A DNA stretch of 64,000 bases. It comes from Enterococcus silesiacus (lineage in GTDB: Bacteria; Bacillota; Bacilli; Lactobacillales; Enterococcaceae). This document shows positions 1 through 64,000 of the stretch, piece after piece. The DNA lies in contig CP013614.1 of NCBI GenBank assembly GCA_001465115.1, positions 3,658,001 to 3,722,000 on the forward strand, read 5' to 3'. The stretch's first letter is position 1, and every line of letters starts with the position of its first letter. Position numbers and translations under genes: made by a program. The notes under the pieces are model-generated. The model worked only from the letters and a program-made list of their open reading frames with translations. It did not search any database and was not told the origin of the DNA.

Positions 1-325
1 TGATTCTGGCAAAAAAAGCAATCAATGCTATAGCGATCGGGATAACCCAAGGAATGTGGGTACTCAAGACACCGACTAAATTACCAAAAAGTAAAAATCC
101 GCCAACTGAACTTAATCGAATCAACAGCTCTTTTAATGGAAGCGTTTGATAGTAGAGAAAAGTAAAAATCCCAAGTGAACCGAAACTGCCAATCAATAAG
201 TTATTTGAAAAATAACCAATGAATAGTGGTACAGCCATACAAATACCGGCACCAATCAAGCGAAAAGGTGCTTTTTGAGGCTTATGAAATGTAGTTAATT
301 CTTTGAAAAACGATGAACGATGCAT
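1..325 (-). CDS. FUSC-like integral membrane protein, 5' part only
   Basis: The window cuts this minus-strand gene after about 108 codons. The ATG at 325-323 is preceded by a good AAGGAG site. The visible protein starts with a short cytoplasmic stretch rich in Lys and His, followed by hydrophobic segments around residues 22-40, 44-60, 72-86 and 90-106. The segment G-S-F-G-S-L-G-I-F-T-F-L resembles the N-terminal membrane half of FUSC/aromatic-acid-exporter-type proteins, which are proposed to export small aromatic or other acids. That assignment rests on the membrane pattern and the Gly-rich motif; the soluble C-terminal part lies outside the window. Generic multi-pass membrane protein is the safe reading. 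Confidence 0.55.
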   Translation of the reverse strand, partial: MHRSSFFKELTTFHKPQKAPFRLIGAGICMAVPLFIGYFSNNLLIGSFGSLGIFTFLYYQTLPLKELLIRLSSVGGFLLFGNLVGVLSTHIPWVIPIAIALIAFFARI

Positions 326-494
326 CTGATCACTCCTTATATTAATATGAAATACGTGAACTATTTTTTATCAGTTACTACTAAACTGTACAATGCTTAA
401 AAAGTATCTGCCAAGGTCACAGGATATTTCTTCTTATACTAATCTAACATACTCTTTTATAAGAAGACAATCGCTTTTTATCTAATTTAGCTTC

Positions 495-591
495 ACAGGC
501 TAACCTTTCGGAAAAAAGAGCAAACCTGCTTGTGACCAAAAGCGTCACTCCCATGTTTGCCTATTTTTCAGTCAAGGTTAAACGAGCCTGT
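495..591. repeat. Structured palindromic repeat, copy A1
   Basis: This is a 97-nt imperfect palindrome. The outer arms ACAGGCT and AGCCTGT pair, and AACCTT at repeat positions 8-13 pairs with AAGGTT at 80-85. A second stem joins GAAAAA to TTTTTC and GCAAAC to GTTTGC. The apical stem is GTGAC/GTCAC. The copy repeats almost perfectly 122 bp downstream (A2). A diverged third copy lies at 58703-58799, aligns without gaps, and keeps the pairing through compensatory changes. The family is unknown to me; it could be a small non-autonomous element or a structured RNA. Confidence 0.8.
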
Positions 592-616
592 TCAACTTTT
601 TATTGAATCTAGTTTC

Positions 617-713
617 ACAGGCTAACCTTTCGGAAAAAAGATCAAACCTGCTTGTGACCAAAAGCGTCACGCCCATGTTTGCCTATTTTTCAGTCAAGGT
701 TAAATGAGCCTGT
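617..713. repeat. Structured palindromic repeat, copy A2
   Basis: This is a tandem copy of the 97-nt element at 495-591 with a 122-bp period. Only a few substitutions separate the two, and they lie in unpaired positions or flanks (for example GAGC versus GATC and CTCCC versus CGCCC). It sits about 110 bp upstream of the predicted oppA promoter. The near-identity of A1 and A2 points to a recent local duplication. Confidence 0.8.
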
Positions 714-820
714 TCAACTTTTTATTGCAGTTTCTAAGAAATCACTTCTAAGTAAGACATAATTTAATGATGGTAGTATTAAAAAAAAATAAGATTATTC
801 TTGATTTTTTAATGTAAAAA

Positions 821-849
821 TTGTAAACTATACCTCAGAACAGTAAATA
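821..849 (+). promoter_or_regulatory. Predicted oppA promoter
   Basis: A -35-like TTGTAA (821-826) and a -10-like TAAATA (844-849) are separated by exactly 17 bp. This would start transcription near 856, giving a leader of about 50 nt before the oppA ATG. The hexamers are not perfect, so this is a prediction. The putative TldR guide target (841-858) covers the -10 element. Confidence 0.5.
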
Positions 850-858
850 ATTATTAAA
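841..858 (-). promoter_or_regulatory. Candidate TldR guide-RNA target over the oppA -10 element
   Basis: On the minus strand the sequence reads TTTAA (858-854) and then TAATTATT (853-846). TAATTATT is identical to the first 8 nt after the putative guide-RNA scaffold at 8498-8505. Positions 9-11 differ and positions 12-13 match again. TTTAA would be the TAM and TAATTATT the seed. Binding here would cover the predicted -10 box. The motif is AT-rich, so a chance match cannot be excluded from this window alone. Confidence 0.5.
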
Positions 859-906
859 TTCTGATTTTTCAGAAAATACTTAGGGCATTTTAGGGAGGAA
901 ATAAAA

Positions 907-2583
907 ATGAAGTTAAAGAAGTCATTTGCTTTTGGATTCATCACTTTATTTAGTTTAACATTAGCAGCATGTGGTAACGGCGGCGGAAAAACAGACGATA
1001 CAGGCAGCTCGAAAGCAGCTGATGGCGAAGCCAGCGGGGAACAAATTTTCCGTATTAATGAGCAACAAGAAATGCCAAGTGCAGATCCATCTCTAGCCAC
1101 TGATGAAGTAAGTTTTACAGCGTTAAACAATGTTTATGAAGGAATCTATCGTTTAGACGAAAAAAATAAACCACAACCAGCTGGTGCTGCTGAAAAAGCA
1201 GAAATGAGCGATGACGGTCTTGTTTATAAAATCAAATTAAATGAAGATGCTAAATGGTCTGACGGAAAACCTGTAAAAGCAGAAGACTATGTTTATGGAT
1301 GGCAACGTACCGTTGATCCAGCAACTGCTTCAGAATATGCTTCCCTTTATAGTGCAGTTAAAAATGGCCAAGATATCATGGACGGCAAGAAAGACAAGGC
1401 AGAATTAGGGATCAAAGCCGTCGGTGACTACGAATTAGAAGTCACTTTACAACAAGTAACACCGTTTATGGATTACTTATTTGCATTCCCATCATTCTTC
1501 CCACAAAGACAAGATGTTGTGGAAAAATATGGTGCTAAATTTGCTGCTAACAGTGAAAATGCAGTGTATAATGGACCCTTTACTTTAGCTGATTTTGACG
1601 GACCAGGAACAGATACAGAATGGTCACTTAAAAAGAATAAAGAATATTGGGATAACAAGACAGTTAAATTAGACGAAGTTAAAGTGAGCGTTGTTAAAGA
1701 AGCTCCTACATCGTTGAATCTTTTCCAAGATGGTCAAGTGGATGAAGTCGTATTGAGCGGCGAGCTAGCACAACAAATGGCTAGTGATCCAGAATTTGTC
1801 ATTGAAAAAGAAGCGTCAACTCAATATATGGAATTGAATCAACGTGAAGATAGTTCACCATTTAAAAATGAAAACCTAAGAAAAGCAATCTCTTATTCAA
1901 TCGATCGTAAATCTTTAGTTGAGTCGATCTTAGGAGACGGTTCAGTAGAACCAAAAGGACTTGTTCCAGCGGATATGTCAACAAGCCCTAAAGGGGATAA
2001 AGATTTTGCCGGTGAAGCAGGTAATGTGATTGCCCATGATGAGAAAAAAGCCAAAGAGTATTGGGAAAAAGCGAAAAAAGAATTGGGTATCACTAAACTA
2101 GATATGGATATTCTTTCTTCAGATACAGATTCTTCTAAGAAAACTGTTGAGTACTTACAAGGCGCTATCCAAGATACATTAGATGGTGTAAAAGTGACTG
2201 TTAGTCCAGTACCATTCGCTGTTCGTTTAGATCGTTCAAATAAAGGCGACTTTACAACAACAATTGGTGGTTGGGGAGCAGATTATGCTGATCCAAGTAG
2301 TTTCTTGAATCTCTTTGAAACAGGAAATTCTTATAACCGTGGTCACTATAGTAATCCTGAATATGATAAAAATGTCAAAGCTGCAGCGACAACTAATGCC
2401 AATGAGCCAGAGAAACGTTGGGATAATATGATCGATGCTGAAAAGATTATCATGGATGATATGGGTGTTGTCCCACTTTACCAAAGAGCACAAGCTCGTA
2501 TGCGTTCAGAAAAAGTTAAGGGAATTGCGTTCCACCCAGCTGGACCAAAATTTGATTACAAATGGGCATATATCTCAGAATAA
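907..2583 (+). CDS. oppA: Oligopeptide ABC transporter substrate-binding lipoprotein
   Basis: This 558-residue protein has a lipoprotein signal peptide with lipobox L-A-A-C (Cys22), followed by a Gly/Lys/Asp/Ser linker. The rest matches the family-5 extracellular solute-binding protein fold. Recognisable segments are the N-terminal E-M-P-S-A-D-P-S-L-A-T-D region, W-S-D-G-K-P-V-K-A-E-D-Y-V-Y, and a C-terminal G-G-W-G-A-D-Y-A-D-P-S-S-F segment. It should be tethered to the outer membrane leaflet and deliver peptides to OppBCDF, encoded about 0.5 kb downstream. The start is set by AGGGAGG eight bases before the ATG. Peptide binding proteins of this type can also take up signalling peptides; specificity cannot be read from sequence. 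The upstream promoter is the likely target of the TldR encoded after oppF. Confidence 0.93.
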   Translation: MKLKKSFAFGFITLFSLTLAACGNGGGKTDDTGSSKAADGEASGEQIFRINEQQEMPSADPSLATDEVSFTALNNVYEGIYRLDEKNKPQPAGAAEKAEMSDDGLVYKIKLNEDAKWSDGKPVKAEDYVYGWQRTVDPATASEYASLYSAVKNGQDIMDGKKDKAELGIKAVGDYELEVTLQQVTPFMDYLFAFPSFFPQRQDVVEKYGAKFAANSENAVYNGPFTLADFDGPGTDTEWSLKKNKEYWDNKTVKLDEVKVSVVKEAPTSLNLFQDGQVDEVVLSGELAQQMASDPEFVIEKEASTQYMELNQREDSSPFKNENLRKAISYSIDRKSLVESILGDGSVEPKGLVPADMSTSPKGDKDFAGEAGNVIAHDEKKAKEYWEKAKKELGITKLDMDILSSDTDSSKKTVEYLQGAIQDTLDGVKVTVSPVPFAVRLDRSNKGDFTTTIGGWGADYADPSSFLNLFETGNSYNRGHYSNPEYDKNVKAAATTNANEPEKRWDNMIDAEKIIMDDMGVVPLYQRAQARMRSEKVKGIAFHPAGPKFDYKWAYISE

Positions 2584-2608
2584 TGCAAAATGATAGTCAA
2601 TAGCACAA

Positions 2609-2647
2609 AGGACCTTTGCCCTCTTTGAATAAAAAGGCAACGGTCCT
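2609..2647. terminator. Hairpin between oppA and the convergent DUF3899 gene
   Basis: The arms AGGACCTTTGCC (2609-2620) and GGCAACGGTCCT (2636-2647) pair with one internal mismatch. The T tract after it on the plus strand is weak, while on the minus strand the loop is T-rich. It probably gives partial termination of oppA, so some read-through into oppBCDF is possible. Confidence 0.6.
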
Positions 2648-2661
2648 CTTGCTATCTTTGC

Positions 2662-3009
2662 TCATAAAAAGTAAAATAATAAAGAAACAATAGAGACGAT
2701 CAGTAAGATACCTCCAGTTTCAAGCCAGTAAAGCTGATGTGCTTTGCCAATCTCTGAAAATGGGATAAATTCTTTTGGTTCATTTTTCTTTCTAAAACGA
2801 AAATGCATTTTCATAAAACGTTGGAAATTATCAAAAAATCCTGAGGACATGATCCACATGGCTAAGCCGATAATTAGAAAGAATAGTGAAACAATGAAGA
2901 AGGTATCAGATACAGAACGGATAGTCAGTGATTGATCTATCAATAGGTAAGTAAAAATACCGATGCTTGAGACCGCTGAGGTAATCAAGGGCCATTTAAA
3001 ATTTTTCAT
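2662..3009 (-). CDS. DUF3899 family small membrane protein
   Basis: This 115-residue protein has three hydrophobic segments, at about 7-25, 36-57 and 96-114. Between the second and third lies a basic, aromatic cytoplasmic loop containing F-D-N-F-Q-R-F-M and H-F-R-F-R-K-K. The layout and the Ser-Gly-Phe-Phe-Asp-Asn motif fit the DUF3899 family, whose function is unknown. It is convergent to oppA, divergent from oppB, and has its own strong promoter (3040-3068). An AAGGATG site lies before the ATG. Its position inside an otherwise standard opp locus is odd; I recall a similar small gene at this place in E. faecalis. Confidence 0.8.
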   Translation of the reverse strand: MKNFKWPLITSAVSSIGIFTYLLIDQSLTIRSVSDTFFIVSLFFLIIGLAMWIMSSGFFDNFQRFMKMHFRFRKKNEPKEFIPFSEIGKAHQLYWLETGGILLIVSIVSLLFYFL

Positions 3010-3039
3010 GTGCTCATCCTTACTTAATTTTCTATCCTT

Positions 3040-3068
3040 ACTTTATCGAAAAAAACTGATGAAGTCAA
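3040..3068 (-). promoter_or_regulatory. Promoter of the DUF3899 gene
   Basis: On the minus strand TTGACT (3068-3063), a 17-bp spacer and TAAAGT (3045-3040) form a sigma-A-type promoter. Transcription would start about 20 bp upstream of the DUF3899 ATG. No equally good promoter faces oppB. Confidence 0.7.
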
Positions 3069-3090
3069 AATAATCTCGGAGGTGTCATTC

Positions 3091-4032
3091 TTGAACAGTT
3101 TTGGAAAATATTTTCTTAAACGGGTCTTTTTTATGATCATCACATTGTGGCTGATCGCAACGATTACGTTTTTCTTAATGCAATTATTACCAGGTACTCC
3201 TTATACCAACCAAGAAAAACTTAGTCCAGAAACAATTGCTATGTTGAACAAGCAGTCAGGTTTAGATAAACCAGTGATCGTTCAATATGGAATTTACTTA
3301 AAAAATCTGCTAGTTGGCGATTTTGGGATTTCATTCCAATTTAAAAACCAACCAGTAGCAAAACTGTTGGCAGGCCGTATCGGACCGTCAGTACAATTAG
3401 GAGCGCAAGCAATCGTCTTTGGTACGCTAGTCGGGATTTTACTAGGAATCATTGCAGCGATGCGTCAAAATACATGGGTGGATACATTAGCGACGTTAAT
3501 GGCAATTTTAGGGCGTTCGATTCCTAACTTCGTCTTTGCGGTACTACTGCAATATATCTTTGCCATGAAATTAAAAGTGTTGCCAATCGCAATGTGGAAT
3601 GGATTTGCTTACACGATTCTCCCAACGATTGCTCTGGCAATGAGTCCAATGGCCGATTCCGCCAGGTTTATACGAACCGAGATGGTCGAAGTTTTACATA
3701 GTGATTATGTAGAGTTGGCTCGCGCCAAAGGCTTAAGCCGCTGGCAAGTTGCCGTGAGACACGGACTTAGAAATAGTTTGATTCCTTTGATTACATTACT
3801 CGGCCCATTAGCCGTTGGTTTGATGACAGGATCTTTAGTTGTTGAAAATATTTTTGCGATCCCAGGTATTGGGGAGCAGTTCGTAAAATCAATCATGACA
3901 AATGACTACCCAACAATTATGGCCGTAACGATTTTATATTCTGCTTTGTTAGTATTCGTCATCTTGATCGTTGATTTACTTTATGGATTGATTGATCCAA
4001 GAATTCGTGTTTCAGGAGGTGCCAAAGGTTAA
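3091..4032 (+). CDS. oppB: Oligopeptide ABC transporter permease OppB
   Basis: This 313-residue inner-membrane permease begins with the typical N-terminal helix preceded by Lys and Arg. It contains the binding-protein-dependent transport signature near residues 205-225 (E-L-A-R-A-K-G-L-S), the EAA loop that contacts the ATPases. It ends with the DPRIR motif usual in this family. I chose the TTG at 3091 because GGAGG (3078-3082) lies 8 bases upstream. The in-frame GTG at 3082 overlaps that ribosome-binding site and is unlikely. The stop codon overlaps the oppC start by one base. OppB and OppC together form the transmembrane channel of the peptide importer. Confidence 0.93.
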   Translation: MNSFGKYFLKRVFFMIITLWLIATITFFLMQLLPGTPYTNQEKLSPETIAMLNKQSGLDKPVIVQYGIYLKNLLVGDFGISFQFKNQPVAKLLAGRIGPSVQLGAQAIVFGTLVGILLGIIAAMRQNTWVDTLATLMAILGRSIPNFVFAVLLQYIFAMKLKVLPIAMWNGFAYTILPTIALAMSPMADSARFIRTEMVEVLHSDYVELARAKGLSRWQVAVRHGLRNSLIPLITLLGPLAVGLMTGSLVVENIFAIPGIGEQFVKSIMTNDYPTIMAVTILYSALLVFVILIVDLLYGLIDPRIRVSGGAKG

Positions 4033-5084
4033 TGGAAACAGTTGACTTAAATAATGTCCCAGAAAAAATCAAAAACATACCTGCAAATGACTTCCAGCCT
4101 TTGGATACATCAACAACCAAGGAACGTGAACGAATTGCAACGCCGTCACTAAGCTTTTTACAAGATTCTTGGCGTCGTTTGAAAAAGAATAAAGCTGCTG
4201 TGATTTCCTTGATTCTTTTAGGAATCATCATCTTTATTTCAATTATCACTATCTGGGTTTCACCTCATGACCCAACACAACAAAATGTAGCATACATCAA
4301 CTTACCACCGCGTATTCCGTTTTTAGATAGTATCAATGGGTTTAACGGTACAGCCAATGTTGCTGGTAAAATGGTAGATAAGTACGCTCAAGCGAACGTT
4401 CCTGATAATGTTAACTTTTACCTTGGAACAGACGGCTTAGGTCGTGATGTATTGAGCCGTTTATTCATGGGAACACGTATCTCATTATTGATCGCATTTA
4501 TCGCAGCTTTGCTTGATATTACGATCGGTGTAACGTACGGTTTGATTTCAGGATTATTAGGCGGACGTGTCGATACAGTGATGCAACGTATCTTGGAAGT
4601 TCTTTCAGGGATTCCTAACCTTGTTGTGATGATCTTGATGCTGACTGTTTTTGATCCAGGTATTTTATCAATCGTATTAGCGATGGTTATTACCAACTGG
4701 ATTTCAATGGCCAGAATCGTGCGGGCTCAGACCTTGAAACTAAAAGATCAAGAGTTCGTTTTAGCTGCCCAAACATTAGGTGAATCTCGTTTGAAGATCG
4801 CCGTAAAACATATTTTGCCGAATATCTCAAGCGTGATCATCGTTCAAATGATGTTCAGTATCCCGTCAGCAATTTTCTTCGAAGCGTTTCTAAGTTTCAT
4901 CGGTTTAGGATTAAGACCGCCGACCGCTTCTCTTGGAACATTATTAAATGAAGGATATAAAACGTTCCGTTTCCTTCCATATTTGATGTGGATTCCTGCC
5001 GTAACTTTGTCAGTCGTAATGATTTGTTTCAACTTGTTAGCTGACGGACTACGTGATGCCTTCGATCCTAAGATGAAAGAGTAG
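4032..5084 (+). CDS. oppC: Oligopeptide ABC transporter permease OppC
   Basis: This 350-residue permease has a long N-terminal cytoplasmic tail of about 55 residues, then the first membrane helix, a periplasm-type loop with the L-G-T-D-G-L-G-R-D-V-L-S-R motif typical of OppC/DppC, and the remaining helices. The EAA-loop segment is V-L-A-A-Q-T-L-G-E-S. It ends with L-R-D-A-F-D-P-K. The ATG overlaps the oppB stop, showing translational coupling. It pairs with OppB in the membrane. Confidence 0.93.
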   Translation: METVDLNNVPEKIKNIPANDFQPLDTSTTKERERIATPSLSFLQDSWRRLKKNKAAVISLILLGIIIFISIITIWVSPHDPTQQNVAYINLPPRIPFLDSINGFNGTANVAGKMVDKYAQANVPDNVNFYLGTDGLGRDVLSRLFMGTRISLLIAFIAALLDITIGVTYGLISGLLGGRVDTVMQRILEVLSGIPNLVVMILMLTVFDPGILSIVLAMVITNWISMARIVRAQTLKLKDQEFVLAAQTLGESRLKIAVKHILPNISSVIIVQMMFSIPSAIFFEAFLSFIGLGLRPPTASLGTLLNEGYKTFRFLPYLMWIPAVTLSVVMICFNLLADGLRDAFDPKMKE

Positions 5085-5089
5085 AGTGA

Positions 5090-6151
5090 ATGACTATGGA
5101 AAAAGTATTAGAAGTAAAAGACTTACAGATTTCTTTTGATACGTTTGCTGGAAAAGTAAATGCTATTCGTGGTGTGAGCTTTGAGCTGTTCAAAGGGGAA
5201 ACTCTTGCGATCGTAGGAGAGTCTGGTAGTGGTAAATCAGTAACTACTAGAAGTATCATGCGATTATTGAGCAGCAATGCGAACATCGACAATGGAGAAA
5301 TTCTGTTTAAAGGTGAAGATATCGTACACAAAACGGAAAAACAAATGCAAACCATTCGTGGGAAAGAAATTGCAATGATTTTCCAAGATCCAATGACTTC
5401 ATTGGATCCAACAATGCCGATTGGCAAACAAGTTGCTGAATCGTTGATCAAACACAATAAAGTGTCAAAAAAAGAAGGTTTAGATCAAGCCTTAGAATTA
5501 TTAAAATTAGTAGGGATTCCAAACGCTGAAAAACGTTTGAAAAACTATCCTCACCAATTTTCAGGCGGACAACGTCAACGGATCGTGATCGCGATTGCGT
5601 TGATTTGTTACCCAGAAGTTCTAATTGCTGATGAGCCAACAACAGCCTTGGATGTAACGATTCAAGCGCAAATTTTAGAACTATTAAAAGACTTACAACA
5701 AAAAATCAGCACATCGATCATCTTCATTACCCATGATTTAGGGGTGGTAGCAAACGTGGCTGACCGTGTAGCCGTTATGTATGGTGGACGTTTAGTGGAA
5801 GTCGGAACATCAGAAGAGATTTTCTACAATCCACAACATCCATATACCTGGGGACTACTTGGCTCAATGCCGACAATGGAAGGGACCGAAGACAAGCTAT
5901 ATGCGATTCCTGGTTCACCTCCCGATTTGTTAGACCCGCCAAAAGGAGATGCTTTTTATCCGCGTAACGAGTTTGCAATGAAGATCGACGCAGAAGAAGC
6001 ACCACCGTATTTTGAAGTATCACCAACTCATAAAGCTGCAACGTGGTTATTAGCACCGCAAGCACCAAAAATCACCCCTCCAGCTGAAATTGTAAGACGT
6101 TGGGCGATTTATGCTGAACGCCATAATACGACTGCAGGAGGCGTTAGATAA
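5090..6151 (+). CDS. oppD: Oligopeptide ABC transporter ATP-binding protein OppD
   Basis: This 353-residue ATPase shows Walker A G-E-S-G-S-G-K-S, the ABC signature F-S-G-G-Q-R-Q-R, Walker B V-L-I-A-D-E-P-T-T-A-L-D and the switch histidine in I-T-H-D-L-G. The C-terminal 80 residues form the oligopeptide-transporter extension that follows the nucleotide-binding domain in this family. In many OppD proteins this extension carries a four-Cys iron-sulfur motif; I see no such cysteines here. It starts five bases after oppC. A second ATG at 5096 could also serve. It couples ATP hydrolysis to peptide import together with OppF. Confidence 0.92.
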   Translation: MTMEKVLEVKDLQISFDTFAGKVNAIRGVSFELFKGETLAIVGESGSGKSVTTRSIMRLLSSNANIDNGEILFKGEDIVHKTEKQMQTIRGKEIAMIFQDPMTSLDPTMPIGKQVAESLIKHNKVSKKEGLDQALELLKLVGIPNAEKRLKNYPHQFSGGQRQRIVIAIALICYPEVLIADEPTTALDVTIQAQILELLKDLQQKISTSIIFITHDLGVVANVADRVAVMYGGRLVEVGTSEEIFYNPQHPYTWGLLGSMPTMEGTEDKLYAIPGSPPDLLDPPKGDAFYPRNEFAMKIDAEEAPPYFEVSPTHKAATWLLAPQAPKITPPAEIVRRWAIYAERHNTTAGGVR

Positions 6152-7110
6152 TGAGTGAAAAAAGAAAAGTACTTTTAGATGTTAAAGGACTAAAACAATA
6201 TTTTAACGTTGGACGCCCTGACGAAGTTAGAGCTGTTGACGATATCAGTTTCCATATCTACGAAGGTGAAACTTTCGGATTGGTGGGAGAATCTGGTAGT
6301 GGTAAATCAACAACTGGACGTAGTGTGATTCGTTTATACGACCCAACAGGTGGCGAAATCATTTTCAATGGTGACGACATCAGTAAAATTCGTTCAAAAT
6401 CAGGAATGCAAGCATTCCGTCGTGAAGTTCAAATGATCTTCCAAGATCCGTATGCTTCATTGAATCCAAGAATGAAAGTCAATGATATCATTGCTGAAGG
6501 AATCGACATTAATCATTTAGCGAAAGATGCCGCTGAACGTGAATCTAAGGTCAACGAACTATTAAAAGTCGTTGGACTTGATCCGAGTCACGGAACGCGT
6601 TATCCACATGAATTTTCAGGTGGTCAACGCCAACGGATCGGGATTGCGAGAGCCTTAGCCGTTGATCCGCGCTTCATCATCTGTGATGAGCCGATTTCAG
6701 CGTTGGATGTATCGATTCAAGCCCAAGTTGTTAATTTATTACAGGACTTACAAAAAGATGCTGGTTTGACTTACTTGTTTATTGCCCATGATTTATCAAT
6801 GGTAAAACACATCAGTGACCGTATCGGCGTTATGCATAGCGGTAGATTATTGGAAATGGGTTCAAGTGATGATGTATATAATTTTGGTGTGCATTCATAT
6901 ACTGAAAGCTTATTATCAGCGATTCCATTACCTGATCCAGATTATGAACGTACGCGTAAACGTATTGTTTATAAGCCGCAACCTGAAGATAATAAAGAAC
7001 GTAAACTAAGAGAAATCACACCAGAACATTATGTGTATTGTTCTGAAGATGAAGTTGACGTTTACCGTAAAAAAATTGAAGAGAAAAAAGCCCAAGCGAA
7101 TCACGGGTAG
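6151..7110 (+). CDS. oppF: Oligopeptide ABC transporter ATP-binding protein OppF
   Basis: This 319-residue ATPase has Walker A G-E-S-G-S-G-K-S-T, signature F-S-G-G-Q-R-Q-R-I, Walker B F-I-I-C-D-E-P-I-S-A-L-D and switch A-H-D-L-S. A short C-terminal tail follows, with the E-H-Y-V-Y-C segment common in OppF. The ATG overlaps the oppD stop region by one base and GGAGG precedes it. It is the last gene of oppBCDF; a strong terminator follows at 7130-7169. Immediately downstream lies the nuclease-dead TnpB homologue, the association used to define oppF-linked TldRs. Confidence 0.93.
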   Translation: MSEKRKVLLDVKGLKQYFNVGRPDEVRAVDDISFHIYEGETFGLVGESGSGKSTTGRSVIRLYDPTGGEIIFNGDDISKIRSKSGMQAFRREVQMIFQDPYASLNPRMKVNDIIAEGIDINHLAKDAAERESKVNELLKVVGLDPSHGTRYPHEFSGGQRQRIGIARALAVDPRFIICDEPISALDVSIQAQVVNLLQDLQKDAGLTYLFIAHDLSMVKHISDRIGVMHSGRLLEMGSSDDVYNFGVHSYTESLLSAIPLPDPDYERTRKRIVYKPQPEDNKERKLREITPEHYVYCSEDEVDVYRKKIEEKKAQANHG

Positions 7111-7129
7111 TCGCTTGACAAACTAAATC

Positions 7130-7169
7130 CTAGCTAGGAAAAAACTATTTTTTCTTAGCTAGAATTTTT
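7130..7169 (+). terminator. Terminator of oppBCDF
   Basis: CTAGCTAGGAAAAAA (7130-7144) pairs with TTTTTTCTTAGCTAG (7148-7162) across a 3-nt loop, followed by A-A-T-T-T-T-T. Placement just after oppF separates its transcript from the following tldR-like gene. Confidence 0.85.
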
Positions 7170-7256
7170 AAAAAATGGGATGAAAAAATGAAATGACTAG
7201 TAGAAATATTCCTTTTTCGAAATATTTCATAACTTACTTGTTAAGGTGGTCAAATA

Positions 7257-8384
7257 ATGAAGGTATTAAAGGCATATAAATACAGACTTTACCCTACTTC
7301 ATTACAAGAAGAGTTCATCAAAAAAACTTTTTCTTGCGTGCGGCTTGTGCATAATCTTTTATTACAGGAGCGAATTCAGCTCTATAAGAAACTGAAAGAA
7401 AACCCTAACTTAAAAGTAAAAATGCCCACACCGGCTCAATATAAAAAAGAGCATCCTTGTTTAAGGGAAGTGGACAGTTTAGCATTAGCAAATGCACAGG
7501 TTTACTTGGATCGAGCATTCAAAAAATTTCATAGAGAAAAATCAGTCGGTTTTCCTAAGCTAAAGCAAAAGAAAAACGCTGTTTGCTCCTATACAACGAA
7601 TAATCAAAATGGTACGATTAAAATTATTGACGAAAAGTATTTAAAAGTACCAAAGTTAAAATCGTTGATGAAAATGAAGATGCATCGTCCAGTAATAGGG
7701 AAAATAAAGTCAGCGACAATTTCTTTGACTCCCAGCAATAAGTATTTCGTTTCGATCTTGTGCGAAGAAGAAATTCCGGCAGTTGAGAAGACACATTTTG
7801 CAATCGGGATAACATTAGGTGCTTCTGAATTTGCTGTATTATCAAATGGCAGACGTTTTGACAATGATAAATATACAAAAGAATTTGAACGACGGATTAC
7901 GAGAGAAGAAAGAAAACTGAGGCGACGCAAAGAAATTGCAAAATTAAAAGGAACAGATCTTTCTCAGCAGAAAAACTACCAGAAACAAAAAACGAAAGTC
8001 GCGAAAATGCGAGAAAAGTTGATGAATCAACGAATCGATTTTCTAAATAAAATCACGACAGAAATCGTTAGGAAGTATGATTTGATTTGTATAGAAGATA
8101 TCCATCAAGCAGATTTTTATAGAAACAATAAATTGCATCGAGGCGTTACGGATGTTTCTTGGGCACTGTTTGTTTCAAAGCTAGAATATAAAGCATCATG
8201 GTATAACAAAAGATTGGTCAAGGTTTCAGTGTGTCAAAAATGTTCTGAACATTCAGATAATAATCGGATGAGTAAAATATTTTTCCATGATATCAATGAA
8301 AAAAAAGGTAGGCAAGATCCAGAAACCGCCGCCAGTATTCATGTATTGACACAGGGATTGAAAGAAGCAACAGTCACTGACTAA
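7257..8384 (+). CDS. tldR: TnpB-like nuclease-dead RNA-guided repressor (TldR-type), oppF-associated
   Basis: This 375-residue protein is clearly of the TnpB/IS605 OrfB family. The N-terminus has K-A-Y-K-Y-R-L-Y-P-T, followed by the helical REC-like region and a RuvC-like half from about residue 180. The first RuvC motif, normally G-I-D-L-G, reads G-I-T-L-G, so the catalytic Asp is Thr186. The second motif keeps its glutamate (I-C-I-E280-D-I). The third reads Q-D354-P-E-T-A-A-S-I instead of D-x-N-A-A-x-N-I: Asp is present but both Asn are lost. Only one zinc-finger pair remains (C326-Q-K-C329); the second is replaced by I-F-F-H. Loss of the first Asp should abolish cleavage, while RNA and DNA binding may persist. 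No tnpA or transposon ends remain. Wiegand et al. (Nature 2024) described such proteins next to oppF in Enterococcus as guide-RNA-directed repressors of the opp operon. The start has AAGGTGG 7 bases upstream. An inactive transposon relic is the alternative, but the intact frame argues against it. Confidence 0.85.
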   Translation: MKVLKAYKYRLYPTSLQEEFIKKTFSCVRLVHNLLLQERIQLYKKLKENPNLKVKMPTPAQYKKEHPCLREVDSLALANAQVYLDRAFKKFHREKSVGFPKLKQKKNAVCSYTTNNQNGTIKIIDEKYLKVPKLKSLMKMKMHRPVIGKIKSATISLTPSNKYFVSILCEEEIPAVEKTHFAIGITLGASEFAVLSNGRRFDNDKYTKEFERRITREERKLRRRKEIAKLKGTDLSQQKNYQKQKTKVAKMREKLMNQRIDFLNKITTEIVRKYDLICIEDIHQADFYRNNKLHRGVTDVSWALFVSKLEYKASWYNKRLVKVSVCQKCSEHSDNNRMSKIFFHDINEKKGRQDPETAASIHVLTQGLKEATVTD

Positions 8385-8389
8385 GTAAA

Positions 8390-8508
8390 AAAACTGTAGG
8401 GACTACAGGGCTAGCCTAGGGCATATAAGATAGATATAGCGTTTATTCGATCATTTGTCTTTTTCTAGGAAATTTCTAGTTAATAGAAATAGTTCACTAA
8501 TTATTAGT
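8390..8508 (+). ncRNA. Candidate TldR guide RNA (omega-RNA-like scaffold plus short guide)
   Basis: The flank after tldR is non-coding but structured. It has CTGTAG-GGA-CTACAG (8394-8408), then GGGCTAGCCTAGG. A terminal hairpin pairs ATTTCTA (8472-8478) with TAGAAAT (8484-8490), and AGTTCAC (8491-8497) follows. This is how the right end of an IS200/IS605-type element and its omega-RNA scaffold look. The sequence after AGTTCAC would be the guide, starting TAATTATTAG at 8498. Its first 8 nt match the oppA promoter next to TTTAA. The 5' end of the RNA could lie inside the tldR reading frame. Exact ends are inferred. Confidence 0.6.
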
Positions 8509-8522
8509 TGATAAAAAAATCG

Positions 8523-8582
8523 AACTTTATTTTATTTATTCAAGCAGGTTACTTGCTTGGAGGAATAGAATAAAGTTTTTTG
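8523..8582 (+). terminator. Terminator after tldR and its guide RNA
   Basis: AACTTTATT (8523-8531) pairs perfectly with AATAAAGTT (8569-8577), with an inner stem CAAGCA/TGCTTG and a T run after it. It would end the tldR/guide transcript before the HAD gene. Confidence 0.65.
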
Positions 8583-8646
8583 CTGTATTTGATGAAATAT
8601 ATAGTACAATAATACTAAGTAAAGCAACCCAAAAGGAGAACGATCA

Positions 8647-9432
8647 ATGAAAGAATATAAAGCACTTGTCTTTTTTGATTTAGACGGTACATTATTAGGG
8701 ACGGATTCAAAAATTTCCAAAGAAAATCATCAAGCAATCATGGAATTAAAACAAAATACGATTTTACCATTGATTGCAAGCGGACGTTCACCAAAAGAAA
8801 TCAGACAAATTACAACGGGAACTGCGATTGATTCTTATGTAAGTTTGAATGGTCAATTTAATGTGGTTGAACATCAAGTTGTCTCAAAACATCCGATTCC
8901 CTTAAAACAGATACAAGAATTGATGGCGTTTTCTAAAGCGCAAGGTCATTCACTAGCCTGTTATACTGAAGATGAATATGCTACGTGCTATACGAATGAT
9001 AGCATGGAAAAATTGTATCAATTAGATAATGCACCATTACCGAAAATTTCAAAAGACTTTCACCAAGAAAATGAGATCTATATGCTGTATCTTTTTTCAG
9101 AAGACGAAACAAAAGATCAGTTGTATATAAAAGAATTCTCCGATAAATTGACTTTTTTCAGAGACAGTCCTTATTCGCTAGCAATTGTGTTAAGCGGCCA
9201 ATCAAAAAAAGCCGGTATCGAGGAAGTCATAAAGGCACTAGATTTAGCAGATTTACCAACCTACGCTTTTGGCGATGGCAATAATGATTTAGGTATGTTT
9301 GAAGCGGTCGAAACAGCAATAGCTATGGAGAATGCAGGGGAGCATGTGAAGAGTCAGGCCGATTTCATTACAAAGTCTCATATGGATGATGGCATTCGTT
9401 TCGGCTTAAAATATTTTAAATTAATTGATTGA
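8647..9432 (+). CDS. Cof-type HAD-superfamily phosphatase
   Basis: This 261-residue protein has the HAD motif I F-F-D-L-D-G-T-L-L near the N-terminus, with the nucleophile and acid-base Asp pair. It also has motif II A-S-G-R-S, a lysine in the cap-proximal region, and motif IV F-G-D-G-N-N-D-L-G-M. Domain order and length fit the Cof/YkrA subfamily (cap type IIB), which dephosphorylates sugar phosphates or related metabolites in the cytoplasm. Substrate cannot be told from sequence. AAAAGGAG precedes the ATG. It is followed 14 bp downstream by a paralogous phosphatase, probably in one operon. Confidence 0.85.
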   Translation: MKEYKALVFFDLDGTLLGTDSKISKENHQAIMELKQNTILPLIASGRSPKEIRQITTGTAIDSYVSLNGQFNVVEHQVVSKHPIPLKQIQELMAFSKAQGHSLACYTEDEYATCYTNDSMEKLYQLDNAPLPKISKDFHQENEIYMLYLFSEDETKDQLYIKEFSDKLTFFRDSPYSLAIVLSGQSKKAGIEEVIKALDLADLPTYAFGDGNNDLGMFEAVETAIAMENAGEHVKSQADFITKSHMDDGIRFGLKYFKLID

Positions 9433-9446
9433 AAGGAAGCGGAAAA

Positions 9447-10247
9447 ATGACAGTAAAAATGATTGCAGTAGATATGGATGGTACATTTTTGAACAGCCAG
9501 CAAGAGTATGACCGAGAAAAATTTAGTTCCTTATATCAGCAAATGAAACAGCAAAATGTTCGGTTCGTTGTGGCAAGTGGCAATCAGTATTACCAACTTA
9601 AATCTTTTTTTCCAGAAATTGAGACCGAATTATCATTTGTAGCAGAAAATGGCGCTTATGTCGTCAGTGAAGGTCAAGAAGTTTTTACTGGTGAAATCGA
9701 TCCGGAAGTCGTTCAGGAAGTTCTGACTATTTTAGCGAACTTTGAGCAAGGTCATATCATTCTTTGCGGGAAAAATAGTGCCTATGTTGCTGAAGATGAG
9801 CCTACTTCATTTATTGAACATGTTAGTAAATATTATCATCGCTTGAAAAAAGTGCCGAGTTTGTTTGAGGTAAAAGAAGATACTTTATTCAAATTCGCAT
9901 TAAGTTTTCCTGTTGAGCAAGTAGCAGAAGTACTAGAGCAGTTGAATGATGCATTGGGCGATAAGGTTATCCCAGTCTCAAGCGGGCATGGTGATGTCGA
10001 TCTGATCATTCCAGGAGTCCACAAGGCGCATGGACTGATGAAGTTACAAGAATTATGGGGCATCCAAAACCATGAAATAGCTGCTTTTGGCGATAGTGGG
10101 AATGATTTAGAGATGCTGAAACACGCTGGATTCAGCTATGTCATGAGCAATGGACAACCCAATGTGAAAGTAGCTGCTAAAGAAATCATCCTATCCAACG
10201 ATGAAAATGGCGTATTGGTTAAGATCGAAGAATTATTGGGACAATAA
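9447..10247 (+). CDS. Second Cof-type HAD-superfamily phosphatase
   Basis: This 266-residue protein shows A-V-D-M-D-G-T-F-L (motif I), V-A-S-G-N (motif II), and A-F-G-D-S-G-N-D-L-E-M-L (motif IV), again a Cof-type HAD hydrolase with a IIB cap. The start at the ATG 9447 is preferred because AAAGGAAGCGG lies just upstream; an upstream in-frame TTG has no ribosome-binding site. It overlaps no gene but is closely spaced to the preceding paralogue, suggesting tandem duplication followed by divergence. A terminator follows immediately. Confidence 0.85.
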   Translation: MTVKMIAVDMDGTFLNSQQEYDREKFSSLYQQMKQQNVRFVVASGNQYYQLKSFFPEIETELSFVAENGAYVVSEGQEVFTGEIDPEVVQEVLTILANFEQGHIILCGKNSAYVAEDEPTSFIEHVSKYYHRLKKVPSLFEVKEDTLFKFALSFPVEQVAEVLEQLNDALGDKVIPVSSGHGDVDLIIPGVHKAHGLMKLQELWGIQNHEIAAFGDSGNDLEMLKHAGFSYVMSNGQPNVKVAAKEIILSNDENGVLVKIEELLGQ

Positions 10248-10256
10248 AAAGTAAAG

Positions 10257-10293
10257 GGATTGGGTTACTCTTTGAGTTGCCCAATCGCTTTTT
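10257..10293 (+). terminator. Terminator of the HAD phosphatase pair
   Basis: GATTGGG (10258-10264) pairs with CCCAATC (10280-10286) and is followed by GCTTTTTATTT. Confidence 0.8.
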
Positions 10294-10351
10294 ATTTGTA
10301 TAAAAGATGGGACAGAAATAGCTGTTGCTCCAATCACTTATTAAAAAGGTG

Positions 10352-10380
10352 TTGACAAAAATCAATTAATATCATATACT
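10352..10380 (+). promoter_or_regulatory. Promoter of infC-rpmI-rplT
   Basis: A consensus TTGACA (10352-10357), 17-bp spacer and TATACT (10375-10380) form one of the strongest sigma-A promoters in the window. A leader of about 215 nt separates it from infC. Confidence 0.85.
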
Positions 10381-10387
10381 ATTAAAG

Positions 10388-10520
10388 TTGAGAAATGAAA
10401 GCAGAAGCACCCGCTTCTCGCCTTAGCTGACAGTGTCACTGGGCTGGATATAGGATTCCTTATATCAATTGATATGAGACTGAATCAATCGCGGGGTCTG
10501 TAAACAGAGCCTGTTTTTTA
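10388..10520 (+). ncRNA. Ribosomal-protein L20-type leader of the infC operon with attenuator hairpin
   Basis: The leader begins shortly after the promoter and includes GCAGAAGC/GCTTCTCGCC-like pairings around 10400-10420. It ends in GGTCTGT/ACAGAGCC (about 10495-10512) followed by a T run, a terminator-like hairpin upstream of infC. In Firmicutes, L20 represses infC-rpmI-rplT by binding a leader that mimics its 23S rRNA site and causes early termination. Position and attenuator match that class; I did not match the L20 binding core residue by residue. Confidence 0.6.
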
Positions 10521-10601
10521 TTGTAATTTTTTACGATAGCAGACTTTGAAGAATAAGTTTCAGCAATGATTTTCTCTTAAAAAACTTGGAGGTGAATGAC
10601 C

Positions 10602-11117
10602 ATAGCAAAGGATATGATGGTGAACGACGGCATTCGTGCACGCGAGTTACGTTTGATCGGACAAGACGGCGAACAATTAGGTGTAAAAACAAAAGTGGAA
10701 GCATTACAAATTGCGGAAACAGCTAATCTAGATTTAGTTTTAGTAGCACCTACTGCAAAACCGCCTGTTGCGCGAATTATGGATTACGGGAAATTCCGTT
10801 TCGAAACGCAAAAGAAAGAGCGTGAAGCTCGTAAGAAACAAAAAGTGATCAACGTAAAAGAAGTTCGTTTAAGTCCTACAATTGATTTAAATGACTTCAA
10901 TACAAAACTTCGTAATGCACGTAAATTCTTAGAAAAAGGTGACAAAGTAAAAGCTTCGATCCGTTTCAAAGGCCGTGCCATTACCCACAAAGAAATTGGT
11001 CAGAAAGTTCTTGATCGCTTAGCGGAAGAAACTGCAGATATTGCTACAGTGGAGCAAAAAGCGAAAATGGACGGACGCAGCATGTTCCTAACGCTGGCAC
11101 CGAAGAATGAAAATTAA
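10602..11117 (+). CDS. infC: Translation initiation factor IF-3
   Basis: The protein of about 171 residues has the IF-3 N-domain ([13 protein letters not shown]), the basic linker ([11 protein letters not shown]) and the C-domain ([10 protein letters not shown]). It binds the 30S subunit and checks initiator tRNA and start codon. The start is notable: GGAGGTG at 10588-10594 is only 3 nt from the ATG at 10596 but correctly spaced from an in-frame ATA at 10602. That ATA lies where infC genes use rare AUU or similar codons for autoregulation. I therefore place the start at ATA 10602. If the ATG were used, the protein would gain two residues. Confidence 0.93.
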
Positions 11118-11228
11118 GCTAATAAGCTGATAACTAGTTAACGAAAATTTTTGAGGATGCTAGTTCAACTTTTTCAACTAATTTAGTTGAACTGTATACG
11201 AAATGAAAATGTAGGAGGAAAATTAGTC

Positions 11229-11429
11229 ATGCCAAAACAAAAAACACACCGCGGATCAGCAAAACGTTTCAAACGTACTGGTAACGGCGGGTTAAAAAGA
11301 TTCCGTGCGTTTACAAGTCACCGTTTCCACGGCAAAACAAAAAAACAACGTCGTCAATTGCGTAAAGCAGGAATGGTTTCATCAGGCGATTTCAAACGTA
11401 TTCGTCAACAATTAGCAAGAATGAAGTAA
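11229..11429 (+). CDS. rpmI: 50S ribosomal protein L35
   Basis: The 66-residue, highly basic protein starts M-P-K-Q-K-T-H-R-G and contains the [12 protein letters not shown] segment and the C-terminal I-R-Q-Q-L-A-R-M-K typical of L35. The ATG at 11229 follows GTAGGAGG; upstream in-frame codons have no support. It lies between infC and rplT, the conserved order. Confidence 0.96.
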
Positions 11430-11564
11430 AAAAAGCGTAGGGGACTAGTCCACGAAGCTAGATTTGTAACAAAGCTTGCTGAATTTGAGAATGAACTTAT
11501 TCATGCAACAACTTAGCAATTAAAATAACTCATAGAGACAACAGATATTTAGGAGGAATTAACC

Positions 11565-11924
11565 ATGGCACGTGTTAAAGGTGGCGTAGTAGCCCGTAAA
11601 CGTCGTAAAAAGATTCTTAAGTTAGCGAAAGGCTATTATGGATCAAAACATACATTATTTAAAACAGCACAAGAACAAGTAATGAAATCATACAGTTATG
11701 CATACAGAGATCGTCGTCAAAAGAAACGTGACTTCCGTAAATTATGGATCGCTCGTATCAATGCGGCAGCTCGTATGAATGGCTTGAGCTATTCTAAATT
11801 AATGCACGGTTTGAAATTGGCAGAGATTGATATCAACCGCAAAATGTTAGCAGAATTAGCAGTTAACGATGCAGCAGCATTTACTACATTAGCTGACCAA
11901 GCTAAAGACGCTTTAGCTAAATAA
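11565..11924 (+). CDS. rplT: 50S ribosomal protein L20
   Basis: The 119-residue protein starts [10 protein letters not shown] and contains [11 protein letters not shown] and the [11 protein letters not shown] segment of L20, an early assembly protein that binds 23S rRNA. It also represses its own operon through the infC leader. AGGAGG precedes the ATG and a strong terminator follows. Confidence 0.97.
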
Positions 11925-12220
11925 TTAAATTTTTGTTGATTGATCAACATTTGTACCCACTCAATTTGAGTGGGTATTTTTTTTACTCTAATGCTATTAC
12001 TAAAACAAATTCAATGGATGTGCATAAGAACATGACTATAGATAAAGGTTCAAGTCATTTAATTCTTTAGATCATAACCTAAATGAAAAAAAGCGCTTCA
12101 TAGCTGAATAAAATCACTGAGGTGTTACCTTGAAGCGTTCAATATTTGTTTTGTTATTCAGTTATAGTTTGTTATCATTAAGATGATACAAAATATAACT
12201 GAAAAAAGGAGAGTAATGGG
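11925..12220. other. Intergenic region after rplT
   Basis: It holds the rplT terminator and an AT-rich stretch with a weak inverted pair GCGCTTCA (about 12093) and TGAAGCG (about 12132). It also has TGAATAA (about 12105) and TTATTCA (about 12155), which could form a nested hairpin upstream of the CPBP protease gene. No gene is seen. Confidence 0.6.
11954..11984 (+). terminator. Terminator of infC-rpmI-rplT
   Basis: TACCCACTC (11954-11962) pairs perfectly with GAGTGGGTA (11968-11976), followed by eight T. Confidence 0.93.
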
Positions 12221-12889
12221 ATGGCGTATGTTAAAAATTTTTTTATTGTAGTTGGTTTGTTTTTAGTAAGTCAAATTGGTATGACGGTATTTGATGTAGT
12301 AAAAATCATTTCTCAGGAAAAGGGCGAAGCAAATTTATCTTTGTTTGTATCTATTTTGTTGATATTGTTGGTTATTGGGAATATTTGGCTATTGCTATTT
12401 TTAGGAAAAAAGCTTGGTTTTTTTAGTATAAAATTTGATTTTTTCACTAAGAAAAATGTTGGAATTATTCTAGGTGGTTTTATTTTGGCCAGAGTGATTG
12501 CTATTGGCGGAACTCTTTTATTGAATACTCAAGGGTCACAAAGTACGGCTAATGATGCTGCGATACAGACACTATTTACAGGGGAGAATCCTTTATTGAT
12601 CATATTATTATTAGGGATTTCGGCACCAATCATGGAAGAGATTGTATTTAGAGGTGGGATCATCGGGTTTTGGTTGGAAAAATTTCCGCTGCTTGCTATT
12701 GCACTTAGTTCGATTCTATTTGGTTTGATTCATGGACCAACAAACGTAGTCAGTTTTTTGATTTATGCTTTGATAGGCTTGATTCTTTCTGTAGCTTATT
12801 ATAAAACTCAGCGTCTAGAAGTCAGCATATCTATCCACTTTTTAAACAATATTCTTGGTGCGATCATGATCGGATTTGGGCTGATTTAG
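12221..12889 (+). CDS. CPBP-family intramembrane metalloprotease (CAAX/Abi type)
   Basis: This 222-residue multi-pass membrane protein carries the family motifs in order: E-E-I-V-F-R-G (about residues 139-145), F-G-L-I-H-G (about 166-171) and a final H-F-L-N-N (about 206-210). These supply the Glu and His residues that coordinate zinc in Rce1-type CPBP proteases. In Lactobacillales such proteins include bacteriocin immunity and peptide-maturation factors. There is no bacteriocin gene nearby, so its substrate is unknown. AAAAGGAG lies upstream of the ATG. It is flanked by terminators and appears monocistronic. Confidence 0.85.
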   Translation: MAYVKNFFIVVGLFLVSQIGMTVFDVVKIISQEKGEANLSLFVSILLILLVIGNIWLLLFLGKKLGFFSIKFDFFTKKNVGIILGGFILARVIAIGGTLLLNTQGSQSTANDAAIQTLFTGENPLLIILLLGISAPIMEEIVFRGGIIGFWLEKFPLLAIALSSILFGLIHGPTNVVSFLIYALIGLILSVAYYKTQRLEVSISIHFLNNILGAIMIGFGLI

Positions 12890-12910
12890 TCAAATAAGAA
12901 CATATGAAAA

Positions 12911-12962
12911 GAGGGCGTGAAACAAAAGCGATTTTTACTTTTGTTCTACGTCCTCTTTTGCT
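12911..12962. terminator. Bidirectional terminator
   Basis: GAGGGCGT with AAACAAAAG pairs with CTTTTGTT and ACGTCCTC, then TTTTGCTT. The reverse strand also ends in a T run, so it can serve both the CPBP gene and the convergent EIIC gene. Confidence 0.8.
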
Positions 12963-12975
12963 TGATGCTATTAAA

Positions 12976-14286
12976 TTAAGAATTTTCTACAATTTCGGCA
13001 TTATATGTTGCTTCGCCTTCGATTTCAATTTTATAAGCTTTCGCATCTTCTAACTTAAAGAACGGATAATACAAACCAAAGCTCAATAAAATCTGAACGA
13101 TTTGCAAAACAGCACCACGCCAACCGCTGACCATCAAACCTGCAATAACAGGCGGCATCGTCCACGGTAAATTTACACCGTTAGCTAATGGTACAAGACC
13201 GGTTGCCATTGCTGTATAGGCAATAATGCACATCAAAAGAGGGGCAATGACAAAGGGAATCAGCATCATTGGATTGAGCACGATCGGAATACCAAAAACT
13301 AAAGGCTCATTGATATTAAAAATTGCAGGTGCAAAAGATAGCTTTCCTAATGTTTTAAACTGAGAAGATTTTGCGAAAAAAAGGCAGGCAATTGCTAAAC
13401 CAATTGTTGCACTGGAGCCGCCCAGTTTGACAAAATTACTGTAGAATTGATAATTCACAATATTTGGCAATGGTTTACCAGTAGCGAAAGCTTGAGCATT
13501 TTCAACAGTTAAAGCGATCCAAATCGGTTGCATCACAGCACCGACAATATTTGAACCGTGGATTCCGAATGACCATAGCAGTGCTTCGAATAACAAAATA
13601 ATCAAGGTTGCCGGAAGTGAACTGCCTAGCGCTAAAAGAGGTGTTTGCAGCACTTCGAAAATAAAATTTTGAGCCGTTTCATAAGCAGTAAAAGTAAAAC
13701 CGATCCGAACCAAGTTAAAGACAATCACTACGAAAAAGCCAGGAATCAATGCTGAAAACGATTTCGCTACATTGGAAGGAACAGAATCAGGCATTTTGAT
13801 CGTCCAGCCTTTTTGTATGACCCAGCGGAAAATTTCAGTTGCAAGTATTGCCGTGATCATGCCAACAAACAGACCAGATGCCCCAAAGTTTCCTAACGGT
13901 AGAAATGAACCGTCATCCGTTGAAGTGATCGGCGTGAGGACTAAAAAGGCAACAAGAGCAATTGCCTGAGTCGAGCCTCGATCGACAGTGTAATATTTCG
14001 CCAGCTCACTAGCAATCCCTAAGATCACAAATAAAGTCATCGCGTTCATAGTCATATCATTGACTTGTAAAAATAGTGACATCCAGTTTTCACCTAAAAT
14101 GGAAGCCATAAAATTAGTATAAGGTTCTATTGGCAATTGCGTGACTAATAAAAACATAGAACCAATGATCAATAAGGGCATAGCGACAAAGAAACCATTT
14201 TTAATAGCTGAAAGATAACGATTTGAATCGAGTTTGTAAGCAATTGGACCTAACTTTGCTTGTAGTTTATCTAAAAATGTATTCAT
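12976..14286 (-). CDS. PTS EIIC component, cellobiose/lactose (CelB-like) family
   Basis: This 436-residue membrane protein starts with M-N-T-F-L-D-K-L-Q-A-K-L-G-P-I-A and has about ten hydrophobic segments. It carries the family hallmark F-N-I-N-E-P-L-V-F-G-I-P-I-V-L-N-P around residue 330. It should translocate and help phosphorylate a beta-glucoside or diacetylchitobiose-like sugar. No EIIA or EIIB of the same family, nor a phospho-beta-glucosidase, lies next to it. It is therefore an orphan permease that must borrow partners encoded elsewhere. GGAGG precedes the ATG, and it reads away from psiE. Confidence 0.9.
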   Translation of the reverse strand: MNTFLDKLQAKLGPIAYKLDSNRYLSAIKNGFFVAMPLLIIGSMFLLVTQLPIEPYTNFMASILGENWMSLFLQVNDMTMNAMTLFVILGIASELAKYYTVDRGSTQAIALVAFLVLTPITSTDDGSFLPLGNFGASGLFVGMITAILATEIFRWVIQKGWTIKMPDSVPSNVAKSFSALIPGFFVVIVFNLVRIGFTFTAYETAQNFIFEVLQTPLLALGSSLPATLIILLFEALLWSFGIHGSNIVGAVMQPIWIALTVENAQAFATGKPLPNIVNYQFYSNFVKLGGSSATIGLAIACLFFAKSSQFKTLGKLSFAPAIFNINEPLVFGIPIVLNPMMLIPFVIAPLLMCIIAYTAMATGLVPLANGVNLPWTMPPVIAGLMVSGWRGAVLQIVQILLSFGLYYPFFKLEDAKAYKIEIEGEATYNAEIVENS

Positions 14287-14643
14287 GTTTTTCCTCCTTG
14301 TGTTCGTTTTTTTATTATTAAAAGGAAGTGAGCAATGAATAAGAAAACCCTTTCATTTGTGGTGATCAAAAGATGTATAGTTTTATTCTACATTAGGTAG
14401 GTATTAAAATCAATATGTCGAATTTACTTTTTGGGATAAAAAACTTGTTTATTCTGGTTTTGAGAAAAAGATTTCAAAGTGAGTGTCATAAGGGTTTTCT
14501 TTCAGATTTAGATTTTTACATCATATCAAAAAAATGTTATATTATTCTTATAAAGAAAGAGTAGTGATCGTCTTAAAGGAGATTGACGCAACTAAATTTT
14601 TATCTAGCATATAGTTAACACCAGAAACAAAAGGAGGACGAAA
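14287..14643. other. Divergent intergenic region between the orphan EIIC gene and psiE
   Basis: It is AT-rich and non-coding. It contains the EIIC ribosome-binding site at its left edge and a psiE-side promoter (14516-14543). I see no cre site or clear operator. Confidence 0.6.
14516..14543 (+). promoter_or_regulatory. Predicted psiE promoter
   Basis: TTACAT (14516-14521), a 16-bp spacer and TATATT (14538-14543) form a plausible promoter about 100 bp before psiE. Confidence 0.5.
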
Positions 14644-15090
14644 ATGAAAGAAGAACAGAGATTTGGGATAATGAAAAAATATGTCAATTGGGTTTTGGAT
14701 GTTGTTTTAGGCGCACTTGCCCTACTGATTTTGATTTTTATGATACGGCAATTATTTGACATCAGCACATTTATCACAAAACCAATGACACCTAAAAACT
14801 TATCGATCGTAATGCAGGAAGTTGTGGCATTTTTTATGTTATTCGAGTTTATTATGATGGTGATCCGCTATATTCAAGAAGGTCATCATATTCCGATCAG
14901 GTACTTGATCCTGATTTGTATTACGGCTATTTTAAGACAATTAATGGTGCTTCATGGTGATGCTGTGCAAACCTTGTTATTATCTGTATCGATTCTATCA
15001 CTGGTTATTGTATTATTTGTACTAAACCTGAGTGGCAATAAATCGTATGTAGGTTTTAAACCTCACATAGATGAAAAAGAGAAACAATGA
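14644..15090 (+). CDS. psiE: PsiE-family membrane protein
   Basis: This 148-residue protein has four hydrophobic segments at about 19-36, 55-75, 84-98 and 108-128. It matches the phosphate-starvation-inducible PsiE family, including the H-H-I-P-I-R-Y segment and R-Q-L-M-V-L-H. The molecular role of the family is unknown. AAAGGAGG lies before the ATG. It ends just before an unusually long perfect terminator. No phosphate-regulon genes are nearby. Confidence 0.85.
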   Translation: MKEEQRFGIMKKYVNWVLDVVLGALALLILIFMIRQLFDISTFITKPMTPKNLSIVMQEVVAFFMLFEFIMMVIRYIQEGHHIPIRYLILICITAILRQLMVLHGDAVQTLLLSVSILSLVIVLFVLNLSGNKSYVGFKPHIDEKEKQ

Positions 15091-15102
15091 GATAAGTAAA
15101 CA

Positions 15103-15162
15103 TGCCTATAAAGAGCCCTAAACAAAACTTTTTTTCGTTTTGTTTAGGGCTCTTTATAGGCA
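15103..15162. terminator. Bidirectional terminator with a 26-bp perfect stem
   Basis: The arms 15103-15128 and 15137-15162 are perfectly complementary over 26 bp, with an 8-nt T-rich loop. It separates convergent psiE and yeiH. Confidence 0.93.
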
Positions 15163-15185
15163 TAAATGCTGTTGGTTTATTGAAA

Positions 15186-16232
15186 TTAAATAGATAATAA
15201 AGCAATCAGTGCAATTGCTAAGAGAACTTGAATAAGGCCAACAGATAAACCATAAATTAAGAAGCGTTTTCCTTCTTTAAAGAATTTTTGGAAGTCTAAA
15301 CGTAAACCAATTGCTGCCAAAGCAGTGATTTCAAACCAGCCGCTAAAGAAGTGTGCAGTTTGACTTAATTCTTGAGGTAAATGGATCAGGCTGTTGATAA
15401 TACAAAATAAAACGAAACCGACAACATACCATGGTAAGGCTGATCCAGTTTTCTTAGCTGCGGGTTCAGCTTGTGCAGGAGTTGTAGCTGTTTGCTGTTT
15501 AAACCGACCAAAAAGATAAACAACGACTACCAGCAACATAATGCGCATGATTTTAAACAGCATAGCAAGCTCTACGACTTCCCCGTTGATCATGCTGGCA
15601 CTTGCTACGACTTGTCCGACAGATTGCAGTGTTCCGCCAATCAAAGCACTTTTTGTGAGAATATCAGTACCATAAATAATCGAACCGATGATTGGCAATA
15701 ACAGCATTAAAATTGTTCCTAGTAAATTGACTAATGTAATAATCTGGCCTTTTTCTTCTTCTTTTGCATGAATAGCTGGAGCAATCGAAGCGATTGCAGA
15801 TGAACCACAAACGGCATTGCCGCCAGCCATCAATAAAGACATATTATCTGAAAACTGCATTTTTCTACCAAGTACGTAGGCAGCAACGATTGTTAAGCTC
15901 ATTTGTAAAAGAACAAAAAGCCCACCTTTGAGGCCGATTTGTGCGATCGTTTGAAATGTAACAGTCGCTCCTAATAGCACAACAGAAAATTCTAATAATT
16001 TGCTTTCCGCCATTTTTGTGCCTTTTTCCAGAATAGGGTTCTTTAAAATAGTATTACCTAATAAAATACCTAGTAATATAGCGATCGTTGCAGCGCCTAA
16101 AGTTGGCAACCAAATTGCTGCGATTTTACTAACAACAGCTACAATAAAAGCGGTGAGCAGTCCGGGTAAAACCACCATCATTTTTGTTAAGTAAGAGTGT
16201 TTGGTATCATTGTTCTTCACTACATCATTCAT
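15186..16232 (-). CDS. YeiH-family putative sulfate exporter
   Basis: This 348-residue protein has about ten membrane segments. It contains G-I-L-L-G-N-T-I-L, the central [12 protein letters not shown] motif, and a C-terminal [13 protein letters not shown], all typical of the UPF0324/YeiH family. The family is annotated as putative sulfate exporters, largely by regulatory context. I take the ATG at 16232 (M-N-D-V-V), preceded by AAGGAAAG. The open frame runs 79 codons further upstream but then overlaps the divergent LysR gene and loses family similarity. The neighbouring LysR gene is its likely regulator. Confidence 0.88.
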
Positions 16233-16338
16233 CTTCTTTCCTTGTTTATCTATAAACCTAGTATAACGAAATAATTTGCATTTGAGAAATAAATAATTAG
16301 AATAATATCTATAACCAAAACGAATGGAAAGGGTCTCT

Positions 16339-17163
16339 ATGTTTAGATTACTGAAAACATTTCGTAGCGTATACGAAACAAAAAATTTTTCAAAAGCAGC
16401 GGAACAATTATTTATTTCACAGCCGGCCGTTTCTAACCAAATCAAACAGTTGGAAGAAGAGCTAGCCATTCAGCTATTTGTTCGCAATGGAAGGCAGGAA
16501 ATCATCACGACCAAACAAGCCGATATTTTGTATCATCATTTGCTTAATTTATCAGACGATTGGGAAGATACTCTGCAAGCTTTGCGAATACAGGCGATGC
16601 CCAGAGAAACCTGTAGAATCGTTGCTTCAAATACATTTGCCGTTTACTATCTACCGGAACTGATGGAACAACTGATTCAGCAATTTCCAGAAGTAGCATT
16701 TATTTTAGATATGGATAACTCTGAACAAGTGTTGGATAAAATCGAAAAACACCAAGCTCATTTTGGCTTTATTGAAAAACCATTAGTAACAGATTCGATT
16801 ATTCGACAGGAGATTTTATTAGATGAATTAGTGCATGCCGGCAATGCTTCTCAGAATCTGTGGCTAGTTCGAGAAGAAAACTCTGGTGTATATCATTATA
16901 CAGAGCGTTATTTTTTGGCGCATAATTTAAATCCTCAGAAGATGATTATCAAAAATAATGAAATGATCGTCAGATGTTTGGAACAAGGTATAGGTCAATC
17001 GATTATATCAAAGAAAGCATTGCCTCCAAAAATAAACTGGAATTCTTTAGGTGAAGAGTATCAAAGGAGCTTTTATTTCATCAAAAGGCAACATATCGAA
17101 TCGATGCAATTGCGGCAGATCGATGAGTATATAAAAAACTACTATCAAAAAAACAAGAGCTAG
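16339..17163 (+). CDS. LysR-family transcriptional regulator, divergent from yeiH
   Basis: This 274-residue protein has the N-terminal LysR helix-turn-helix, with [16 protein letters not shown] and then the L-E-E-E-L wing. An effector-binding domain follows. The ATG at 16339 is preferred because GGAAAGGG (16326-16333) sits just upstream; an earlier ATG at 16324 lacks a site. It is transcribed divergently from yeiH across about 106 bp, the classic arrangement for LysR control of the neighbour. By analogy with YeiE/CysL-type pairs, the effector may be a sulfur compound, which is inference. Confidence 0.88.
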
Positions 17164-17218
17164 TTTGTTTAAGTATGCAGTGTAATTAATAGAATAAATC
17201 AGGATAGCTTTTATAAAA

Positions 17219-17254
17219 AACATGACTAATCAGCCTATTTAGTTATGTTTTTTT
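17219..17254 (+). terminator. Terminator of the LysR gene
   Basis: AACATGACTAA (17219-17229) pairs with TTAGTTATGTT (17239-17249) with one G-T pair, followed by a T run. Confidence 0.8.
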
Positions 17255-17305
17255 CGTTCTTTAGAAAGAAAATGAATTTCTTTTTGTTTTTATTTTTAAA
17301 CAAAC

Positions 17306-17334
17306 TTGAAATTAAGTTTCATAAATGTTATGAT
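17306..17334 (+). promoter_or_regulatory. Promoter and RpiR-type operator of the MurQ-PTS operon
   Basis: TTGAAA (17306-17311), 17-bp spacer and TATGAT (17329-17334) form a strong promoter. The palindrome TGAAATTAAGTTTCA (17307-17321) covers the -35 and early spacer. GAAA/TTTC palindromes are common operators of RpiR-family regulators, and the operon encodes one (19551-20402), so autoregulation is likely (inference). Confidence 0.65.
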
Positions 17335-17419
17335 TTCTCTATGAGAAGAAAGCGTATTCTTTTTTGTGGTAGCAGAGCTTAATAAGTACATTAAGCTTTT
17401 AATTGAAGGAGGAAGCAAA

Positions 17420-18223
17420 ATGGAAATTTCTATCGGTATTATTCTTATTTTATGTATCTACACTGTAGTAGGCGTGTTAGACCAAATTTCTATTCAAATA
17501 GGTCCGTATACCCCATTATTCGCTGCAACGTTTACCGGTTTGGTCTTAGGAGATGTTCAGACAGGTCTGATGATTGGGGCAACATTACAATTAATGACCC
17601 TTGGCGTTGCAACTTATGGCGGAGCAACTGTTCCAGACTTTCTTTCAGGTGCGGTTATGGGAACAGCTTATGCAATTATTTCCAAGCAGGGGGCTGAGTA
17701 TGGAATTGGGGTCGCAGTGCCGATTGGATTATTATTGACACAATTAGACATTCTAGGCAGAATGACGAATACCTTCTTTCAACATAAAGCAGATAAATAT
17801 GCACAAGAGGGGAATTATAAAGGCGTGGAGCGCTGCAATGTGTTAGGTATTTTTCCTTGGACGCTTTCTCGTGTGATCCCAGTTTTTATCGGCTTAGCGT
17901 TTGGCGAACAAGTTGTAACCGTTATCAATGAATGGATTCCGATGTGGGTGATGAATGGTCTAAAAGCGGCAGGGGCAATTTTACCAGCAATGGGGATCGC
18001 TATTTTGATGCGCTACTTGCCGATTAAAACGTATTGGCCATATTTTATCATCGGTTTTGTTTTACTTGCATACGGGGCTGCTTTTTTCTCTGTTTTGGGT
18101 GTGGCACTAGTTGGCTTAGCGCTGGCGGCGATTTATGTGATGAATCAAAATAATAAAGGAAGCGCAACACCTGCTGGTACAGTTGTTTATGAAGATGATG
18201 AGGAGGTAGAAATCGATGACTAA
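17420..18223 (+). CDS. PTS mannose/sorbose-family EIIC
   Basis: This 267-residue membrane protein shows G-P-Y-T-P-L-F-A-A-T-F-T-G, G-A-T-L-Q-L-M-T-L-G-V-A-T-Y-G-G and P-D-F-L-S-G, signatures of the ManY/AgaC/SorA EIIC family. It ends in an acidic tail. I start it at ATG 17420 behind GAAGGAGG; an upstream GTG frame extension has no such site. It overlaps the EIID gene by 8 bp. With EIID it forms the sugar channel. Confidence 0.92.
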   Translation: MEISIGIILILCIYTVVGVLDQISIQIGPYTPLFAATFTGLVLGDVQTGLMIGATLQLMTLGVATYGGATVPDFLSGAVMGTAYAIISKQGAEYGIGVAVPIGLLLTQLDILGRMTNTFFQHKADKYAQEGNYKGVERCNVLGIFPWTLSRVIPVFIGLAFGEQVVTVINEWIPMWVMNGLKAAGAILPAMGIAILMRYLPIKTYWPYFIIGFVLLAYGAAFFSVLGVALVGLALAAIYVMNQNNKGSATPAGTVVYEDDEEVEIDD

Positions 18224-19034
18224 CAAATTAACCAAAAAAGACATTAATAAAGTATATCTGAGAAATCTCTTCAGCTTACAATGGGGCTGGAATTATGAAA
18301 AAATGCAAGGACTTGGCTATGCCTACGTGATCATGCCAGCATTGAAACGTTTGTATGGCAATGATCCTGAGAAAATGAAAAAGGCGCTTAAAATACAAAT
18401 GGGCTTTTTCAATACAACGCCTGCGATGTCGCATTTGATCATCGGGGCAGATATGGCATTGGAAGAAGAAATCGGAATCGAAGATGATCAAGCAATCACG
18501 GGCTTAAAAACAGGATTGATGGGTCCGTTTGCCGGTGTGGGAGATACGTTGTTTATTGCAATCTATCGAGCAATTGTTTTTTCAATCGCTGCTTATATGG
18601 CGCAAGGTGGACAAGCATTTGGCTTAGCAATCCCGCTCATTGCTGGGGTCGCCGTTTTATGGGTACGCTACAAATTTACCTGGATCGGCTACAATCAAGG
18701 GAAAAAAATTGCCACAGAATTTGCTGATAAGATGAAACTTTTGACACAAGCGGCAGCGATCCTTGGATTAACTGTTGTTGGAGGATTGATTCCTTCTGTG
18801 ATAACTTATAAACTAGAGTTGACCTATAAAATGGGCGAAGTAACGTTGTCCATTCAAGAGATGCTGGATAAAATTTTGCCAGCCTTGATCCCGCTGTCGA
18901 TTGTGATGATGTCTTATTGGTTATTAGGAAAGAAAAAAATGAATTCGACCCGTTTGATTTTTGTCTTGATCTTACTCGGAATGCTTTTAGGGAATTTACA
19001 AGGAATCACTTCTTGGATCGGAAATCTATTTTAA
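18216..19034 (+). CDS. PTS mannose/sorbose-family EIID
   Basis: The 272-residue protein starts with L-T-K-K-D-I-N-K-V-Y-L-R-N and S-L-Q-W-G-W-N-Y-E. It has F-F-N-T-T-P and the G-L-M-G-P-F-A-G-V-G-D-T-L segment, all diagnostic for EIID of the mannose class. Its C-terminus is membrane-embedded. The GGAGG inside the end of the EIIC gene serves as the ribosome-binding site, indicating coupled synthesis. Confidence 0.93.
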   Translation: MTNKLTKKDINKVYLRNLFSLQWGWNYEKMQGLGYAYVIMPALKRLYGNDPEKMKKALKIQMGFFNTTPAMSHLIIGADMALEEEIGIEDDQAITGLKTGLMGPFAGVGDTLFIAIYRAIVFSIAAYMAQGGQAFGLAIPLIAGVAVLWVRYKFTWIGYNQGKKIATEFADKMKLLTQAAAILGLTVVGGLIPSVITYKLELTYKMGEVTLSIQEMLDKILPALIPLSIVMMSYWLLGKKKMNSTRLIFVLILLGMLLGNLQGITSWIGNLF

Positions 19035-19053
19035 AAAGAAAAGGATGATAATA

Positions 19054-19530
19054 ATGGCAATAGAGAATGCACGTGTGGATGAGCGTTTGATCCATGGACA
19101 AGTAGCAACGGTTTGGACGAATACTCTAGGAGCGCAAAGAATCATGGTAGTCAACGATTTAGCGGTCAAAGATCAAATGCAGATCGGTGCATTGAAAATG
19201 GCAAAGCCTGCTGGGGTAAAATTATCTATTTTATCAAAAAGAAAAGCGATTGAAAAAATCTTAGCGGGTAATTACAATGATGAAAAGGTCTTTTTGATCA
19301 CGAAAGATATCCAAGATATGGCTGATTTGATTGATGGCGGTGTTCCATTGAAAGCATTCAATGTGGGGAATATTTCGCAAAAAGAAGGGAGCAAACCAAT
19401 CAAAAAATCGGTGGCAGTCTCTGAAATGGATATTCAAACAATCAAACGTTTAGATGATAAAGGCATAAAAATCACCGCACAAATGATTCCCTCTGAGTCT
19501 GATGAAACGATTTTAAATTTTCTTAAATAA
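19054..19530 (+). CDS. PTS mannose/sorbose-family EIIB
   Basis: The 158-residue cytoplasmic protein begins M-A-I-E-N-A-R-V-D-E-R-L-I-H14-G-Q-V; His14 is the phosphorylated residue in this family. An M-I-P-S segment lies near the end. The ATG at 19054 has AAAAGG about 9 bases upstream; the ATG at 19045 overlaps that site. It passes phosphate from EIIA to the sugar bound by EIIC/EIID. Confidence 0.92.
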   Translation: MAIENARVDERLIHGQVATVWTNTLGAQRIMVVNDLAVKDQMQIGALKMAKPAGVKLSILSKRKAIEKILAGNYNDEKVFLITKDIQDMADLIDGGVPLKAFNVGNISQKEGSKPIKKSVAVSEMDIQTIKRLDDKGIKITAQMIPSESDETILNFLK

Positions 19531-19550
19531 AAAGCAGGAGCTGAAGTGAT

Positions 19551-20402
19551 ATGGATGCTATCAAAATCATACGACAAAAATACAAGGATTTTTCTAAGGT
19601 CAATCGAAAGATCGCGGATTATATATTAAAAGACCCCACACTGGTTCTTTCATTGACCGCAAATGAGATTGCATCCAATAGTGGGACCTCACCTGCTTCA
19701 GTGACGCGTTTTTCTAAATCACTGACTTTTGATAGCTGGGAAGAACTGAAGCTTGCGATCGCCACAAAACAAGGAGCAGAGCCTGTGCCAAAAGCGATAG
19801 ATCCTATCGTTGCGGCAAATGACTCGATTGAAACCCTATGTGCTAAAGTTGAATCTTTGCTAAATACAACGATCGAAGATTTATTTGACTTAGTTGATAA
19901 ACAAGCTTTAAAACGGTCGATTGATGCAATCAAACAGGCGGAAACTGTTTACTTGATTGGAATAGGTTCTTCGTCATTAACGGCTTACGATTTATTCCAT
20001 AAATTCAATCGAGCGGGTAAAAAGGCTGTATTCAATTATGATGTGCATCTACAATTTGAATTTCTAAATTATTCTAAACCTGGAGATGTCCTGATTGCTA
20101 TTTCATATAGCGGCCTCTCAAAAGAAGTCTTGATTGCCTGTGAGATTGCTCGGCAAAATAAAAGTAAGATCATTTTTATCACCAGAAATGAGAGTCAACG
20201 AATCATAAAAGTGAGCGATGAGGTCTTGTTGGTTCCAGCCAACGAGCATTTACTAAGAGTTGGCGCTGTTGCCTCGATTGCTTCAACAATGGCAGTCGGC
20301 GATGTCCTTTATCTAGGCTCGATTCAGGATGATTTAGAGACAACAATCGAAAAAAATATGACGGACACAAGGAAACTTGTAGAGAAATTGAAAGAAAAGT
20401 AG
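19551..20402 (+). CDS. RpiR/MurR-family transcriptional regulator
   Basis: The 283-residue protein has an N-terminal RpiR helix-turn-helix domain (N-R-K-I-A-D-Y-I-L and T-S-P-A-S-V-T-R-F). A C-terminal SIS sugar-isomerase-like domain follows (G-I-G-S-S-S-L-T-A-Y-D and I-S-Y-S-G-L-S-K-E). SIS domains of this family bind phosphosugars; in MurR the ligand is MurNAc-6-phosphate, the MurQ substrate. Its location just before murQ supports MurNAc-6-phosphate as effector. It probably binds the palindrome at 17307-17321. Confidence 0.9.
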   Translation: MDAIKIIRQKYKDFSKVNRKIADYILKDPTLVLSLTANEIASNSGTSPASVTRFSKSLTFDSWEELKLAIATKQGAEPVPKAIDPIVAANDSIETLCAKVESLLNTTIEDLFDLVDKQALKRSIDAIKQAETVYLIGIGSSSLTAYDLFHKFNRAGKKAVFNYDVHLQFEFLNYSKPGDVLIAISYSGLSKEVLIACEIARQNKSKIIFITRNESQRIIKVSDEVLLVPANEHLLRVGAVASIASTMAVGDVLYLGSIQDDLETTIEKNMTDTRKLVEKLKEK

Positions 20403-20411
20403 GGATGAACG

Positions 20412-21317
20412 ATGAAGCTGGATGAATTGATCACTGAATCACGAAACACAGCAAGTATGAATATTGATCAATTGTCAACCATCGAGATGGTAAAACTGAT
20501 CAATCAGGAGGATCAAAAAGTCGCCTTAGCAGTGGAAAGGGTTCTACCTGAATTGGCTAGAGCCATTGATCAAGCTGCGGCACGTTACCAAAAAGGCGGC
20601 CGGTTGATTTATTGCGGCGCAGGAACCTCAGGACGATTGGGAACCCTTGATGCGATTGAGTTAACGCCGACATATAGTGTTTCTCCAAATAGGGCATTTG
20701 GTCTAATTGCAGGCGGAAAAGAAGCGATGTTTCAGGCTGTCGAAGGTGCAGAAGATTCAAAAGCGTTAGCTGAAGCAGATTTGAAAAAGCACATACTGAC
20801 GTCTGAGGACGTGGTGATTGCTGTTGCGGCTAGTGGTAGGACGCCTTATGCAATCGGTGCAATAGAATACGCTGAAAAAGTCAATGCTTTGACGATTGCC
20901 GTGACTTGTAATGAATCCAGTGAAATGAATCAAATCGCTGCAGTCGGTATTGCACCAGTTGTCGGACCAGAAGTGATCACCGGCTCAACACGCATGAAAG
21001 CTGGTACCGCCCAAAAGATGGTTTTAAATATGCTTTCAACAGGAATCATGGTCAAAGTAGGAAATGTATATCAAAATCTAATGGTGAATGTTCAGCCAAC
21101 AAATGAAAAACTGATTCAACGCTCAATTCATATTATTCATGATGCGACAGGCGTTGATCTAGTCACTGCACAAGAATATCTAGAAAAGGCGCAAAATCAT
21201 GTAGCAGAAGCGATTGTCATGATTAAAGGTCAAATCAATTTAACTGAAGCGCAAGAGTTGTTGGAACGGCATAATCGACGTATCTCAGACATCCTTAATG
21301 AACTAACAAACGAATAG
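20412..21317 (+). CDS. murQ: N-acetylmuramic acid 6-phosphate etherase
   Basis: The 301-residue protein contains the MurQ SIS fold with G-A-G-T-S-G-R-L-G-T-L-D-A-I-E-L, A-A-S-G-R-T-P-Y and G-S-T-R-M-K-A-G-T-A-Q-K. It cleaves the lactyl ether of MurNAc-6-phosphate to give GlcNAc-6-phosphate and D-lactate, a step of cell-wall recycling. The typical substrate-binding segment reads E-L-T-P-T-Y instead of the more common E-x-P-P-T. Embedding in a mannose-class PTS operon implies that the imported sugar is MurNAc or a MurNAc-containing compound. Confidence 0.94.
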   Translation: MKLDELITESRNTASMNIDQLSTIEMVKLINQEDQKVALAVERVLPELARAIDQAAARYQKGGRLIYCGAGTSGRLGTLDAIELTPTYSVSPNRAFGLIAGGKEAMFQAVEGAEDSKALAEADLKKHILTSEDVVIAVAASGRTPYAIGAIEYAEKVNALTIAVTCNESSEMNQIAAVGIAPVVGPEVITGSTRMKAGTAQKMVLNMLSTGIMVKVGNVYQNLMVNVQPTNEKLIQRSIHIIHDATGVDLVTAQEYLEKAQNHVAEAIVMIKGQINLTEAQELLERHNRRISDILNELTNE

Positions 21318-21352
21318 ACAAAGTGAGCAGTTTTTTGAGTGGAGGAGTTAAA

Positions 21353-21772
21353 ATGAAACCTAAATTAGTTTTGATGAGCCATGGCAATATGGCGGCCGAG
21401 ACATTGCAATCAGCTAAAATGATCGTTGGAGAATTGATAGCAGCTCAAGTTGTGTCGATGACGGAGACAGATGGTATGTCTGGTACAATTGAAAAATTAA
21501 CACAGACACTTAATTTTCTGGGAGACGTACCAGTGTTGATTTTAGCAGATCTAAAAGGCGGTACACCTTGTAATGTGGCGATGATGCAAATGAATGAACG
21601 ACCGAACTTACGTGTTTTATCAGGTTTAAATCTAGCCATGGTAATCGAAGCTGCAGTTTCGCCAATTGAAGAGCTCGATGAGCTGACAAATTACTTATGT
21701 GACATAGGTAAAAGTGCAGTGGAGAAAATTGAGCTTCTTGAAATAGATGAGGAAGAAGAATACGAAGAATAG
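21353..21772 (+). CDS. PTS mannose/sorbose-family EIIA
   Basis: The 139-residue cytoplasmic protein begins M-K-P-K-L-V-L-M-S-H10-G-N-M-A; His10 is the phosphate-accepting residue. It also shows A-D-L-K-G-G-T-P-C-N-V-A, typical of the ManX EIIA domain. It ends in an acidic tail. The start at ATG 21353 follows GGAGGAG. It closes the operon EIIC-EIID-EIIB-RpiR-MurQ-EIIA, so all PTS domains are present as separate proteins. Confidence 0.92.
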   Translation: MKPKLVLMSHGNMAAETLQSAKMIVGELIAAQVVSMTETDGMSGTIEKLTQTLNFLGDVPVLILADLKGGTPCNVAMMQMNERPNLRVLSGLNLAMVIEAAVSPIEELDELTNYLCDIGKSAVEKIELLEIDEEEEYEE

Positions 21773-21817
21773 AAATAAAGTGACCCTAAATCGAGCGTTT
21801 ATCAAAAGAATAGTTCT

Positions 21818-21859
21818 AAAAAGCGTTTGTGAAAAGTTAGATTGTCCAAACGCTTTTTT
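21818..21859 (+). terminator. Terminator of the MurQ-PTS operon
   Basis: AAAAAGCGTTTG (21818-21829) pairs with CAAACGCTTTTT (21847-21858), T-rich 3' side. Confidence 0.9.
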
Positions 21860-21873
21860 AGCATGAATGGCTA

Positions 21874-21929
21874 TGTTATAATAAAACTTCTTAAAAAAAT
21901 TAGACTAGACCGAGTGAAACTTAGTCTAA
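21874..21929 (+). promoter_or_regulatory. Extended -10 promoter and palindrome ahead of the mepB-like gene
   Basis: TGTTATAAT (21874-21882) is an extended -10 element. In the roughly 105-nt leader, TTAGACTA (21900-21907) pairs with TAGTCTAA (21922-21929). A weaker pair, AACGAC (about 21939) with GTCGTT (about 21964), follows. These could be operators or a structured leader. Confidence 0.45.
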
Positions 21930-21994
21930 CGGGTACTAAACGACGATGTGAAGGTGGTTGTTAGTCGTTACTAAAGAGCTGAAGAGAAAGGAAT

Positions 21995-22489
21995 ATGATA
22001 GTGGAATCATTGGATTATTTACTAAAGATACTTGCAGAAATTAGTCAGTTATCATTGGAAAAGCTTCAAGTTGAAGAGCAAAACAAAGAATATGAAGGCG
22101 TAATTTTTTCAGTAGGAAAACAAACCTTTAGAAGTAGAAAAGCAAAGCAAACACCGAAAAAAGCGGGGTATTTTGTTGTTTTTTGGGAGAAAGACGATCA
22201 AAATAAAAATCAGCCGTATGATGCAATAACAGCACCTGACAAATTAGTGATTACTGTATTCGATCAAGAAAAAAAAGGGCAGTTTATTTTTCCTAAAGAA
22301 ATTCTAATAGAAAAGGGAATTTTAAGTCATGGAAAGATAACTGGGAAGATGGCCCTGCGAGTTTATCCTGATTGGATTGACGAATTAAATCCTACGGCAG
22401 CAGCTACTCAACGCTGGCAAGTACCGTTTTTTATTGATTTGACAGCTAAACGTGATGTTGAAAAATTAAACGAACTGTATTTTGCTTAA
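21995..22489 (+). CDS. MepB-family protein
   Basis: This 164-residue cytoplasmic protein matches the MepB family. It has the Y-E-G-V-I-F-S-V-G start of the core, F-R-S-R-K-A-K-Q-T-P-K-K-A-G-Y-F-V-V-F-W and the F-P-K-E-I-L segment. In Staphylococcus aureus mepB lies in the mepRAB multidrug-efflux operon, but its function is unknown. Here there is no MepA-type pump or MarR regulator next to it. The ATG follows GAAAGG; a GTG two codons later is an alternative start. Confidence 0.85.
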   Translation: MIVESLDYLLKILAEISQLSLEKLQVEEQNKEYEGVIFSVGKQTFRSRKAKQTPKKAGYFVVFWEKDDQNKNQPYDAITAPDKLVITVFDQEKKGQFIFPKEILIEKGILSHGKITGKMALRVYPDWIDELNPTAAATQRWQVPFFIDLTAKRDVEKLNELYFA

Positions 22490-22865
22490 GCAACTTGATT
22501 GGTCAGGTGTTCACTGACTATTCAGGGCTTCATGATTTAGTTGGTAGCTAAATCGTGAAGTGCTTTTTTTTATCCTATTCGTTTCTATCTAAGTTCCATT
22601 TTATAGGAAAACCCTTTTAGGGTCAATAAAGTGTTGGAAAAAACTTACTTTATTTATTCGATTAATAGGAATATTTGCAGAAATGATATCTCTCTAAAAG
22701 AGTGGAAAAAAATAATCGACAAGCTCATCTGATAGAAAATAATCCGTAAAACCGTAAAAGAGGAACGATAAAAGGACAGAAGATTATTTCGACTTTCAAA
22801 AAAGCATTTGTTGGCGTAAAATGAAAGTGGATACAAAAATGAATGGATTGTATGAGGAGTAGAAA
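22490..22865. other. Intergenic region after the mepB-like gene
   Basis: It contains the terminator at 22528-22571, then about 290 bp of AT-rich sequence in which I see no gene or convincing promoter. A 60-codon minus-strand open frame (22836-22654) lacks a ribosome-binding site and was not accepted. Confidence 0.6.
22528..22571 (+). terminator. Terminator of the mepB-like gene
   Basis: CTTCATGATTTAG (22528-22540) pairs with CTAAATCGTGAAG (22548-22560) with one G-T pair, followed by TGCTTTTTTTT. Confidence 0.9.
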
Positions 22866-23075
22866 ATGCTGATAGAACTGGTTATAGTGCTGACGGTTTT
22901 TACCTACGGCAGTAATTTTATTTTATATTTGATTCTCAGAACAAAAGAAAAAATTCAAGGAGTCGAAAAATTATCGATCTTTTTTGGTGTGAATATGACG
23001 ATTTTACTTTTAGACGGTGTTTTCTTATTTATCGGAAAAGCAATAGCCGATAGTGGTGTTACTGTTTTGGAGTAA
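22866..23075 (+). CDS. Small two-helix membrane protein, unknown function
   Basis: This 69-residue protein has two hydrophobic segments (about 2-24 and 41-60) joined by a charged loop R-T-K-E-K-I-Q-G. GAGGAG lies 8 bases before the ATG and a clean terminator follows, so it is likely expressed. I do not recognise the family. It lies upstream of a bacitracin-type two-component system, but a terminator separates them. Confidence 0.65.
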   Translation: MLIELVIVLTVFTYGSNFILYLILRTKEKIQGVEKLSIFFGVNMTILLLDGVFLFIGKAIADSGVTVLE

Positions 23076-23082
23076 ATTTTGA

Positions 23083-23129
23083 AAGCTTGAAGAAAAACGT
23101 TTTCAGCTTTACTTCAGGCTTTTTTTTTC
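23083..23129 (+). terminator. Terminator of the small membrane protein gene
   Basis: AAGCTTGAAG (23083-23092) pairs with CTTCAGGCTT (23112-23121) with one G-T pair, followed by a T run. Confidence 0.75.
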
Positions 23130-23215
23130 TTGTAAAATCTCGGCTAAAAGTCCTATATGAATGACGAGGTTTATCTGATAAGGTACAATAGAAGGAAATA
23201 ACTGGAGGGTGAATA

Positions 23216-23890
23216 ATGGCAAAAATTATGATCGTAGAAGATGAAGCGACGATTCGCACGTTGATCAGCGAGGAATTACAAAAATGGCAGTTTGATACAT
23301 TCGGAACAACTGACTTTAATAATGTTTTAGAAGATTTGCAGCAAGAAGATCCTCAATTGGTATTATTAGATATCAATCTACCCGTTTTTGATGGTTATTA
23401 TTGGTGCCAAAAAATCCGTGAAATTTCTAAAATTCCGATCATTTTTATTTCCAGCCGTAATACGAATATGGATATGATCATGGCAATGAATATGGGCGCC
23501 GATGATTTTGTTACGAAGCCATTTCAAATCGATGTGTTGATTGCAAAAATTAATGCACTACTACGTCGTTCATATAATTATTCAGAGGTCGGCAGTGAAA
23601 TCATGTCACACAACGGAATTACGCTAAACGTTGATAATGGTAGTATGGAAATCAATGGCGAGATGATTGATTTAAGCAAGAATGAATATCGATTACTGTA
23701 TATTTTGATCAAGAAACACGGGAAAATTTTAACAAGAGAGAAATTGCTGCGTGCGTTATGGGAAGATGAGCGTTTTGTTGATGATAATACCTTGACAGTC
23801 AATATCAATCGTTTGAGAAAAAAAATCGAACAAGCAGGTCTTGAGGGGTATATCGAGACCAAGGTCGGACAGGGCTATATCGTGCCGTAG
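23216..23890 (+). CDS. sapR: OmpR-family response regulator, BceR/SapR-like
   Basis: This 224-residue regulator has an intact receiver: acidic pair E8-D9, phosphoacceptor Asp52 in L-L-D-I-N-L-P, and Lys101 in V-T-K-P-F. A C-terminal winged helix follows (Y-R-L-L-Y-I-L, D-D-N-T-L-T-V-N-I-N-R-L-R-K-K). Together with the downstream kinase it resembles BceRS/GraRS systems that sense peptide antibiotics through a dedicated ABC transporter. No BceAB-type transporter is adjacent, which fits E. faecalis SapRS, whose sensing transporter SapAB is encoded elsewhere. The position before GRP-transporter and permease genes also matches my memory of that locus. The symbol is by analogy. Confidence 0.85.
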   Translation: MAKIMIVEDEATIRTLISEELQKWQFDTFGTTDFNNVLEDLQQEDPQLVLLDINLPVFDGYYWCQKIREISKIPIIFISSRNTNMDMIMAMNMGADDFVTKPFQIDVLIAKINALLRRSYNYSEVGSEIMSHNGITLNVDNGSMEINGEMIDLSKNEYRLLYILIKKHGKILTREKLLRALWEDERFVDDNTLTVNINRLRKKIEQAGLEGYIETKVGQGYIVP

Positions 23891-23903
23891 ATAGGAGCAG
23901 AAA

Positions 23904-24929
23904 ATGACAATTTATAAGTATTTAAAAGATCATTGGCTTTTATTGATCGGTTGGCTGTTTTTTATTGGTGTGACCTGTTTTATTTTATGGTTATCTCCTG
24001 ATATGGTTGTGAATTTATCGGTAATTGGTTATTTGGTATTATTACAAGGATTGTTTTTACTCCTTTTTTTAGTCATTGATTATTCATTAAAAAAACGTTG
24101 GTGGCATTCTTTAGATAGTTCAGAACATCCACCATCTTTACAGCATTATTTAGGTGAGGCTTCTAAAGAAGAGGAAAAACTAGCTCAAAATTATATCAAT
24201 GGTTTGCTGGTAGAACATCAGCAAGTCATGCAGCAAGCGATCAATAATCAACAGGATCAAAAAGATTATATTGATTCTTGGGTTCATGAAATCAAAGTAC
24301 CATTAGCCGCTGTCAATTTGATTTTACAGTCGATCGAAGATGATATTCCAGAACAAAAATATTATCTAGTTGAAAACGAATTGAGCAAAATTGATGAGTA
24401 TGTGGAACAAGTTCTTTATTACGCTAGATTAGATAGTTTTTCCAGAGATTATTTGATTCAGGAATATTCATTGAAAGATATCGTTCAATCAGTGATTCGA
24501 ACGCAGGGAAATTATTTTATTCAAAAGAACCTGCATTTTTCGATTGAAGGAAATGATCAAATGGTTTTAACAGATGCTAAATGGGTAGCGTTCATTTTCA
24601 AACAATTAGTTAGCAATGCAATCAAGTATACGCCTGCTGGCGGTGAGATCACGGTTACTTTTTCCCGAACAAAAGAAGGTGCTTGGTTATTTTTGAAAGA
24701 CACTGGCATTGGTATTCCCAAAGAAGATCAGCACCGCATCTTTGATAAAGGTTTTACGGGCGAAAATGGCCGGACAAGTGAGCAGCACTCAACAGGCTTG
24801 GGATTATATTTAGCGAAAAGTCTTGCTGATAAACTAGGGCATCAACTGATGATGGAATCTGTTGAAGGTGAAGGCACGACGATGAAGCTGTTGTTTCCGT
24901 TTTTGAGTTATTTTAATGAGAGAAGATAA
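23904..24929 (+). CDS. sapS: Intramembrane-sensing histidine kinase, BceS/SapS-like
   Basis: This 341-residue kinase has two closely spaced membrane helices (about 12-30 and 38-58) and almost no extracellular loop, the hallmark of intramembrane-sensing kinases. The phospho-acceptor is His128 in S-W-V-H-E-I-K-V-P. The ATPase has N-A-I-K-Y-T (N box), D-T-G-I-G-I-P (G1), F-D-K-G-F-T-G and G-L-G-L-Y-L (G2). It probably detects bacitracin-like stress through contact with an ABC transporter rather than by binding drug. The gene is 13 bp after the regulator. Confidence 0.88.
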   Translation: MTIYKYLKDHWLLLIGWLFFIGVTCFILWLSPDMVVNLSVIGYLVLLQGLFLLLFLVIDYSLKKRWWHSLDSSEHPPSLQHYLGEASKEEEKLAQNYINGLLVEHQQVMQQAINNQQDQKDYIDSWVHEIKVPLAAVNLILQSIEDDIPEQKYYLVENELSKIDEYVEQVLYYARLDSFSRDYLIQEYSLKDIVQSVIRTQGNYFIQKNLHFSIEGNDQMVLTDAKWVAFIFKQLVSNAIKYTPAGGEITVTFSRTKEGAWLFLKDTGIGIPKEDQHRIFDKGFTGENGRTSEQHSTGLGLYLAKSLADKLGHQLMMESVEGEGTTMKLLFPFLSYFNERR

Positions 24930-24934
24930 TAGGC

Positions 24935-24976
24935 GTGTTGAGAAATAATTGATTTATTTCTCAACACTCTTTTTTT
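24935..24976. terminator. Terminator after the sapS-like gene
   Basis: GTGTTGAGAAATAA (24935-24948) pairs with TTATTTCTCAACAC (24954-24967), followed by TCTTTTTTT. It overlaps the end of the convergent frameshifted gene. Confidence 0.92.
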
Positions 24977-25269
24977 ACTTCGTAGTAAGGTGAGTGATTA
25001 CTTTACTTTCACGATCTAACTTTTCGATTTTTGCTTGTTCAGCTTCCATTAGACGGATAAATTCTGTAAAAAAAGCATGGAACAAATGACCGCTTGCGTA
25101 GTATTCTTTGATTACTTTTTTCTTGCTGATTAAGCTTGAGAGGGATTGGAAGAATTGATCTAATACAGCTAGTGGCTCTTGCCAAGATTCTAGGCGATCC
25201 ATTAAATTCTGTAAGTCGGTAATATCCTTGATAGGGGATTGTTTTTAAGTTATGTAGGTCTTTTTTCAT
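24975..25269 (-). pseudogene. Frameshifted hypothetical gene (about 98 codons restored)
   Basis: Two overlapping minus-strand frames together give one plausible protein. The first starts at the ATG 25269 (M-K-K-D-L-H-N-L-K). The second is open from about codon 9 to the stop at 24975 and contains a helical, charged protein (D-R-L-E-S-W-Q-E-P-L, F-H-A-F-F-T-E-F-I-R-L-M-E). The shift falls in a run of five A near 25243; with four A the frame reads straight through as L-K-Q-S-P-I-K. Either this is a recent inactivating insertion or a sequencing error in a homopolymer. I do not recognise the family. Confidence 0.55.
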
Positions 25270-25434
25270 AGCGTATTGTTGTTAAATAGAGCATGCTCGT
25301 CCAAGTCAATAGTACCTGTTTTTTATAATACAAAAATGAGAGAAATTCTATTGAACTTTTTTCTATCTTATAGTTGTATAGAGAACGCTTTTATTGTTAG
25401 ACTTAATACATCATACTTTTGATAGGAGCATATT

Positions 25435-26298
25435 ATGGAGATATTAGTGGCTTTAATACCTATGTTTGCCTGGGGAAGCATCGGTCTTGTCAGTGGAAAA
25501 ATCGGTGGTTCAGCGAATCAACAGACCCTTGGTATGACTATTGGTGCTTTGTTCTTTTCGGTAATTGTCTTTTTTATTGTCCAACCAGCAATCACTATTC
25601 AAATGATCACAATTGGTATTTTGTCAGGATTATTTTGGAGTGTTGGACAAAATCAGCAGTTTCACGGAATGAAATTTTTGGGCGTATCAGTTGGTTTGCC
25701 TGTTTCAACTGGGATGCAATTGATCGTCAACACGATCGCTGGTGCTGTGTTTTTTCATGAGTGGAAAGGCAGTAGAGATTTTCTTTTAGGATTTATTGCA
25801 CTGGGGTTATTGGTGTTAGGCGCTTATTTAACAGCGCGACAAGATGATGACAGCAAAGTAAAAACTACAAACTCGATGTTGGATTTTAATAAAGGGTTGC
25901 GGGCCTTGATTGTGTCAACGATTGGTTATGGCGCGTATACGATCATTATCAATGCAGCAGGACTTGATCCAATGGGGATTATCTTACCTCAAAGTATCGG
26001 CATGGTGATTGGTGCTAGTTTCTTTGCGTTTAAAAAAGTCAAACTGGATCGTTACGTTTGGCGAAATATGAGCTGCGGACTGTTGTGGGGCTTAGGAAAT
26101 ATCTGTATGTTGCTGACGATGCGCCAAATCGGTTTAGCTATCAGTTTCTCACTGTCTCAAATGGGTATTATTATCTCAACATTAGGCGGAATCTACCTAC
26201 TTGGTGAGCACAAGTCTAAAAAAGAAATGAGATATGTCATTATTGGTTGCTTATTCGTCATTTTAGGTGGTATTCTTTTAGGGTATATGAAAGCGTAA
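25435..26298 (+). CDS. GRP-family sugar uptake protein (GlcU/RbsU-like)
   Basis: This 287-residue protein has ten hydrophobic segments. It starts with A-L-I-P-M-F-A-W-G-S-I-G and contains G-Q-N-Q-Q-F-H-G-M-K-F-L-G-V-S-V-G-L-P and S-T-G-M-Q-L, features of the glucose/ribose porter family. These permeases take up glucose or ribose without phosphorylation, driven by the proton gradient. Substrate cannot be fixed. AGGAGC precedes the ATG. It is followed by an amino-acid permease gene without a clear terminator between. Confidence 0.88.
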   Translation: MEILVALIPMFAWGSIGLVSGKIGGSANQQTLGMTIGALFFSVIVFFIVQPAITIQMITIGILSGLFWSVGQNQQFHGMKFLGVSVGLPVSTGMQLIVNTIAGAVFFHEWKGSRDFLLGFIALGLLVLGAYLTARQDDDSKVKTTNSMLDFNKGLRALIVSTIGYGAYTIIINAAGLDPMGIILPQSIGMVIGASFFAFKKVKLDRYVWRNMSCGLLWGLGNICMLLTMRQIGLAISFSLSQMGIIISTLGGIYLLGEHKSKKEMRYVIIGCLFVILGGILLGYMKA

Positions 26299-26381
26299 AT
26301 GTCCTATTTACGCTTATTTTTATGAGGACATTTTGCAATGATTAAGAGTAGGAAATGGATAGATTTATTGGAGGAAAAGTA

Positions 26382-27770
26382 ATGTCGATGTTTCGGAAAA
26401 AAGAGCTAACGGCTGTCTCAAGCGAGCCAAGCGCAATGAAAAAGGATTTAAAAACAATGGATCTGATCATGCTTGGGATCGGTGCCATTGTTGGAACAGG
26501 AATTTTTGTCGTGACAGGAGTTGCGGCTGAACAATATGCAGGTCCGGCACTGTCGCTTTCATTTTTAGTTGCGGCAGGAGCAATTATCTTAGCAGGATTA
26601 TGTTATGCAGAATTTGCCTCAAGGATTCCGGCAATCGGTGGCCCATATGCCTATATGTATGTTGTCTTTGGCGAACTTGTCGCTTGGATGACAGGATGGT
26701 TAGTGATTTGTGAATTCTTTCTAGCTGTTTCTTCTGTGGCTTCAGGCTGGTCAGGTTATGTTCATGGCTTTTTAAATAGCCTTGGTGTAGATTTTCCAAC
26801 GGCGTTAAGTGGTGCCTACAATCCAGCGAATGGTACTTATGTGGATTTGATCGCGATGCTGGTGCTTTTAGCAGTTACTTTTTGGGTGTCATTAGAAGCC
26901 AAAACAGCTTTACGGTTAAATAATGTGATGGTATTTGTTAAATTTGGCATTATTGCCCTCTTTTTAGTCGTCGGTATTTTTTATGTGAAACCTGATAATT
27001 GGCAGCCGTTCATGCCCTTTGGATTTTCAGGCGTAGTTAGTGGGGCGGCTGTCGTTTTCTTTGCCTTTTTAGGATTTGATGCAGTGAGTATGACCGCTGA
27101 AGAAGTAAAAAATCCGCAAAAAGATATTCCAAAAGGCATTATTGGTTCGATCATTATAGCGACTGTGTTATATGTGATCGTCACATTAGTTTTAACAGGC
27201 ATCGTGCCGTTTGATGCGCTGGGTGTAAAAGATCCTGTCGCGTTTGCGATGCGCTTTGTACAGCGTGATGGTGTAGCAGGTATGATTTCTGTCGGAGCGA
27301 TTTTAACACTTTTAACCGTGACGATTTCAATGATGTACAGTTTAGCTAGAATCATTTATGCTATCAGTAAGGATGGTTTACTGCCAAAATTTATGAGTAA
27401 AATCGATGAAAAAAACCGCACACCTAAAAATGCAACCTATGTAGCAGGGATTTGCACCATGATTTTTGCAGGGTTAGTACCAATGGAGTTATTAGCTGAG
27501 TTGACGAATATCGTGACCTTGATGTACTTGATTGTCATGGCGATTGGTATTATTCGGTTAAGAAAAGTAGCTGGCGATCCTAAACCAGGGGAATTTAAAA
27601 TTCCTTTTGTCCCGTTTGTTCCTATTTTATTAGTCATCGTTAGTATTGGCTTGATGCTGCAATTACAGGCGGCAACTTGGAAAGCTTTCGCAATAGCGTT
27701 GGTTTTAGGCTTTGTTATTTATTTTGCTTATGGTTATAAACATAGTAATGAAGGTAAAATTAAACATTAA
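26382..27770 (+). CDS. APC-family amino acid permease
   Basis: This 462-residue transporter has about twelve to thirteen membrane segments. It carries the APC signature in its first helix (G-I-G-A-I-V-G-T-G-I-F-V) and F-F-A-F-L-G-F-D-A-V-S in helix 6. It is most like the YfnA/cationic-amino-acid-transporter branch. The start at ATG 26382 has GGAGG 8 bases upstream. Substrate is not determined. A terminator follows. Confidence 0.9.
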   Translation: MSMFRKKELTAVSSEPSAMKKDLKTMDLIMLGIGAIVGTGIFVVTGVAAEQYAGPALSLSFLVAAGAIILAGLCYAEFASRIPAIGGPYAYMYVVFGELVAWMTGWLVICEFFLAVSSVASGWSGYVHGFLNSLGVDFPTALSGAYNPANGTYVDLIAMLVLLAVTFWVSLEAKTALRLNNVMVFVKFGIIALFLVVGIFYVKPDNWQPFMPFGFSGVVSGAAVVFFAFLGFDAVSMTAEEVKNPQKDIPKGIIGSIIIATVLYVIVTLVLTGIVPFDALGVKDPVAFAMRFVQRDGVAGMISVGAILTLLTVTISMMYSLARIIYAISKDGLLPKFMSKIDEKNRTPKNATYVAGICTMIFAGLVPMELLAELTNIVTLMYLIVMAIGIIRLRKVAGDPKPGEFKIPFVPFVPILLVIVSIGLMLQLQAATWKAFAIALVLGFVIYFAYGYKHSNEGKIKH

Positions 27771-27775
27771 ACGTC

Positions 27776-27809
27776 AAAATCAGTGATCGAAAGGATTGCT
27801 GATTTTTTT
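27776..27809 (+). terminator. Terminator of the permease gene
   Basis: AAATCAG pairs with CTGATTT, with an inner ATC/GAT pair, followed by a T run. Confidence 0.75.
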
Positions 27810-27837
27810 CTGTCTTTTTACAGAATAAAGGAATTTT

Positions 27838-27863
27838 ACTGTAAATCGTGATTCGTTTACAGT
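27838..27863. promoter_or_regulatory. Inverted repeat upstream of fumC, candidate operator
   Basis: ACTGTAAA (27838-27845) and TTTACAGT (27856-27863) are perfect inverse repeats with a 10-bp gap. A third TTTACAG half-site lies at about 27827. They sit 40-80 bp before fumC. No regulator gene is adjacent and I cannot name the factor. Confidence 0.5.
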
Positions 27864-27904
27864 ATAGTGATAGTAAATAGCGAAAAAAGGAGAGGATCAA
27901 ACGC

Positions 27905-29269
27905 ATGTCCTATCGTATTGAACGGGATTCTATGGGAGAAATTCAAGTCCCAGAAAATGCACTTTGGGGAGCACAAACCGAGCGCAGTCGCCAAAATTTT
28001 AATATTGGTATCGAAAAAATGCCTATCGCGCTTATTCAAGCACTAGCATTGGTAAAAAAGAATGCGGCTAAAGCCAATGAAGCAACTGGAAAGCTAGATA
28101 CTGAGGTCAGTCAAGCAATACAACAAGCAGCAGATACAATCATTAAAGGGGAGGTAAATGAACAGTTTCCACTCTCTTTATGGCAGACTGGCAGCGGGAC
28201 TCAAACCAATATGAATGTTAACGAAGTCATTGCCCATTTAGCAGCTAAAGCTGGTGTGAACGTTCATCCTAATGATCATGTCAATAGGTCACAAAGTTCA
28301 AATGACGTTTTCCCAACGGCAATTCATATAGCTGGTGTACAATTGATTGAACAGCAACTATTCCCAGTGATTAAGCAAATGATTCAAACACTGAAGAAGC
28401 TTGAAGTTGAGAATGAAAAAATCATAAAAATCGGTCGGACTCATCTGCAAGATGCAACACCAGTGACTTTTGCACAAGAAATCAGCGGTTGGTGTTCTAG
28501 TCTTGAGCATAACTATCAAATGCTAGAGCTGACGCTGAATGAGCTCAAGCAATTGGCGCTGGGCGGTACGGCTGTAGGAACTGGACTGAATGCGTCGAAA
28601 GAATATATTCAAGCATTCTATACTCACTTAAATCAAGAGACCAACAATCAATTTTCAGAAGATCCAAATAAATTCCATGGTTTAGCTAGTAAAGATGCAG
28701 TTGTTTTTACTTCTGGAGCTTTAAAAGCGTTAGCTGCTAATGTAATGAAAATGGCGAACGATATCCGCTGGCTGGCAAGTGGTCCTCGGAGTGGTTTAGG
28801 AGAAATCACGATTCCAGCCAACGAACCGGGTAGTTCTATCATGCCAGGGAAAATCAATCCAACCCAATGTGAAGCGTTGACAATGATCGCTATTCAAGTC
28901 ATGGGAAATGATACGACGATCGGAATTGGTGCCTCACAAGGGAACTTTGAATTAAACGTCTATATGCCGGTAATGGCGTATAATTTAATCCAAAGTATTG
29001 AATTATTAACTGATGGATTGCGCTCTTTTGACCAAAATTGTTTGGTCGGGATCAAGGCAGATCAGGAAAAAATGAATCAATATGTGGAACAATCGTTGAT
29101 GCTTGTCACCGCCTTAAATCCACATATCGGGTATGATAATGGAGCGAAGATCGCCAAAAAAGCTTTTGCAGAAAATACAACGCTAAAACAAGCTGCGTTG
29201 GCAACCGGTCTAGTGACAGAAGCAGAATACGAAAGCTGGGTCAAACCAGAGATGATGTTAGGCAAATAA
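27905..29269 (+). CDS. fumC: Class II fumarate hydratase
   Basis: This 454-residue enzyme contains T-G-S-G-T-Q-T-N-M-N-V-N-E-V, the N-R-S-Q-S-S-N-D segment, G-R-T-H-L-Q-D-A-T-P and the superfamily signature G-S-S-I-M-P-G-K-I-N-P around residue 317. These fit fumarase C rather than argininosuccinate lyase or aspartase. It interconverts fumarate and malate. It is followed after 31 bp by a malic enzyme gene, so fumarate can be converted to malate and then pyruvate. Confidence 0.94.
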   Translation: MSYRIERDSMGEIQVPENALWGAQTERSRQNFNIGIEKMPIALIQALALVKKNAAKANEATGKLDTEVSQAIQQAADTIIKGEVNEQFPLSLWQTGSGTQTNMNVNEVIAHLAAKAGVNVHPNDHVNRSQSSNDVFPTAIHIAGVQLIEQQLFPVIKQMIQTLKKLEVENEKIIKIGRTHLQDATPVTFAQEISGWCSSLEHNYQMLELTLNELKQLALGGTAVGTGLNASKEYIQAFYTHLNQETNNQFSEDPNKFHGLASKDAVVFTSGALKALAANVMKMANDIRWLASGPRSGLGEITIPANEPGSSIMPGKINPTQCEALTMIAIQVMGNDTTIGIGASQGNFELNVYMPVMAYNLIQSIELLTDGLRSFDQNCLVGIKADQEKMNQYVEQSLMLVTALNPHIGYDNGAKIAKKAFAENTTLKQAALATGLVTEAEYESWVKPEMMLGK

Positions 29270-29300
29270 ACGGAGCAGTTTTGGAAAGGAAATAAAAAAC

Positions 29301-30479
29301 ATGGCAGATATTTATAAAGAAGCATTAAAAGCACACGAGCAATGGCGCGGGAAAATCGACATTCATTCAAAAGTAGCAGTAAAAACAAAAGAAGATCTAT
29401 CTTTAGCTTACACACCTGGTGTTGCTGAACCATGCAGAAAAATCCATGAAAATCCAACTAAAGTGTATGATTATACGTGGAAGGGCAATACGGTAGCAGT
29501 CGTAACGGACGGTACAGCAGTTCTGGGCTTAGGCGATATTGGTCCTAAAGCCGCATTGCCAGTTATGGAAGGGAAAGCCTTGTTGTTTAAAGAATTTGCT
29601 GGAATCGATGCGATTCCCATTTGTTTAGATACGAAAAATCCAAAAGAAATTATTAACATTATCAAAGCCATGGCGCCAACATTTGGCGGGATCAATTTAG
29701 AAGACATTTCTGCTCCACGCTGCGTAGAAATCGAGCGGACATTAATGGAAGAGTTGGATATTCCTGTATTTCATGATGATCAGCATGGCACGGCGATCGT
29801 TACGATTGCGGCATTGATCAATGCGCTAAAAATTGTTGGTAAAAAAGTCGATGAAATAAAAGTAGTTGTATCAGGAACAGGCGCAGCAGGTAGCGCAATT
29901 ATAAAAATGCTGCATCATTTTGGTGTGAAGAAGATTATCACATTTAATATAGATGGTGCATTATCTAAAACGCTGGACAGACCGCTGAATTTCTTAGAAA
30001 AAGAAATTGTTGAAATCACCAATCCTGAAAACTTTAGCGGCTCTTTAGGAGAAGCGATGGTTGGAGCTGATGTATTTATCGGTGTCTCTGTGCCTAAATT
30101 AGTCTCAAAAGAAATGGTCGCTTCAATGAATCCAGGTGCTATCGTATTCCCAATGGCGAATCCGGAATCAGAAATCGATTATCAAGATGCGATCGATGCC
30201 GGTGCGGCAGTTGTTGGAACAGGTCGTTCAGATCATCCAAATCAAATCAATAATGTGTTAGCATTTCCAGGTTTGTTTAAAGGAGCATTTGTCGCGGGAG
30301 CCACGAAAATCACTGAAAATATGAAACTGGCGGCAGCAAAAGCAATTGCAGAAATTATTCCAGAATCGGAATTGACAAGTGAGTACATTATCCCTTCACC
30401 TTTTAATCAAGAATTAGTGGATGTCATTATACGAGAAGTTGCTGAAGCGGCTTTACAAGATGGTGTTATCCGAGTTTAA
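29301..30479 (+). CDS. NAD(P)-dependent malic enzyme
   Basis: This 392-residue enzyme has the malic N-domain with Y-T-P-G-V-A-E-P-C and the NAD-binding half with V-S-G-T-G-A-A-G-S-A-I. It carries E-D-I-S-A-P-R-C and F-H-D-D-Q-H-G-T-A, which hold metal-binding acidic residues. Its length fits the short bacterial malic enzymes (about 390 residues) rather than the long MleA/SfcA type or MaeB with a phosphotransacetylase domain. It decarboxylates malate to pyruvate with reduction of NAD(P). It is coexpressed with fumC. Confidence 0.92.
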   Translation: MADIYKEALKAHEQWRGKIDIHSKVAVKTKEDLSLAYTPGVAEPCRKIHENPTKVYDYTWKGNTVAVVTDGTAVLGLGDIGPKAALPVMEGKALLFKEFAGIDAIPICLDTKNPKEIINIIKAMAPTFGGINLEDISAPRCVEIERTLMEELDIPVFHDDQHGTAIVTIAALINALKIVGKKVDEIKVVVSGTGAAGSAIIKMLHHFGVKKIITFNIDGALSKTLDRPLNFLEKEIVEITNPENFSGSLGEAMVGADVFIGVSVPKLVSKEMVASMNPGAIVFPMANPESEIDYQDAIDAGAAVVGTGRSDHPNQINNVLAFPGLFKGAFVAGATKITENMKLAAAKAIAEIIPESELTSEYIIPSPFNQELVDVIIREVAEAALQDGVIRV

Positions 30480-30582
30480 ATACAAGGGAAAAGAGAGCGT
30501 AGTAGTAGTTCTAATTTACAACGATTTGCTTGTAGCTAATGAATCTGTGGTGTAGTTAAAGATAAATATGAGTATATATAAA

Positions 30583-30629
30583 AAAAACAAACAATTCTTC
30601 TATATATAGAAGAACTGTTTGTTTTTTTT
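30583..30629 (+). terminator. Terminator of fumC-malic enzyme operon
   Basis: ACAAACA plus TTCTTCT pairs with AGAAGAA and TGTTTGT, with a T run of eight after it. Confidence 0.88.
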
Positions 30630-30637
30630 ATAAAATT

Positions 30638-30664
30638 TTTCATGTTTTTCGATAAAACATGAAA
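30638..30664 (+). repeat. 27-bp inverted-repeat site, left copy (candidate recombination site)
   Basis: Ten-bp arms TTTCATGTTT and AAACATGAAA flank a 7-bp asymmetric centre TTCGATA. The same 27 bp occur in exact reverse orientation at 32236-32262. Arms of this length with a 7-bp spacer are what tyrosine recombinases bind and exchange. The integrase gene lies between the copies. Confidence 0.6.
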
Positions 30665-30869
30665 CCTTATTCTTGTTAAAATTTGTTTGAATTGGCTGAC
30701 TACATTTATATTATCTGTTTTATTTCATAAATTCAATAGAGAAAACAAAAGAAATAACGATTTTAACTATCAATGTTTTCAGTTTTTTTGTAAAAAAATG
30801 AGAAAAATGATAGTTATGATGTTTTTTTCTTGTTTATTCATTAATAAATAAAATATCCGATATTTTTTT

Positions 30870-30895
30870 CCACCGTCAGTTCCGCCGTCATTAAC
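30870..30895 (+). repeat. Paired CCGTCA direct repeats, left copy
   Basis: Two CCGTCA motifs 12 bp apart lie just upstream of the integrase gene. A similar 26-bp block, in the same orientation with about six mismatches, lies downstream at 32172-32197. They could be accessory (arm-type) integrase-binding sites or remains of attachment sites. Confidence 0.5.
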
Positions 30896-30915
30896 ATAGG
30901 AAAGGTTTGATTTAA

Positions 30916-32016
30916 TTGATTAAAGGAGAAAATATTTACAAACGAAAAGATGGAAGATGGGAGGGACGCTATCCTAAAGCCCGAAAAATGGATGGCTCTA
31001 TTTACTATGGTTATATTTATGCTCGTTCATACCGAGACGTGAAAGAACAATTGATTGAAAAAAAAGCTAGAATAAATTATTTGAGTACTGCAAATATAAA
31101 GGAGTTTCAAGGGAGCGTGGCGGAGTGGGCTGCTATTTGGATAGAAGATATCATGTTTCCAAAGGTCAAAGCGAGTACATATGCTAGTTACTGTAGCAAA
31201 ATTCAACTACATCTTATCCCAGTATTAGGGCATCGTCCTCTAAAAAAAGTAACAGTAGTAGAAATAGACCAACTAGTCAGTTTATTAATGAAAGACCTAG
31301 CACCAAGTTCTGTTCATATTGTTTTTCGTATTGTTAAAAGTTGTTTCGAAGCGGCTAAAGAGCGCGGATACCTTTTTCTAAACCCTTGCGAAAGAACGGT
31401 ACTACCAAAAATAAACAAACGAAAAATAAATGCACTTAGTCGCTCGCAACAAAAGGCAGTGGAAAAAGAGTGTTTAAAGAGTAGTAAAGGATTGCCAATT
31501 GTTTTAGCATTAGAAACAGGTATGAGAATCGGAGAGATCTGCGCATTAAAATGGGAAGATATTGATTTTTCAGCTTCCTTACTAACTGTACAACGAACAA
31601 AACAACGCGTGTCAAACCCAAATACTACCGGAAATCGAACTAAATTGATTGAAACAAGCCCTAAAACTAAGGCTGCCGAAAGAATTATTCCTCTGACTTC
31701 CAAAATAAAAGAACTATTAATCCAAGAAAAAGAACAGACTCTATCACCATATGTTATTTCAAATGGCATGCAGCCGGTGGAACCAAGAACTGTCAGCTAT
31801 CGATTTGAACGGATTAAACAATTTCTTGGATTGATCAATATTCCTTTTCATTCCTTGAGACATACTTTTGCAACCCGCTGTGTTGAATTAGGTGCCAATA
31901 TTGCAGCTGTAAGCTCTATGTTAGGCCATTCGTCTATCAAAATGACATTAGATACCTATACTAATTCGTTTTTAGAAGATCAACGGGAAATAGTAAAGAA
32001 ATTAGCTAGAATTTAA
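30916..32016 (+). CDS. Tyrosine site-specific recombinase (phage-type integrase)
   Basis: This 366-residue integrase has an N-terminal AP2-like arm-binding segment (Y-K-R-K-D-G-R-W-E-G-R), an SAM-like core-binding domain (about 65-165) and a complete catalytic domain. Visible catalytic residues are Arg in T-G-M-R-I-G-E, the H-x-x-R box H-S-L-R-H-T-F-A-T, the later His of G-H-S-S, and the nucleophile Tyr in T-L-D-T-Y-T. The start is the TTG at 30916 with AGGAAAGG 9 bases upstream. No excisionase, phage or conjugation genes accompany it. It is bracketed by inverted 27-bp sites, so a local DNA switch is more likely than an intact prophage (inference). Confidence 0.88.
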   Translation: MIKGENIYKRKDGRWEGRYPKARKMDGSIYYGYIYARSYRDVKEQLIEKKARINYLSTANIKEFQGSVAEWAAIWIEDIMFPKVKASTYASYCSKIQLHLIPVLGHRPLKKVTVVEIDQLVSLLMKDLAPSSVHIVFRIVKSCFEAAKERGYLFLNPCERTVLPKINKRKINALSRSQQKAVEKECLKSSKGLPIVLALETGMRIGEICALKWEDIDFSASLLTVQRTKQRVSNPNTTGNRTKLIETSPKTKAAERIIPLTSKIKELLIQEKEQTLSPYVISNGMQPVEPRTVSYRFERIKQFLGLINIPFHSLRHTFATRCVELGANIAAVSSMLGHSSIKMTLDTYTNSFLEDQREIVKKLARI

Positions 32017-32038
32017 TTACAGATATTTTTTAAAGCTC

Positions 32039-32062
32039 AAGGTACAGTTCGTACCTTTTTTT
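32039..32062 (+). terminator. Terminator of the integrase gene
   Basis: AAGGTAC (32039-32045) pairs with GTACCTT (32051-32057), followed by a T run. Confidence 0.8.
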
Positions 32063-32171
32063 GCTTTTAAATAACACTTGTTATTTAAAAGCGTGTTCTT
32101 AATAAAAGTTAATTTGTTTACTAACAAATTATATAGTTAGACCAAAAAAGGGAGAACTTATTTATTATTGT

Positions 32172-32197
32172 CCGCCGTCATTTGCGCCGTCAATGAT
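32172..32197 (+). repeat. Paired CCGTCA direct repeats, right copy
   Basis: CCGCCGTCA followed 10 bp later by CGCCGTCA, in the same orientation as the block at 30870-30895. Together they bracket the integrase gene (about 1.3 kb apart). Confidence 0.5.
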
Positions 32198-32235
32198 TCT
32201 GGAAAAGGCTTTATTAGAGAGGAAAGTTCTACTTG

Positions 32236-32262
32236 TTTCATGTTTTATCGAAAAACATGAAA
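32236..32262 (-). repeat. 27-bp inverted-repeat site, right copy
   Basis: Exact reverse complement of 30638-30664. Here the palindrome extends outward: the arms 32226-32246 and 32252-32272 are complementary over 21 bp around a 5-nt centre. There is no T run, so it is not a typical terminator. Confidence 0.6.
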
Positions 32263-32294
32263 CAAGTAGAACCATGTTCTCAGTGTAAGCACAT

Positions 32295-32325
32295 AAAAAA
32301 GCTATTGAAATAATTATACAATAGC
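32295..32325 (-). terminator. Minus-strand terminator-like hairpin
   Basis: GCTATTG (32301-32307) pairs with CAATAGC (32319-32325). On the minus strand the stem is followed by six T, so it would stop leftward transcription toward the recombinase segment. Confidence 0.55.
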
Positions 32326-32374
32326 ATCTTTTCAAAGAAAAAGAATAAGTATCATATTTGGATGGAGGAAAAAA

Positions 32375-33091
32375 ATGTTCAACCTTGGCATCATTTCCAA
32401 TGCGGGAGAAAATAGCAATCATTTTGAAGAAGTTTTAAAGCAACATCAATACAGAATCATGACTTTAAATGTACATAATTATCTTGAAGAAATAAATAAA
32501 GTAGATGCAGTGATTATTAAAGAAGATACAGACATTGCGCAGACTTGTCGTTTTATTTTGGATAGTCGAAATAACTCTGATGCACTGATTTATGTTTATT
32601 CAATGGATCAGTCAGATAATAACAGATACTTATACCTTCAATTAGGTGCAGACGGTGTGTGTAAAGAAGGAACAGAAATGGAAGTACTTCCGATACTTCT
32701 TAATAATGCAATAAAGCGAATGAAATCAAAAAAAATTATACGGAAAATAGAAATGAAGCCACAAAATAATGATGGAATTAAAAACAGTACTCTAGAAATG
32801 ATTCCTGAAAACTTCAGTGTCTTACTTAACGGATATGAAGAAGTTAACATGACTAAATTGGAATATATAATATTGGATGCTTTATATCGAAATGCAGGTA
32901 AAGCGATGAGCTACAAAGAAATTGCAAATATAGCTTGGAGAGATCAAGAGAGTGAAATTCAAAAGTATCGTGTGGCCAATGTTATTTTCCATGTAAGAGA
33001 AAAGATTGAAAAAAAAGATAGTAAAATCCAGTTTATCAAAACAATTCGCTCTAAAGGTTACATGTTGGACGCTCAAGCGTTAGATGGTTAA
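32375..33091 (+). CDS. Winged-helix regulator with degenerate receiver-like N-domain
   Basis: This 238-residue protein has a C-terminal OmpR/PhoB-type winged helix (about 145-235), with M-T-K-L-E-Y-I-I-L-D-A-L-Y and V-A-N-V-I-F-H-V-R-E-K-I. The N-terminal 120 residues resemble a receiver in length and predicted alternation but lack the acidic pocket and the phosphoacceptor context. It is therefore unlikely to be controlled by phosphorylation. No kinase is adjacent. It lies just upstream of the WxL operon and is its likely regulator (inference). Similar orphan winged-helix genes accompany WxL clusters in enterococci. GGAGG precedes the ATG. Confidence 0.8.
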   Translation: MFNLGIISNAGENSNHFEEVLKQHQYRIMTLNVHNYLEEINKVDAVIIKEDTDIAQTCRFILDSRNNSDALIYVYSMDQSDNNRYLYLQLGADGVCKEGTEMEVLPILLNNAIKRMKSKKIIRKIEMKPQNNDGIKNSTLEMIPENFSVLLNGYEEVNMTKLEYIILDALYRNAGKAMSYKEIANIAWRDQESEIQKYRVANVIFHVREKIEKKDSKIQFIKTIRSKGYMLDAQALDG

Positions 33092-33407
33092 GCGCTTATT
33101 TTATTTTTACTATTGATAATGTGAACTTGAAATTTCTAAAGTTGTTTAAGTAAATGAACAATAGAATTGTTTAGAAGGAATAGAGTTTAATATTTAAAGG
33201 CAAATGATTCAAAAATGTATTTCTTTTTCTATATAGTAAAAATCACTCTCTGGATATTCTTACTTGTTTTAATAGAAAGAGAAGTAATGCGAAGTTCTAT
33301 TTATAAAAGTAAGTAGGCCGTTTTAAGTTGGTGAAATAGTTATATAGAAAAATTGAAATAAATAGTGCGTCTTTTTTCTAACGCATAAAAAAGAAAGGAG
33401 GAAAAAA
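33092..33407. other. Intergenic region before the WxL operon
   Basis: This 316-bp AT-rich stretch presumably holds the WxL operon promoter, but I find no hexamer pair strong enough to report. A short hairpin TGCGT/ACGCA lies at about 33366-33386, just before the AAAGGAGG site. Confidence 0.6.
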
Positions 33408-36206
33408 GTGAAAAAAGTAAAGCTACAAAAATCCAATATGTTTTGGGTATCACTAATTTTGCTGTTTGGGGTATTTTTTGGAGCAAATGAAGCCTCAGCT
33501 GAAGAAGTAAGTACTCCTAACTCTCCTTTAATTCAAGGAGATGGACTTTCTTTTGTTAACAACGGAGTGACTAGAGCAGTGCCAACATTTGATTGGAGAT
33601 TGCTAGATGACGATGGTATTGACCTATCTACGTTTAATAAAGTAACAGTCAATACACCAGCTAAGTTAACGGGTGGTGCATTTGATAATACACAAAGGCA
33701 GTATTATATGTTCTTCGGCCATGTCGGCAAAAATCTTACGTATAACTCTTCGACCGGATTCAAAGTAGCTGGAAATATGTCGGCTGTATTAGGTGATTCT
33801 GTCAATTTACCAGTTCTGTCTCCAGGCATGATTGGTGTAAAGAAGGATGGTACTGCTGATCAACAAGTCTTTGGTTACGATTATAACTATACGAACAATT
33901 CAGTAGGTAGAACGGGGAGTAATTTTGACATCGGTGATGCTGTGTTAAATCCAGTAACTGGAAACTGGGAAGTCACACGAAGTGGAGTAACTCCGAATAC
34001 GCAGTCTACTGCGGGAGATAATAAAACATATATTATGGAACAATATGTGAAAGATAATGAGATTGTCGCCTATGGTTATCTCATGCGGGGAACAGGTTCC
34101 ATAGGTAACACTGATCCAAAGCCTTTGCCAGTAAGAGTTCATGGATCTGTAGTAGATTTTCAATCAGGGAGAATTCGTTTTGATGTTAACTACTATAATG
34201 ATAGTGGTGAGACCAAGAATTTTGCAATGACCCATGGCTCGCATATGGATGTAGGTGGTAATCATATGTCATCCAAGCTCTATTCTTATGGAGAGGCTGG
34301 ACTGTATTTCAATGAACCCAATAAAACTCTAGCAGATGGTATTCCAGCGAGAATTTACTTTTTTACCAATCTTGGTTATGGAGAATCATTAGGGCCAAAT
34401 GCTCTTAAAACTGGAGATTTAGATATATTTGGGGTTTATGAAAATCTCTACAAAATATCTCATTGGACAGCTATCAATAAAAACATATGGACAAATCGTA
34501 TGGTAGGACGAACAAATGCCTATGAACCTTGGGATACTATCATGCCCAAAGACCATTATTATCCTCTATCACATCCAATTTTTGCTTTAAGATGGCCTTT
34601 GGTAACGGTCTTACCATACGAAATTGGACATGGAGCTTTAGATATGTCGATTGAGGAACCTGCAGAACTTAAACCAGGTGCACAAAAAACATTTAAAAAT
34701 CTGACTGAATCAATTCCAAAGAAAAACCTAGTAGGGGATACGCTGGAATTTACTTTAACGGCAACAAATCATGGTGCTGGAGTAATCAACGATTGGCAGC
34801 AAATCATGTTAGCAGATATGTTGCCTAAAGAATTAGAATTAGTAAGAGAGTCGCTAAGTGTGACCGATGTTGATGGAACGGTGACGAATCTAGCACCTAC
34901 TGATTATGACTATGATCCTGGAGTAGATATAAACACATTTAGACTTAAAAATCTATATACGATTCCTCCTGACAAAGAAGTAACAATCAAATATAAAGCA
35001 AAAATTATCAGTGGAGTGAACACGACTATCACCAATCAATTTTTGGCTCTCAACCCTCAAAGCCAAAATGCTTTAGCGGATGTTAAAATCTCTATTAGTG
35101 CTGAACCAGCTAAACCTGAGGCAACTAAAATCTATAAAAATGAAACCACATCTGGCGATAGCAATCGGGTAGATGACACGCTTTCATTTGAATTAACTGC
35201 TACAAATACAGGTGGTAGTGTCTGGGAAGGGGTTACTTGGACAGATACGTATCCAAACGAACTTGAACTTGATAAATTTTCATTTGAATTAGTAGATGCA
35301 GAAGGTGTAGGAACGATGGTCGTTCCGACTTTCACAGAAAATCCTCGAACATTTGAGATTAACGATGCTTTAGATGTTCAACCTGGAAAACAGATTAAAG
35401 TTCGCTATAAAGCCAAAATTATTGGTGGGGGAAATACAACGATTACTAATAAGTTTGAAGCATCTAACATAAATAATCAAAATGCGACAGCGCAAGTTGA
35501 TATTCCTATAGCAGAGAATAAAAAAGACCTTACGATTGAGTTTGTCGATAAGATGGGAAACACACGTTATACGTCAATCCTGTTGTCGGCAACAGTTGGT
35601 GAATTTGTGAAACTAAAAGAATTAGCTGAAACGGAAGGAACAGAAGTGTTTAATGCGATAAAAACTGTAGAAAGTGACGGTTACAAACTAGTTCAGCGTC
35701 CTTTGGATGAAGCATCTGTTGAAATTATCGATGGAGAAAATCGTGTGCAGTATGTCTTTGATGGTAAATTGATCCTATTTTCCGCTCCAGATGTCATTGA
35801 TTTTAAAACCCAAAAGTATGATGGTAAAACAACACGTGTGAATGCACCAGATTATTATGGGGCTGATCTGGTTGTAAAAGATGGACGAGCAGTCAAAGAA
35901 AGATGGACCTTGACCGCAAAATTGGACAAAGAATTGACTTCGACTGATCCAACCGCACAAAACAGCGTATTGAAGAATGCAATCCTTTATTTTTATAAAG
36001 GAAACAAGATTACCTTAAGTACAGGCGCCGAAATGATTATGCGTGACACAAATAAAAGTGATCAAGAATTATATAACATTAGTGATACTTGGTTGGGCAC
36101 TCAAACGGGTGACGGGTTCAAATTAGAAGTCGATCCAGGTGACGTAAAAAAATTAGGAAGTTATGAAGCTGAAATTTTGTGGGAACTTGCAGCGACGCCA
36201 GAATAA
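33408..36206 (+). CDS. Large secreted WxL-domain surface protein
   Basis: This 932-residue protein has a signal peptide (about 1-31, cleavage near A-S-A-E-E). A long N-terminal region of about 390 residues follows that I do not recognise. Two DUF11-like repeats come next, at about 426-555 and 574-705. Each has K-N-x-T-E/T-S start, D-T-L-x-F-x-L-T-A-T-N and a Y-K-A-K-I-I-x-G-x-N-T-T-I-T-N end. A MucBP-like segment covers about 706-785. A C-terminal WxL domain covers about 790-932, with the first motif R-W-T-L (Trp about 831) and the final W925-E-L-A-A-T-P. WxL domains bind peptidoglycan non-covalently. The start is GTG 33408 behind AAAGGAGG. Such large proteins are typically the biggest member of a WxL complex and may act as adhesins. 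Confidence 0.85.
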   Translation: MKKVKLQKSNMFWVSLILLFGVFFGANEASAEEVSTPNSPLIQGDGLSFVNNGVTRAVPTFDWRLLDDDGIDLSTFNKVTVNTPAKLTGGAFDNTQRQYYMFFGHVGKNLTYNSSTGFKVAGNMSAVLGDSVNLPVLSPGMIGVKKDGTADQQVFGYDYNYTNNSVGRTGSNFDIGDAVLNPVTGNWEVTRSGVTPNTQSTAGDNKTYIMEQYVKDNEIVAYGYLMRGTGSIGNTDPKPLPVRVHGSVVDFQSGRIRFDVNYYNDSGETKNFAMTHGSHMDVGGNHMSSKLYSYGEAGLYFNEPNKTLADGIPARIYFFTNLGYGESLGPNALKTGDLDIFGVYENLYKISHWTAINKNIWTNRMVGRTNAYEPWDTIMPKDHYYPLSHPIFALRWPLVTVLPYEIGHGALDMSIEEPAELKPGAQKTFKNLTESIPKKNLVGDTLEFTLTATNHGAGVINDWQQIMLADMLPKELELVRESLSVTDVDGTVTNLAPTDYDYDPGVDINTFRLKNLYTIPPDKEVTIKYKAKIISGVNTTITNQFLALNPQSQNALADVKISISAEPAKPEATKIYKNETTSGDSNRVDDTLSFELTATNTGGSVWEGVTWTDTYPNELELDKFSFELVDAEGVGTMVVPTFTENPRTFEINDALDVQPGKQIKVRYKAKIIGGGNTTITNKFEASNINNQNATAQVDIPIAENKKDLTIEFVDKMGNTRYTSILLSATVGEFVKLKELAETEGTEVFNAIKTVESDGYKLVQRPLDEASVEIIDGENRVQYVFDGKLILFSAPDVIDFKTQKYDGKTTRVNAPDYYGADLVVKDGRAVKERWTLTAKLDKELTSTDPTAQNSVLKNAILYFYKGNKITLSTGAEMIMRDTNKSDQELYNISDTWLGTQTGDGFKLEVDPGDVKKLGSYEAEILWELAATPE

Positions 36207-36221
36207 GAAAGGGAGGAAAAG

Positions 36222-36566
36222 ATGATTAAACAATATAAATTTATATATTTAATGTTGCTATTTCTTCTGTTTGGGGCGTCGCTTATTGAACAAAATGCTT
36301 ATGCAGATGGAGGTCAGGTGACGACTAGTGGGGTTGTTGGTTTTTACGAAGAGTCAAGCAGTGAGCCTCCAATATCAAGCACAAGTGAGTCAGTAACAAA
36401 TAGCAATTCAAGTGAGCCTCTGATAGCCAAACCCAAAGGTCGATTACCAAGTACCGGTGAGATAATAAGCAATCCGTTTACGTGGTTAGGCTGCTTGTTA
36501 GCAATTAGTGCGATGGGATTGTTCTTATGGGTGAAAAATAAACGGCAGAACGGGGATGAAGACTGA
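36222..36566 (+). CDS. Small LPXTG-anchored surface protein of the WxL cluster
   Basis: This 114-residue protein has a signal peptide (to about residue 29), a Ser/Glu/Pro/Thr-rich spacer and the sortase motif L-P-S-T-G-E at about residues 75-80. A hydrophobic segment and a basic tail K-N-K-R-Q follow. It would be covalently linked to peptidoglycan by sortase A. Small LPXTG proteins are a conserved part of WxL operons. The stop codon overlaps the next ATG. Confidence 0.87.
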   Translation: MIKQYKFIYLMLLFLLFGASLIEQNAYADGGQVTTSGVVGFYEESSSEPPISSTSESVTNSNSSEPLIAKPKGRLPSTGEIISNPFTWLGCLLAISAMGLFLWVKNKRQNGDED

Positions 36567-37390
36567 TGGATAAAATGACAAAAGTCGGTTTACTTTCCTG
36601 TGTGACGAGTTTAAGCTTATTTGTTACTTCAATTGTTTTTGTAGAGCCTGTTTTAGCAGAGAGCGCTGAAAGAATAGGAAAAGGAAAGATAGAAATGATC
36701 GGTGGTATACCAAAAGATCCGATTGATCCTGAAAATCCTGAAAAACCAGTCGATCCTGGTCCAGGACCTTCAACTGACGGACCTTTACGAATTGATTTTG
36801 TCTCCTCTTTTAATTTTGGAAATAATAAAATTGAAAAGAGAAATCATCATTTCTTCGCTAATGCCCAATTGTTTCACGATGGAACGACGGCCAGAGGAAG
36901 TTATATTCAAATCACAGATGAGCGTTCAGAAAAACTTGGTTGGACCTTGCAGGTTCGACAAGAGTTTCAATTTAAAAATTCTGTTATTCAAGAAAAAGAC
37001 GAACAAGAATTGAAAGGGGCAACTCTTTCATTGGATCATGGGTGGGCTAATAGTATCTATACATGGGAAACGGCTCCTGTTGTGACAAAAGATACGATTG
37101 AAATTACAGAATTAGCCACAACGCAAAATATTGCGATTGCTGATGTAGGAAGTGGCAAAGGTCAGTGGACCATTGAATTTGGCGCTTCAGAAACAAATAC
37201 GAACAATCAAAAAAATACACTTTTTCCTAAAACTACTCCTTCTGGTGAAGCCGTATTAGACTCAGAATTTGAAAATCAACTGGTTTATGGAAATAAGGCA
37301 GTTGCCTTGTCTATTCCAAATGGAACAGTGATTAAACCTGTTCAATATGAAACGGAATTAACATGGATACTGGCAGCTTTGCCAAATTAA
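36566..37390 (+). CDS. WxL-domain surface protein
   Basis: This 274-residue protein has a signal peptide (about 1-31, L-A-E-S), a short Pro/Asp/Glu-rich linker (about 50-70) and a WxL domain over the rest. It contains G-W-T-L (Trp about 124) and the C-terminal motif L-T-W267-I-L-A-A-L-P. It is probably secreted and bound to the cell wall, and may contact the large WxL protein encoded upstream. The ATG overlaps the preceding stop by one base. Confidence 0.9.
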   Translation: MDKMTKVGLLSCVTSLSLFVTSIVFVEPVLAESAERIGKGKIEMIGGIPKDPIDPENPEKPVDPGPGPSTDGPLRIDFVSSFNFGNNKIEKRNHHFFANAQLFHDGTTARGSYIQITDERSEKLGWTLQVRQEFQFKNSVIQEKDEQELKGATLSLDHGWANSIYTWETAPVVTKDTIEITELATTQNIAIADVGSGKGQWTIEFGASETNTNNQKNTLFPKTTPSGEAVLDSEFENQLVYGNKAVALSIPNGTVIKPVQYETELTWILAALPN

Positions 37391-37460
37391 TTGGAGTTAA
37401 CTTGTGAATAACAAGTAACTATATAAAAAAATAACACACACAATATTAGGAGGAAACAAA

Positions 37461-38300
37461 ATGAAAACAAGAACACTATGTGCAGTTGCTTTAACAGCAA
37501 TCATTTCATCATCACTAGTAGGCGGTGCCGCAGCATTTGCTGAAACTACTGAACACAGTAAGGCGGGTAAAGGGATCATCGAAATCATCGAAGATACTGA
37601 CGATAATGGCGATATTGATCCTGAGAAAGAGGGCGGCGGCATTATTCCAGATCCTGATACAGTTGATAAAAATACAGTGCCAGGTGCAATTACTATCGAT
37701 CGAGTGGCTGTATTGAATTTTGGAAAACAAAAAGTGTCAACAAAAACTGAAACATATACAGCATCAGAAATTCCAGTAACAGAAATTGCAGCAGATGGTA
37801 CTGAAAACCCAGATAAAACAGTTCGTGGACCTTACGTACAATGGACGGATAAACGTGCAGGGGAAGATCACACGTATGCAATCAAAGCGGAATTAACGAA
37901 ACAATTTACGCTTGTAGGTAACACAAAAACATTAGATAAATCAACAATTAGTTACAAAAACGGATTATTAAATTCAACACAAGAAAATCTTGCATACTGG
38001 CCAGCAGGCGAACCAGGCAACTTTACATTAGGAAATGGTACGGATAATGAAGGTGCTGGAAAACAATTAGTATTTGATAATACTAAATCAACAGGTGCTG
38101 TTGGTTTAGGAACATATTCAGCAGAATTTGGACAATCAGCAGACTTTTTAGCAGAAAATATCAAACGTCCAGGTGCACCAACAGCTGGAATAGGTGAAGC
38201 AGCTAGTTCAGTTTCTCTAAAAGTTCCAGCACAAACAGTTGAATTAGGAGCTTATCAAGCAGATATCACTTGGTCAATTGAATATACACCAGCACCATAA
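37461..38300 (+). CDS. WxL-type surface protein with degenerate motifs
   Basis: This 279-residue protein has a signal peptide (A-A-A-F-A-E) and an acidic Asp/Glu/Gly linker. Its C-terminal domain is clearly related to WxL proteins (G-P-Y-V-Q-W-T-D-K-R, then a final G-A-Y-Q-A-D-I-T-W271-S-I). The proximal W-x-L is replaced by Y-A-I (about residue 138) and the distal one by W-S-I, so both motifs are altered. AGGAGG lies before the ATG, and its 70-bp upstream gap is the largest within the first four genes. Confidence 0.85.
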   Translation: MKTRTLCAVALTAIISSSLVGGAAAFAETTEHSKAGKGIIEIIEDTDDNGDIDPEKEGGGIIPDPDTVDKNTVPGAITIDRVAVLNFGKQKVSTKTETYTASEIPVTEIAADGTENPDKTVRGPYVQWTDKRAGEDHTYAIKAELTKQFTLVGNTKTLDKSTISYKNGLLNSTQENLAYWPAGEPGNFTLGNGTDNEGAGKQLVFDNTKSTGAVGLGTYSAEFGQSADFLAENIKRPGAPTAGIGEAASSVSLKVPAQTVELGAYQADITWSIEYTPAP

Positions 38301-38373
38301 ACGTTTAGATATCGAGTAAAAAGTGTCTATTATCAAGAAACATGTCACTTATTGAACCATAACAAGTATAGGA

Positions 38374-38397
38374 GGCTGGCAGGTTAAAATGTCAGCC
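38374..38397 (+). terminator. Hairpin within the WxL operon
   Basis: GGCTGGCA pairs with TGTCAGCC with one G-T pair, followed by CCTGTTTATT. It may reduce transcription of the anchor, membrane and peptidase genes relative to the secreted WxL genes. Confidence 0.5.
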
Positions 38398-38430
38398 CCT
38401 GTTTATTACAAGTAAAGGATGAAGGGCCAA

Positions 38431-39513
38431 ATGAAATTAAAAATAACATACGTTTTATACCTGATGATGACACTTGTCGGAGTCTTAGGTACAACTCTCT
38501 ATACATATGCAAACGAACCATCCGCTGCTGACGCACAGGGGGCAACAGGTTTTTATTATGAAATCAACTACCCTGAAAATCAGAAAGAGAAGAAAGGCTA
38601 CTTCGATCTGAAGATGAATCCAGGTCAAAAACAAGAAGTAAGCTTATCATTGAAAAACTTTGGTGAAGAAGAGGTGACAATTGGTCTCAGTCTCAATGGA
38701 ACCAGAACCAATTCTAGCGGTGTTATCGAATATGGTCCAAGTAAAATCGAAAAGGATCCATCACTAAAATTTGATTTTGTTGACCTAGTAAAAGCACCCG
38801 AAACAATTACGCTAGCTCCTAAAGAAGAAAAAAGCGTGCCAATCACAATCACGATGCCTGACACATCTTATGATGGAATCGTTGTTGGCGGTATCCAATT
38901 GAAAACAATAGAAGATGAGAAGAAGGTCAAGGAACCAGTCAAAGAAGGTGCCAATATTGCCAATAAATATGCGTACGTAATAGCAATGGTCTTACAAGAA
39001 ACAGAGAAAGAAGTTCAGGCGGAATTGGCATTGAATAAAGTTGAAGTAGGTCAGTTCAATTATCGTAATACTGTATTTGTAGATGTCTCAAACATCAAGG
39101 CTAATTTTTTACGAAAACTATCAATGGAAGTTCAAATAACGCCAAAAGGAAAAGGAGAAGTTCTTTATGAGACTAAAAAATCTGAAATAAATGTTGCTCC
39201 GAATACCTTCTTGCGCTTTCCTGTCACAATGAATGGTGAAAAAATGCTCCCAGGAAAGTATACAGCAAATATCTTAGCAAAAGCTGGTGATCAAAAATGG
39301 GAATGGCATGAGGAGTTTACGATCACTGATGAACAAGCAGACAAGTTTAATCAAGAGGATGTCGATTTAGTTCGAGAAAAAGGTGTGAATTGGCCACTAA
39401 TTATTGGAGTAGCAGTTGGAATCTTTACCTTTGTTGTACTTATTTTAGTTATTAATCGTTTAGTAAAAGATAGAAAGAATAAGAAAAAAAAGATGCGAAA
39501 GAAGCAGAAATAA
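38431..39513 (+). CDS. WxL-interacting protein (DUF916/DUF3324)
   Basis: This 360-residue protein has a signal peptide (to about A-N-E-P). A DUF916 domain follows (F-Y-Y-E-I-N-Y-P-E-N-Q, L-K-M-N-P-G-Q), then a DUF3324 domain (about 165-305). A C-terminal membrane helix (about 323-346) and a very basic tail end the protein. The family binds WxL proteins and anchors the complex at the membrane. I start it at ATG 38431 behind GAAGGG; the ATG at 38419 lies directly on a GTAAAGG site and is too close to use it. Confidence 0.88.
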   Translation: MKLKITYVLYLMMTLVGVLGTTLYTYANEPSAADAQGATGFYYEINYPENQKEKKGYFDLKMNPGQKQEVSLSLKNFGEEEVTIGLSLNGTRTNSSGVIEYGPSKIEKDPSLKFDFVDLVKAPETITLAPKEEKSVPITITMPDTSYDGIVVGGIQLKTIEDEKKVKEPVKEGANIANKYAYVIAMVLQETEKEVQAELALNKVEVGQFNYRNTVFVDVSNIKANFLRKLSMEVQITPKGKGEVLYETKKSEINVAPNTFLRFPVTMNGEKMLPGKYTANILAKAGDQKWEWHEEFTITDEQADKFNQEDVDLVREKGVNWPLIIGVAVGIFTFVVLILVINRLVKDRKNKKKKMRKKQK

Positions 39514-39536
39514 ATTGATCGAGGTAGGTTAAAGAA

Positions 39537-40214
39537 ATGACTGTATTAGAAATAACTATCCGAGTGTTACTTATTTTGACTTTACTCAGCGTATTGCTTT
39601 TTATACTCTTTCTCTTTTTCTTTATCAAAACGGCGAAAGAAGTAAAATTTGTCGAAAAAAAACGCAGTAAAAATACGAAAAGAAAGCGCCAGCTGGCACG
39701 TAAGCGAAAACAGTTACGAATCGAAAAGAAAAGAATGAAGCGTCGGACAATCCTCTTTATGGTGTTAGCAACTCTGTTTTTGGGAGGGAGTCAATTCGTT
39801 TCGTATTACCAATCAATGACCTTAAGTAAAGAAGATGAAGATGTCATTGTGAAAAGCTATTTTTTACTAAATGATTTTGATCAACAACTAGAAAACGCAA
39901 AAACAGAAAGTGAAAGTAAGGATAAAATAGATGGAAATATCCGTTATTTAGCTGGGGCTATCACTAGCTATGGAGCGAACAAAGCTAGTGATTTGAATAC
40001 GGAAGAAGGGCAACTAGCACTCAATCGCTACTACAAAGCAATGCTAGATATCGGAACTAATGCCATGCGTATGACAACTGGCATTTATGGAAATGAGGAA
40101 ATAGCTTCAGACTATCAAGCAGATATAAAACGAGCTCGAGTTTATCAAAAGAAAGTATTTGAACTATATAAAGTCGACGAATCTGCCTTGAAAAAAAGCA
40201 AAAGTAATTCTTGA
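39537..40214 (+). CDS. Basic two-helix membrane protein of the WxL cluster, unknown function
   Basis: This 225-residue protein has a first membrane helix (about 8-30), a very basic cytoplasmic segment of about 40 residues rich in Lys and Arg, and a second helix (about 70-88). A C-terminal domain of about 135 charged residues should face outside. I do not recognise the family. Its place between the WxL anchor protein and the signal peptidase suggests a role in secretion or assembly of the surface complex. Confidence 0.7.
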   Translation: MTVLEITIRVLLILTLLSVLLFILFLFFFIKTAKEVKFVEKKRSKNTKRKRQLARKRKQLRIEKKRMKRRTILFMVLATLFLGGSQFVSYYQSMTLSKEDEDVIVKSYFLLNDFDQQLENAKTESESKDKIDGNIRYLAGAITSYGANKASDLNTEEGQLALNRYYKAMLDIGTNAMRMTTGIYGNEEIASDYQADIKRARVYQKKVFELYKVDESALKKSKSNS

Positions 40215-40227
40215 TTAGGGCTGACAA

Positions 40228-40884
40228 ATGAGCATAAACAGACAAGCCAGACCAACACAAAACGAACGATCAAAGATTGAGCAGATAAAATCAAAGCGAA
40301 AGAAAAATCCGAGCAAGAAATCGAGAAAAAGAAAACAGCAACAGCAAAAAAGACAGGCTAGTAAACAAAAAAAACGTAATCAGTTTATTCGTGAAGGGTT
40401 ATTTAGTTTATTTTTACTAGCAATATTAGTCTATGGTCAATCTTTTTTCTTTTTTAGCTTAGCGAAATCAACGAGCTATGCCATGAGCCCAACGTTAAAG
40501 TTTGGGACGTATGTTTTAGTTGAAAAAACACAAAGAATTCAGAGACTAGATGTTGTTTTGATCAAACGGGAAAATGCACAAAAAACAGAAATAAAGCGCA
40601 TCATCGGGTTACCAAATGAAAAAGTAGAATATAAAAATGATCAACTGTTTATCGACGATGAAGAACGAACGGAACCTTTCATCACAGAAGAGAAAAAATC
40701 AGCTCGTAAGAATGAATTCATGTATACAAAAGATTTTACCCTAGCTGACTTAACTGGGGAAACAACATTAGCAAAAGATTGTTATTTTGTCTTGGGAGAT
40801 AATCGGTTGTATTCAACAGATAGTCGTGAATATGGTTTAATTAAAAGAGCAGAAATTATCGGAGTTGTAAGTACGCGTTTTTAA
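40228..40884 (+). CDS. lepB: Type I signal peptidase of the WxL cluster
   Basis: This 218-residue protein has a Lys/Arg/Gln-rich cytoplasmic tail of about 50 residues, one membrane helix (about 58-76) and the peptidase domain. It shows S-Y-A-M-S-P-T-L (catalytic Ser), I-K-R-I-I-G-L-P (catalytic Lys) and G-D-N-R-L-Y-S-T-D-S-R. It would remove signal peptides of the cluster's secreted proteins. A dedicated peptidase within a WxL operon parallels pilus loci. The start codon has only a weak ribosome-binding site, consistent with low expression. Confidence 0.9.
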   Translation: MSINRQARPTQNERSKIEQIKSKRKKNPSKKSRKRKQQQQKRQASKQKKRNQFIREGLFSLFLLAILVYGQSFFFFSLAKSTSYAMSPTLKFGTYVLVEKTQRIQRLDVVLIKRENAQKTEIKRIIGLPNEKVEYKNDQLFIDDEERTEPFITEEKKSARKNEFMYTKDFTLADLTGETTLAKDCYFVLGDNRLYSTDSREYGLIKRAEIIGVVSTRF

Positions 40885-40915
40885 CTAGGTTAAAGTTAAT
40901 GTGTCTTAAGTCTAA

Positions 40916-40963
40916 AGCATGAAATAAAACTGTTCACAGGTTTTATCTCATGCTTGTTTTTTT
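40916..40963 (+). terminator. Terminator of the WxL operon
   Basis: AGCATGA with ATAAAAC pairs with GTTTTAT and TCATGCT, followed by TGTTTTTTT. Confidence 0.88.
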
Positions 40964-40990
40964 ATCTAGAGAAAATATCAGGATTTCTAG

Positions 40991-43072
<2,082 letters not shown>

Positions 43073-43099
43073 TAAAAGTGACATTAGAATTAATAGTTC

Positions 43100-43135
43100 A
43101 AAAAAGCAATTAACAGCTTGTTAATTGCTTTTTTA
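43100..43135 (+). terminator. Terminator of metG
   Basis: AAAAAGCAATTAACA pairs with TGTTAATTGCTTTTT, with a T run as the 3' arm continues. Confidence 0.9.
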
Positions 43136-43289
43136 TATAAAATGTATATAAATGATTAATAATTTGACAAATATTAGTTATTTATAAGAAAATTAAAAAT
43201 ATTATAAACAAGCATATCAAAAATGATGTTTTTATTGTATTATTACTTAGAGTCATAAAAAAAAGAGTAATCTACAAGGAGAATGTAAA

Positions 43290-44516
43290 ATGAGAATGAA
43301 GAAGTATATGATGGGGATCATTACAGGAGTTGCAATTTTTTTATTAGCAGCGTGCGGATCAGATCCGAGAAAAGAATTTACAAATGAGCTGTTTAGTTCT
43401 AAAAGCAAAGACTACAATGCTGCCAGCTTTGAGATGAAAATCAAAGACTTGACGTATGATGGTGATGAAGGCGGCGCGTATGTAAAAATGATTGCCAGCC
43501 AATTAAAAGACATGAGTATTGAAGGAAATTATGCAATTGATGATAAAAAAGATACTATGGAAATGGAGATCACAGCGAATCTATTTGGAGAGAAATTACC
43601 TTTCCAATTCGTTGGCAGTAAAGACAACTACTATATGTCTACTAGCTTTGTCTCAGGTTTGTTAGATCTAGCGAATTCATTTGGTTATCCACTTGAATTA
43701 AGCAAAAGCGATTTAAACGAATTAAAGGGCAAATATATCGACATCGCTCAAGCAGGCGATACGCTTACATCAGGTGAGTTAGACAAGAAAACAAATCCAT
43801 TGAAGAACAAGTCATTTACGAATGCTGAAAATTCTAAAATGGGCAGAGAAGTTAAAAAATTGATCGAAAGCTTCGACAAAAAATCTTTTACAGCAGATAA
43901 AGATGTCGTGACACATACGTTTACTAAAAAAGAAATTATCAAGATAATGGAAAAAATAGACGAAGTTGCCAAAGAAAACAAAGAGTACAAAAAGTCAGAT
44001 AGTGAAAAAGAAATGAAAGATGCTATCAAGTCATTGAAAAATGATCTAGATAAAATGGATATCAAAGTCAGTATCAACGAAAAGACGAAAGCTGTCGATA
44101 TGGAAATGGCTTTAGCTGCTACGGATGAAGATAATGCTGAAATGAGTATTGTGATGTCAATTTCCACAACACCGAAAAAAAATAGTGGAAAAATCAAAAT
44201 GCCAAGTAAAAAGGAAATCATCAGTCAAGATAAGTTAGAAAGTATTTTAGAAAATATTACTGGAGCTGCTACAAATGATTCAGAATTAGATGATGATTCG
44301 ATCGATTATAGTGACTTGAAGGATGATCCGGAAATTCAAGAAATGTTGGATGCTCAATTAGATGAAATGATCGAGCGGATTGAAGCAAATCCAGAAGCTG
44401 TAACAGAAGAAAAAGCAAAAGAAGTACGTGAAGAAGCGAAAGAATATCTTAATGATAAGCAAATGAAAAAATTAAACGATGCGTTGGATAAAGCGTTGAA
44501 AGCTGGAACAGTTTAA
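43290..44516 (+). CDS. Putative lipoprotein, unknown function
   Basis: This 408-residue protein has a lipoprotein signal (L-L-A-A-C, Cys22), an alternating beta-rich middle and a Lys/Glu-rich, largely helical C-terminal third. It would be anchored at the outer face of the membrane. I do not recognise a catalytic motif. CAAGGAG precedes the ATG, and flanking terminators make it monocistronic. Confidence 0.8.
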   Translation: MRMKKYMMGIITGVAIFLLAACGSDPRKEFTNELFSSKSKDYNAASFEMKIKDLTYDGDEGGAYVKMIASQLKDMSIEGNYAIDDKKDTMEMEITANLFGEKLPFQFVGSKDNYYMSTSFVSGLLDLANSFGYPLELSKSDLNELKGKYIDIAQAGDTLTSGELDKKTNPLKNKSFTNAENSKMGREVKKLIESFDKKSFTADKDVVTHTFTKKEIIKIMEKIDEVAKENKEYKKSDSEKEMKDAIKSLKNDLDKMDIKVSINEKTKAVDMEMALAATDEDNAEMSIVMSISTTPKKNSGKIKMPSKKEIISQDKLESILENITGAATNDSELDDDSIDYSDLKDDPEIQEMLDAQLDEMIERIEANPEAVTEEKAKEVREEAKEYLNDKQMKKLNDALDKALKAGTV

Positions 44517-44528
44517 CAAAAAATGATG

Positions 44529-44590
44529 AAAAACAATGTTTCCTGTAGCTAAATCATAGATTTGGCTATTGTGGAGAACATTGTTTTTTT
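44529..44590 (+). terminator. Terminator of the lipoprotein gene
   Basis: AAACAATGTT (44531-44540) pairs with AACATTGTTT (44577-44586), with an inner stem TAGC..AAATC / GATTTGGCTA and a T run. Confidence 0.85.
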
Positions 44591-44599
44591 CTACATATG

Positions 44600-44627
44600 T
44601 TCTTGACTTGCTGGAATAGGTTATAAT
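44600..44627 (+). promoter_or_regulatory. Predicted promoter of the HIT gene
   Basis: TTCTTG (44600-44605), 16-bp spacer and consensus TATAAT (44622-44627). Confidence 0.55.
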
Positions 44628-44662
44628 AGTCAATAAGAATTCTTAGGGTAAGGAGGCCCCAT

Positions 44663-45022
44663 ATGTGTGTATTTTGTGAAATAACAGATTTTGTTATTGA
44701 AAATGAATTAGCTGGTGCTTTTTATGATAAATTTCCTGTTAGCACCGGGCACCTATTGATCATACCCAAAAGCCACAGAATGGACTATTTTGATTTATCT
44801 ATAGCAGAAAAGCAAGCAATCGAGGAGCTACTTCAAATTGGCAAAAAGCTACTTGAAGAGACAAATGAGCCTGCGGGTTTTAATATCGGGACAAATTGTG
44901 GCATTAACGCGGGTCAAAGTATCATGCATTGCCATATACATCTGATTCCTAGATATCTTGGCGATATGGTAAACCCAAAAGGCGGTGTACGAGGTGTGAT
45001 TCCTTCAAAACAACATTACTAA
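44663..45022 (+). CDS. HIT-family nucleotide-binding protein
   Basis: This 119-residue protein carries the histidine triad M-H-C-H-I-H-L-I-P-R near residues 93-102, and I-P-K-S-H in the middle. The family hydrolyses or transfers nucleotidyl groups, often from AMP derivatives. A short N-terminal C-x-x-C (C2 and C5) is visible. AAGGAGG lies before the ATG. It precedes the broken acetyltransferase gene with 18 bp between. Confidence 0.88.
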   Translation: MCVFCEITDFVIENELAGAFYDKFPVSTGHLLIIPKSHRMDYFDLSIAEKQAIEELLQIGKKLLEETNEPAGFNIGTNCGINAGQSIMHCHIHLIPRYLGDMVNPKGGVRGVIPSKQHY

Positions 45023-45040
45023 AGAAGAGCGGTGATATTA

Positions 45041-45533
45041 ATGCAGTTAAAAGAATTAACGGTAGCAGATGAGCTACGCTACTTAGCTTTTGCAAAAGAG
45101 TGGGGCTCTTTAGAAGAAGCTAAAATAACTCCGACATCTGCTAATCTAAATGGGCTGACTTTTTCGGAGTGGCTAGATAAACTACAAAAAGATAAAGATA
45201 TCAGAAAGAATGATTTTGTTCCAGCAGATACACTATTTCTTGAAGTTGATTGGTGCTGTTCAACTAAGATATGCATTAACGGATAGACTTGTGCAAATTG
45301 GTGGGAATATTGGTTATGGAATCGTTCCTTCTGAAAGAGGAAAGGGCTATGCGAATTGGCTACTTGCACAAGCTTTACTTATCTTTCAAGAGCGTGGTTT
45401 GTCTAAAGTAATGCTTACGTGTGACAAAACGAATAGAGGATCGCAAAAAACGATCCAAAACAATGGTGGTATCTTGTCTGATGAGTATTCTGTTGAAGGA
45501 AAAATAGTCCAGCGGTATTGGATCGAGTTATAG
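45041..45533 (+). pseudogene. Frameshifted GNAT-family N-acetyltransferase
   Basis: The N-terminal part starts at ATG 45041 (M-Q-L-K-E-L-T-V-A-D-E). It remains in frame to about 45245 (V-P-A-D-T-L-F-L), then runs into a stop at 45286. The C-terminal part continues in another frame with I-G-A-V-Q-L-R-Y-A-L, G-N-I-G-Y-G-I-V-P-S-E-R-G-K-G-Y-A (acetyl-CoA-binding motif) up to 45533. Joining the two gives a GNAT of about 163 residues with a few residues missing at the joint. That suggests a small deletion rather than a single-base sequencing error. Substrate unknown. Confidence 0.75.
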
Positions 45534-45545
45534 TGTAAAAAATAA

Positions 45546-45579
45546 ACTGTCTCTTATAAAAATTGAGGCAGTCTATTTT
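45546..45579. terminator. Hairpin between the acetyltransferase remnant and the convergent gene
   Basis: ACTGTCTC (45546-45553) pairs with GAGGCAGT (45565-45572) with one mismatch, then CTATTTTTC. Confidence 0.65.
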
Positions 45580-45609
45580 TCGTCACATACTTCTTCAGCA
45601 ACCAGTCGA

Positions 45610-46200
45610 CTAAAATTTTAATTTTTTATTTGATTTAATTCTACGGAAACGAGTTGGTAACAGCATGATCAATAGTGCATAAGGTACGCTAATAATCGAC
45701 CAAGTCAAGGCTCGACTCAAACTGTTGTTTTTGTACAACCAATTAAGTAAAAAATGTAGACCCAAGATACTAAAGGCAACAAAAATCAAGACCGCATACG
45801 TCGGTTCATTTTTGATAGTCGCTCTAAAAATACTGCCGATTAAAGGGACGAGATAAAAATAAGCACTAGTTAATGAAATCCGCCAACTTTTTGCGATAGT
45901 CCCAAGGTTTATCAAGAAAAATACAATAGACAGTACAATTCCAAGCGGTGGAAAAAAGGCGATCAAAGCGGAATATACAGCACCCCATAAAAGCATCAAG
46001 GGACCTTTTACAATTGCCGCAAGACCAACAAAAATTGCTATCAAAAGAAATTGCTGCGTCATCGTACCATAAGCTAACAACCCAAAAAGAATCAGTAATA
46101 CCCAGTGCCAAATCGTATTGACTTGAGGTTTTCGTTGAATCGTTACGTTTTTTTGAATCGTAGTTTTTAGAAAGTCAGATTCTTCAAAGAAATTTTTCAA
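45610..46200 (-). CDS. Multi-pass membrane protein, unknown function
   Basis: This 196-residue protein has an N-terminal cytoplasmic tail of about 28 residues and five or six hydrophobic segments. It ends in a strongly basic tail R-F-R-R-I-K-S-N-K-K. I do not recognise the family. Translation probably starts at the TTG 46200, about 10 bases after AGGAG. It is transcribed after the DUF1203 gene on the same strand but with a gap of about 100 bp. Confidence 0.65.
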   Translation of the reverse strand: MKNFFEESDFLKTTIQKNVTIQRKPQVNTIWHWVLLILFGLLAYGTMTQQFLLIAIFVGLAAIVKGPLMLLWGAVYSALIAFFPPLGIVLSIVFFLINLGTIAKSWRISLTSAYFYLVPLIGSIFRATIKNEPTYAVLIFVAFSILGLHFLLNWLYKNNSLSRALTWSIISVPYALLIMLLPTRFRRIKSNKKLKF

Positions 46201-46304
46201 AAAGCACTCACTCCTATCAAATTAAAAATCAGACTGGAGTTAAGTTTACTGCGAAGTAGATAAAAACACATCGGACTAAAGTCGGTTTTTTCCGATTTTT
46301 TTAT

Positions 46305-46781
46305 TCAGGCACGGTTGATTCTTGCACTGTAACAACCTCTAGCTGCATTGTGAACATCAACGAAGGCAATTTTGTCATTTGCTAAAATATGACTGATGAC
46401 CTCTGGCGTTAAACTTTTAGGTTCATAGAGGTACGCATCAATGATCATTCCCAAGATATCGTAGCAGCGAAGAGAAGTAAAGCGATCATAAATAACGGAG
46501 GGAATTTCATTTAGTTGTAAAGCTGATTCGCCTTTTCCTAAGGTAACGAAAATAGGTCCAGTTGCGTCATAAGGAGATTGCATACTTAAATGGTGATAGT
46601 TCAATAAATAGGTGGTCTCACCTATTAGACCTTCTTTCAACGAAATTCTACACGGAAAGCCAGGGGAACTGTCAACAATCTGTTTTTTGATATTTTTTGC
46701 TTCTAATTCTTCTGTTGTCATGGCGTTTAACCAAAGAAAATCTTTTCTTTTGAGACCAGTGATTAAAAAATTATTTTTCAT
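46305..46781 (-). CDS. DUF1203 family protein
   Basis: This 158-residue soluble protein contains P-G-F-P-C-R-I-S-L, Y-H-H-L-S-M-Q-S-P-Y-D-A-T-G-P-I-F-V and Y-S-A-R-I-N, the conserved parts of DUF1203, whose function is unknown. The start at ATG 46781 has AGAAAGGACGG upstream; the open frame extends 15 codons further without a site. It lies alone between a membrane protein and a helD-like gene. Confidence 0.82.
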   Translation of the reverse strand: MKNNFLITGLKRKDFLWLNAMTTEELEAKNIKKQIVDSSPGFPCRISLKEGLIGETTYLLNYHHLSMQSPYDATGPIFVTLGKGESALQLNEIPSVIYDRFTSLRCYDILGMIIDAYLYEPKSLTPEVISHILANDKIAFVDVHNAARGCYSARINRA

Positions 46782-46920
46782 ATTTAGTACCGTCCTTTCT
46801 CTAGTGAACAGTAGCAGTATACTCAAAAAAATCGTCTTTTTCTTTCGAAAAATGGACAGTAAATTTTTTTTGTATTGCTTTGGACTAGTTAAGAAATTAG
46901 TTAGCTATTTTAGCAAATAT

Positions 46921-46966
46921 AAAAGCGTGAAACCCTTTAAATTCAAAGAGTTTCACGCTTTTTTTA
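46921..46966. terminator. Terminator between DUF1203 and helD-like genes
   Basis: AAAAGCGTGAAA (46921-46932) pairs with TTTCACGCTTTT (46951-46962), with an inner CTTT/AAAG pair and T runs on both strands. Confidence 0.88.
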
Positions 46967-46989
46967 ACAGTTTAAAGTCCTAAGTTTAA

Positions 46990-49164
46990 TTATTCAAGCG
47001 CAAGCAATGTGGAAAGCTCTCCAATATAAGGCAGAAATACTTGTTTCATCCCACGAGAAATAGCTGTATAAAGAATTTTTTTCTCGCGCTCCGTTGTTCC
47101 ATAACGCAATGTCGAAGGATCGTGAATAATCACATTATCAAACTCAAGGCCCTTAGCCATATCAATTGAAAGAATTTGGGTAGCATTCGTATTATTTTTT
47201 TGGGACAACTGATGCTCTAATTCTTCCGCTTCCACCGCGTTTTTCGTAATGATCACAGTCGCTTCTTCAGAGGACAATGAGCCTAAAATTGAAATAAGTT
47301 TCTCTAAATATACTTCTTGATCGTTACAAGAAATAAACACAGGTTTCTCGCCATCTTTTCGGATCGAGACAATGTTTAGTTTCTCATGATTTGTCACTAA
47401 AGTCTGAAAGAGCTGAGTGATTTCTTTACTTGAACGATAACTATTTAATAATTGATAAGAGGTAACTGAACGGCTGGACGCCGATAATAATTCTTGTAGA
47501 TCAATAAAACTAATCGACGTGTTAAAAATCGCCTGATTTTCATCTCCTGCTAAGGTAAAGTTAGCTTGTGGGAATAATTTAAGCAGTAAAAGAATTTGAG
47601 CTTCAGTATAATCTTGTACTTCATCCACCAAAATAAACGCCATTTGTCTATTCGATAAATCTTCAATAAATTTATCTTTGAGCAATAACAAAATCACTAC
47701 TTCATCTGCAGTATAGGCTGTTGTTACTCTTTCATATGAAACCTGTTGATAACGCTGATACAATGCTTCAAAAAGCAACCATTGGTCGAACCAAGCGACG
47801 TCAGTAATCGCATCTACCACTTTGCGGTATTTTTGCTGTAGTCGTTGAAGCGCATACGCTACTAATTGTTCCTCATCTTCTGCATCAAACGTTGTATCAA
47901 AATAGCGCAATTGTTCTGCTTCAGTCAAATCTTGCATCTGATCGATCATTTGTTTAGACTTCGATTGTTTGATCAAATAACGATTCCACAAACTTGAAAG
48001 TTTTTCTTTTGTTGCAGAAAGTCTGTCTCTGATTGATAAAGTAGTTGGTGTTTCTTGATATAAACCAAAAATCAATTCAGCAGAAAATATCGGTTTACGT
48101 TTGAATAAAATCGGTTTAAATAATGATTGTTGAATCAAAGATGCATCTTGGAAAGCTTGAATAAACGCCACAAAATTCTGCGATTGAATCACTCTTTGTT
48201 GGGCATTGACTTGTTCAGCAGTGATGCGTTTGAAATAGTCGGATTCACTTTCAATTGGCGCTTTTTCACGAAAGGTAAATTTAAGAAACTGCAACAACGT
48301 CAAATTTAAGGGATTCCGTTCACCTAAATTCGGCAACACTTGAGAAATATAATCAATAAAGGTTGAATTGGGTGAAAGCAGTAAAATATCATCAGCGGTA
48401 ATTTTGGTCCGATGATTATAAAGTAAATAAGCAATTCGCTGCATGATCGCAGAAGTTTTTCCACTACCAGCAATTCCGTTGACCAAAAGCAATGGGTGGC
48501 TTTCATCTCGAATGATTTCATTTTGTTCTTGCTGGATTGTTGTGGTGATATCTTTCATGTACTGAGAAGAATCAGCCTCTAGTGAATGAAGCAAAATATC
48601 ATCTTGGATCGCAAGACTGGTATCGAAAAAGTTGAGCAACCGATCCTCTTCAATAATCAATTGTCTTTTTAAATTTAAGCTAACAGGTATTTCTGTTTTG
48701 TTGACGTAATAACTGCTGTCACCTAAAACATTATTATAAAAAAGTGAGGCAATTGGCGAACGCCAGTCATAGATTCGTGATTCACCGTCAAGATTTGTAA
48801 AGTCATTCATCCCGATATAAAAGACATCACGATCAGAATCGTCATCTAAGAAGGTTACATCAATTTTTCCAAAATAAGGGACTTTCAGTAGTCGTTCGAC
48901 TTTTTCTAGTTGTTTAGCAGCCGTCTCATTTTGAATGTTTAACTGATCGATTTCTCTATTTTTCATTTCCATCATGGCAAACGTTTCTAAGTTATCTGAG
49001 TAACTATCAAAATTTAGTTTTGTATCGCCGCTAAATTGCTCTAACACCGATTTTCCAGTCGTGTTGACTTCATCGATAGCGGTTTGATAGGTGTCTTTTG
49101 CTTGGCTCAATTCTTCATAAACCTGTTGCAGATGTTGGGTTTCTTGTGTGCGATCGTTTGACAT
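46990..49164 (-). CDS. HelD-like superfamily 1 motor ATPase
   Basis: This 724-residue protein has an N-terminal coiled-coil arm (about 1-90, rich in Glu/Gln). Motif I is G-I-A-G-S-G-K-T-S-A. A large insertion follows, then motif II V-D-E-V-Q-D-Y-T-E and A-G-D-E-N-Q-A-I-F, and C-terminal motifs M-A-K-G-L-E-F-D-N-V-I and Y-T-A-I-S-R. The N-terminal arm and D-W-R-S-P-I-A-S-L-F-Y distinguish it from UvrD/Rep helicases. HelD proteins remove RNA polymerase from DNA and recycle it. The ATG at 49164 lies behind AGGAGG. Confidence 0.88.
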   Translation of the reverse strand: MSNDRTQETQHLQQVYEELSQAKDTYQTAIDEVNTTGKSVLEQFSGDTKLNFDSYSDNLETFAMMEMKNREIDQLNIQNETAAKQLEKVERLLKVPYFGKIDVTFLDDDSDRDVFYIGMNDFTNLDGESRIYDWRSPIASLFYNNVLGDSSYYVNKTEIPVSLNLKRQLIIEEDRLLNFFDTSLAIQDDILLHSLEADSSQYMKDITTTIQQEQNEIIRDESHPLLLVNGIAGSGKTSAIMQRIAYLLYNHRTKITADDILLLSPNSTFIDYISQVLPNLGERNPLNLTLLQFLKFTFREKAPIESESDYFKRITAEQVNAQQRVIQSQNFVAFIQAFQDASLIQQSLFKPILFKRKPIFSAELIFGLYQETPTTLSIRDRLSATKEKLSSLWNRYLIKQSKSKQMIDQMQDLTEAEQLRYFDTTFDAEDEEQLVAYALQRLQQKYRKVVDAITDVAWFDQWLLFEALYQRYQQVSYERVTTAYTADEVVILLLLKDKFIEDLSNRQMAFILVDEVQDYTEAQILLLLKLFPQANFTLAGDENQAIFNTSISFIDLQELLSASSRSVTSYQLLNSYRSSKEITQLFQTLVTNHEKLNIVSIRKDGEKPVFISCNDQEVYLEKLISILGSLSSEEATVIITKNAVEAEELEHQLSQKNNTNATQILSIDMAKGLEFDNVIIHDPSTLRYGTTEREKKILYTAISRGMKQVFLPYIGELSTLLALE

Positions 49165-49316
49165 ATTGGTTCCTCCTGACATAAATTGCCGTGACCGAAT
49201 AGTATAAGCTATTTTTTTGAATAAAGCAATTATAAGAAGCTGATAATTTATCGGTGCTGTCCATTCAGCTTTTGGCTAAAATGTGATAAAGTATAGAAGA
49301 CAGAGGAGGAGTTTAC

Positions 49317-50083
49317 TTGATTTTTGATTCTCATACCCATTTAAACGCAGAACAATTTAATGAAGATATTCCAGAAACAATTGCACGTGCGAAAGAATTA
49401 GGTGTAACAGAGATGGCCGTGGTTGGTTTTGATACACCGACGATCGAAAAGTCTCTGGAACTTAGTCAACAATATAAAGAAATCCAAAGTATTATCGGCT
49501 GGCACCCAACCGAAGCTGGCAGCTATACGCCAGAAATCGAAAAAAAACTGCAGCAATTATTAACGACACCCAAAGTAGTAGCCCTTGGCGAAATCGGTTT
49601 AGATTATTATTGGATGGAAGATCCAAAAGAAGTACAAGATCGTGTGTTTCGTCGTCAAATCGCGATCGCTAAAGAGATGAATCTGCCAATCAGTATCCAT
49701 ACACGAGATGCGATGGAAGATACTTATAACATTTTAAAAGAAGAAGATATTCGTGATATCGGTGGAATCATGCACAGCTTTAGTGGTGACCCTGAGTGGA
49801 TGGCAAAATTTTTAGAGATGGGGATGCATATTTCTCTAAGTGGCGTTGTGACGTTCAAAAAAGCGCTGGAAGTGCAAGAGGTAGCTAAAGCAGTCCCGTT
49901 AGATCGTCTATTGGTCGAGACTGACGCACCGTATCTAGCACCTGTTCCCTATCGAGGCAAACGTAATGAACCAGGCTATACTCGTTATGTAGTGGAAAAA
50001 ATCGCAGAACTACGAGAAGTTCCCTTTGAAGAAATAGCTAGACAAACAACAAATAATGCCCATCGCTTATTTAGGTTAGCCGA

Positions 50084-50087
<4 letters not shown>
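49317..50087 (+). CDS. TatD-family metal-dependent hydrolase
   Basis: This 256-residue TIM-barrel protein starts [10 protein letters not shown] (metal ligands). It shows [22 protein letters not shown] and L-V-E-T-D-A-P-Y-L, the full set of TatD metal residues. The family has 3'-exonuclease or D-aminoacyl-tRNA deacylase-like activities. The TTG at 49317 is supported by GGAGGAG. It overlaps rnmV by 4 bp. The order tatD-rnmV-rsmA is conserved in Firmicutes. Confidence 0.93.
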
Positions 50088-51558
<1,471 letters not shown>

Positions 51559-51564
51559 AAAAGT

Positions 51565-51604
51565 GGATTGAGAAAAATTGCTCTATTTTTCTCAACCTCT
51601 TTTT
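51565..51604 (+). terminator. Terminator of tatD-rnmV-rsmA
   Basis: GGATTGAGAAAAAT (51565-51578) pairs with ATTTTTCTCAACC (51585-51597) with one bulge, followed by TCTTTTT. Confidence 0.88.
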
Positions 51605-51767
51605 GTTATACAAAATAACGCAGCGAATGTTATACAAAGAGGTTGGAACAGGAGCTGCTTCTATTGACACCGATTATACGGATTTCATGTGGTTGAGATA
51701 TAACTCGAAGAGTTATGTTCCTATCACAATTTATTTTGACTTTATGTAAAATAATTGGATTGAGATA

Positions 51768-51816
51768 TTGACTTTTTTCAAATATCAAGCATAATTGTAG
51801 TTAGAAAGCGCTTTCT
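51768..51816 (+). promoter_or_regulatory. Promoter with cre-like site upstream of the MFS gene
   Basis: TTGACT (51768-51773) and CATAAT (51790-51795) with a 16-bp spacer form a promoter. AGAAAGCGCTTTCT (51803-51816) is a perfect 14-bp palindrome. It fits the catabolite-response-element core GAAAGCGCTTTC and would overlap the transcription start. CcpA repression in the presence of glucose is therefore likely. Confidence 0.7.
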
Positions 51817-51834
51817 TAAATAAGGAGTGATACT

Positions 51835-53034
51835 GTGGAGAATAAGAAAACAAGAAATGTTACGTGGATGCTGGTAGCTATTTTTCTGGGATACACCTGT
51901 ATTTATGTTGATAAAACGACAATTGGAATGTCGCTGGTGACAATTGCAAATGATCTAGGGTTTGATCCGCAACAAAAAGGATTGATACTCAGCGCTTTTT
52001 TTCTAGGATATACGATTTTTCAGATTCCATTTGGTTATTTATCTAATAAGATCGGGACGAGAAAAATGATGATTACGTCTGTTTTTTTAGTAGGAATTTT
52101 TCTTTTCTTATTTGGATTTGGTTTTTCTTTATTGTATTTTATTTTGATCCGGTTTATGACAGGAGCAGTGGCCCATTCAGGTTATCCGTCTTCTGTAAGT
52201 ACCTTTATTTCACAAGAACTACCAATCGACAAACGCGGACCAGCGCAATCGACAATGATCGCTTCTTCTGGTTTTGCGGCAATCGTAGGACCGTTATTGA
52301 TCGCTCCTCTTTTACTACAGATTGGTTGGCATAAGACCTATTATTATTTAGGTGTAGCAGTTCTTTTGATCGCCGTTTTAATGTATTTTGTGATCCCTAA
52401 AGAATTTGGCGGGGTGAAGGAGCAGTTAAAAAATAAAAATGCGATTTCATTTCGGGAAGTATTGAAGGACCGAAATGTTTGGATTTTAATTTTTGCAGCA
52501 TTTTTTATCAATGCTGCGATATATGGACTGAATGGTTGGATGGCGACTTATCTGGTTGAAGCTCATGGGCTGGCCTTAACTCAAACAGCCTATGTATCGG
52601 CTATTATTGGCTTTTTCACGATGGTAGCTGCAATGGTGGGTGGCGTTGTGGTCAATAAGTATTTCATTGGTAAAGAAAAAAACGTCATTTTCATTGCCAC
52701 TATAGGTGGAGGGATTTTTGCCGTTTTAGTTTCAGTTGTGGGAACGTTTTTCCTGAGTATGTTGGCGTTAACTTGCGCTGTGGCTTTTGCCAGTTTAGCA
52801 TTTGCGACATTGATGAGTATTCCGGTGAAAATATTTCCAACAGATGAAGTGTCTGCAAAATATGCAACGATTAATGCGATTGGTGTTTCAGGTGGATTCG
52901 TTGCACCGACGATTATTGGTGCATTGATTCAGCTTTCTAATGGTGCTTTCTTTAGTTCATTTTTATTTATAGGTATTTCATTTATTGTTGCTGGAGCAAT
53001 TACTTTACTCGTTAAAAAAAATGAAGAATCTTAG
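51835..53034 (+). CDS. Major facilitator superfamily transporter
   Basis: This 399-residue protein has twelve hydrophobic segments. It has the MFS loop motif G-Y-L-S-N-K-I-G-T-R-K-M between helices 2 and 3. The start of helix 1 (Y-V-D-K-T-T-I-G-M) resembles the anion:cation symporter group, which takes up organic acids and acyl conjugates. GTG start at 51835, AAGGAG upstream. It precedes an amidase gene of the choloylglycine hydrolase family by 36 bp, so it may import that enzyme's substrate (inference). Confidence 0.87.
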   Translation: MENKKTRNVTWMLVAIFLGYTCIYVDKTTIGMSLVTIANDLGFDPQQKGLILSAFFLGYTIFQIPFGYLSNKIGTRKMMITSVFLVGIFLFLFGFGFSLLYFILIRFMTGAVAHSGYPSSVSTFISQELPIDKRGPAQSTMIASSGFAAIVGPLLIAPLLLQIGWHKTYYYLGVAVLLIAVLMYFVIPKEFGGVKEQLKNKNAISFREVLKDRNVWILIFAAFFINAAIYGLNGWMATYLVEAHGLALTQTAYVSAIIGFFTMVAAMVGGVVVNKYFIGKEKNVIFIATIGGGIFAVLVSVVGTFFLSMLALTCAVAFASLAFATLMSIPVKIFPTDEVSAKYATINAIGVSGGFVAPTIIGALIQLSNGAFFSSFLFIGISFIVAGAITLLVKKNEES

Positions 53035-53070
53035 TTCAGAATTTTGAAAAAATGAAAAGGGTGTGAGAAA

Positions 53071-54060
53071 ATGTGTACAGGAATTACAATTAAATCAATC
53101 AAAGGCAATAGTTACTGGGGAAGAACTCAGGAATTTAATTTGTTGCTGGAATATGATGGTGCAATTATTCCAAGAAATTACGATCTGACTGTTTCGTTAG
53201 ATCATTTTTTTACACGTTATGCTGCGATGGGGGTCTCAATTGCAGGTCAGCCGTTATTAGTGGATGGTGTTAATGAAAAAGGATTGATGGGTGGTTCTTT
53301 TTACTTTGGTAATTATAACCGGTATATCAAATCAGACAAAATTCGCGCGATGGGAAAATTACCACTAGCAGGGGCTGAATTTGTGACCTATGCGTTAACG
53401 AACTATGCTTCGGTCGAAGAAATTAAAGAGCGGGCAAATCAAGATACGGCAATTGCAATTGTTGATAATCAAATGGGAATTCCCCAGCATTATGTATTCC
53501 AAGATGAGTCTGGTGCGTCTGTTGTCGTTGAGCCGTCGATCGATGGTGGGTATGAAATTTATGATAATCCTGTAGGTGTTTTTACAAACAGCCCTAAATT
53601 TGATTGGCATTTGACCAACCTTCAAAATTATGTAGGACTAAGTGATACGATAGCACCGGATATTCAGATGGATGATCTTCATGTGTTTTCAAATGGCAAA
53701 GGGTCTGGTTTACGAGGGATTCCAGGAGATTTTACCCCACAATCTCGATTTGTTCGCGCAGCGTATTTAAAGCATTTTTCGGAGACAGTAGACGACGAAC
53801 AGGCAGTAGAACAGATTTTCCATATTTTAGATAGCTTTGATATTCCCAAAGGTGTTGTGAAAGTCAGTTCAGATACAGATGTGCAGTATACGCAATATAC
53901 CAGTGCTTATGATAGTAAAGAAAAGCAAATGTACATTCATTTGTATGAGAATCGTATGATCCAAACATTGTCTTTAACAGCTGGTATATTAGATAGTTCA
54001 GCACCTCAATATTTTGAATTAGAGACGGAGCAACAGTATCATTCATTGCCTAAGAAATAG
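53071..54060 (+). CDS. Choloylglycine-hydrolase-family N-terminal nucleophile amidase
   Basis: This 329-residue enzyme begins M-C-T-G; Cys2 becomes the N-terminal nucleophile after Met removal. Arg18, Asn173 (T-N-S-P) and Arg226 (Q-S-R-F-V-R) correspond to the catalytic Arg18, Asn175 and Arg228 of bile-salt hydrolases and penicillin V acylases. The usual Asp21 is Glu21 (G-R-T-Q-E), which is unusual. The family cleaves amide bonds of glycine or taurine conjugates, penicillin V or acyl-homoserine lactones. Its position next to a glycine-riboswitch-controlled glycine cleavage operon favours an N-acylglycine substrate (inference). No signal peptide is seen. Confidence 0.85.
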   Translation: MCTGITIKSIKGNSYWGRTQEFNLLLEYDGAIIPRNYDLTVSLDHFFTRYAAMGVSIAGQPLLVDGVNEKGLMGGSFYFGNYNRYIKSDKIRAMGKLPLAGAEFVTYALTNYASVEEIKERANQDTAIAIVDNQMGIPQHYVFQDESGASVVVEPSIDGGYEIYDNPVGVFTNSPKFDWHLTNLQNYVGLSDTIAPDIQMDDLHVFSNGKGSGLRGIPGDFTPQSRFVRAAYLKHFSETVDDEQAVEQIFHILDSFDIPKGVVKVSSDTDVQYTQYTSAYDSKEKQMYIHLYENRMIQTLSLTAGILDSSAPQYFELETEQQYHSLPKK

Positions 54061-54077
54061 GCACAAAATAAAGTAGA

Positions 54078-54252
54078 TGGAAGAGAATTACGGGAGAGAC
54101 TAGCCATAGCACCGAAGGAATAAATAATCAGTGGCGCAAACCACTGATCATGAAGATCTCAGGTAAAAGGACCGTAATTGGACATCACTCTGGAAAGCGA
54201 AAGCACCGAAGGAGCAACTCTTCAAGAGGAAGACGAATCTCTCAGGTTTTGT
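54078..54252 (+). ncRNA. Tandem glycine riboswitch (gcvT type)
   Basis: Two successive aptamers are visible. The first has GGGAGAGAC and CACCGAAGG, ends in ATCTCAGGTAAAAGGACC, and spans about 54090-54175. The second has ACTCTGGAAAG, CACCGAAGGAG, AGAGGAAGACG and CTCTCAGG and spans about 54181-54250. CACCGAAGG and the ACTCTGG/CTCAGG pair are hallmarks of the class. Glycine binding controls the gcv operon downstream through the adjoining terminator. Confidence 0.93.
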
Positions 54253-54254
54253 AC

Positions 54255-54297
54255 AGAGGAACAGGCATTTTTTTAACATGCCTGTTCCTCTGTTTTT
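54255..54297 (+). terminator. Riboswitch expression-platform terminator
   Basis: AGAGGAACAGGCAT (54255-54268) pairs perfectly with ATGCCTGTTCCTCT (54278-54291), then GTTTTT. Its 5' side follows the second aptamer directly, so glycine binding should prevent its formation and switch the operon on. Confidence 0.88.
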
Positions 54298-54369
54298 ATA
54301 TAGTTTATCTAGCTTGGAGGTGTCATCGGTTAAGTATTAAAAATACAAAAAAGCAAAGGAGTAGAAAAG

Positions 54370-55455
54370 ATGGATTTAAAAACACCTTTATATGACGCAC
54401 ATCTTGAAGCAGGCGGGAAAATGGTTTCATTTGCTGGTTACACACTACCTGTTCAATATAAAGATAGCGGTGTGATCAAAGAACATTTAGCTGTTCGAAA
54501 TCAAGTAGGATTATTCGATGTTTCCCATATGGGAGAGGTCGTTTATGAAGGAAAAGATGCTTTAGCGAATTTGCAGTATGTATTAACTAATGATTTTAGT
54601 AATTTAGAAGTAGGTCGTGTTAGATACACCTTGATGTGTAATGAAAATGGCGGTGTAATTGATGATCTACTCGTTTATAAATGTAGCGATGAAAAATATT
54701 TATTAGTAGTCAATGCAGCGAATAGAGCAAAAGATGTTGCATGGATGAAAGAGCACTTATTTGGTGAAGTCGAATTTTCTGATCAATCGGATCAATTTGT
54801 TCAAATTGCGCTCCAAGGCGCATCTGCCAAAGAGATCATTGGGAAACTAACGAAAGAAGAAGAGATTCCTAAAAAATATTATAGCTTTACTGAAAATGCT
54901 AATGTAGGCGGTGTAACTTGTTTATTATCACGAACAGGCTACACAGGCGAATTTGGTTATGAATTGTACTGTAAACCAGAAGACGGGATCAAATTATGGA
55001 ATCTATTGCTGAAGACGGGGCAAGAATTTGGCATCATTCCCTGTGGCTTAGGAGCTCGTGATACCTTACGGTTAGAAGCTGGGATGCCGCTTTATGGTCA
55101 TGAAATGACAGAAGAAATTACTCCTCTTGAAACGGATTTAAATTTTGCCGTCAAGATGAAAAAAGAAGATTTTATCGGCAAAAAAGCGCTCATTGACAAA
55201 GGGGAACCTAAAATTACTCGAATCGGTCTACAGTTAACAGATCGAGGAATTGTTCGTGAAGGAGCTGATGTGTATTTTCATGATAAGAAAATCGGGCAGA
55301 CCACCTCAGGAACCATGTGTCCATTCATTAATAAAGCATGTGCAATGGCATTAGTTGAGAAAAATAGTGTTGAAATTGGTTCTCCCATAGAAGTTGAGGT
55401 TAGAGGCAAAAAAATTAAAGCAGAAGTAGTCACAATACCGTTTGTAAAAAAATAA
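54370..55455 (+). CDS. gcvT: Glycine cleavage system T protein (aminomethyltransferase)
   Basis: This 361-residue protein has L-F-D-V-S-H-M-G-E, the folate-binding segment around G-Y-T-G-E-F-G-Y-E, L-G-A-R-D-T-L-R-L-E-A-G and a C-terminal G-x-x-T-S-G-T-M-x-P. It transfers the methylene group from the lipoyl-bound aminomethyl intermediate on GcvH to tetrahydrofolate and releases ammonia. It is the first gene of the gcv operon below the riboswitch. Confidence 0.95.
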   Translation: MDLKTPLYDAHLEAGGKMVSFAGYTLPVQYKDSGVIKEHLAVRNQVGLFDVSHMGEVVYEGKDALANLQYVLTNDFSNLEVGRVRYTLMCNENGGVIDDLLVYKCSDEKYLLVVNAANRAKDVAWMKEHLFGEVEFSDQSDQFVQIALQGASAKEIIGKLTKEEEIPKKYYSFTENANVGGVTCLLSRTGYTGEFGYELYCKPEDGIKLWNLLLKTGQEFGIIPCGLGARDTLRLEAGMPLYGHEMTEEITPLETDLNFAVKMKKEDFIGKKALIDKGEPKITRIGLQLTDRGIVREGADVYFHDKKIGQTTSGTMCPFINKACAMALVEKNSVEIGSPIEVEVRGKKIKAEVVTIPFVKK

Positions 55456-55479
55456 TTGGAAAAGAAGGAGTCGTTTATT

Positions 55480-55863
55480 ATGACAAAAGCTACGGAATTG
55501 AAGTTTTCAAAATCACATGAGTGGGTACTTTTTGATGGAGATAAAGTAAGAATCGGTCTGTCTGATTATGCACAGGATCAGCTGGGGGATATCGTTTTTA
55601 TTGATTTACCAGATGAAGGCGACGATGTTACCAAAGGTGAATCATTTGCAGATATTGAATCTGTTAAGGCTGTTTCAGAAGCGTATTCTCCAATTACAGC
55701 TACAGTGACAGCAGTCAATGAAGAGCTTTTGGACAGTCCTGAGCTGATCAATACGGCACCGTTAGATTCATGGTTGATCGAAGTGGAAGGAGTAGACGAA
55801 ATCGAAGACTTGCTGAGTGCTGAGGAATATAAAAAATTCTGCGAAGAATCTGAGGAGGCATAA
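55480..55863 (+). CDS. gcvH: Glycine cleavage system H protein
   Basis: The 127-residue protein has S-H-E-W-V and the lipoylation site D-I-E-S-V-K-A-V-S-E-A (lysine about residue 64). It shuttles reaction intermediates between P, T and L proteins. I use ATG 55480 behind GAAGGAG; the open frame extends 8 codons upstream without a site. It needs lipoate attached by a ligase encoded outside this window. Confidence 0.95.
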   Translation: MTKATELKFSKSHEWVLFDGDKVRIGLSDYAQDQLGDIVFIDLPDEGDDVTKGESFADIESVKAVSEAYSPITATVTAVNEELLDSPELINTAPLDSWLIEVEGVDEIEDLLSAEEYKKFCEESEEA

Positions 55864-55866
55864 TGA

Positions 55867-57183
55867 ATGGGTAACTATCTTGGCTCAACGGAACAACAAC
55901 AACAAGAAATGCTTAAAACGATCGGTTTAAACACCATGAGTGACCTTTATCAGGATATTCCTAAAGAAATGATTGTAGAAAATCTCGATATTCCAGCGGG
56001 AAAATCAGAATTTGAAGTACGCCGTATCTTAGAAAATATGGGCAAGAAAAATAAAGTCTTCTCAAGCATTTTTCGTGGTGCGGGTGCCTATAATCACTAC
56101 ATTCCTGCTATTGTAAAGCAAATTGCAGCAAAAGAAGAATTTATGACGTCTTACACACCGTATCAACCAGAAATCAGTCAAGGGTTGCTACAGTCTATTT
56201 TTGAATATCAAACAATGATTTGTGAAATTACCGGAATGGATGCGACAAACGCTTCTGTTTACGATGGTGCAACGGCTGCCGCTGAGGCAATCAATATGTG
56301 TCTAGAAAAAAAACGCTTAAAGGTCTTGATCTCTGAAACAACGAACCCAATGACGATCCAAACAGCTTTGACTTATTTTAGTTCGAGAGACATCGAGTTT
56401 GTCATGATTCCTGAAAAAGATGGAGTGACAGATTTGTCTGTTTTAAAAGAAACACTAGATGATACGAGTGCTTGCTTCATTGTTCAACAACCAAACTATT
56501 ATGGCGGAATTGAATCCGTTGAAGCAATAGCAGAAATGGTTCACGAAGCAAAAGCTAAATTTATTATGAGTGTCAATCCTGTGGCTAGTACGGTACTGAA
56601 AAGCGCTGGTGAAGTCAATGCAGATATTGCTGTTGGCGATTCACAACCATTTGGGATACCATTAGCTTTTGGCGGGCCGTATATTGGTTTTATTGCTACA
56701 AAAGAAAAAATGATTCGTAAATTACCTGGGCGTATTTCAGGTGAAACCGTGGATGAAGCAGGTGATCGAGCATTTGTTTTAACACTGCAAGCTCGTGAAC
56801 AACATATTCGTAGAGAGAAAGCAGCTTCTAATATCTGTTCGAATCAGGCACTGTGCGCCTTAACCAATGCAGTCTATATGAGTACAATGGGCGCTCGTGG
56901 CATTCAAGAAGTAGCTGAGCAGTGTTATAGCAAGGCTCATTATCTTTTGGATCGATTAACGCAAATCAAAGGGGTAAAACGAACCAATGATAGTCCGTTT
57001 TTCCACGAATTTGTGACAACTTTTCCGGTAGCAAATGAAGTGATTCTGGCTAAATTAGAAGAGCATGATATCTTGGGCGGTTATCCTACAGAGCAAGGGT
57101 TACTATGGTGTGTAACAGAAATGAATACGAAAGAACAAATAGACGAAGTCGTCGCATTGGTGAAGGAGTCGTGTGGACAATGA
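55867..57183 (+). CDS. gcvPA: Glycine dehydrogenase (decarboxylating) subunit 1
   Basis: This 438-residue protein is the N-terminal half of split P protein, with F-R-G-A-G-A-Y-N-H-Y-I-P, Y-T-P-Y-Q-P-E-I-S-Q-G and the P-F-G-I-P-L-A-F-G-G-P-Y motif. With GcvPB it decarboxylates glycine using pyridoxal phosphate. It starts 4 bp after gcvH and overlaps gcvPB by 4 bp. Firmicutes usually have the two-subunit form seen here. Confidence 0.94.
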   Translation: MGNYLGSTEQQQQEMLKTIGLNTMSDLYQDIPKEMIVENLDIPAGKSEFEVRRILENMGKKNKVFSSIFRGAGAYNHYIPAIVKQIAAKEEFMTSYTPYQPEISQGLLQSIFEYQTMICEITGMDATNASVYDGATAAAEAINMCLEKKRLKVLISETTNPMTIQTALTYFSSRDIEFVMIPEKDGVTDLSVLKETLDDTSACFIVQQPNYYGGIESVEAIAEMVHEAKAKFIMSVNPVASTVLKSAGEVNADIAVGDSQPFGIPLAFGGPYIGFIATKEKMIRKLPGRISGETVDEAGDRAFVLTLQAREQHIRREKAASNICSNQALCALTNAVYMSTMGARGIQEVAEQCYSKAHYLLDRLTQIKGVKRTNDSPFFHEFVTTFPVANEVILAKLEEHDILGGYPTEQGLLWCVTEMNTKEQIDEVVALVKESCGQ

Positions 57184-58625
57184 AATTAATTTTTGAACGT
57201 AGTGTAGAAGGATATTATAACGAAATGATTTCTCCTTGTGATGTACCAACCACGGCTCTTCCAGAAGAAATGAAACGTCAAAAAGAACTCCATTTACCAT
57301 CACTGCCTCAACCAGAGATCAGTCGACATTATACAGAACTGGCAGATGCAACATTTGGTATCAACAATGGTTTTTATCCTTTAGGGTCATGTACGATGAA
57401 ATACAATCCTAAAATCAATGATGAAATGGCTGCGTATCCCGCTTTTGCTAATATTCATCCTTTACAACCAGAGCATACGGTTCAAGGCTCGTTAGAAGTG
57501 TTTACTACGGCTGAAATGTTGCTGAAAGAAATCACTGGGATGAATGCGATAACGTTTCAACCGGCAGCCGGAGCGCACGGTGAATTTACCAGCTTATTGA
57601 TGATCAAAGCGTACCATGAAAAAAATGGTCAGCCGCAACGAAACAAAATTATTGTACCCGATTCTGCTCATGGAACAAATCCTGCAAGTGTAGCAATGAC
57701 AGGGATGATCACAGTGAATATTCCATCAGATAAGTATGGGTGTGTTGATATTGCAGCTTTGAGAGAGGCTGTCGGCGAAGATACCGCGGGTTTGATGTTG
57801 ACCAACCCAAACACAGCAGGGATCTTTGATAAAAATATTTTAGAAATTACGAAAATCGTTCATGATGCGGGTGGATTGAACTATTATGATGGTGCAAACT
57901 TAAATGCCATTATGGGCGTTGCTCGTCCAGGTGATATGGGCTTTGATATTATTCATTTAAATCTACACAAAACTTTCTCAACACCGCATGGTGGCGGTGG
58001 ACCAGGATCTGGCGCTGTCGGGTGTAAATCATTATTAAAACCATTTTTACCTGATTATTATCCAGTTAAAGAAGGAGCAGAAATACGCTTTACGAGACCT
58101 GAGTATTCGATTGGATTAGTGAAAGGGTTTTATGGTCAATTTTCAGTCTTCTTGCGTGCGTTGACTTATATTCTATTTTTAGGATCAGAAGGAATTTCGT
58201 CGGCTTCTAAAGGTGCTGTGCTGAATGCCAATTACATGCTTCATGAATTAAAAGATATCTTTGAAGTGCCATATGGTGAATCATGTATGCATGAATTTGT
58301 GATTAGCTTAGATAAATTAAAGAAAGAAACAGGTGTGACAGCGTTAGACGTAGCTAAAGGAATTTTAGACCATCATATGTATCCGCCGACAATGTATTTC
58401 CCATTAACTGTGCCGGAAGCATTAATGGTAGAACCACCTGAAACAGAGTCGAAAGAACGGATGGACGATGCGATTGCCGTTTACCGTAAGCTTTATGGAG
58501 ACGCTCATAAAAATCCAGAAGCCTTTCATGAGTATCCACTACATGCTCAAATCCATCGCGTGGACGAAGTAAGAGCTGCAAGGCATCCAATTGTTCGTTA
58601 TGATTTTGCTTTGAAACAAGACTAG
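57180..58625 (+). CDS. gcvPB: Glycine dehydrogenase (decarboxylating) subunit 2
   Basis: This 481-residue subunit carries the pyridoxal-phosphate lysine in N-L-H-K-T-F-S-T-P-H-G-G-G-G-P-G. It also has P-L-G-S-C-T-M-K-Y-N-P and D-S-A-H-G-T-N-P-A-S. It forms the active site together with GcvPA. The start is the ATG at 57180 in an ATGA overlap with gcvPA. Its last codons lie in a direct repeat (58605-58685) that recurs after the palindromic element downstream. Confidence 0.94.
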   Translation: MKLIFERSVEGYYNEMISPCDVPTTALPEEMKRQKELHLPSLPQPEISRHYTELADATFGINNGFYPLGSCTMKYNPKINDEMAAYPAFANIHPLQPEHTVQGSLEVFTTAEMLLKEITGMNAITFQPAAGAHGEFTSLLMIKAYHEKNGQPQRNKIIVPDSAHGTNPASVAMTGMITVNIPSDKYGCVDIAALREAVGEDTAGLMLTNPNTAGIFDKNILEITKIVHDAGGLNYYDGANLNAIMGVARPGDMGFDIIHLNLHKTFSTPHGGGGPGSGAVGCKSLLKPFLPDYYPVKEGAEIRFTRPEYSIGLVKGFYGQFSVFLRALTYILFLGSEGISSASKGAVLNANYMLHELKDIFEVPYGESCMHEFVISLDKLKKETGVTALDVAKGILDHHMYPPTMYFPLTVPEALMVEPPETESKERMDDAIAVYRKLYGDAHKNPEAFHEYPLHAQIHRVDEVRAARHPIVRYDFALKQD

Positions 58626-58685
58626 AAATACAATAAGAAATGTGAGGATGTTGATTGGTACAAGGTGAAGCGTAACGTTGTTACC
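58605..58685 (+). repeat. Direct repeat flanking the palindromic element, left copy
   Basis: It begins with TTTGCTTTGAAACA inside the end of gcvPB and ends with ACAAGGTGAAG and GCGTAACGTTGTTACC. The same order of blocks recurs at 58806-58881. GTAAC-GTT-GTTAC is itself a small palindrome. Confidence 0.6.
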
Positions 58686-58702
58686 ATGAGTTATCTAGCT
58701 AC

Positions 58703-58799
58703 GCAGGCTAGTCTCTCGGAAAAAAGATAAAAATTAAATGTGATAAAGAGCATCACAGTTAATTTTTCCTATTTTTCTGTCGAGACTACACGAGCCTGC
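58703..58799. repeat. Structured palindromic repeat, copy B
   Basis: This is a 97-nt element that aligns without gaps to the tandem copies at 495-591 and 617-713. The outer arms are GCAGGCT/AGCCTGC. AGTCTC pairs with GAGACT, AAAAATTAA with TTAATTTTT, and GTGAT with ATCAC. At least six base pairs differ from copy A by compensatory double changes. TCGGAAAAAAG, CCTATTTTTC and ACGAGCCTG are conserved in sequence. It lies between gcvPB and lpdA. Confidence 0.8.
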
Positions 58800-58805
58800 T
58801 ACGCT

Positions 58806-58881
58806 TTTGCTTTGAAACACAATGAATAAAGTGAATTGATGTTGAAAAGTACAAGGTGAAGCGAAGCGTAACGTTGTTACC
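58806..58881 (+). repeat. Direct repeat flanking the palindromic element, right copy
   Basis: It starts with TTTGCTTTGAAACA and ends with GTACAAGGTGAAG, an extra GCGAA, and GCGTAACGTTGTTACC. The block order equals 58605-58685. It lies just upstream of the lpdA ribosome-binding site. Confidence 0.6.
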
Positions 58882-58902
58882 TACAGAGTAAGGAGGAAAT
58901 GT

Positions 58903-60285
58903 ATGAAGTATGATCTAATCATAATCGGGGCGGGGCCCGGTGGGTATGTTGCAGCGATCAAAGCGGCTCAACTAGGGATGAAGGTAGCTCTGGTTGAAAG
59001 TGATCGTGTTGGTGGTACGTGTTTAAATCGAGGCTGTATTCCGACGAAAGCGTTATTGCATTCAGCCGAAACAGTTCGTGAAATAAAAAATGCGAGTGAA
59101 AACGGCATTCATATCAATGATATTCAAATCAACATGGAAGAAATCTACGCAAAGAAAAATAAAGTTGTTGATACCCTCGTTCAAGGGATCGAAGGCTTGG
59201 TCAAAGCAAATAAAATCGAAATGATTTTTGGATCAGCTCGAATCATCAAAGCGGGTGTAATTGACGTTGACGGATCAAGATACGAGACCGAAAAAATCCT
59301 GATCGCGACTGGCTCAAAACCAGCGATTCCACCAATTCCAGGCAGTGATTTGTCTGGTGTAGTAACAAGTAACGAACTTTTAAAACAGCCGAATACCTAT
59401 AAAAAACTGACCATTATCGGCGGTGGAGTGATCGGTGTAGAGTTTGCCTCAATTTTTAATGAGTTAGGCTGTGAGGTAACGATTATTGAAACAGCTAATA
59501 CACTATTACCAAATTTTGATAGTGAAATTTCAAAAAAATTAGCAATGGTATTAAAAAAACAAGGCATCAAAGTAGCGACAAAATCGATCGTGACCAGTAT
59601 TTCTAAGGAGGAACAACTGACATGTACCTTTACAACTAAAGGAAAAGAAAATACTGTGACAAGCGATGCAGTTTTGATTGCTACTGGCCGAAAAGCAAGC
59701 TTTGAAGGGGTATTTTCAGCTGATTTGAATATAGAAATAGAAAATCAAAGTATTTGGGTCGGTGATTCTTTTGAAACGTCTATTAAAGGTATTTATGCTA
59801 TCGGAGATGTAGCAAGCCGTGGCACTCAATTGGCTCATTTAGCTTCTGCTCAGGGAGTAAATGCTGTTTTGGCGATGAATCAAAAAGCAGTGGAATATGA
59901 TTTAGAGGTAATTTCTTCATGTGTTTACACTACACCTGAAATCGCTGCTGTCGGAATAACAGAAGATGAGGCAAACAGTCAAGGAATCTCTGTGAAGGTT
60001 GGAAAATACAATATGGCAGGAAACGGCAAAACAATGATTGCAGGGAATTCATTAGGATTCATCAAAGTCATTGCAGATGCACAAAGTGACAAAATCATTG
60101 GTGCACAGTTGATGTGTGATCGGGCAACAGATATGGTCAGTGAATTTACGACGGCAATTGTTAACGGTTTGACGATCGATGAGGTAACAGCGATCGTTCA
60201 TCCACATCCAACGTATAATGAAGGAATAGGCGAGGCTTATGAAAACCTTCAAGGTCTTGGAATCCACACGATCCCTAAAAAATAA
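58903..60285 (+). CDS. lpdA: Dihydrolipoyl dehydrogenase
   Basis: This 460-residue flavoprotein has the FAD motif G-A-G-P-G-G-Y, the redox-active disulfide G-G-T-C-L-N-R-G-C-I-P-T-K, the NAD motif G-G-G-V-I-G-V-E and the C-terminal H-P-H-P-T-Y-N-E-G (catalytic His-Glu). It reoxidises dihydrolipoyl-GcvH and makes NADH. Its place after gcvPB marks it as the L protein of the glycine cleavage system rather than of pyruvate dehydrogenase. AAGGAGG lies before the ATG. Confidence 0.94.
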   Translation: MKYDLIIIGAGPGGYVAAIKAAQLGMKVALVESDRVGGTCLNRGCIPTKALLHSAETVREIKNASENGIHINDIQINMEEIYAKKNKVVDTLVQGIEGLVKANKIEMIFGSARIIKAGVIDVDGSRYETEKILIATGSKPAIPPIPGSDLSGVVTSNELLKQPNTYKKLTIIGGGVIGVEFASIFNELGCEVTIIETANTLLPNFDSEISKKLAMVLKKQGIKVATKSIVTSISKEEQLTCTFTTKGKENTVTSDAVLIATGRKASFEGVFSADLNIEIENQSIWVGDSFETSIKGIYAIGDVASRGTQLAHLASAQGVNAVLAMNQKAVEYDLEVISSCVYTTPEIAAVGITEDEANSQGISVKVGKYNMAGNGKTMIAGNSLGFIKVIADAQSDKIIGAQLMCDRATDMVSEFTTAIVNGLTIDEVTAIVHPHPTYNEGIGEAYENLQGLGIHTIPKK

Positions 60286-60411
60286 CAAAAATATAGCAAA
60301 TAAGCTAAAATGTTTGGTACTATAATAAGAGAATCAACTGGTCCGTTAGTTTTGGGTGCATTATTGGTTTTTACAAAGTCACTTGGTTTAAAAAGAAAAG
60401 GAGAAAAAATA

Positions 60412-61599
60412 ATGCTGACAGAAACACAAAAAAGAGTTGCCGATAGTTTAGAAGACGAATTGATCCAAATTAGAAGACATCTGCATCAAAATCCAGAAAT
60501 TGGGATGGATTTACCGAATACGGTCGCTTTTGTAAAAGGGAAGCTGATAGAATATGGTTATGAACCTCAATCTTGTGGAGACTCAGGTATCACAGTAGTT
60601 GCTGGTAAAAAAAGCGGAAAAACATTCTTGTTACGTGGAGATATGGATGCACTGCCGATCCGAGAGCTGACTGATTTACCATTTAAATCCGAAAATGGTT
60701 ATATGCATGCGTGTGGTCATGATATGCACACAACTATGTTGCTTGGAGCAGCAAAATTATTAAAAGAATTTGAAGCTGAGCTAGATGGACAAGTAAAATT
60801 ATTGTTTCAACCAGGTGAAGAAATTCTTTCAGGTTCTAAAGTTTGTATCGAAAATCATGTCTTGGAAAACCCTAAAGTCGATGCTGGTATGATGATCCAT
60901 GTTTTTCCGTTTAAGGGATTTAAAGCTGGACAAATCATGCCGACACCGCCAGGAACTTTTATGGCTAGTGCTGATTGGTTTGAGATCAATATTAAAGGAC
61001 GAGGCGGACATGGCTCACAACCAGAGACATCGATCGATCCTATCAATGTAGCGGTTCATATTTATACAGCGTTGCAAGAACTTTCAGCAAGAGAAATTGG
61101 TTCAGAAGAACGCTTTGTTCTCACGATTGGTGAATTTACTGGTGGTACACCTGGCGCTTCAAACATTATTCCAGAAACAACAGTTATGAAAGGAACTTTA
61201 CGAACATTAAAAGAAGATGTCCGCGAGCATGTCAAAGAACGAATGACAGCAATGGCTGAAAATATAGCCAAAGCCTTTCGTGCCGAAGCAGAAGTGATTT
61301 TCACTAATGGTTGTACAACAAATGTGAATGATCCAGAGTTGACAGCCTTTGCCAAAGAATCACTAACAGAAACATTTGGAGCAGATCGAATCGTTGCGAT
61401 TCCTACATCGACTCCACTTATGGGCAGCGAAGACTTTGGCGAAATCAGTCAGCTGATTCCGACGACAACTGTTTTATTAGTTGCCTCAGAAGAAAATATC
61501 AATCTTCATAACCCAGCAATTGTTTTTGATGAATCAGTCTTGATCGAAGGTGCGAAAGTTTATGCAGATACAGCAATGTCTTGGCTGAAAAAAGGTTAA
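60412..61599 (+). CDS. M20-family amidohydrolase (hippurate-hydrolase-like)
   Basis: This 395-residue enzyme has R-R-H-L-H-Q-N-P-E, L-R-G-D-M-D-A-L-P, H-A-C-G-H-D-M-H-T, F-Q-P-G-E-E and the dimerisation-domain segment G-R-G-G-H-G-S-Q-P. These are the metal-binding and catalytic motifs of M20D aminoacylases such as hippuricase and N-acetyl-diaminopimelate deacetylase-like enzymes. These cleave N-acyl amino acids, for example hippurate to benzoate and glycine. ATG 60412 has AAAGGAG upstream. Placement between lpdA and fhs suggests that it supplies glycine (inference). Confidence 0.85.
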   Translation: MLTETQKRVADSLEDELIQIRRHLHQNPEIGMDLPNTVAFVKGKLIEYGYEPQSCGDSGITVVAGKKSGKTFLLRGDMDALPIRELTDLPFKSENGYMHACGHDMHTTMLLGAAKLLKEFEAELDGQVKLLFQPGEEILSGSKVCIENHVLENPKVDAGMMIHVFPFKGFKAGQIMPTPPGTFMASADWFEINIKGRGGHGSQPETSIDPINVAVHIYTALQELSAREIGSEERFVLTIGEFTGGTPGASNIIPETTVMKGTLRTLKEDVREHVKERMTAMAENIAKAFRAEAEVIFTNGCTTNVNDPELTAFAKESLTETFGADRIVAIPTSTPLMGSEDFGEISQLIPTTTVLLVASEENINLHNPAIVFDESVLIEGAKVYADTAMSWLKKG

Positions 61600-61634
61600 A
61601 AATAAAGAATATTTAATGAGAAGGAGGGAAAAAA

Positions 61635-63299
61635 GTGGTCAAAACAGATATTGAGATTGCACAAGAAGCAATTATGCTACCAGTCACTAAAGTAGCAGAA
61701 AAACTAGGTTTGAATGAAGAGCAATTTGAATTATACGGAAAATATAAAGCAAAAATCGAAGTTGATAAAATCAAAACGAACAAAGAAGGAAAAGTGATTC
61801 TGGTTACGGCAATCACGCCTACACCTGCTGGCGAAGGAAAAACAACCACAGTTGTCGGCTTAGGTGATGCGTTGAATCGAATTGGCAAAGATGCAATCAT
61901 CGCTTTAAGAGAACCTTCTTTAGGCCCTGTTTTCGGTATAAAAGGCGGAGCCGCAGGCGGGGGTTATGCGCAAGTTGTCCCAATGGAAGATATTAACCTT
62001 CATTTTACAGGGGATTTTCATGCGATTGGTGCAGCGAATAACTTGTTAGCTGCAATTATTGATAATCATATTTTTCAAGGGAATGAGTTAGGGATTGATA
62101 ATCGCCGTATCACTTGGAAACGAGCGGTAGATATGAATGATCGCCAATTAAGACACGTTGTCGATGGTTTAGGGGCCCGAGTCAATGGTGTTCCTAGAGA
62201 AGATGGATTTGAAATCACTGTTGCCTCAGAAATAATGGCTGTTTTGTGTCTGTCCAATGATATCGAAGATTTAAAAGAGAATCTAGCCAATATCATTATT
62301 GGATACACATACGATAATCAGCCTGTTACTGCCAGAGAACTGAATGCACAAGGGGCAATGACAGCTTTATTAAAAGATGCAATCAAGCCTAATCTGGTGC
62401 AGACATTGGAAAATAACCCTGCTTTGATCCATGGTGGACCGTTTGCAAATATTGCCCATGGCTGTAACAGTGTGATCGCAACGAATACAGCTAGAAAATT
62501 AGCAGATTATGTCGTGACTGAAGGAGGCTTTGGTGCTGATTTAGGTGCGGAAAAATTCATCGATATCAAATGCCGCAAATCCGGCATTCGTCCTTCTGCT
62601 GTCGTTGTTGTAGCAACTGTTCGTGCACTAAAAATGCATGGTGGTGTACCCAAAGATCAACTTGGTATCGAAAATATTGCAGCATTAACAGACGGATTAC
62701 CGAATCTTTTAAAACATATCGAAAATACAACGACAGTATTCGGTTTACCAACAGTTGTGGCGATCAATAAATTTCCTACAGATACAGATGCGGAGCTTGA
62801 GCTTGTGAAGGAAGAATGTCAAAAACGCAATGTGAATGTAGTTCTTTCAGATGTCTGGGCACATGGTGGTGCTGGTGGTGAAGAGCTAGCGCAAGAAGTG
62901 GTTCGTTTAGCAGATCAGGAAAATCATTTTTCATTTGCCTATCCAGACGAATGGCCGATCAAAGAAAAAATCAGTGCGATCGTGGAGAAAATTTATGGTG
63001 GAAATGCTGTTCGCTATGAACCAATCGCTGAAAGAGAAATCACTAAACTGGAAAAACTTGGGTTCGGTCATTTACCGATTTGTATGGCTAAAACGCAATA
63101 TTCATTTTCAGATGATCAAACGAAATTAGGCAGACCAACTGATTTTACAATAACAGTTAGTAATATCAAGATCTCGGCTGGTGCAGGATTTATTGTTGCT
63201 TATACAGGAACTGTGATGACAATGCCTGGCTTACCGAAAAAAGCAGCATACGAGAAAATCGATGTTGATTCTGATGGAAAGATTGTTGGTTTATTCTAG
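61635..63299 (+). CDS. fhs: Formate-tetrahydrofolate ligase
   Basis: This 554-residue protein contains the ATP-binding [12 protein letters not shown] and [20 protein letters not shown] signatures of the family. It joins formate and tetrahydrofolate using ATP. Running in reverse after oxidation of methylene-THF, it could conserve ATP during glycine breakdown. GTG start at 61635 behind AAGGAGGG. It is the last gene before the operon terminator. Confidence 0.95.
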
Positions 63300-63322
63300 T
63301 GTAATGACAAAGGGAAAGATAG

Positions 63323-63376
63323 AAAACCACCTCGATAATTTGATTAGTTTAATCGAATAATTGAGGTGGTTTTTTC
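63323..63376 (+). terminator. Terminator after fhs
   Basis: AAAACCACCTC (63323-63333) pairs with GAGGTGGTTTT (63363-63373), with an inner ATAATT/AATAAT-like pair and a T run. Confidence 0.9.
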
Positions 63377-63429
63377 TGAATCAAAAATAGAGAGCTGGCT
63401 AATTTTTTACTGGAAATTAAATCCAAAGG

Positions 63430-63487
63430 TGTCTTGACACATAGATGGTTTTACCGTAAAATAAGACATGTCATATATGTCAAGACA
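63430..63487 (+). promoter_or_regulatory. niaX promoter with two NiaR-type operators
   Basis: TGTCTTGACA occurs at 63430-63439 and, inverted, as TGTCAAGACA at 63478-63487. The TTGACA of the first copy (63434-63439) is also the -35 box; the -10 box TAAAAT is at 63457-63462 with a 17-bp spacer. The second copy lies downstream of the start site. NiaR (YrxA) represses niacin genes in Firmicutes with nicotinic acid as co-repressor, and its known motif contains TGTCTTGACA as I recall it. Confidence 0.75.
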
Positions 63488-63501
63488 CATCGGAGGATTA
63501 T

Positions 63502-64000
63502 ATGAAAAAGAGCTCAGTCAGAAACTTAACGATTGCATCTTTACTAGTGGCGATGGGGATTATCATCCCGATGGTCATGCCCAGAATCACGATTGGACCA
63601 GCTTCATTTACTTTGGCTAGCCATGTGCCAGTTTTTTTAGCAATGTTTTTTTCACCAAGCGTAGCGCTGATAGTTAGTCTAGGTACTGGTTTTGGTTTTT
63701 TTATTTCAGCGACACCGATTATTGCGTTAAGAGCATTTTCTCATCTGTTATTTGCAGTGATAGGTGCCTTTTATCTGCGGAAACATCCAACGATCGTCTT
63801 AGCTAAACATAAGTTTGTATTGTTCAACGGACGTTTTCAATTGTTTAATTTTGTGATTGGCTTAATACATTCTGCTGCAGAATTAGCTGTAGTAAGTGTT
63901 TTTTTTACGATGGGAAATTTGCCGGAAACCTATTATACACAAGGATATCTATATTCAATCTTTTTGTTGATGGGTATCGGCGGACTGATCCATAGTTTGA
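63502..64000 (+). CDS. niaX: ECF transporter S component, niacin-type (partial at window end)
   Basis: The first 166 codons are inside the window. The protein starts M-K-K-S-S-V-R-N-L-T-I-A-S-L-L-V-A-M and has I-T-I-G-P-A-S-F-T-L-A-S-H-V-P-V-F-L-A-M-F, typical of NiaX-like S components. At least five hydrophobic segments are visible. It would bind niacin and join the shared EcfAA'T module. The NiaR-like operators upstream support the niacin assignment. GGAGGA lies before the ATG. Confidence 0.85.
   Translation, partial: MKKSSVRNLTIASLLVAMGIIIPMVMPRITIGPASFTLASHVPVFLAMFFSPSVALIVSLGTGFGFFISATPIIALRAFSHLLFAVIGAFYLRKHPTIVLAKHKFVLFNGRFQLFNFVIGLIHSAAELAVVSVFFTMGNLPETYYTQGYLYSIFLLMGIGGLIHSL

Follow-up and report, generated by a model that had tools for sequence, protein, structure and literature searches.

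The gene tldR, which follows the oligopeptide transporter operon oppABCDF in Enterococcus silesiacus, encodes a nuclease-dead TnpB homologue that is predicted to act, with the sRNA Ref70 as its likely guide RNA, as a natural CRISPRi repressor of the oppA promoter, with a predicted second target in front of a branched-chain amino-acid-type substrate-binding protein gene (liv). From the sequence evidence laid out below, the probability of this reading is put at roughly 80%. The features concerned are compiled in Table 1 and lie in the stretch of 64,000 nucleotides that was analysed, referred to as the window.

Table 1. Features of the opp-tldR locus, with positions in the window.
Feature	Position	Strand	Remark
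Likely -35 (TTGATT, 801-806) and -10 (TAAACT, 824-829) of oppA	801-829	+	By eye, conserved blocks
Predicted target, oppA promoter	846-858	-	TAM TTTAA 858-854, then 8 guide-identical letters 853-846
CodY-like box TTTTCAGAAAA	866-876	.	In 22/22 clade-1 oppA and 22/22 genus liv promoters
oppABCDF, oligopeptide ABC transporter	907-7110	+	Includes oppA, the predicted target
Terminator-like hairpin between oppF and tldR	7130-7162	+	2 such sites in the window, 0.9 expected
tldR, nuclease-dead TnpB homologue, 375 aa	7257-8384	+	ORF, profiles, alignment, selection
Rfam RF02841 Ref70, "Enterococcus sRNA 70", likely guide RNA of TldR	8388-8509	+	139.6 bits, gathering score 115
Guide RNA scaffold	8392-8497	+	Ends GTTCAC as in active TnpB right ends
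Guide start TAATTATTA	8498-8506	+	Identical 9 letters in 21/22 clade-1 loci
Long hairpin and T run, likely terminating the guide RNA transcript	8523-8581	+	Predicted fold

The tldR gene, its product and its spread

The original prediction had placed an intact reading frame of the TnpB family at exactly this position, directly after oppF, and was right on all of these counts. The frame is free of internal stops and starts 146 nt past oppF, and its product scored 207 bits against NCBIfam guided_TnpB (cut-off 100) and 327 bits against IS200_TnpB, under that model's cut-off of 425. The position after oppABCDF recurred in 22/22 loci of the clade to which this TldR belongs (clade 1; 21 genomes of the genus, including the one studied here, and G022).

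Alignment to active TnpBs, a check that the original prediction had proposed, revealed the losses in the RuvC domain. As had been claimed, T186 aligns with the RuvC-I Asp, which is D in 23/23 TnpBs with an intact RuvC set, and both Asn of the third RuvC motif are lost (A358, H362). Absent from the original prediction was the replacement of the Asp of the third motif by Glu356, with E in 22/22 clade-1 rows. Residues 1 and 3 of the Asp-Glu-Asp triad of the active TnpB nuclease are changed in 22/22 clade-1 rows, and the RuvC-II Glu is retained as E280 in the same number. Since the RuvC alignment placed a gap at the first Cys pair of the zinc finger, the Cys pairs were counted separately by the CxxC pattern; the first pair is retained (C326/C329; CxxC in 14/22 clade-1 rows), and the second is gone, as had been stated, with a CxxC past residue 335 in 0/22 clade-1 rows.

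The predicted absence of a transposase and of transposon ends agreed with the searches made: a Pfam scan of ten neighbouring ORFs, out of 24 listed for window 1-16000, detected no transposase domain, and an exact-string search of window 5000-9000 did not find the left-end letters conserved in active relatives. At E<=1e-3, no second relative was found in the genome, where the gene is present as a single copy. The loss of catalytic and zinc-finger residues would also be expected of a decaying, functionless relic of a TnpB element; this explanation is considered highly improbable, as dN/dS was 0.048-0.089 in the six comparisons with computable dS (three further ones being saturated), the gene is present in 21/22 genomes of the genus, the RNA helices covary and the guide start is kept. 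The selection data largely contradict a relic.

The one genome of the genus lacking the gene, G003, gave neither a tldR match nor, at E<=1e-100, an oppF match, an empty result that alone shows little; it is close to the genome studied here (liv protein 99% identical) and has possibly lost the whole operon.

Members of a second TldR clade (clade 2) are shorter, 37-46% identical to this TldR and devoid of the C-terminal part with RuvC-III and zinc finger. By hand tally, 37 clade-2 loci have a guide, with 31 lying after oppF and four (L054, L057, L149, L154) away from opp; in the remaining two, L068 and L153, the gene follows an opp-like operon that is divergent (oppF 49-50% identity). L068 and L153 have the same guide start, and TTTAATAATTA is found upstream of their operon's binding-protein match.

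A first tree, calculated without an outgroup, left the origin of the two clades undecided. With a distant TnpB outgroup, the two clades formed one branch at 97/92, in a tree of 60 rows (11/22 clade-1, 13/23 clade-2, 12/23 TnpB and 24/29 outgroup loci, the latter aligned over >330 residues) in which a number of long branches and three compositionally odd rows were flagged. L106, a frame with stops that was read to the first stop, was excluded from both trees. An independent origin of the two clades was rejected on the grounds of this joint branch, which makes one old domestication the simplest history.

Two further genes were noted apart from these loci. L147 (G063) is a TldR-like gene situated away from opp, and no guide RNA could be recognised behind it; the same genome also carries an oppF-linked copy. 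L150 (G240), from outside the Enterococcaceae, is a TnpB-like frame in which RuvC-I (GIERG) and the third motif are degenerate, and the fetched stretch around it gave no oppABCDF matches.

The probable guide RNA and the putative TAM

The point at which the scaffold gives way to the guide was deduced from active TnpB elements of this family that occur in multiple copies; the right end AGTTCAC was present in 20/20 of their loci. By this right-end rule, the scaffold would end at 8497 and the guide would begin at 8498. TTTAA was found directly 5' of the left end in 11/11 active loci in which the left-end string was found (it was not found in 9/20), and by analogy with these relatives we infer TTTAA as the TAM.

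A guide beginning with TAATTAT was recognised in 59/61 TldR loci (22 of clade 1, 37 of clade 2). L106 and L147 gave no guide by a pattern which requires TAATTAT, so that deviating guides would score as none. The one clade-1 locus with a deviating guide start is L006, reading TAATTATAA.

The overlap with the Rfam family suggests that the Ref70 sRNA is likely the guide RNA of this TldR. Among eight more loci scanned, L052 and L010 passed the Ref70 gathering score, and the clade-1 locus L048, the clade-2 loci L066, L059 and L054 and the TnpB loci L069 and L082 fell below it. A literature search found no link between Ref70, filed as an sRNA, and TldR.

Covariation was analysed in an alignment of five clade-1 and 12 clade-2 RNAs; in the named structure, the loop of the 5' hairpin pairs with the scaffold end beside the guide. 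Paired cells amounted to 98.4% in this structure versus 93.1% in shuffled and 43-66% in slid controls, the slid control being biased towards the structure because the latter was drawn from the same alignment and hand-named pairs. Two-sided changes were seen in five pairs (1/500 shuffles as high) and 17 cells (0/500), and the number of pair types was not above that of shuffles (279/500). The long hairpin behind the guide was not among the matches of a simple terminator scan. Elsewhere in the window, at 54081-54184, a Glycine riboswitch aptamer was matched with 57.5 bits.

Predicted targets at the oppA and liv promoters

TTTAA followed by at least seven guide letters was found in 22/22 clade-1 oppA promoters (seven in L006, eight or nine elsewhere), on the minus strand, 50-56 nt 5' of the start codon and just past the likely -10. 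In dinucleotide shuffles of the 200 nt before the oppA gene studied here, the 13-mer arose in 17/20000 and the 12-mer in 51/20000. At L006, the guide deviates at letter 8 and the locus' own oppA site is unchanged, a mismatch which suggests that seven letters may suffice. A consensus promoter scan of positions 600-930 yielded just two minus-strand sites, corresponding to chance level, and did not list the oppA promoter. Upstream of this promoter, at window 474-727, a 122-nt unit is repeated in tandem (2.1 copies, 94% matches).

The strand of guide-target pairing is ambiguous because the seed core TAATTA is palindromic, so that TAATTATTA can always be read, lacking a TAM, from the opposite strand. 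This plus-strand reading of the oppA site (nine letters, no TTTAA) was kept as an ambiguity; the minus-strand reading is preferred because TTTAA is constant and identical to the TAM deduced from active relatives.

All 12 clade-2 oppA promoters that were aligned carry TTTAATAATTA on the plus strand, inside the likely -35/-10 spacer and 68-77 nt upstream of the start. Just 6-7 guide letters match at these sites, which was counted against the model. The 11-mer was found in 29/29 clade-2 loci that lie after oppF and have a stretch reaching oppA, including the 12 aligned ones; this count scanned the whole upstream stretch, and the placement before oppA was done by hand. It was absent from the four clade-2 loci away from opp and from L104 and L108, whose stretches fall short of oppA. 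No 11-mer other than TTTAATAATTA occurred in both >=20/22 clade-1 and >=11/12 clade-2 oppA promoters.

Further occurrences were noted by coordinates, namely an additional TTTAATAATTAT on the minus strand between oppA and oppB in L143-L146, and TTTAATAATTA upstream of each gene of a tandem oppA pair in L152 and L155. The clade-2 loci L148, L149, L152, L155 and L057 contain TTTGA followed by 9-10 guide letters (six in L057). The string resembles a Fur-type box, so that it could be either a chance occurrence or a genuine off-site.

In the genome studied here, TTTAATAATTAT occurred exactly at four sites versus six of the reversed control, so that site number alone lends no support to targeting. 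One of these sites is that at oppA. Another, at G000:C1:309353-309364, precedes the start of liv by 103 nt, and the product of liv matched Pfam Peripla_BP_6 and, below its cut-off, NCBIfam PRK15404. This liv site is kept, with varying flanks, in 18/22 genomes of the genus (17/21 with tldR, plus G003), with L161 having it at -436; it is missing in 4/22 and was found in 0/23 properly placed liv loci of other genera (24 minus L215, at a contig end). TTTAATAATTAT was the one 12-mer common to the oppA (>=20/22) and liv (>=17/22) promoters, with counts of 22 and 18. The same comparison at 11 letters also returned TTTTCAGAAAA (22 and 22), a CodY-like box, and at 13 letters returned none. Of 792 letter permutations, two reach 22/22 at oppA and one reaches 18 at liv, the target alone reaching both.

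Alternatively, the conserved TTTAATAATTAT might be an element of the promoter or leader, or might be bound by a different regulator next to the CodY box, and its match to the guide would be secondary or coincidental. The promoter region is AT-rich (76.5% A+T), CodY-like boxes occur in both the oppA and liv promoters, and G003 retains the liv site without a tldR match, all of which would suit such an element. We nevertheless regard it as unlikely, given that TTTAA is identical to the putative TAM of the active elements and is followed by the seven letters of the guide start, which was set independently by the right-end rule; that the site differs in place and strand between the clades and is still the only shared 11-mer; and that a single one of the 792 permutations scores at both promoters.

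G006 and G002 each have TTTAATAATTATT about 170 nt upstream of an oppA-like paralogue (65-66% identity). Two other sites of the genome studied here were rejected as regulon members, both being confined to this genome: that at an ABC ATPase gene (1/7 orthologous loci) and that at a MarR-type gene (1/17, including L278, a broken gene whose upstream region is not properly placed). A 13-mer that recurs in five genomes (L187, L194, L203, L205, L209) was dropped as coding sequence by eye.

Proposed mechanism and comparison with known systems

TldRs, including those of the oppF type, are generally recognised by a set of features that the sequence of this locus displays, namely an inactivated RuvC domain, a position outside a transposon, selection, an adjacent predicted guide RNA with conserved scaffold, a TAM-flanked promoter match and, for the oppF type, a place immediately behind oppF. 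On this basis the gene is assigned to the TldRs. Domestication for RNA-guided binding without cutting, as put forward by the original prediction, is supported by the RuvC losses, purifying selection, oppF synteny, the structured guide RNA and the TAM-flanked match; the putative guide RNA, the predicted oppA target and the second conserved candidate target are additions of the present analysis.

In the proposed mechanism, TldR would bind its Ref70 guide RNA, and the complex would recognise TTTAA and pair with the first seven or eight guide letters. Binding just past the likely -10, where no cut would follow, would block transcription from oppA and the liv gene, resulting in feedback on peptide and branched-chain amino-acid import beside CodY. 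The binding itself, its repressive effect and the processing of the RNA are what we infer here. The hairpin at 7130-7162 suggests a partly separate expression of tldR.

It is conceivable that TldR binds these sites and activates, or only fine-tunes start-site choice, rather than represses. Natural dead Cas12f-like proteins were present in the fold list (9n9c, 9n9m), and some proteins of this kind act in activation. This alternative is judged very unlikely, as the clade-1 oppA and liv sites lie just past likely -10 boxes, where occupancy is expected to block, and described TldRs are reported to repress and are called repressors in Walker et al. 2026 (PMC13418256).

Extending the repressor model, we propose, at slightly better than even odds, a natural CRISPRi regulon in which the guide start is kept across the Enterococcaceae as a fixed motif, like that of a classical transcription factor, and the targets evolve instead of the guide. 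The oppA site would accordingly differ in place and strand between the clades, and the branched-chain amino-acid promoter and, in two genomes, the oppA-like paralogue would be targeted in trans beside CodY-like boxes, with Ref70 as the guide RNA.

The model provides a precise, testable wiring for an oppF-type TldR, with RNA, letters and promoters specified. If true, an RNA-guided protein would serve as an ordinary nutrient regulator with a motif of 7-8 letters at more than one promoter, an identity would be assigned to the orphan sRNA family Ref70, and the import of peptides and branched-chain amino acids in enterococci would come under the joint control of TldR and CodY.

oppF-associated TldRs of Enterococcus, with short guides and promoter targets, have reportedly been described before, and this locus is most likely a member of that kind. 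It shares with the oppF-associated TldRs (Wiegand et al., Nature 2024) the nuclease-dead TnpB after oppF and the adjacent guide RNA. The candidate liv target, the probable identity of Ref70 and the guide start that is kept alongside a differently placed predicted target are results of the present analysis; a literature search did not meet them in print, which is weak evidence, the founding study of oppF-TldRs lying outside its scope.

Walker et al. 2026 (PMC13418256) describe TldRs as RNA-guided transcription factors that arose when the RuvC domain of TnpB was inactivated; the text makes no mention of oppF or Enterococcus. The FliC- and CsrA-associated TldRs treated there share the combination of TldR and guide RNA as an RNA-guided transcription factor; they differ in regulating flagellin, the FliC-linked ones in prophages, whereas the TldR studied here follows a chromosomal nutrient transporter. 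Active IS605-type TnpB (ISDra2 TnpB, 8h1j/8exa) has the same fold as TldR. The closest multicopy TnpBs are 52-55% identical to TldR and have the same scaffold end and putative TAM. In contrast to active TnpB, TldR has lost the RuvC Asp residues and the second Cys pair and is present in a single copy, and its guide is kept, whereas that of active TnpB is set by each insertion site.
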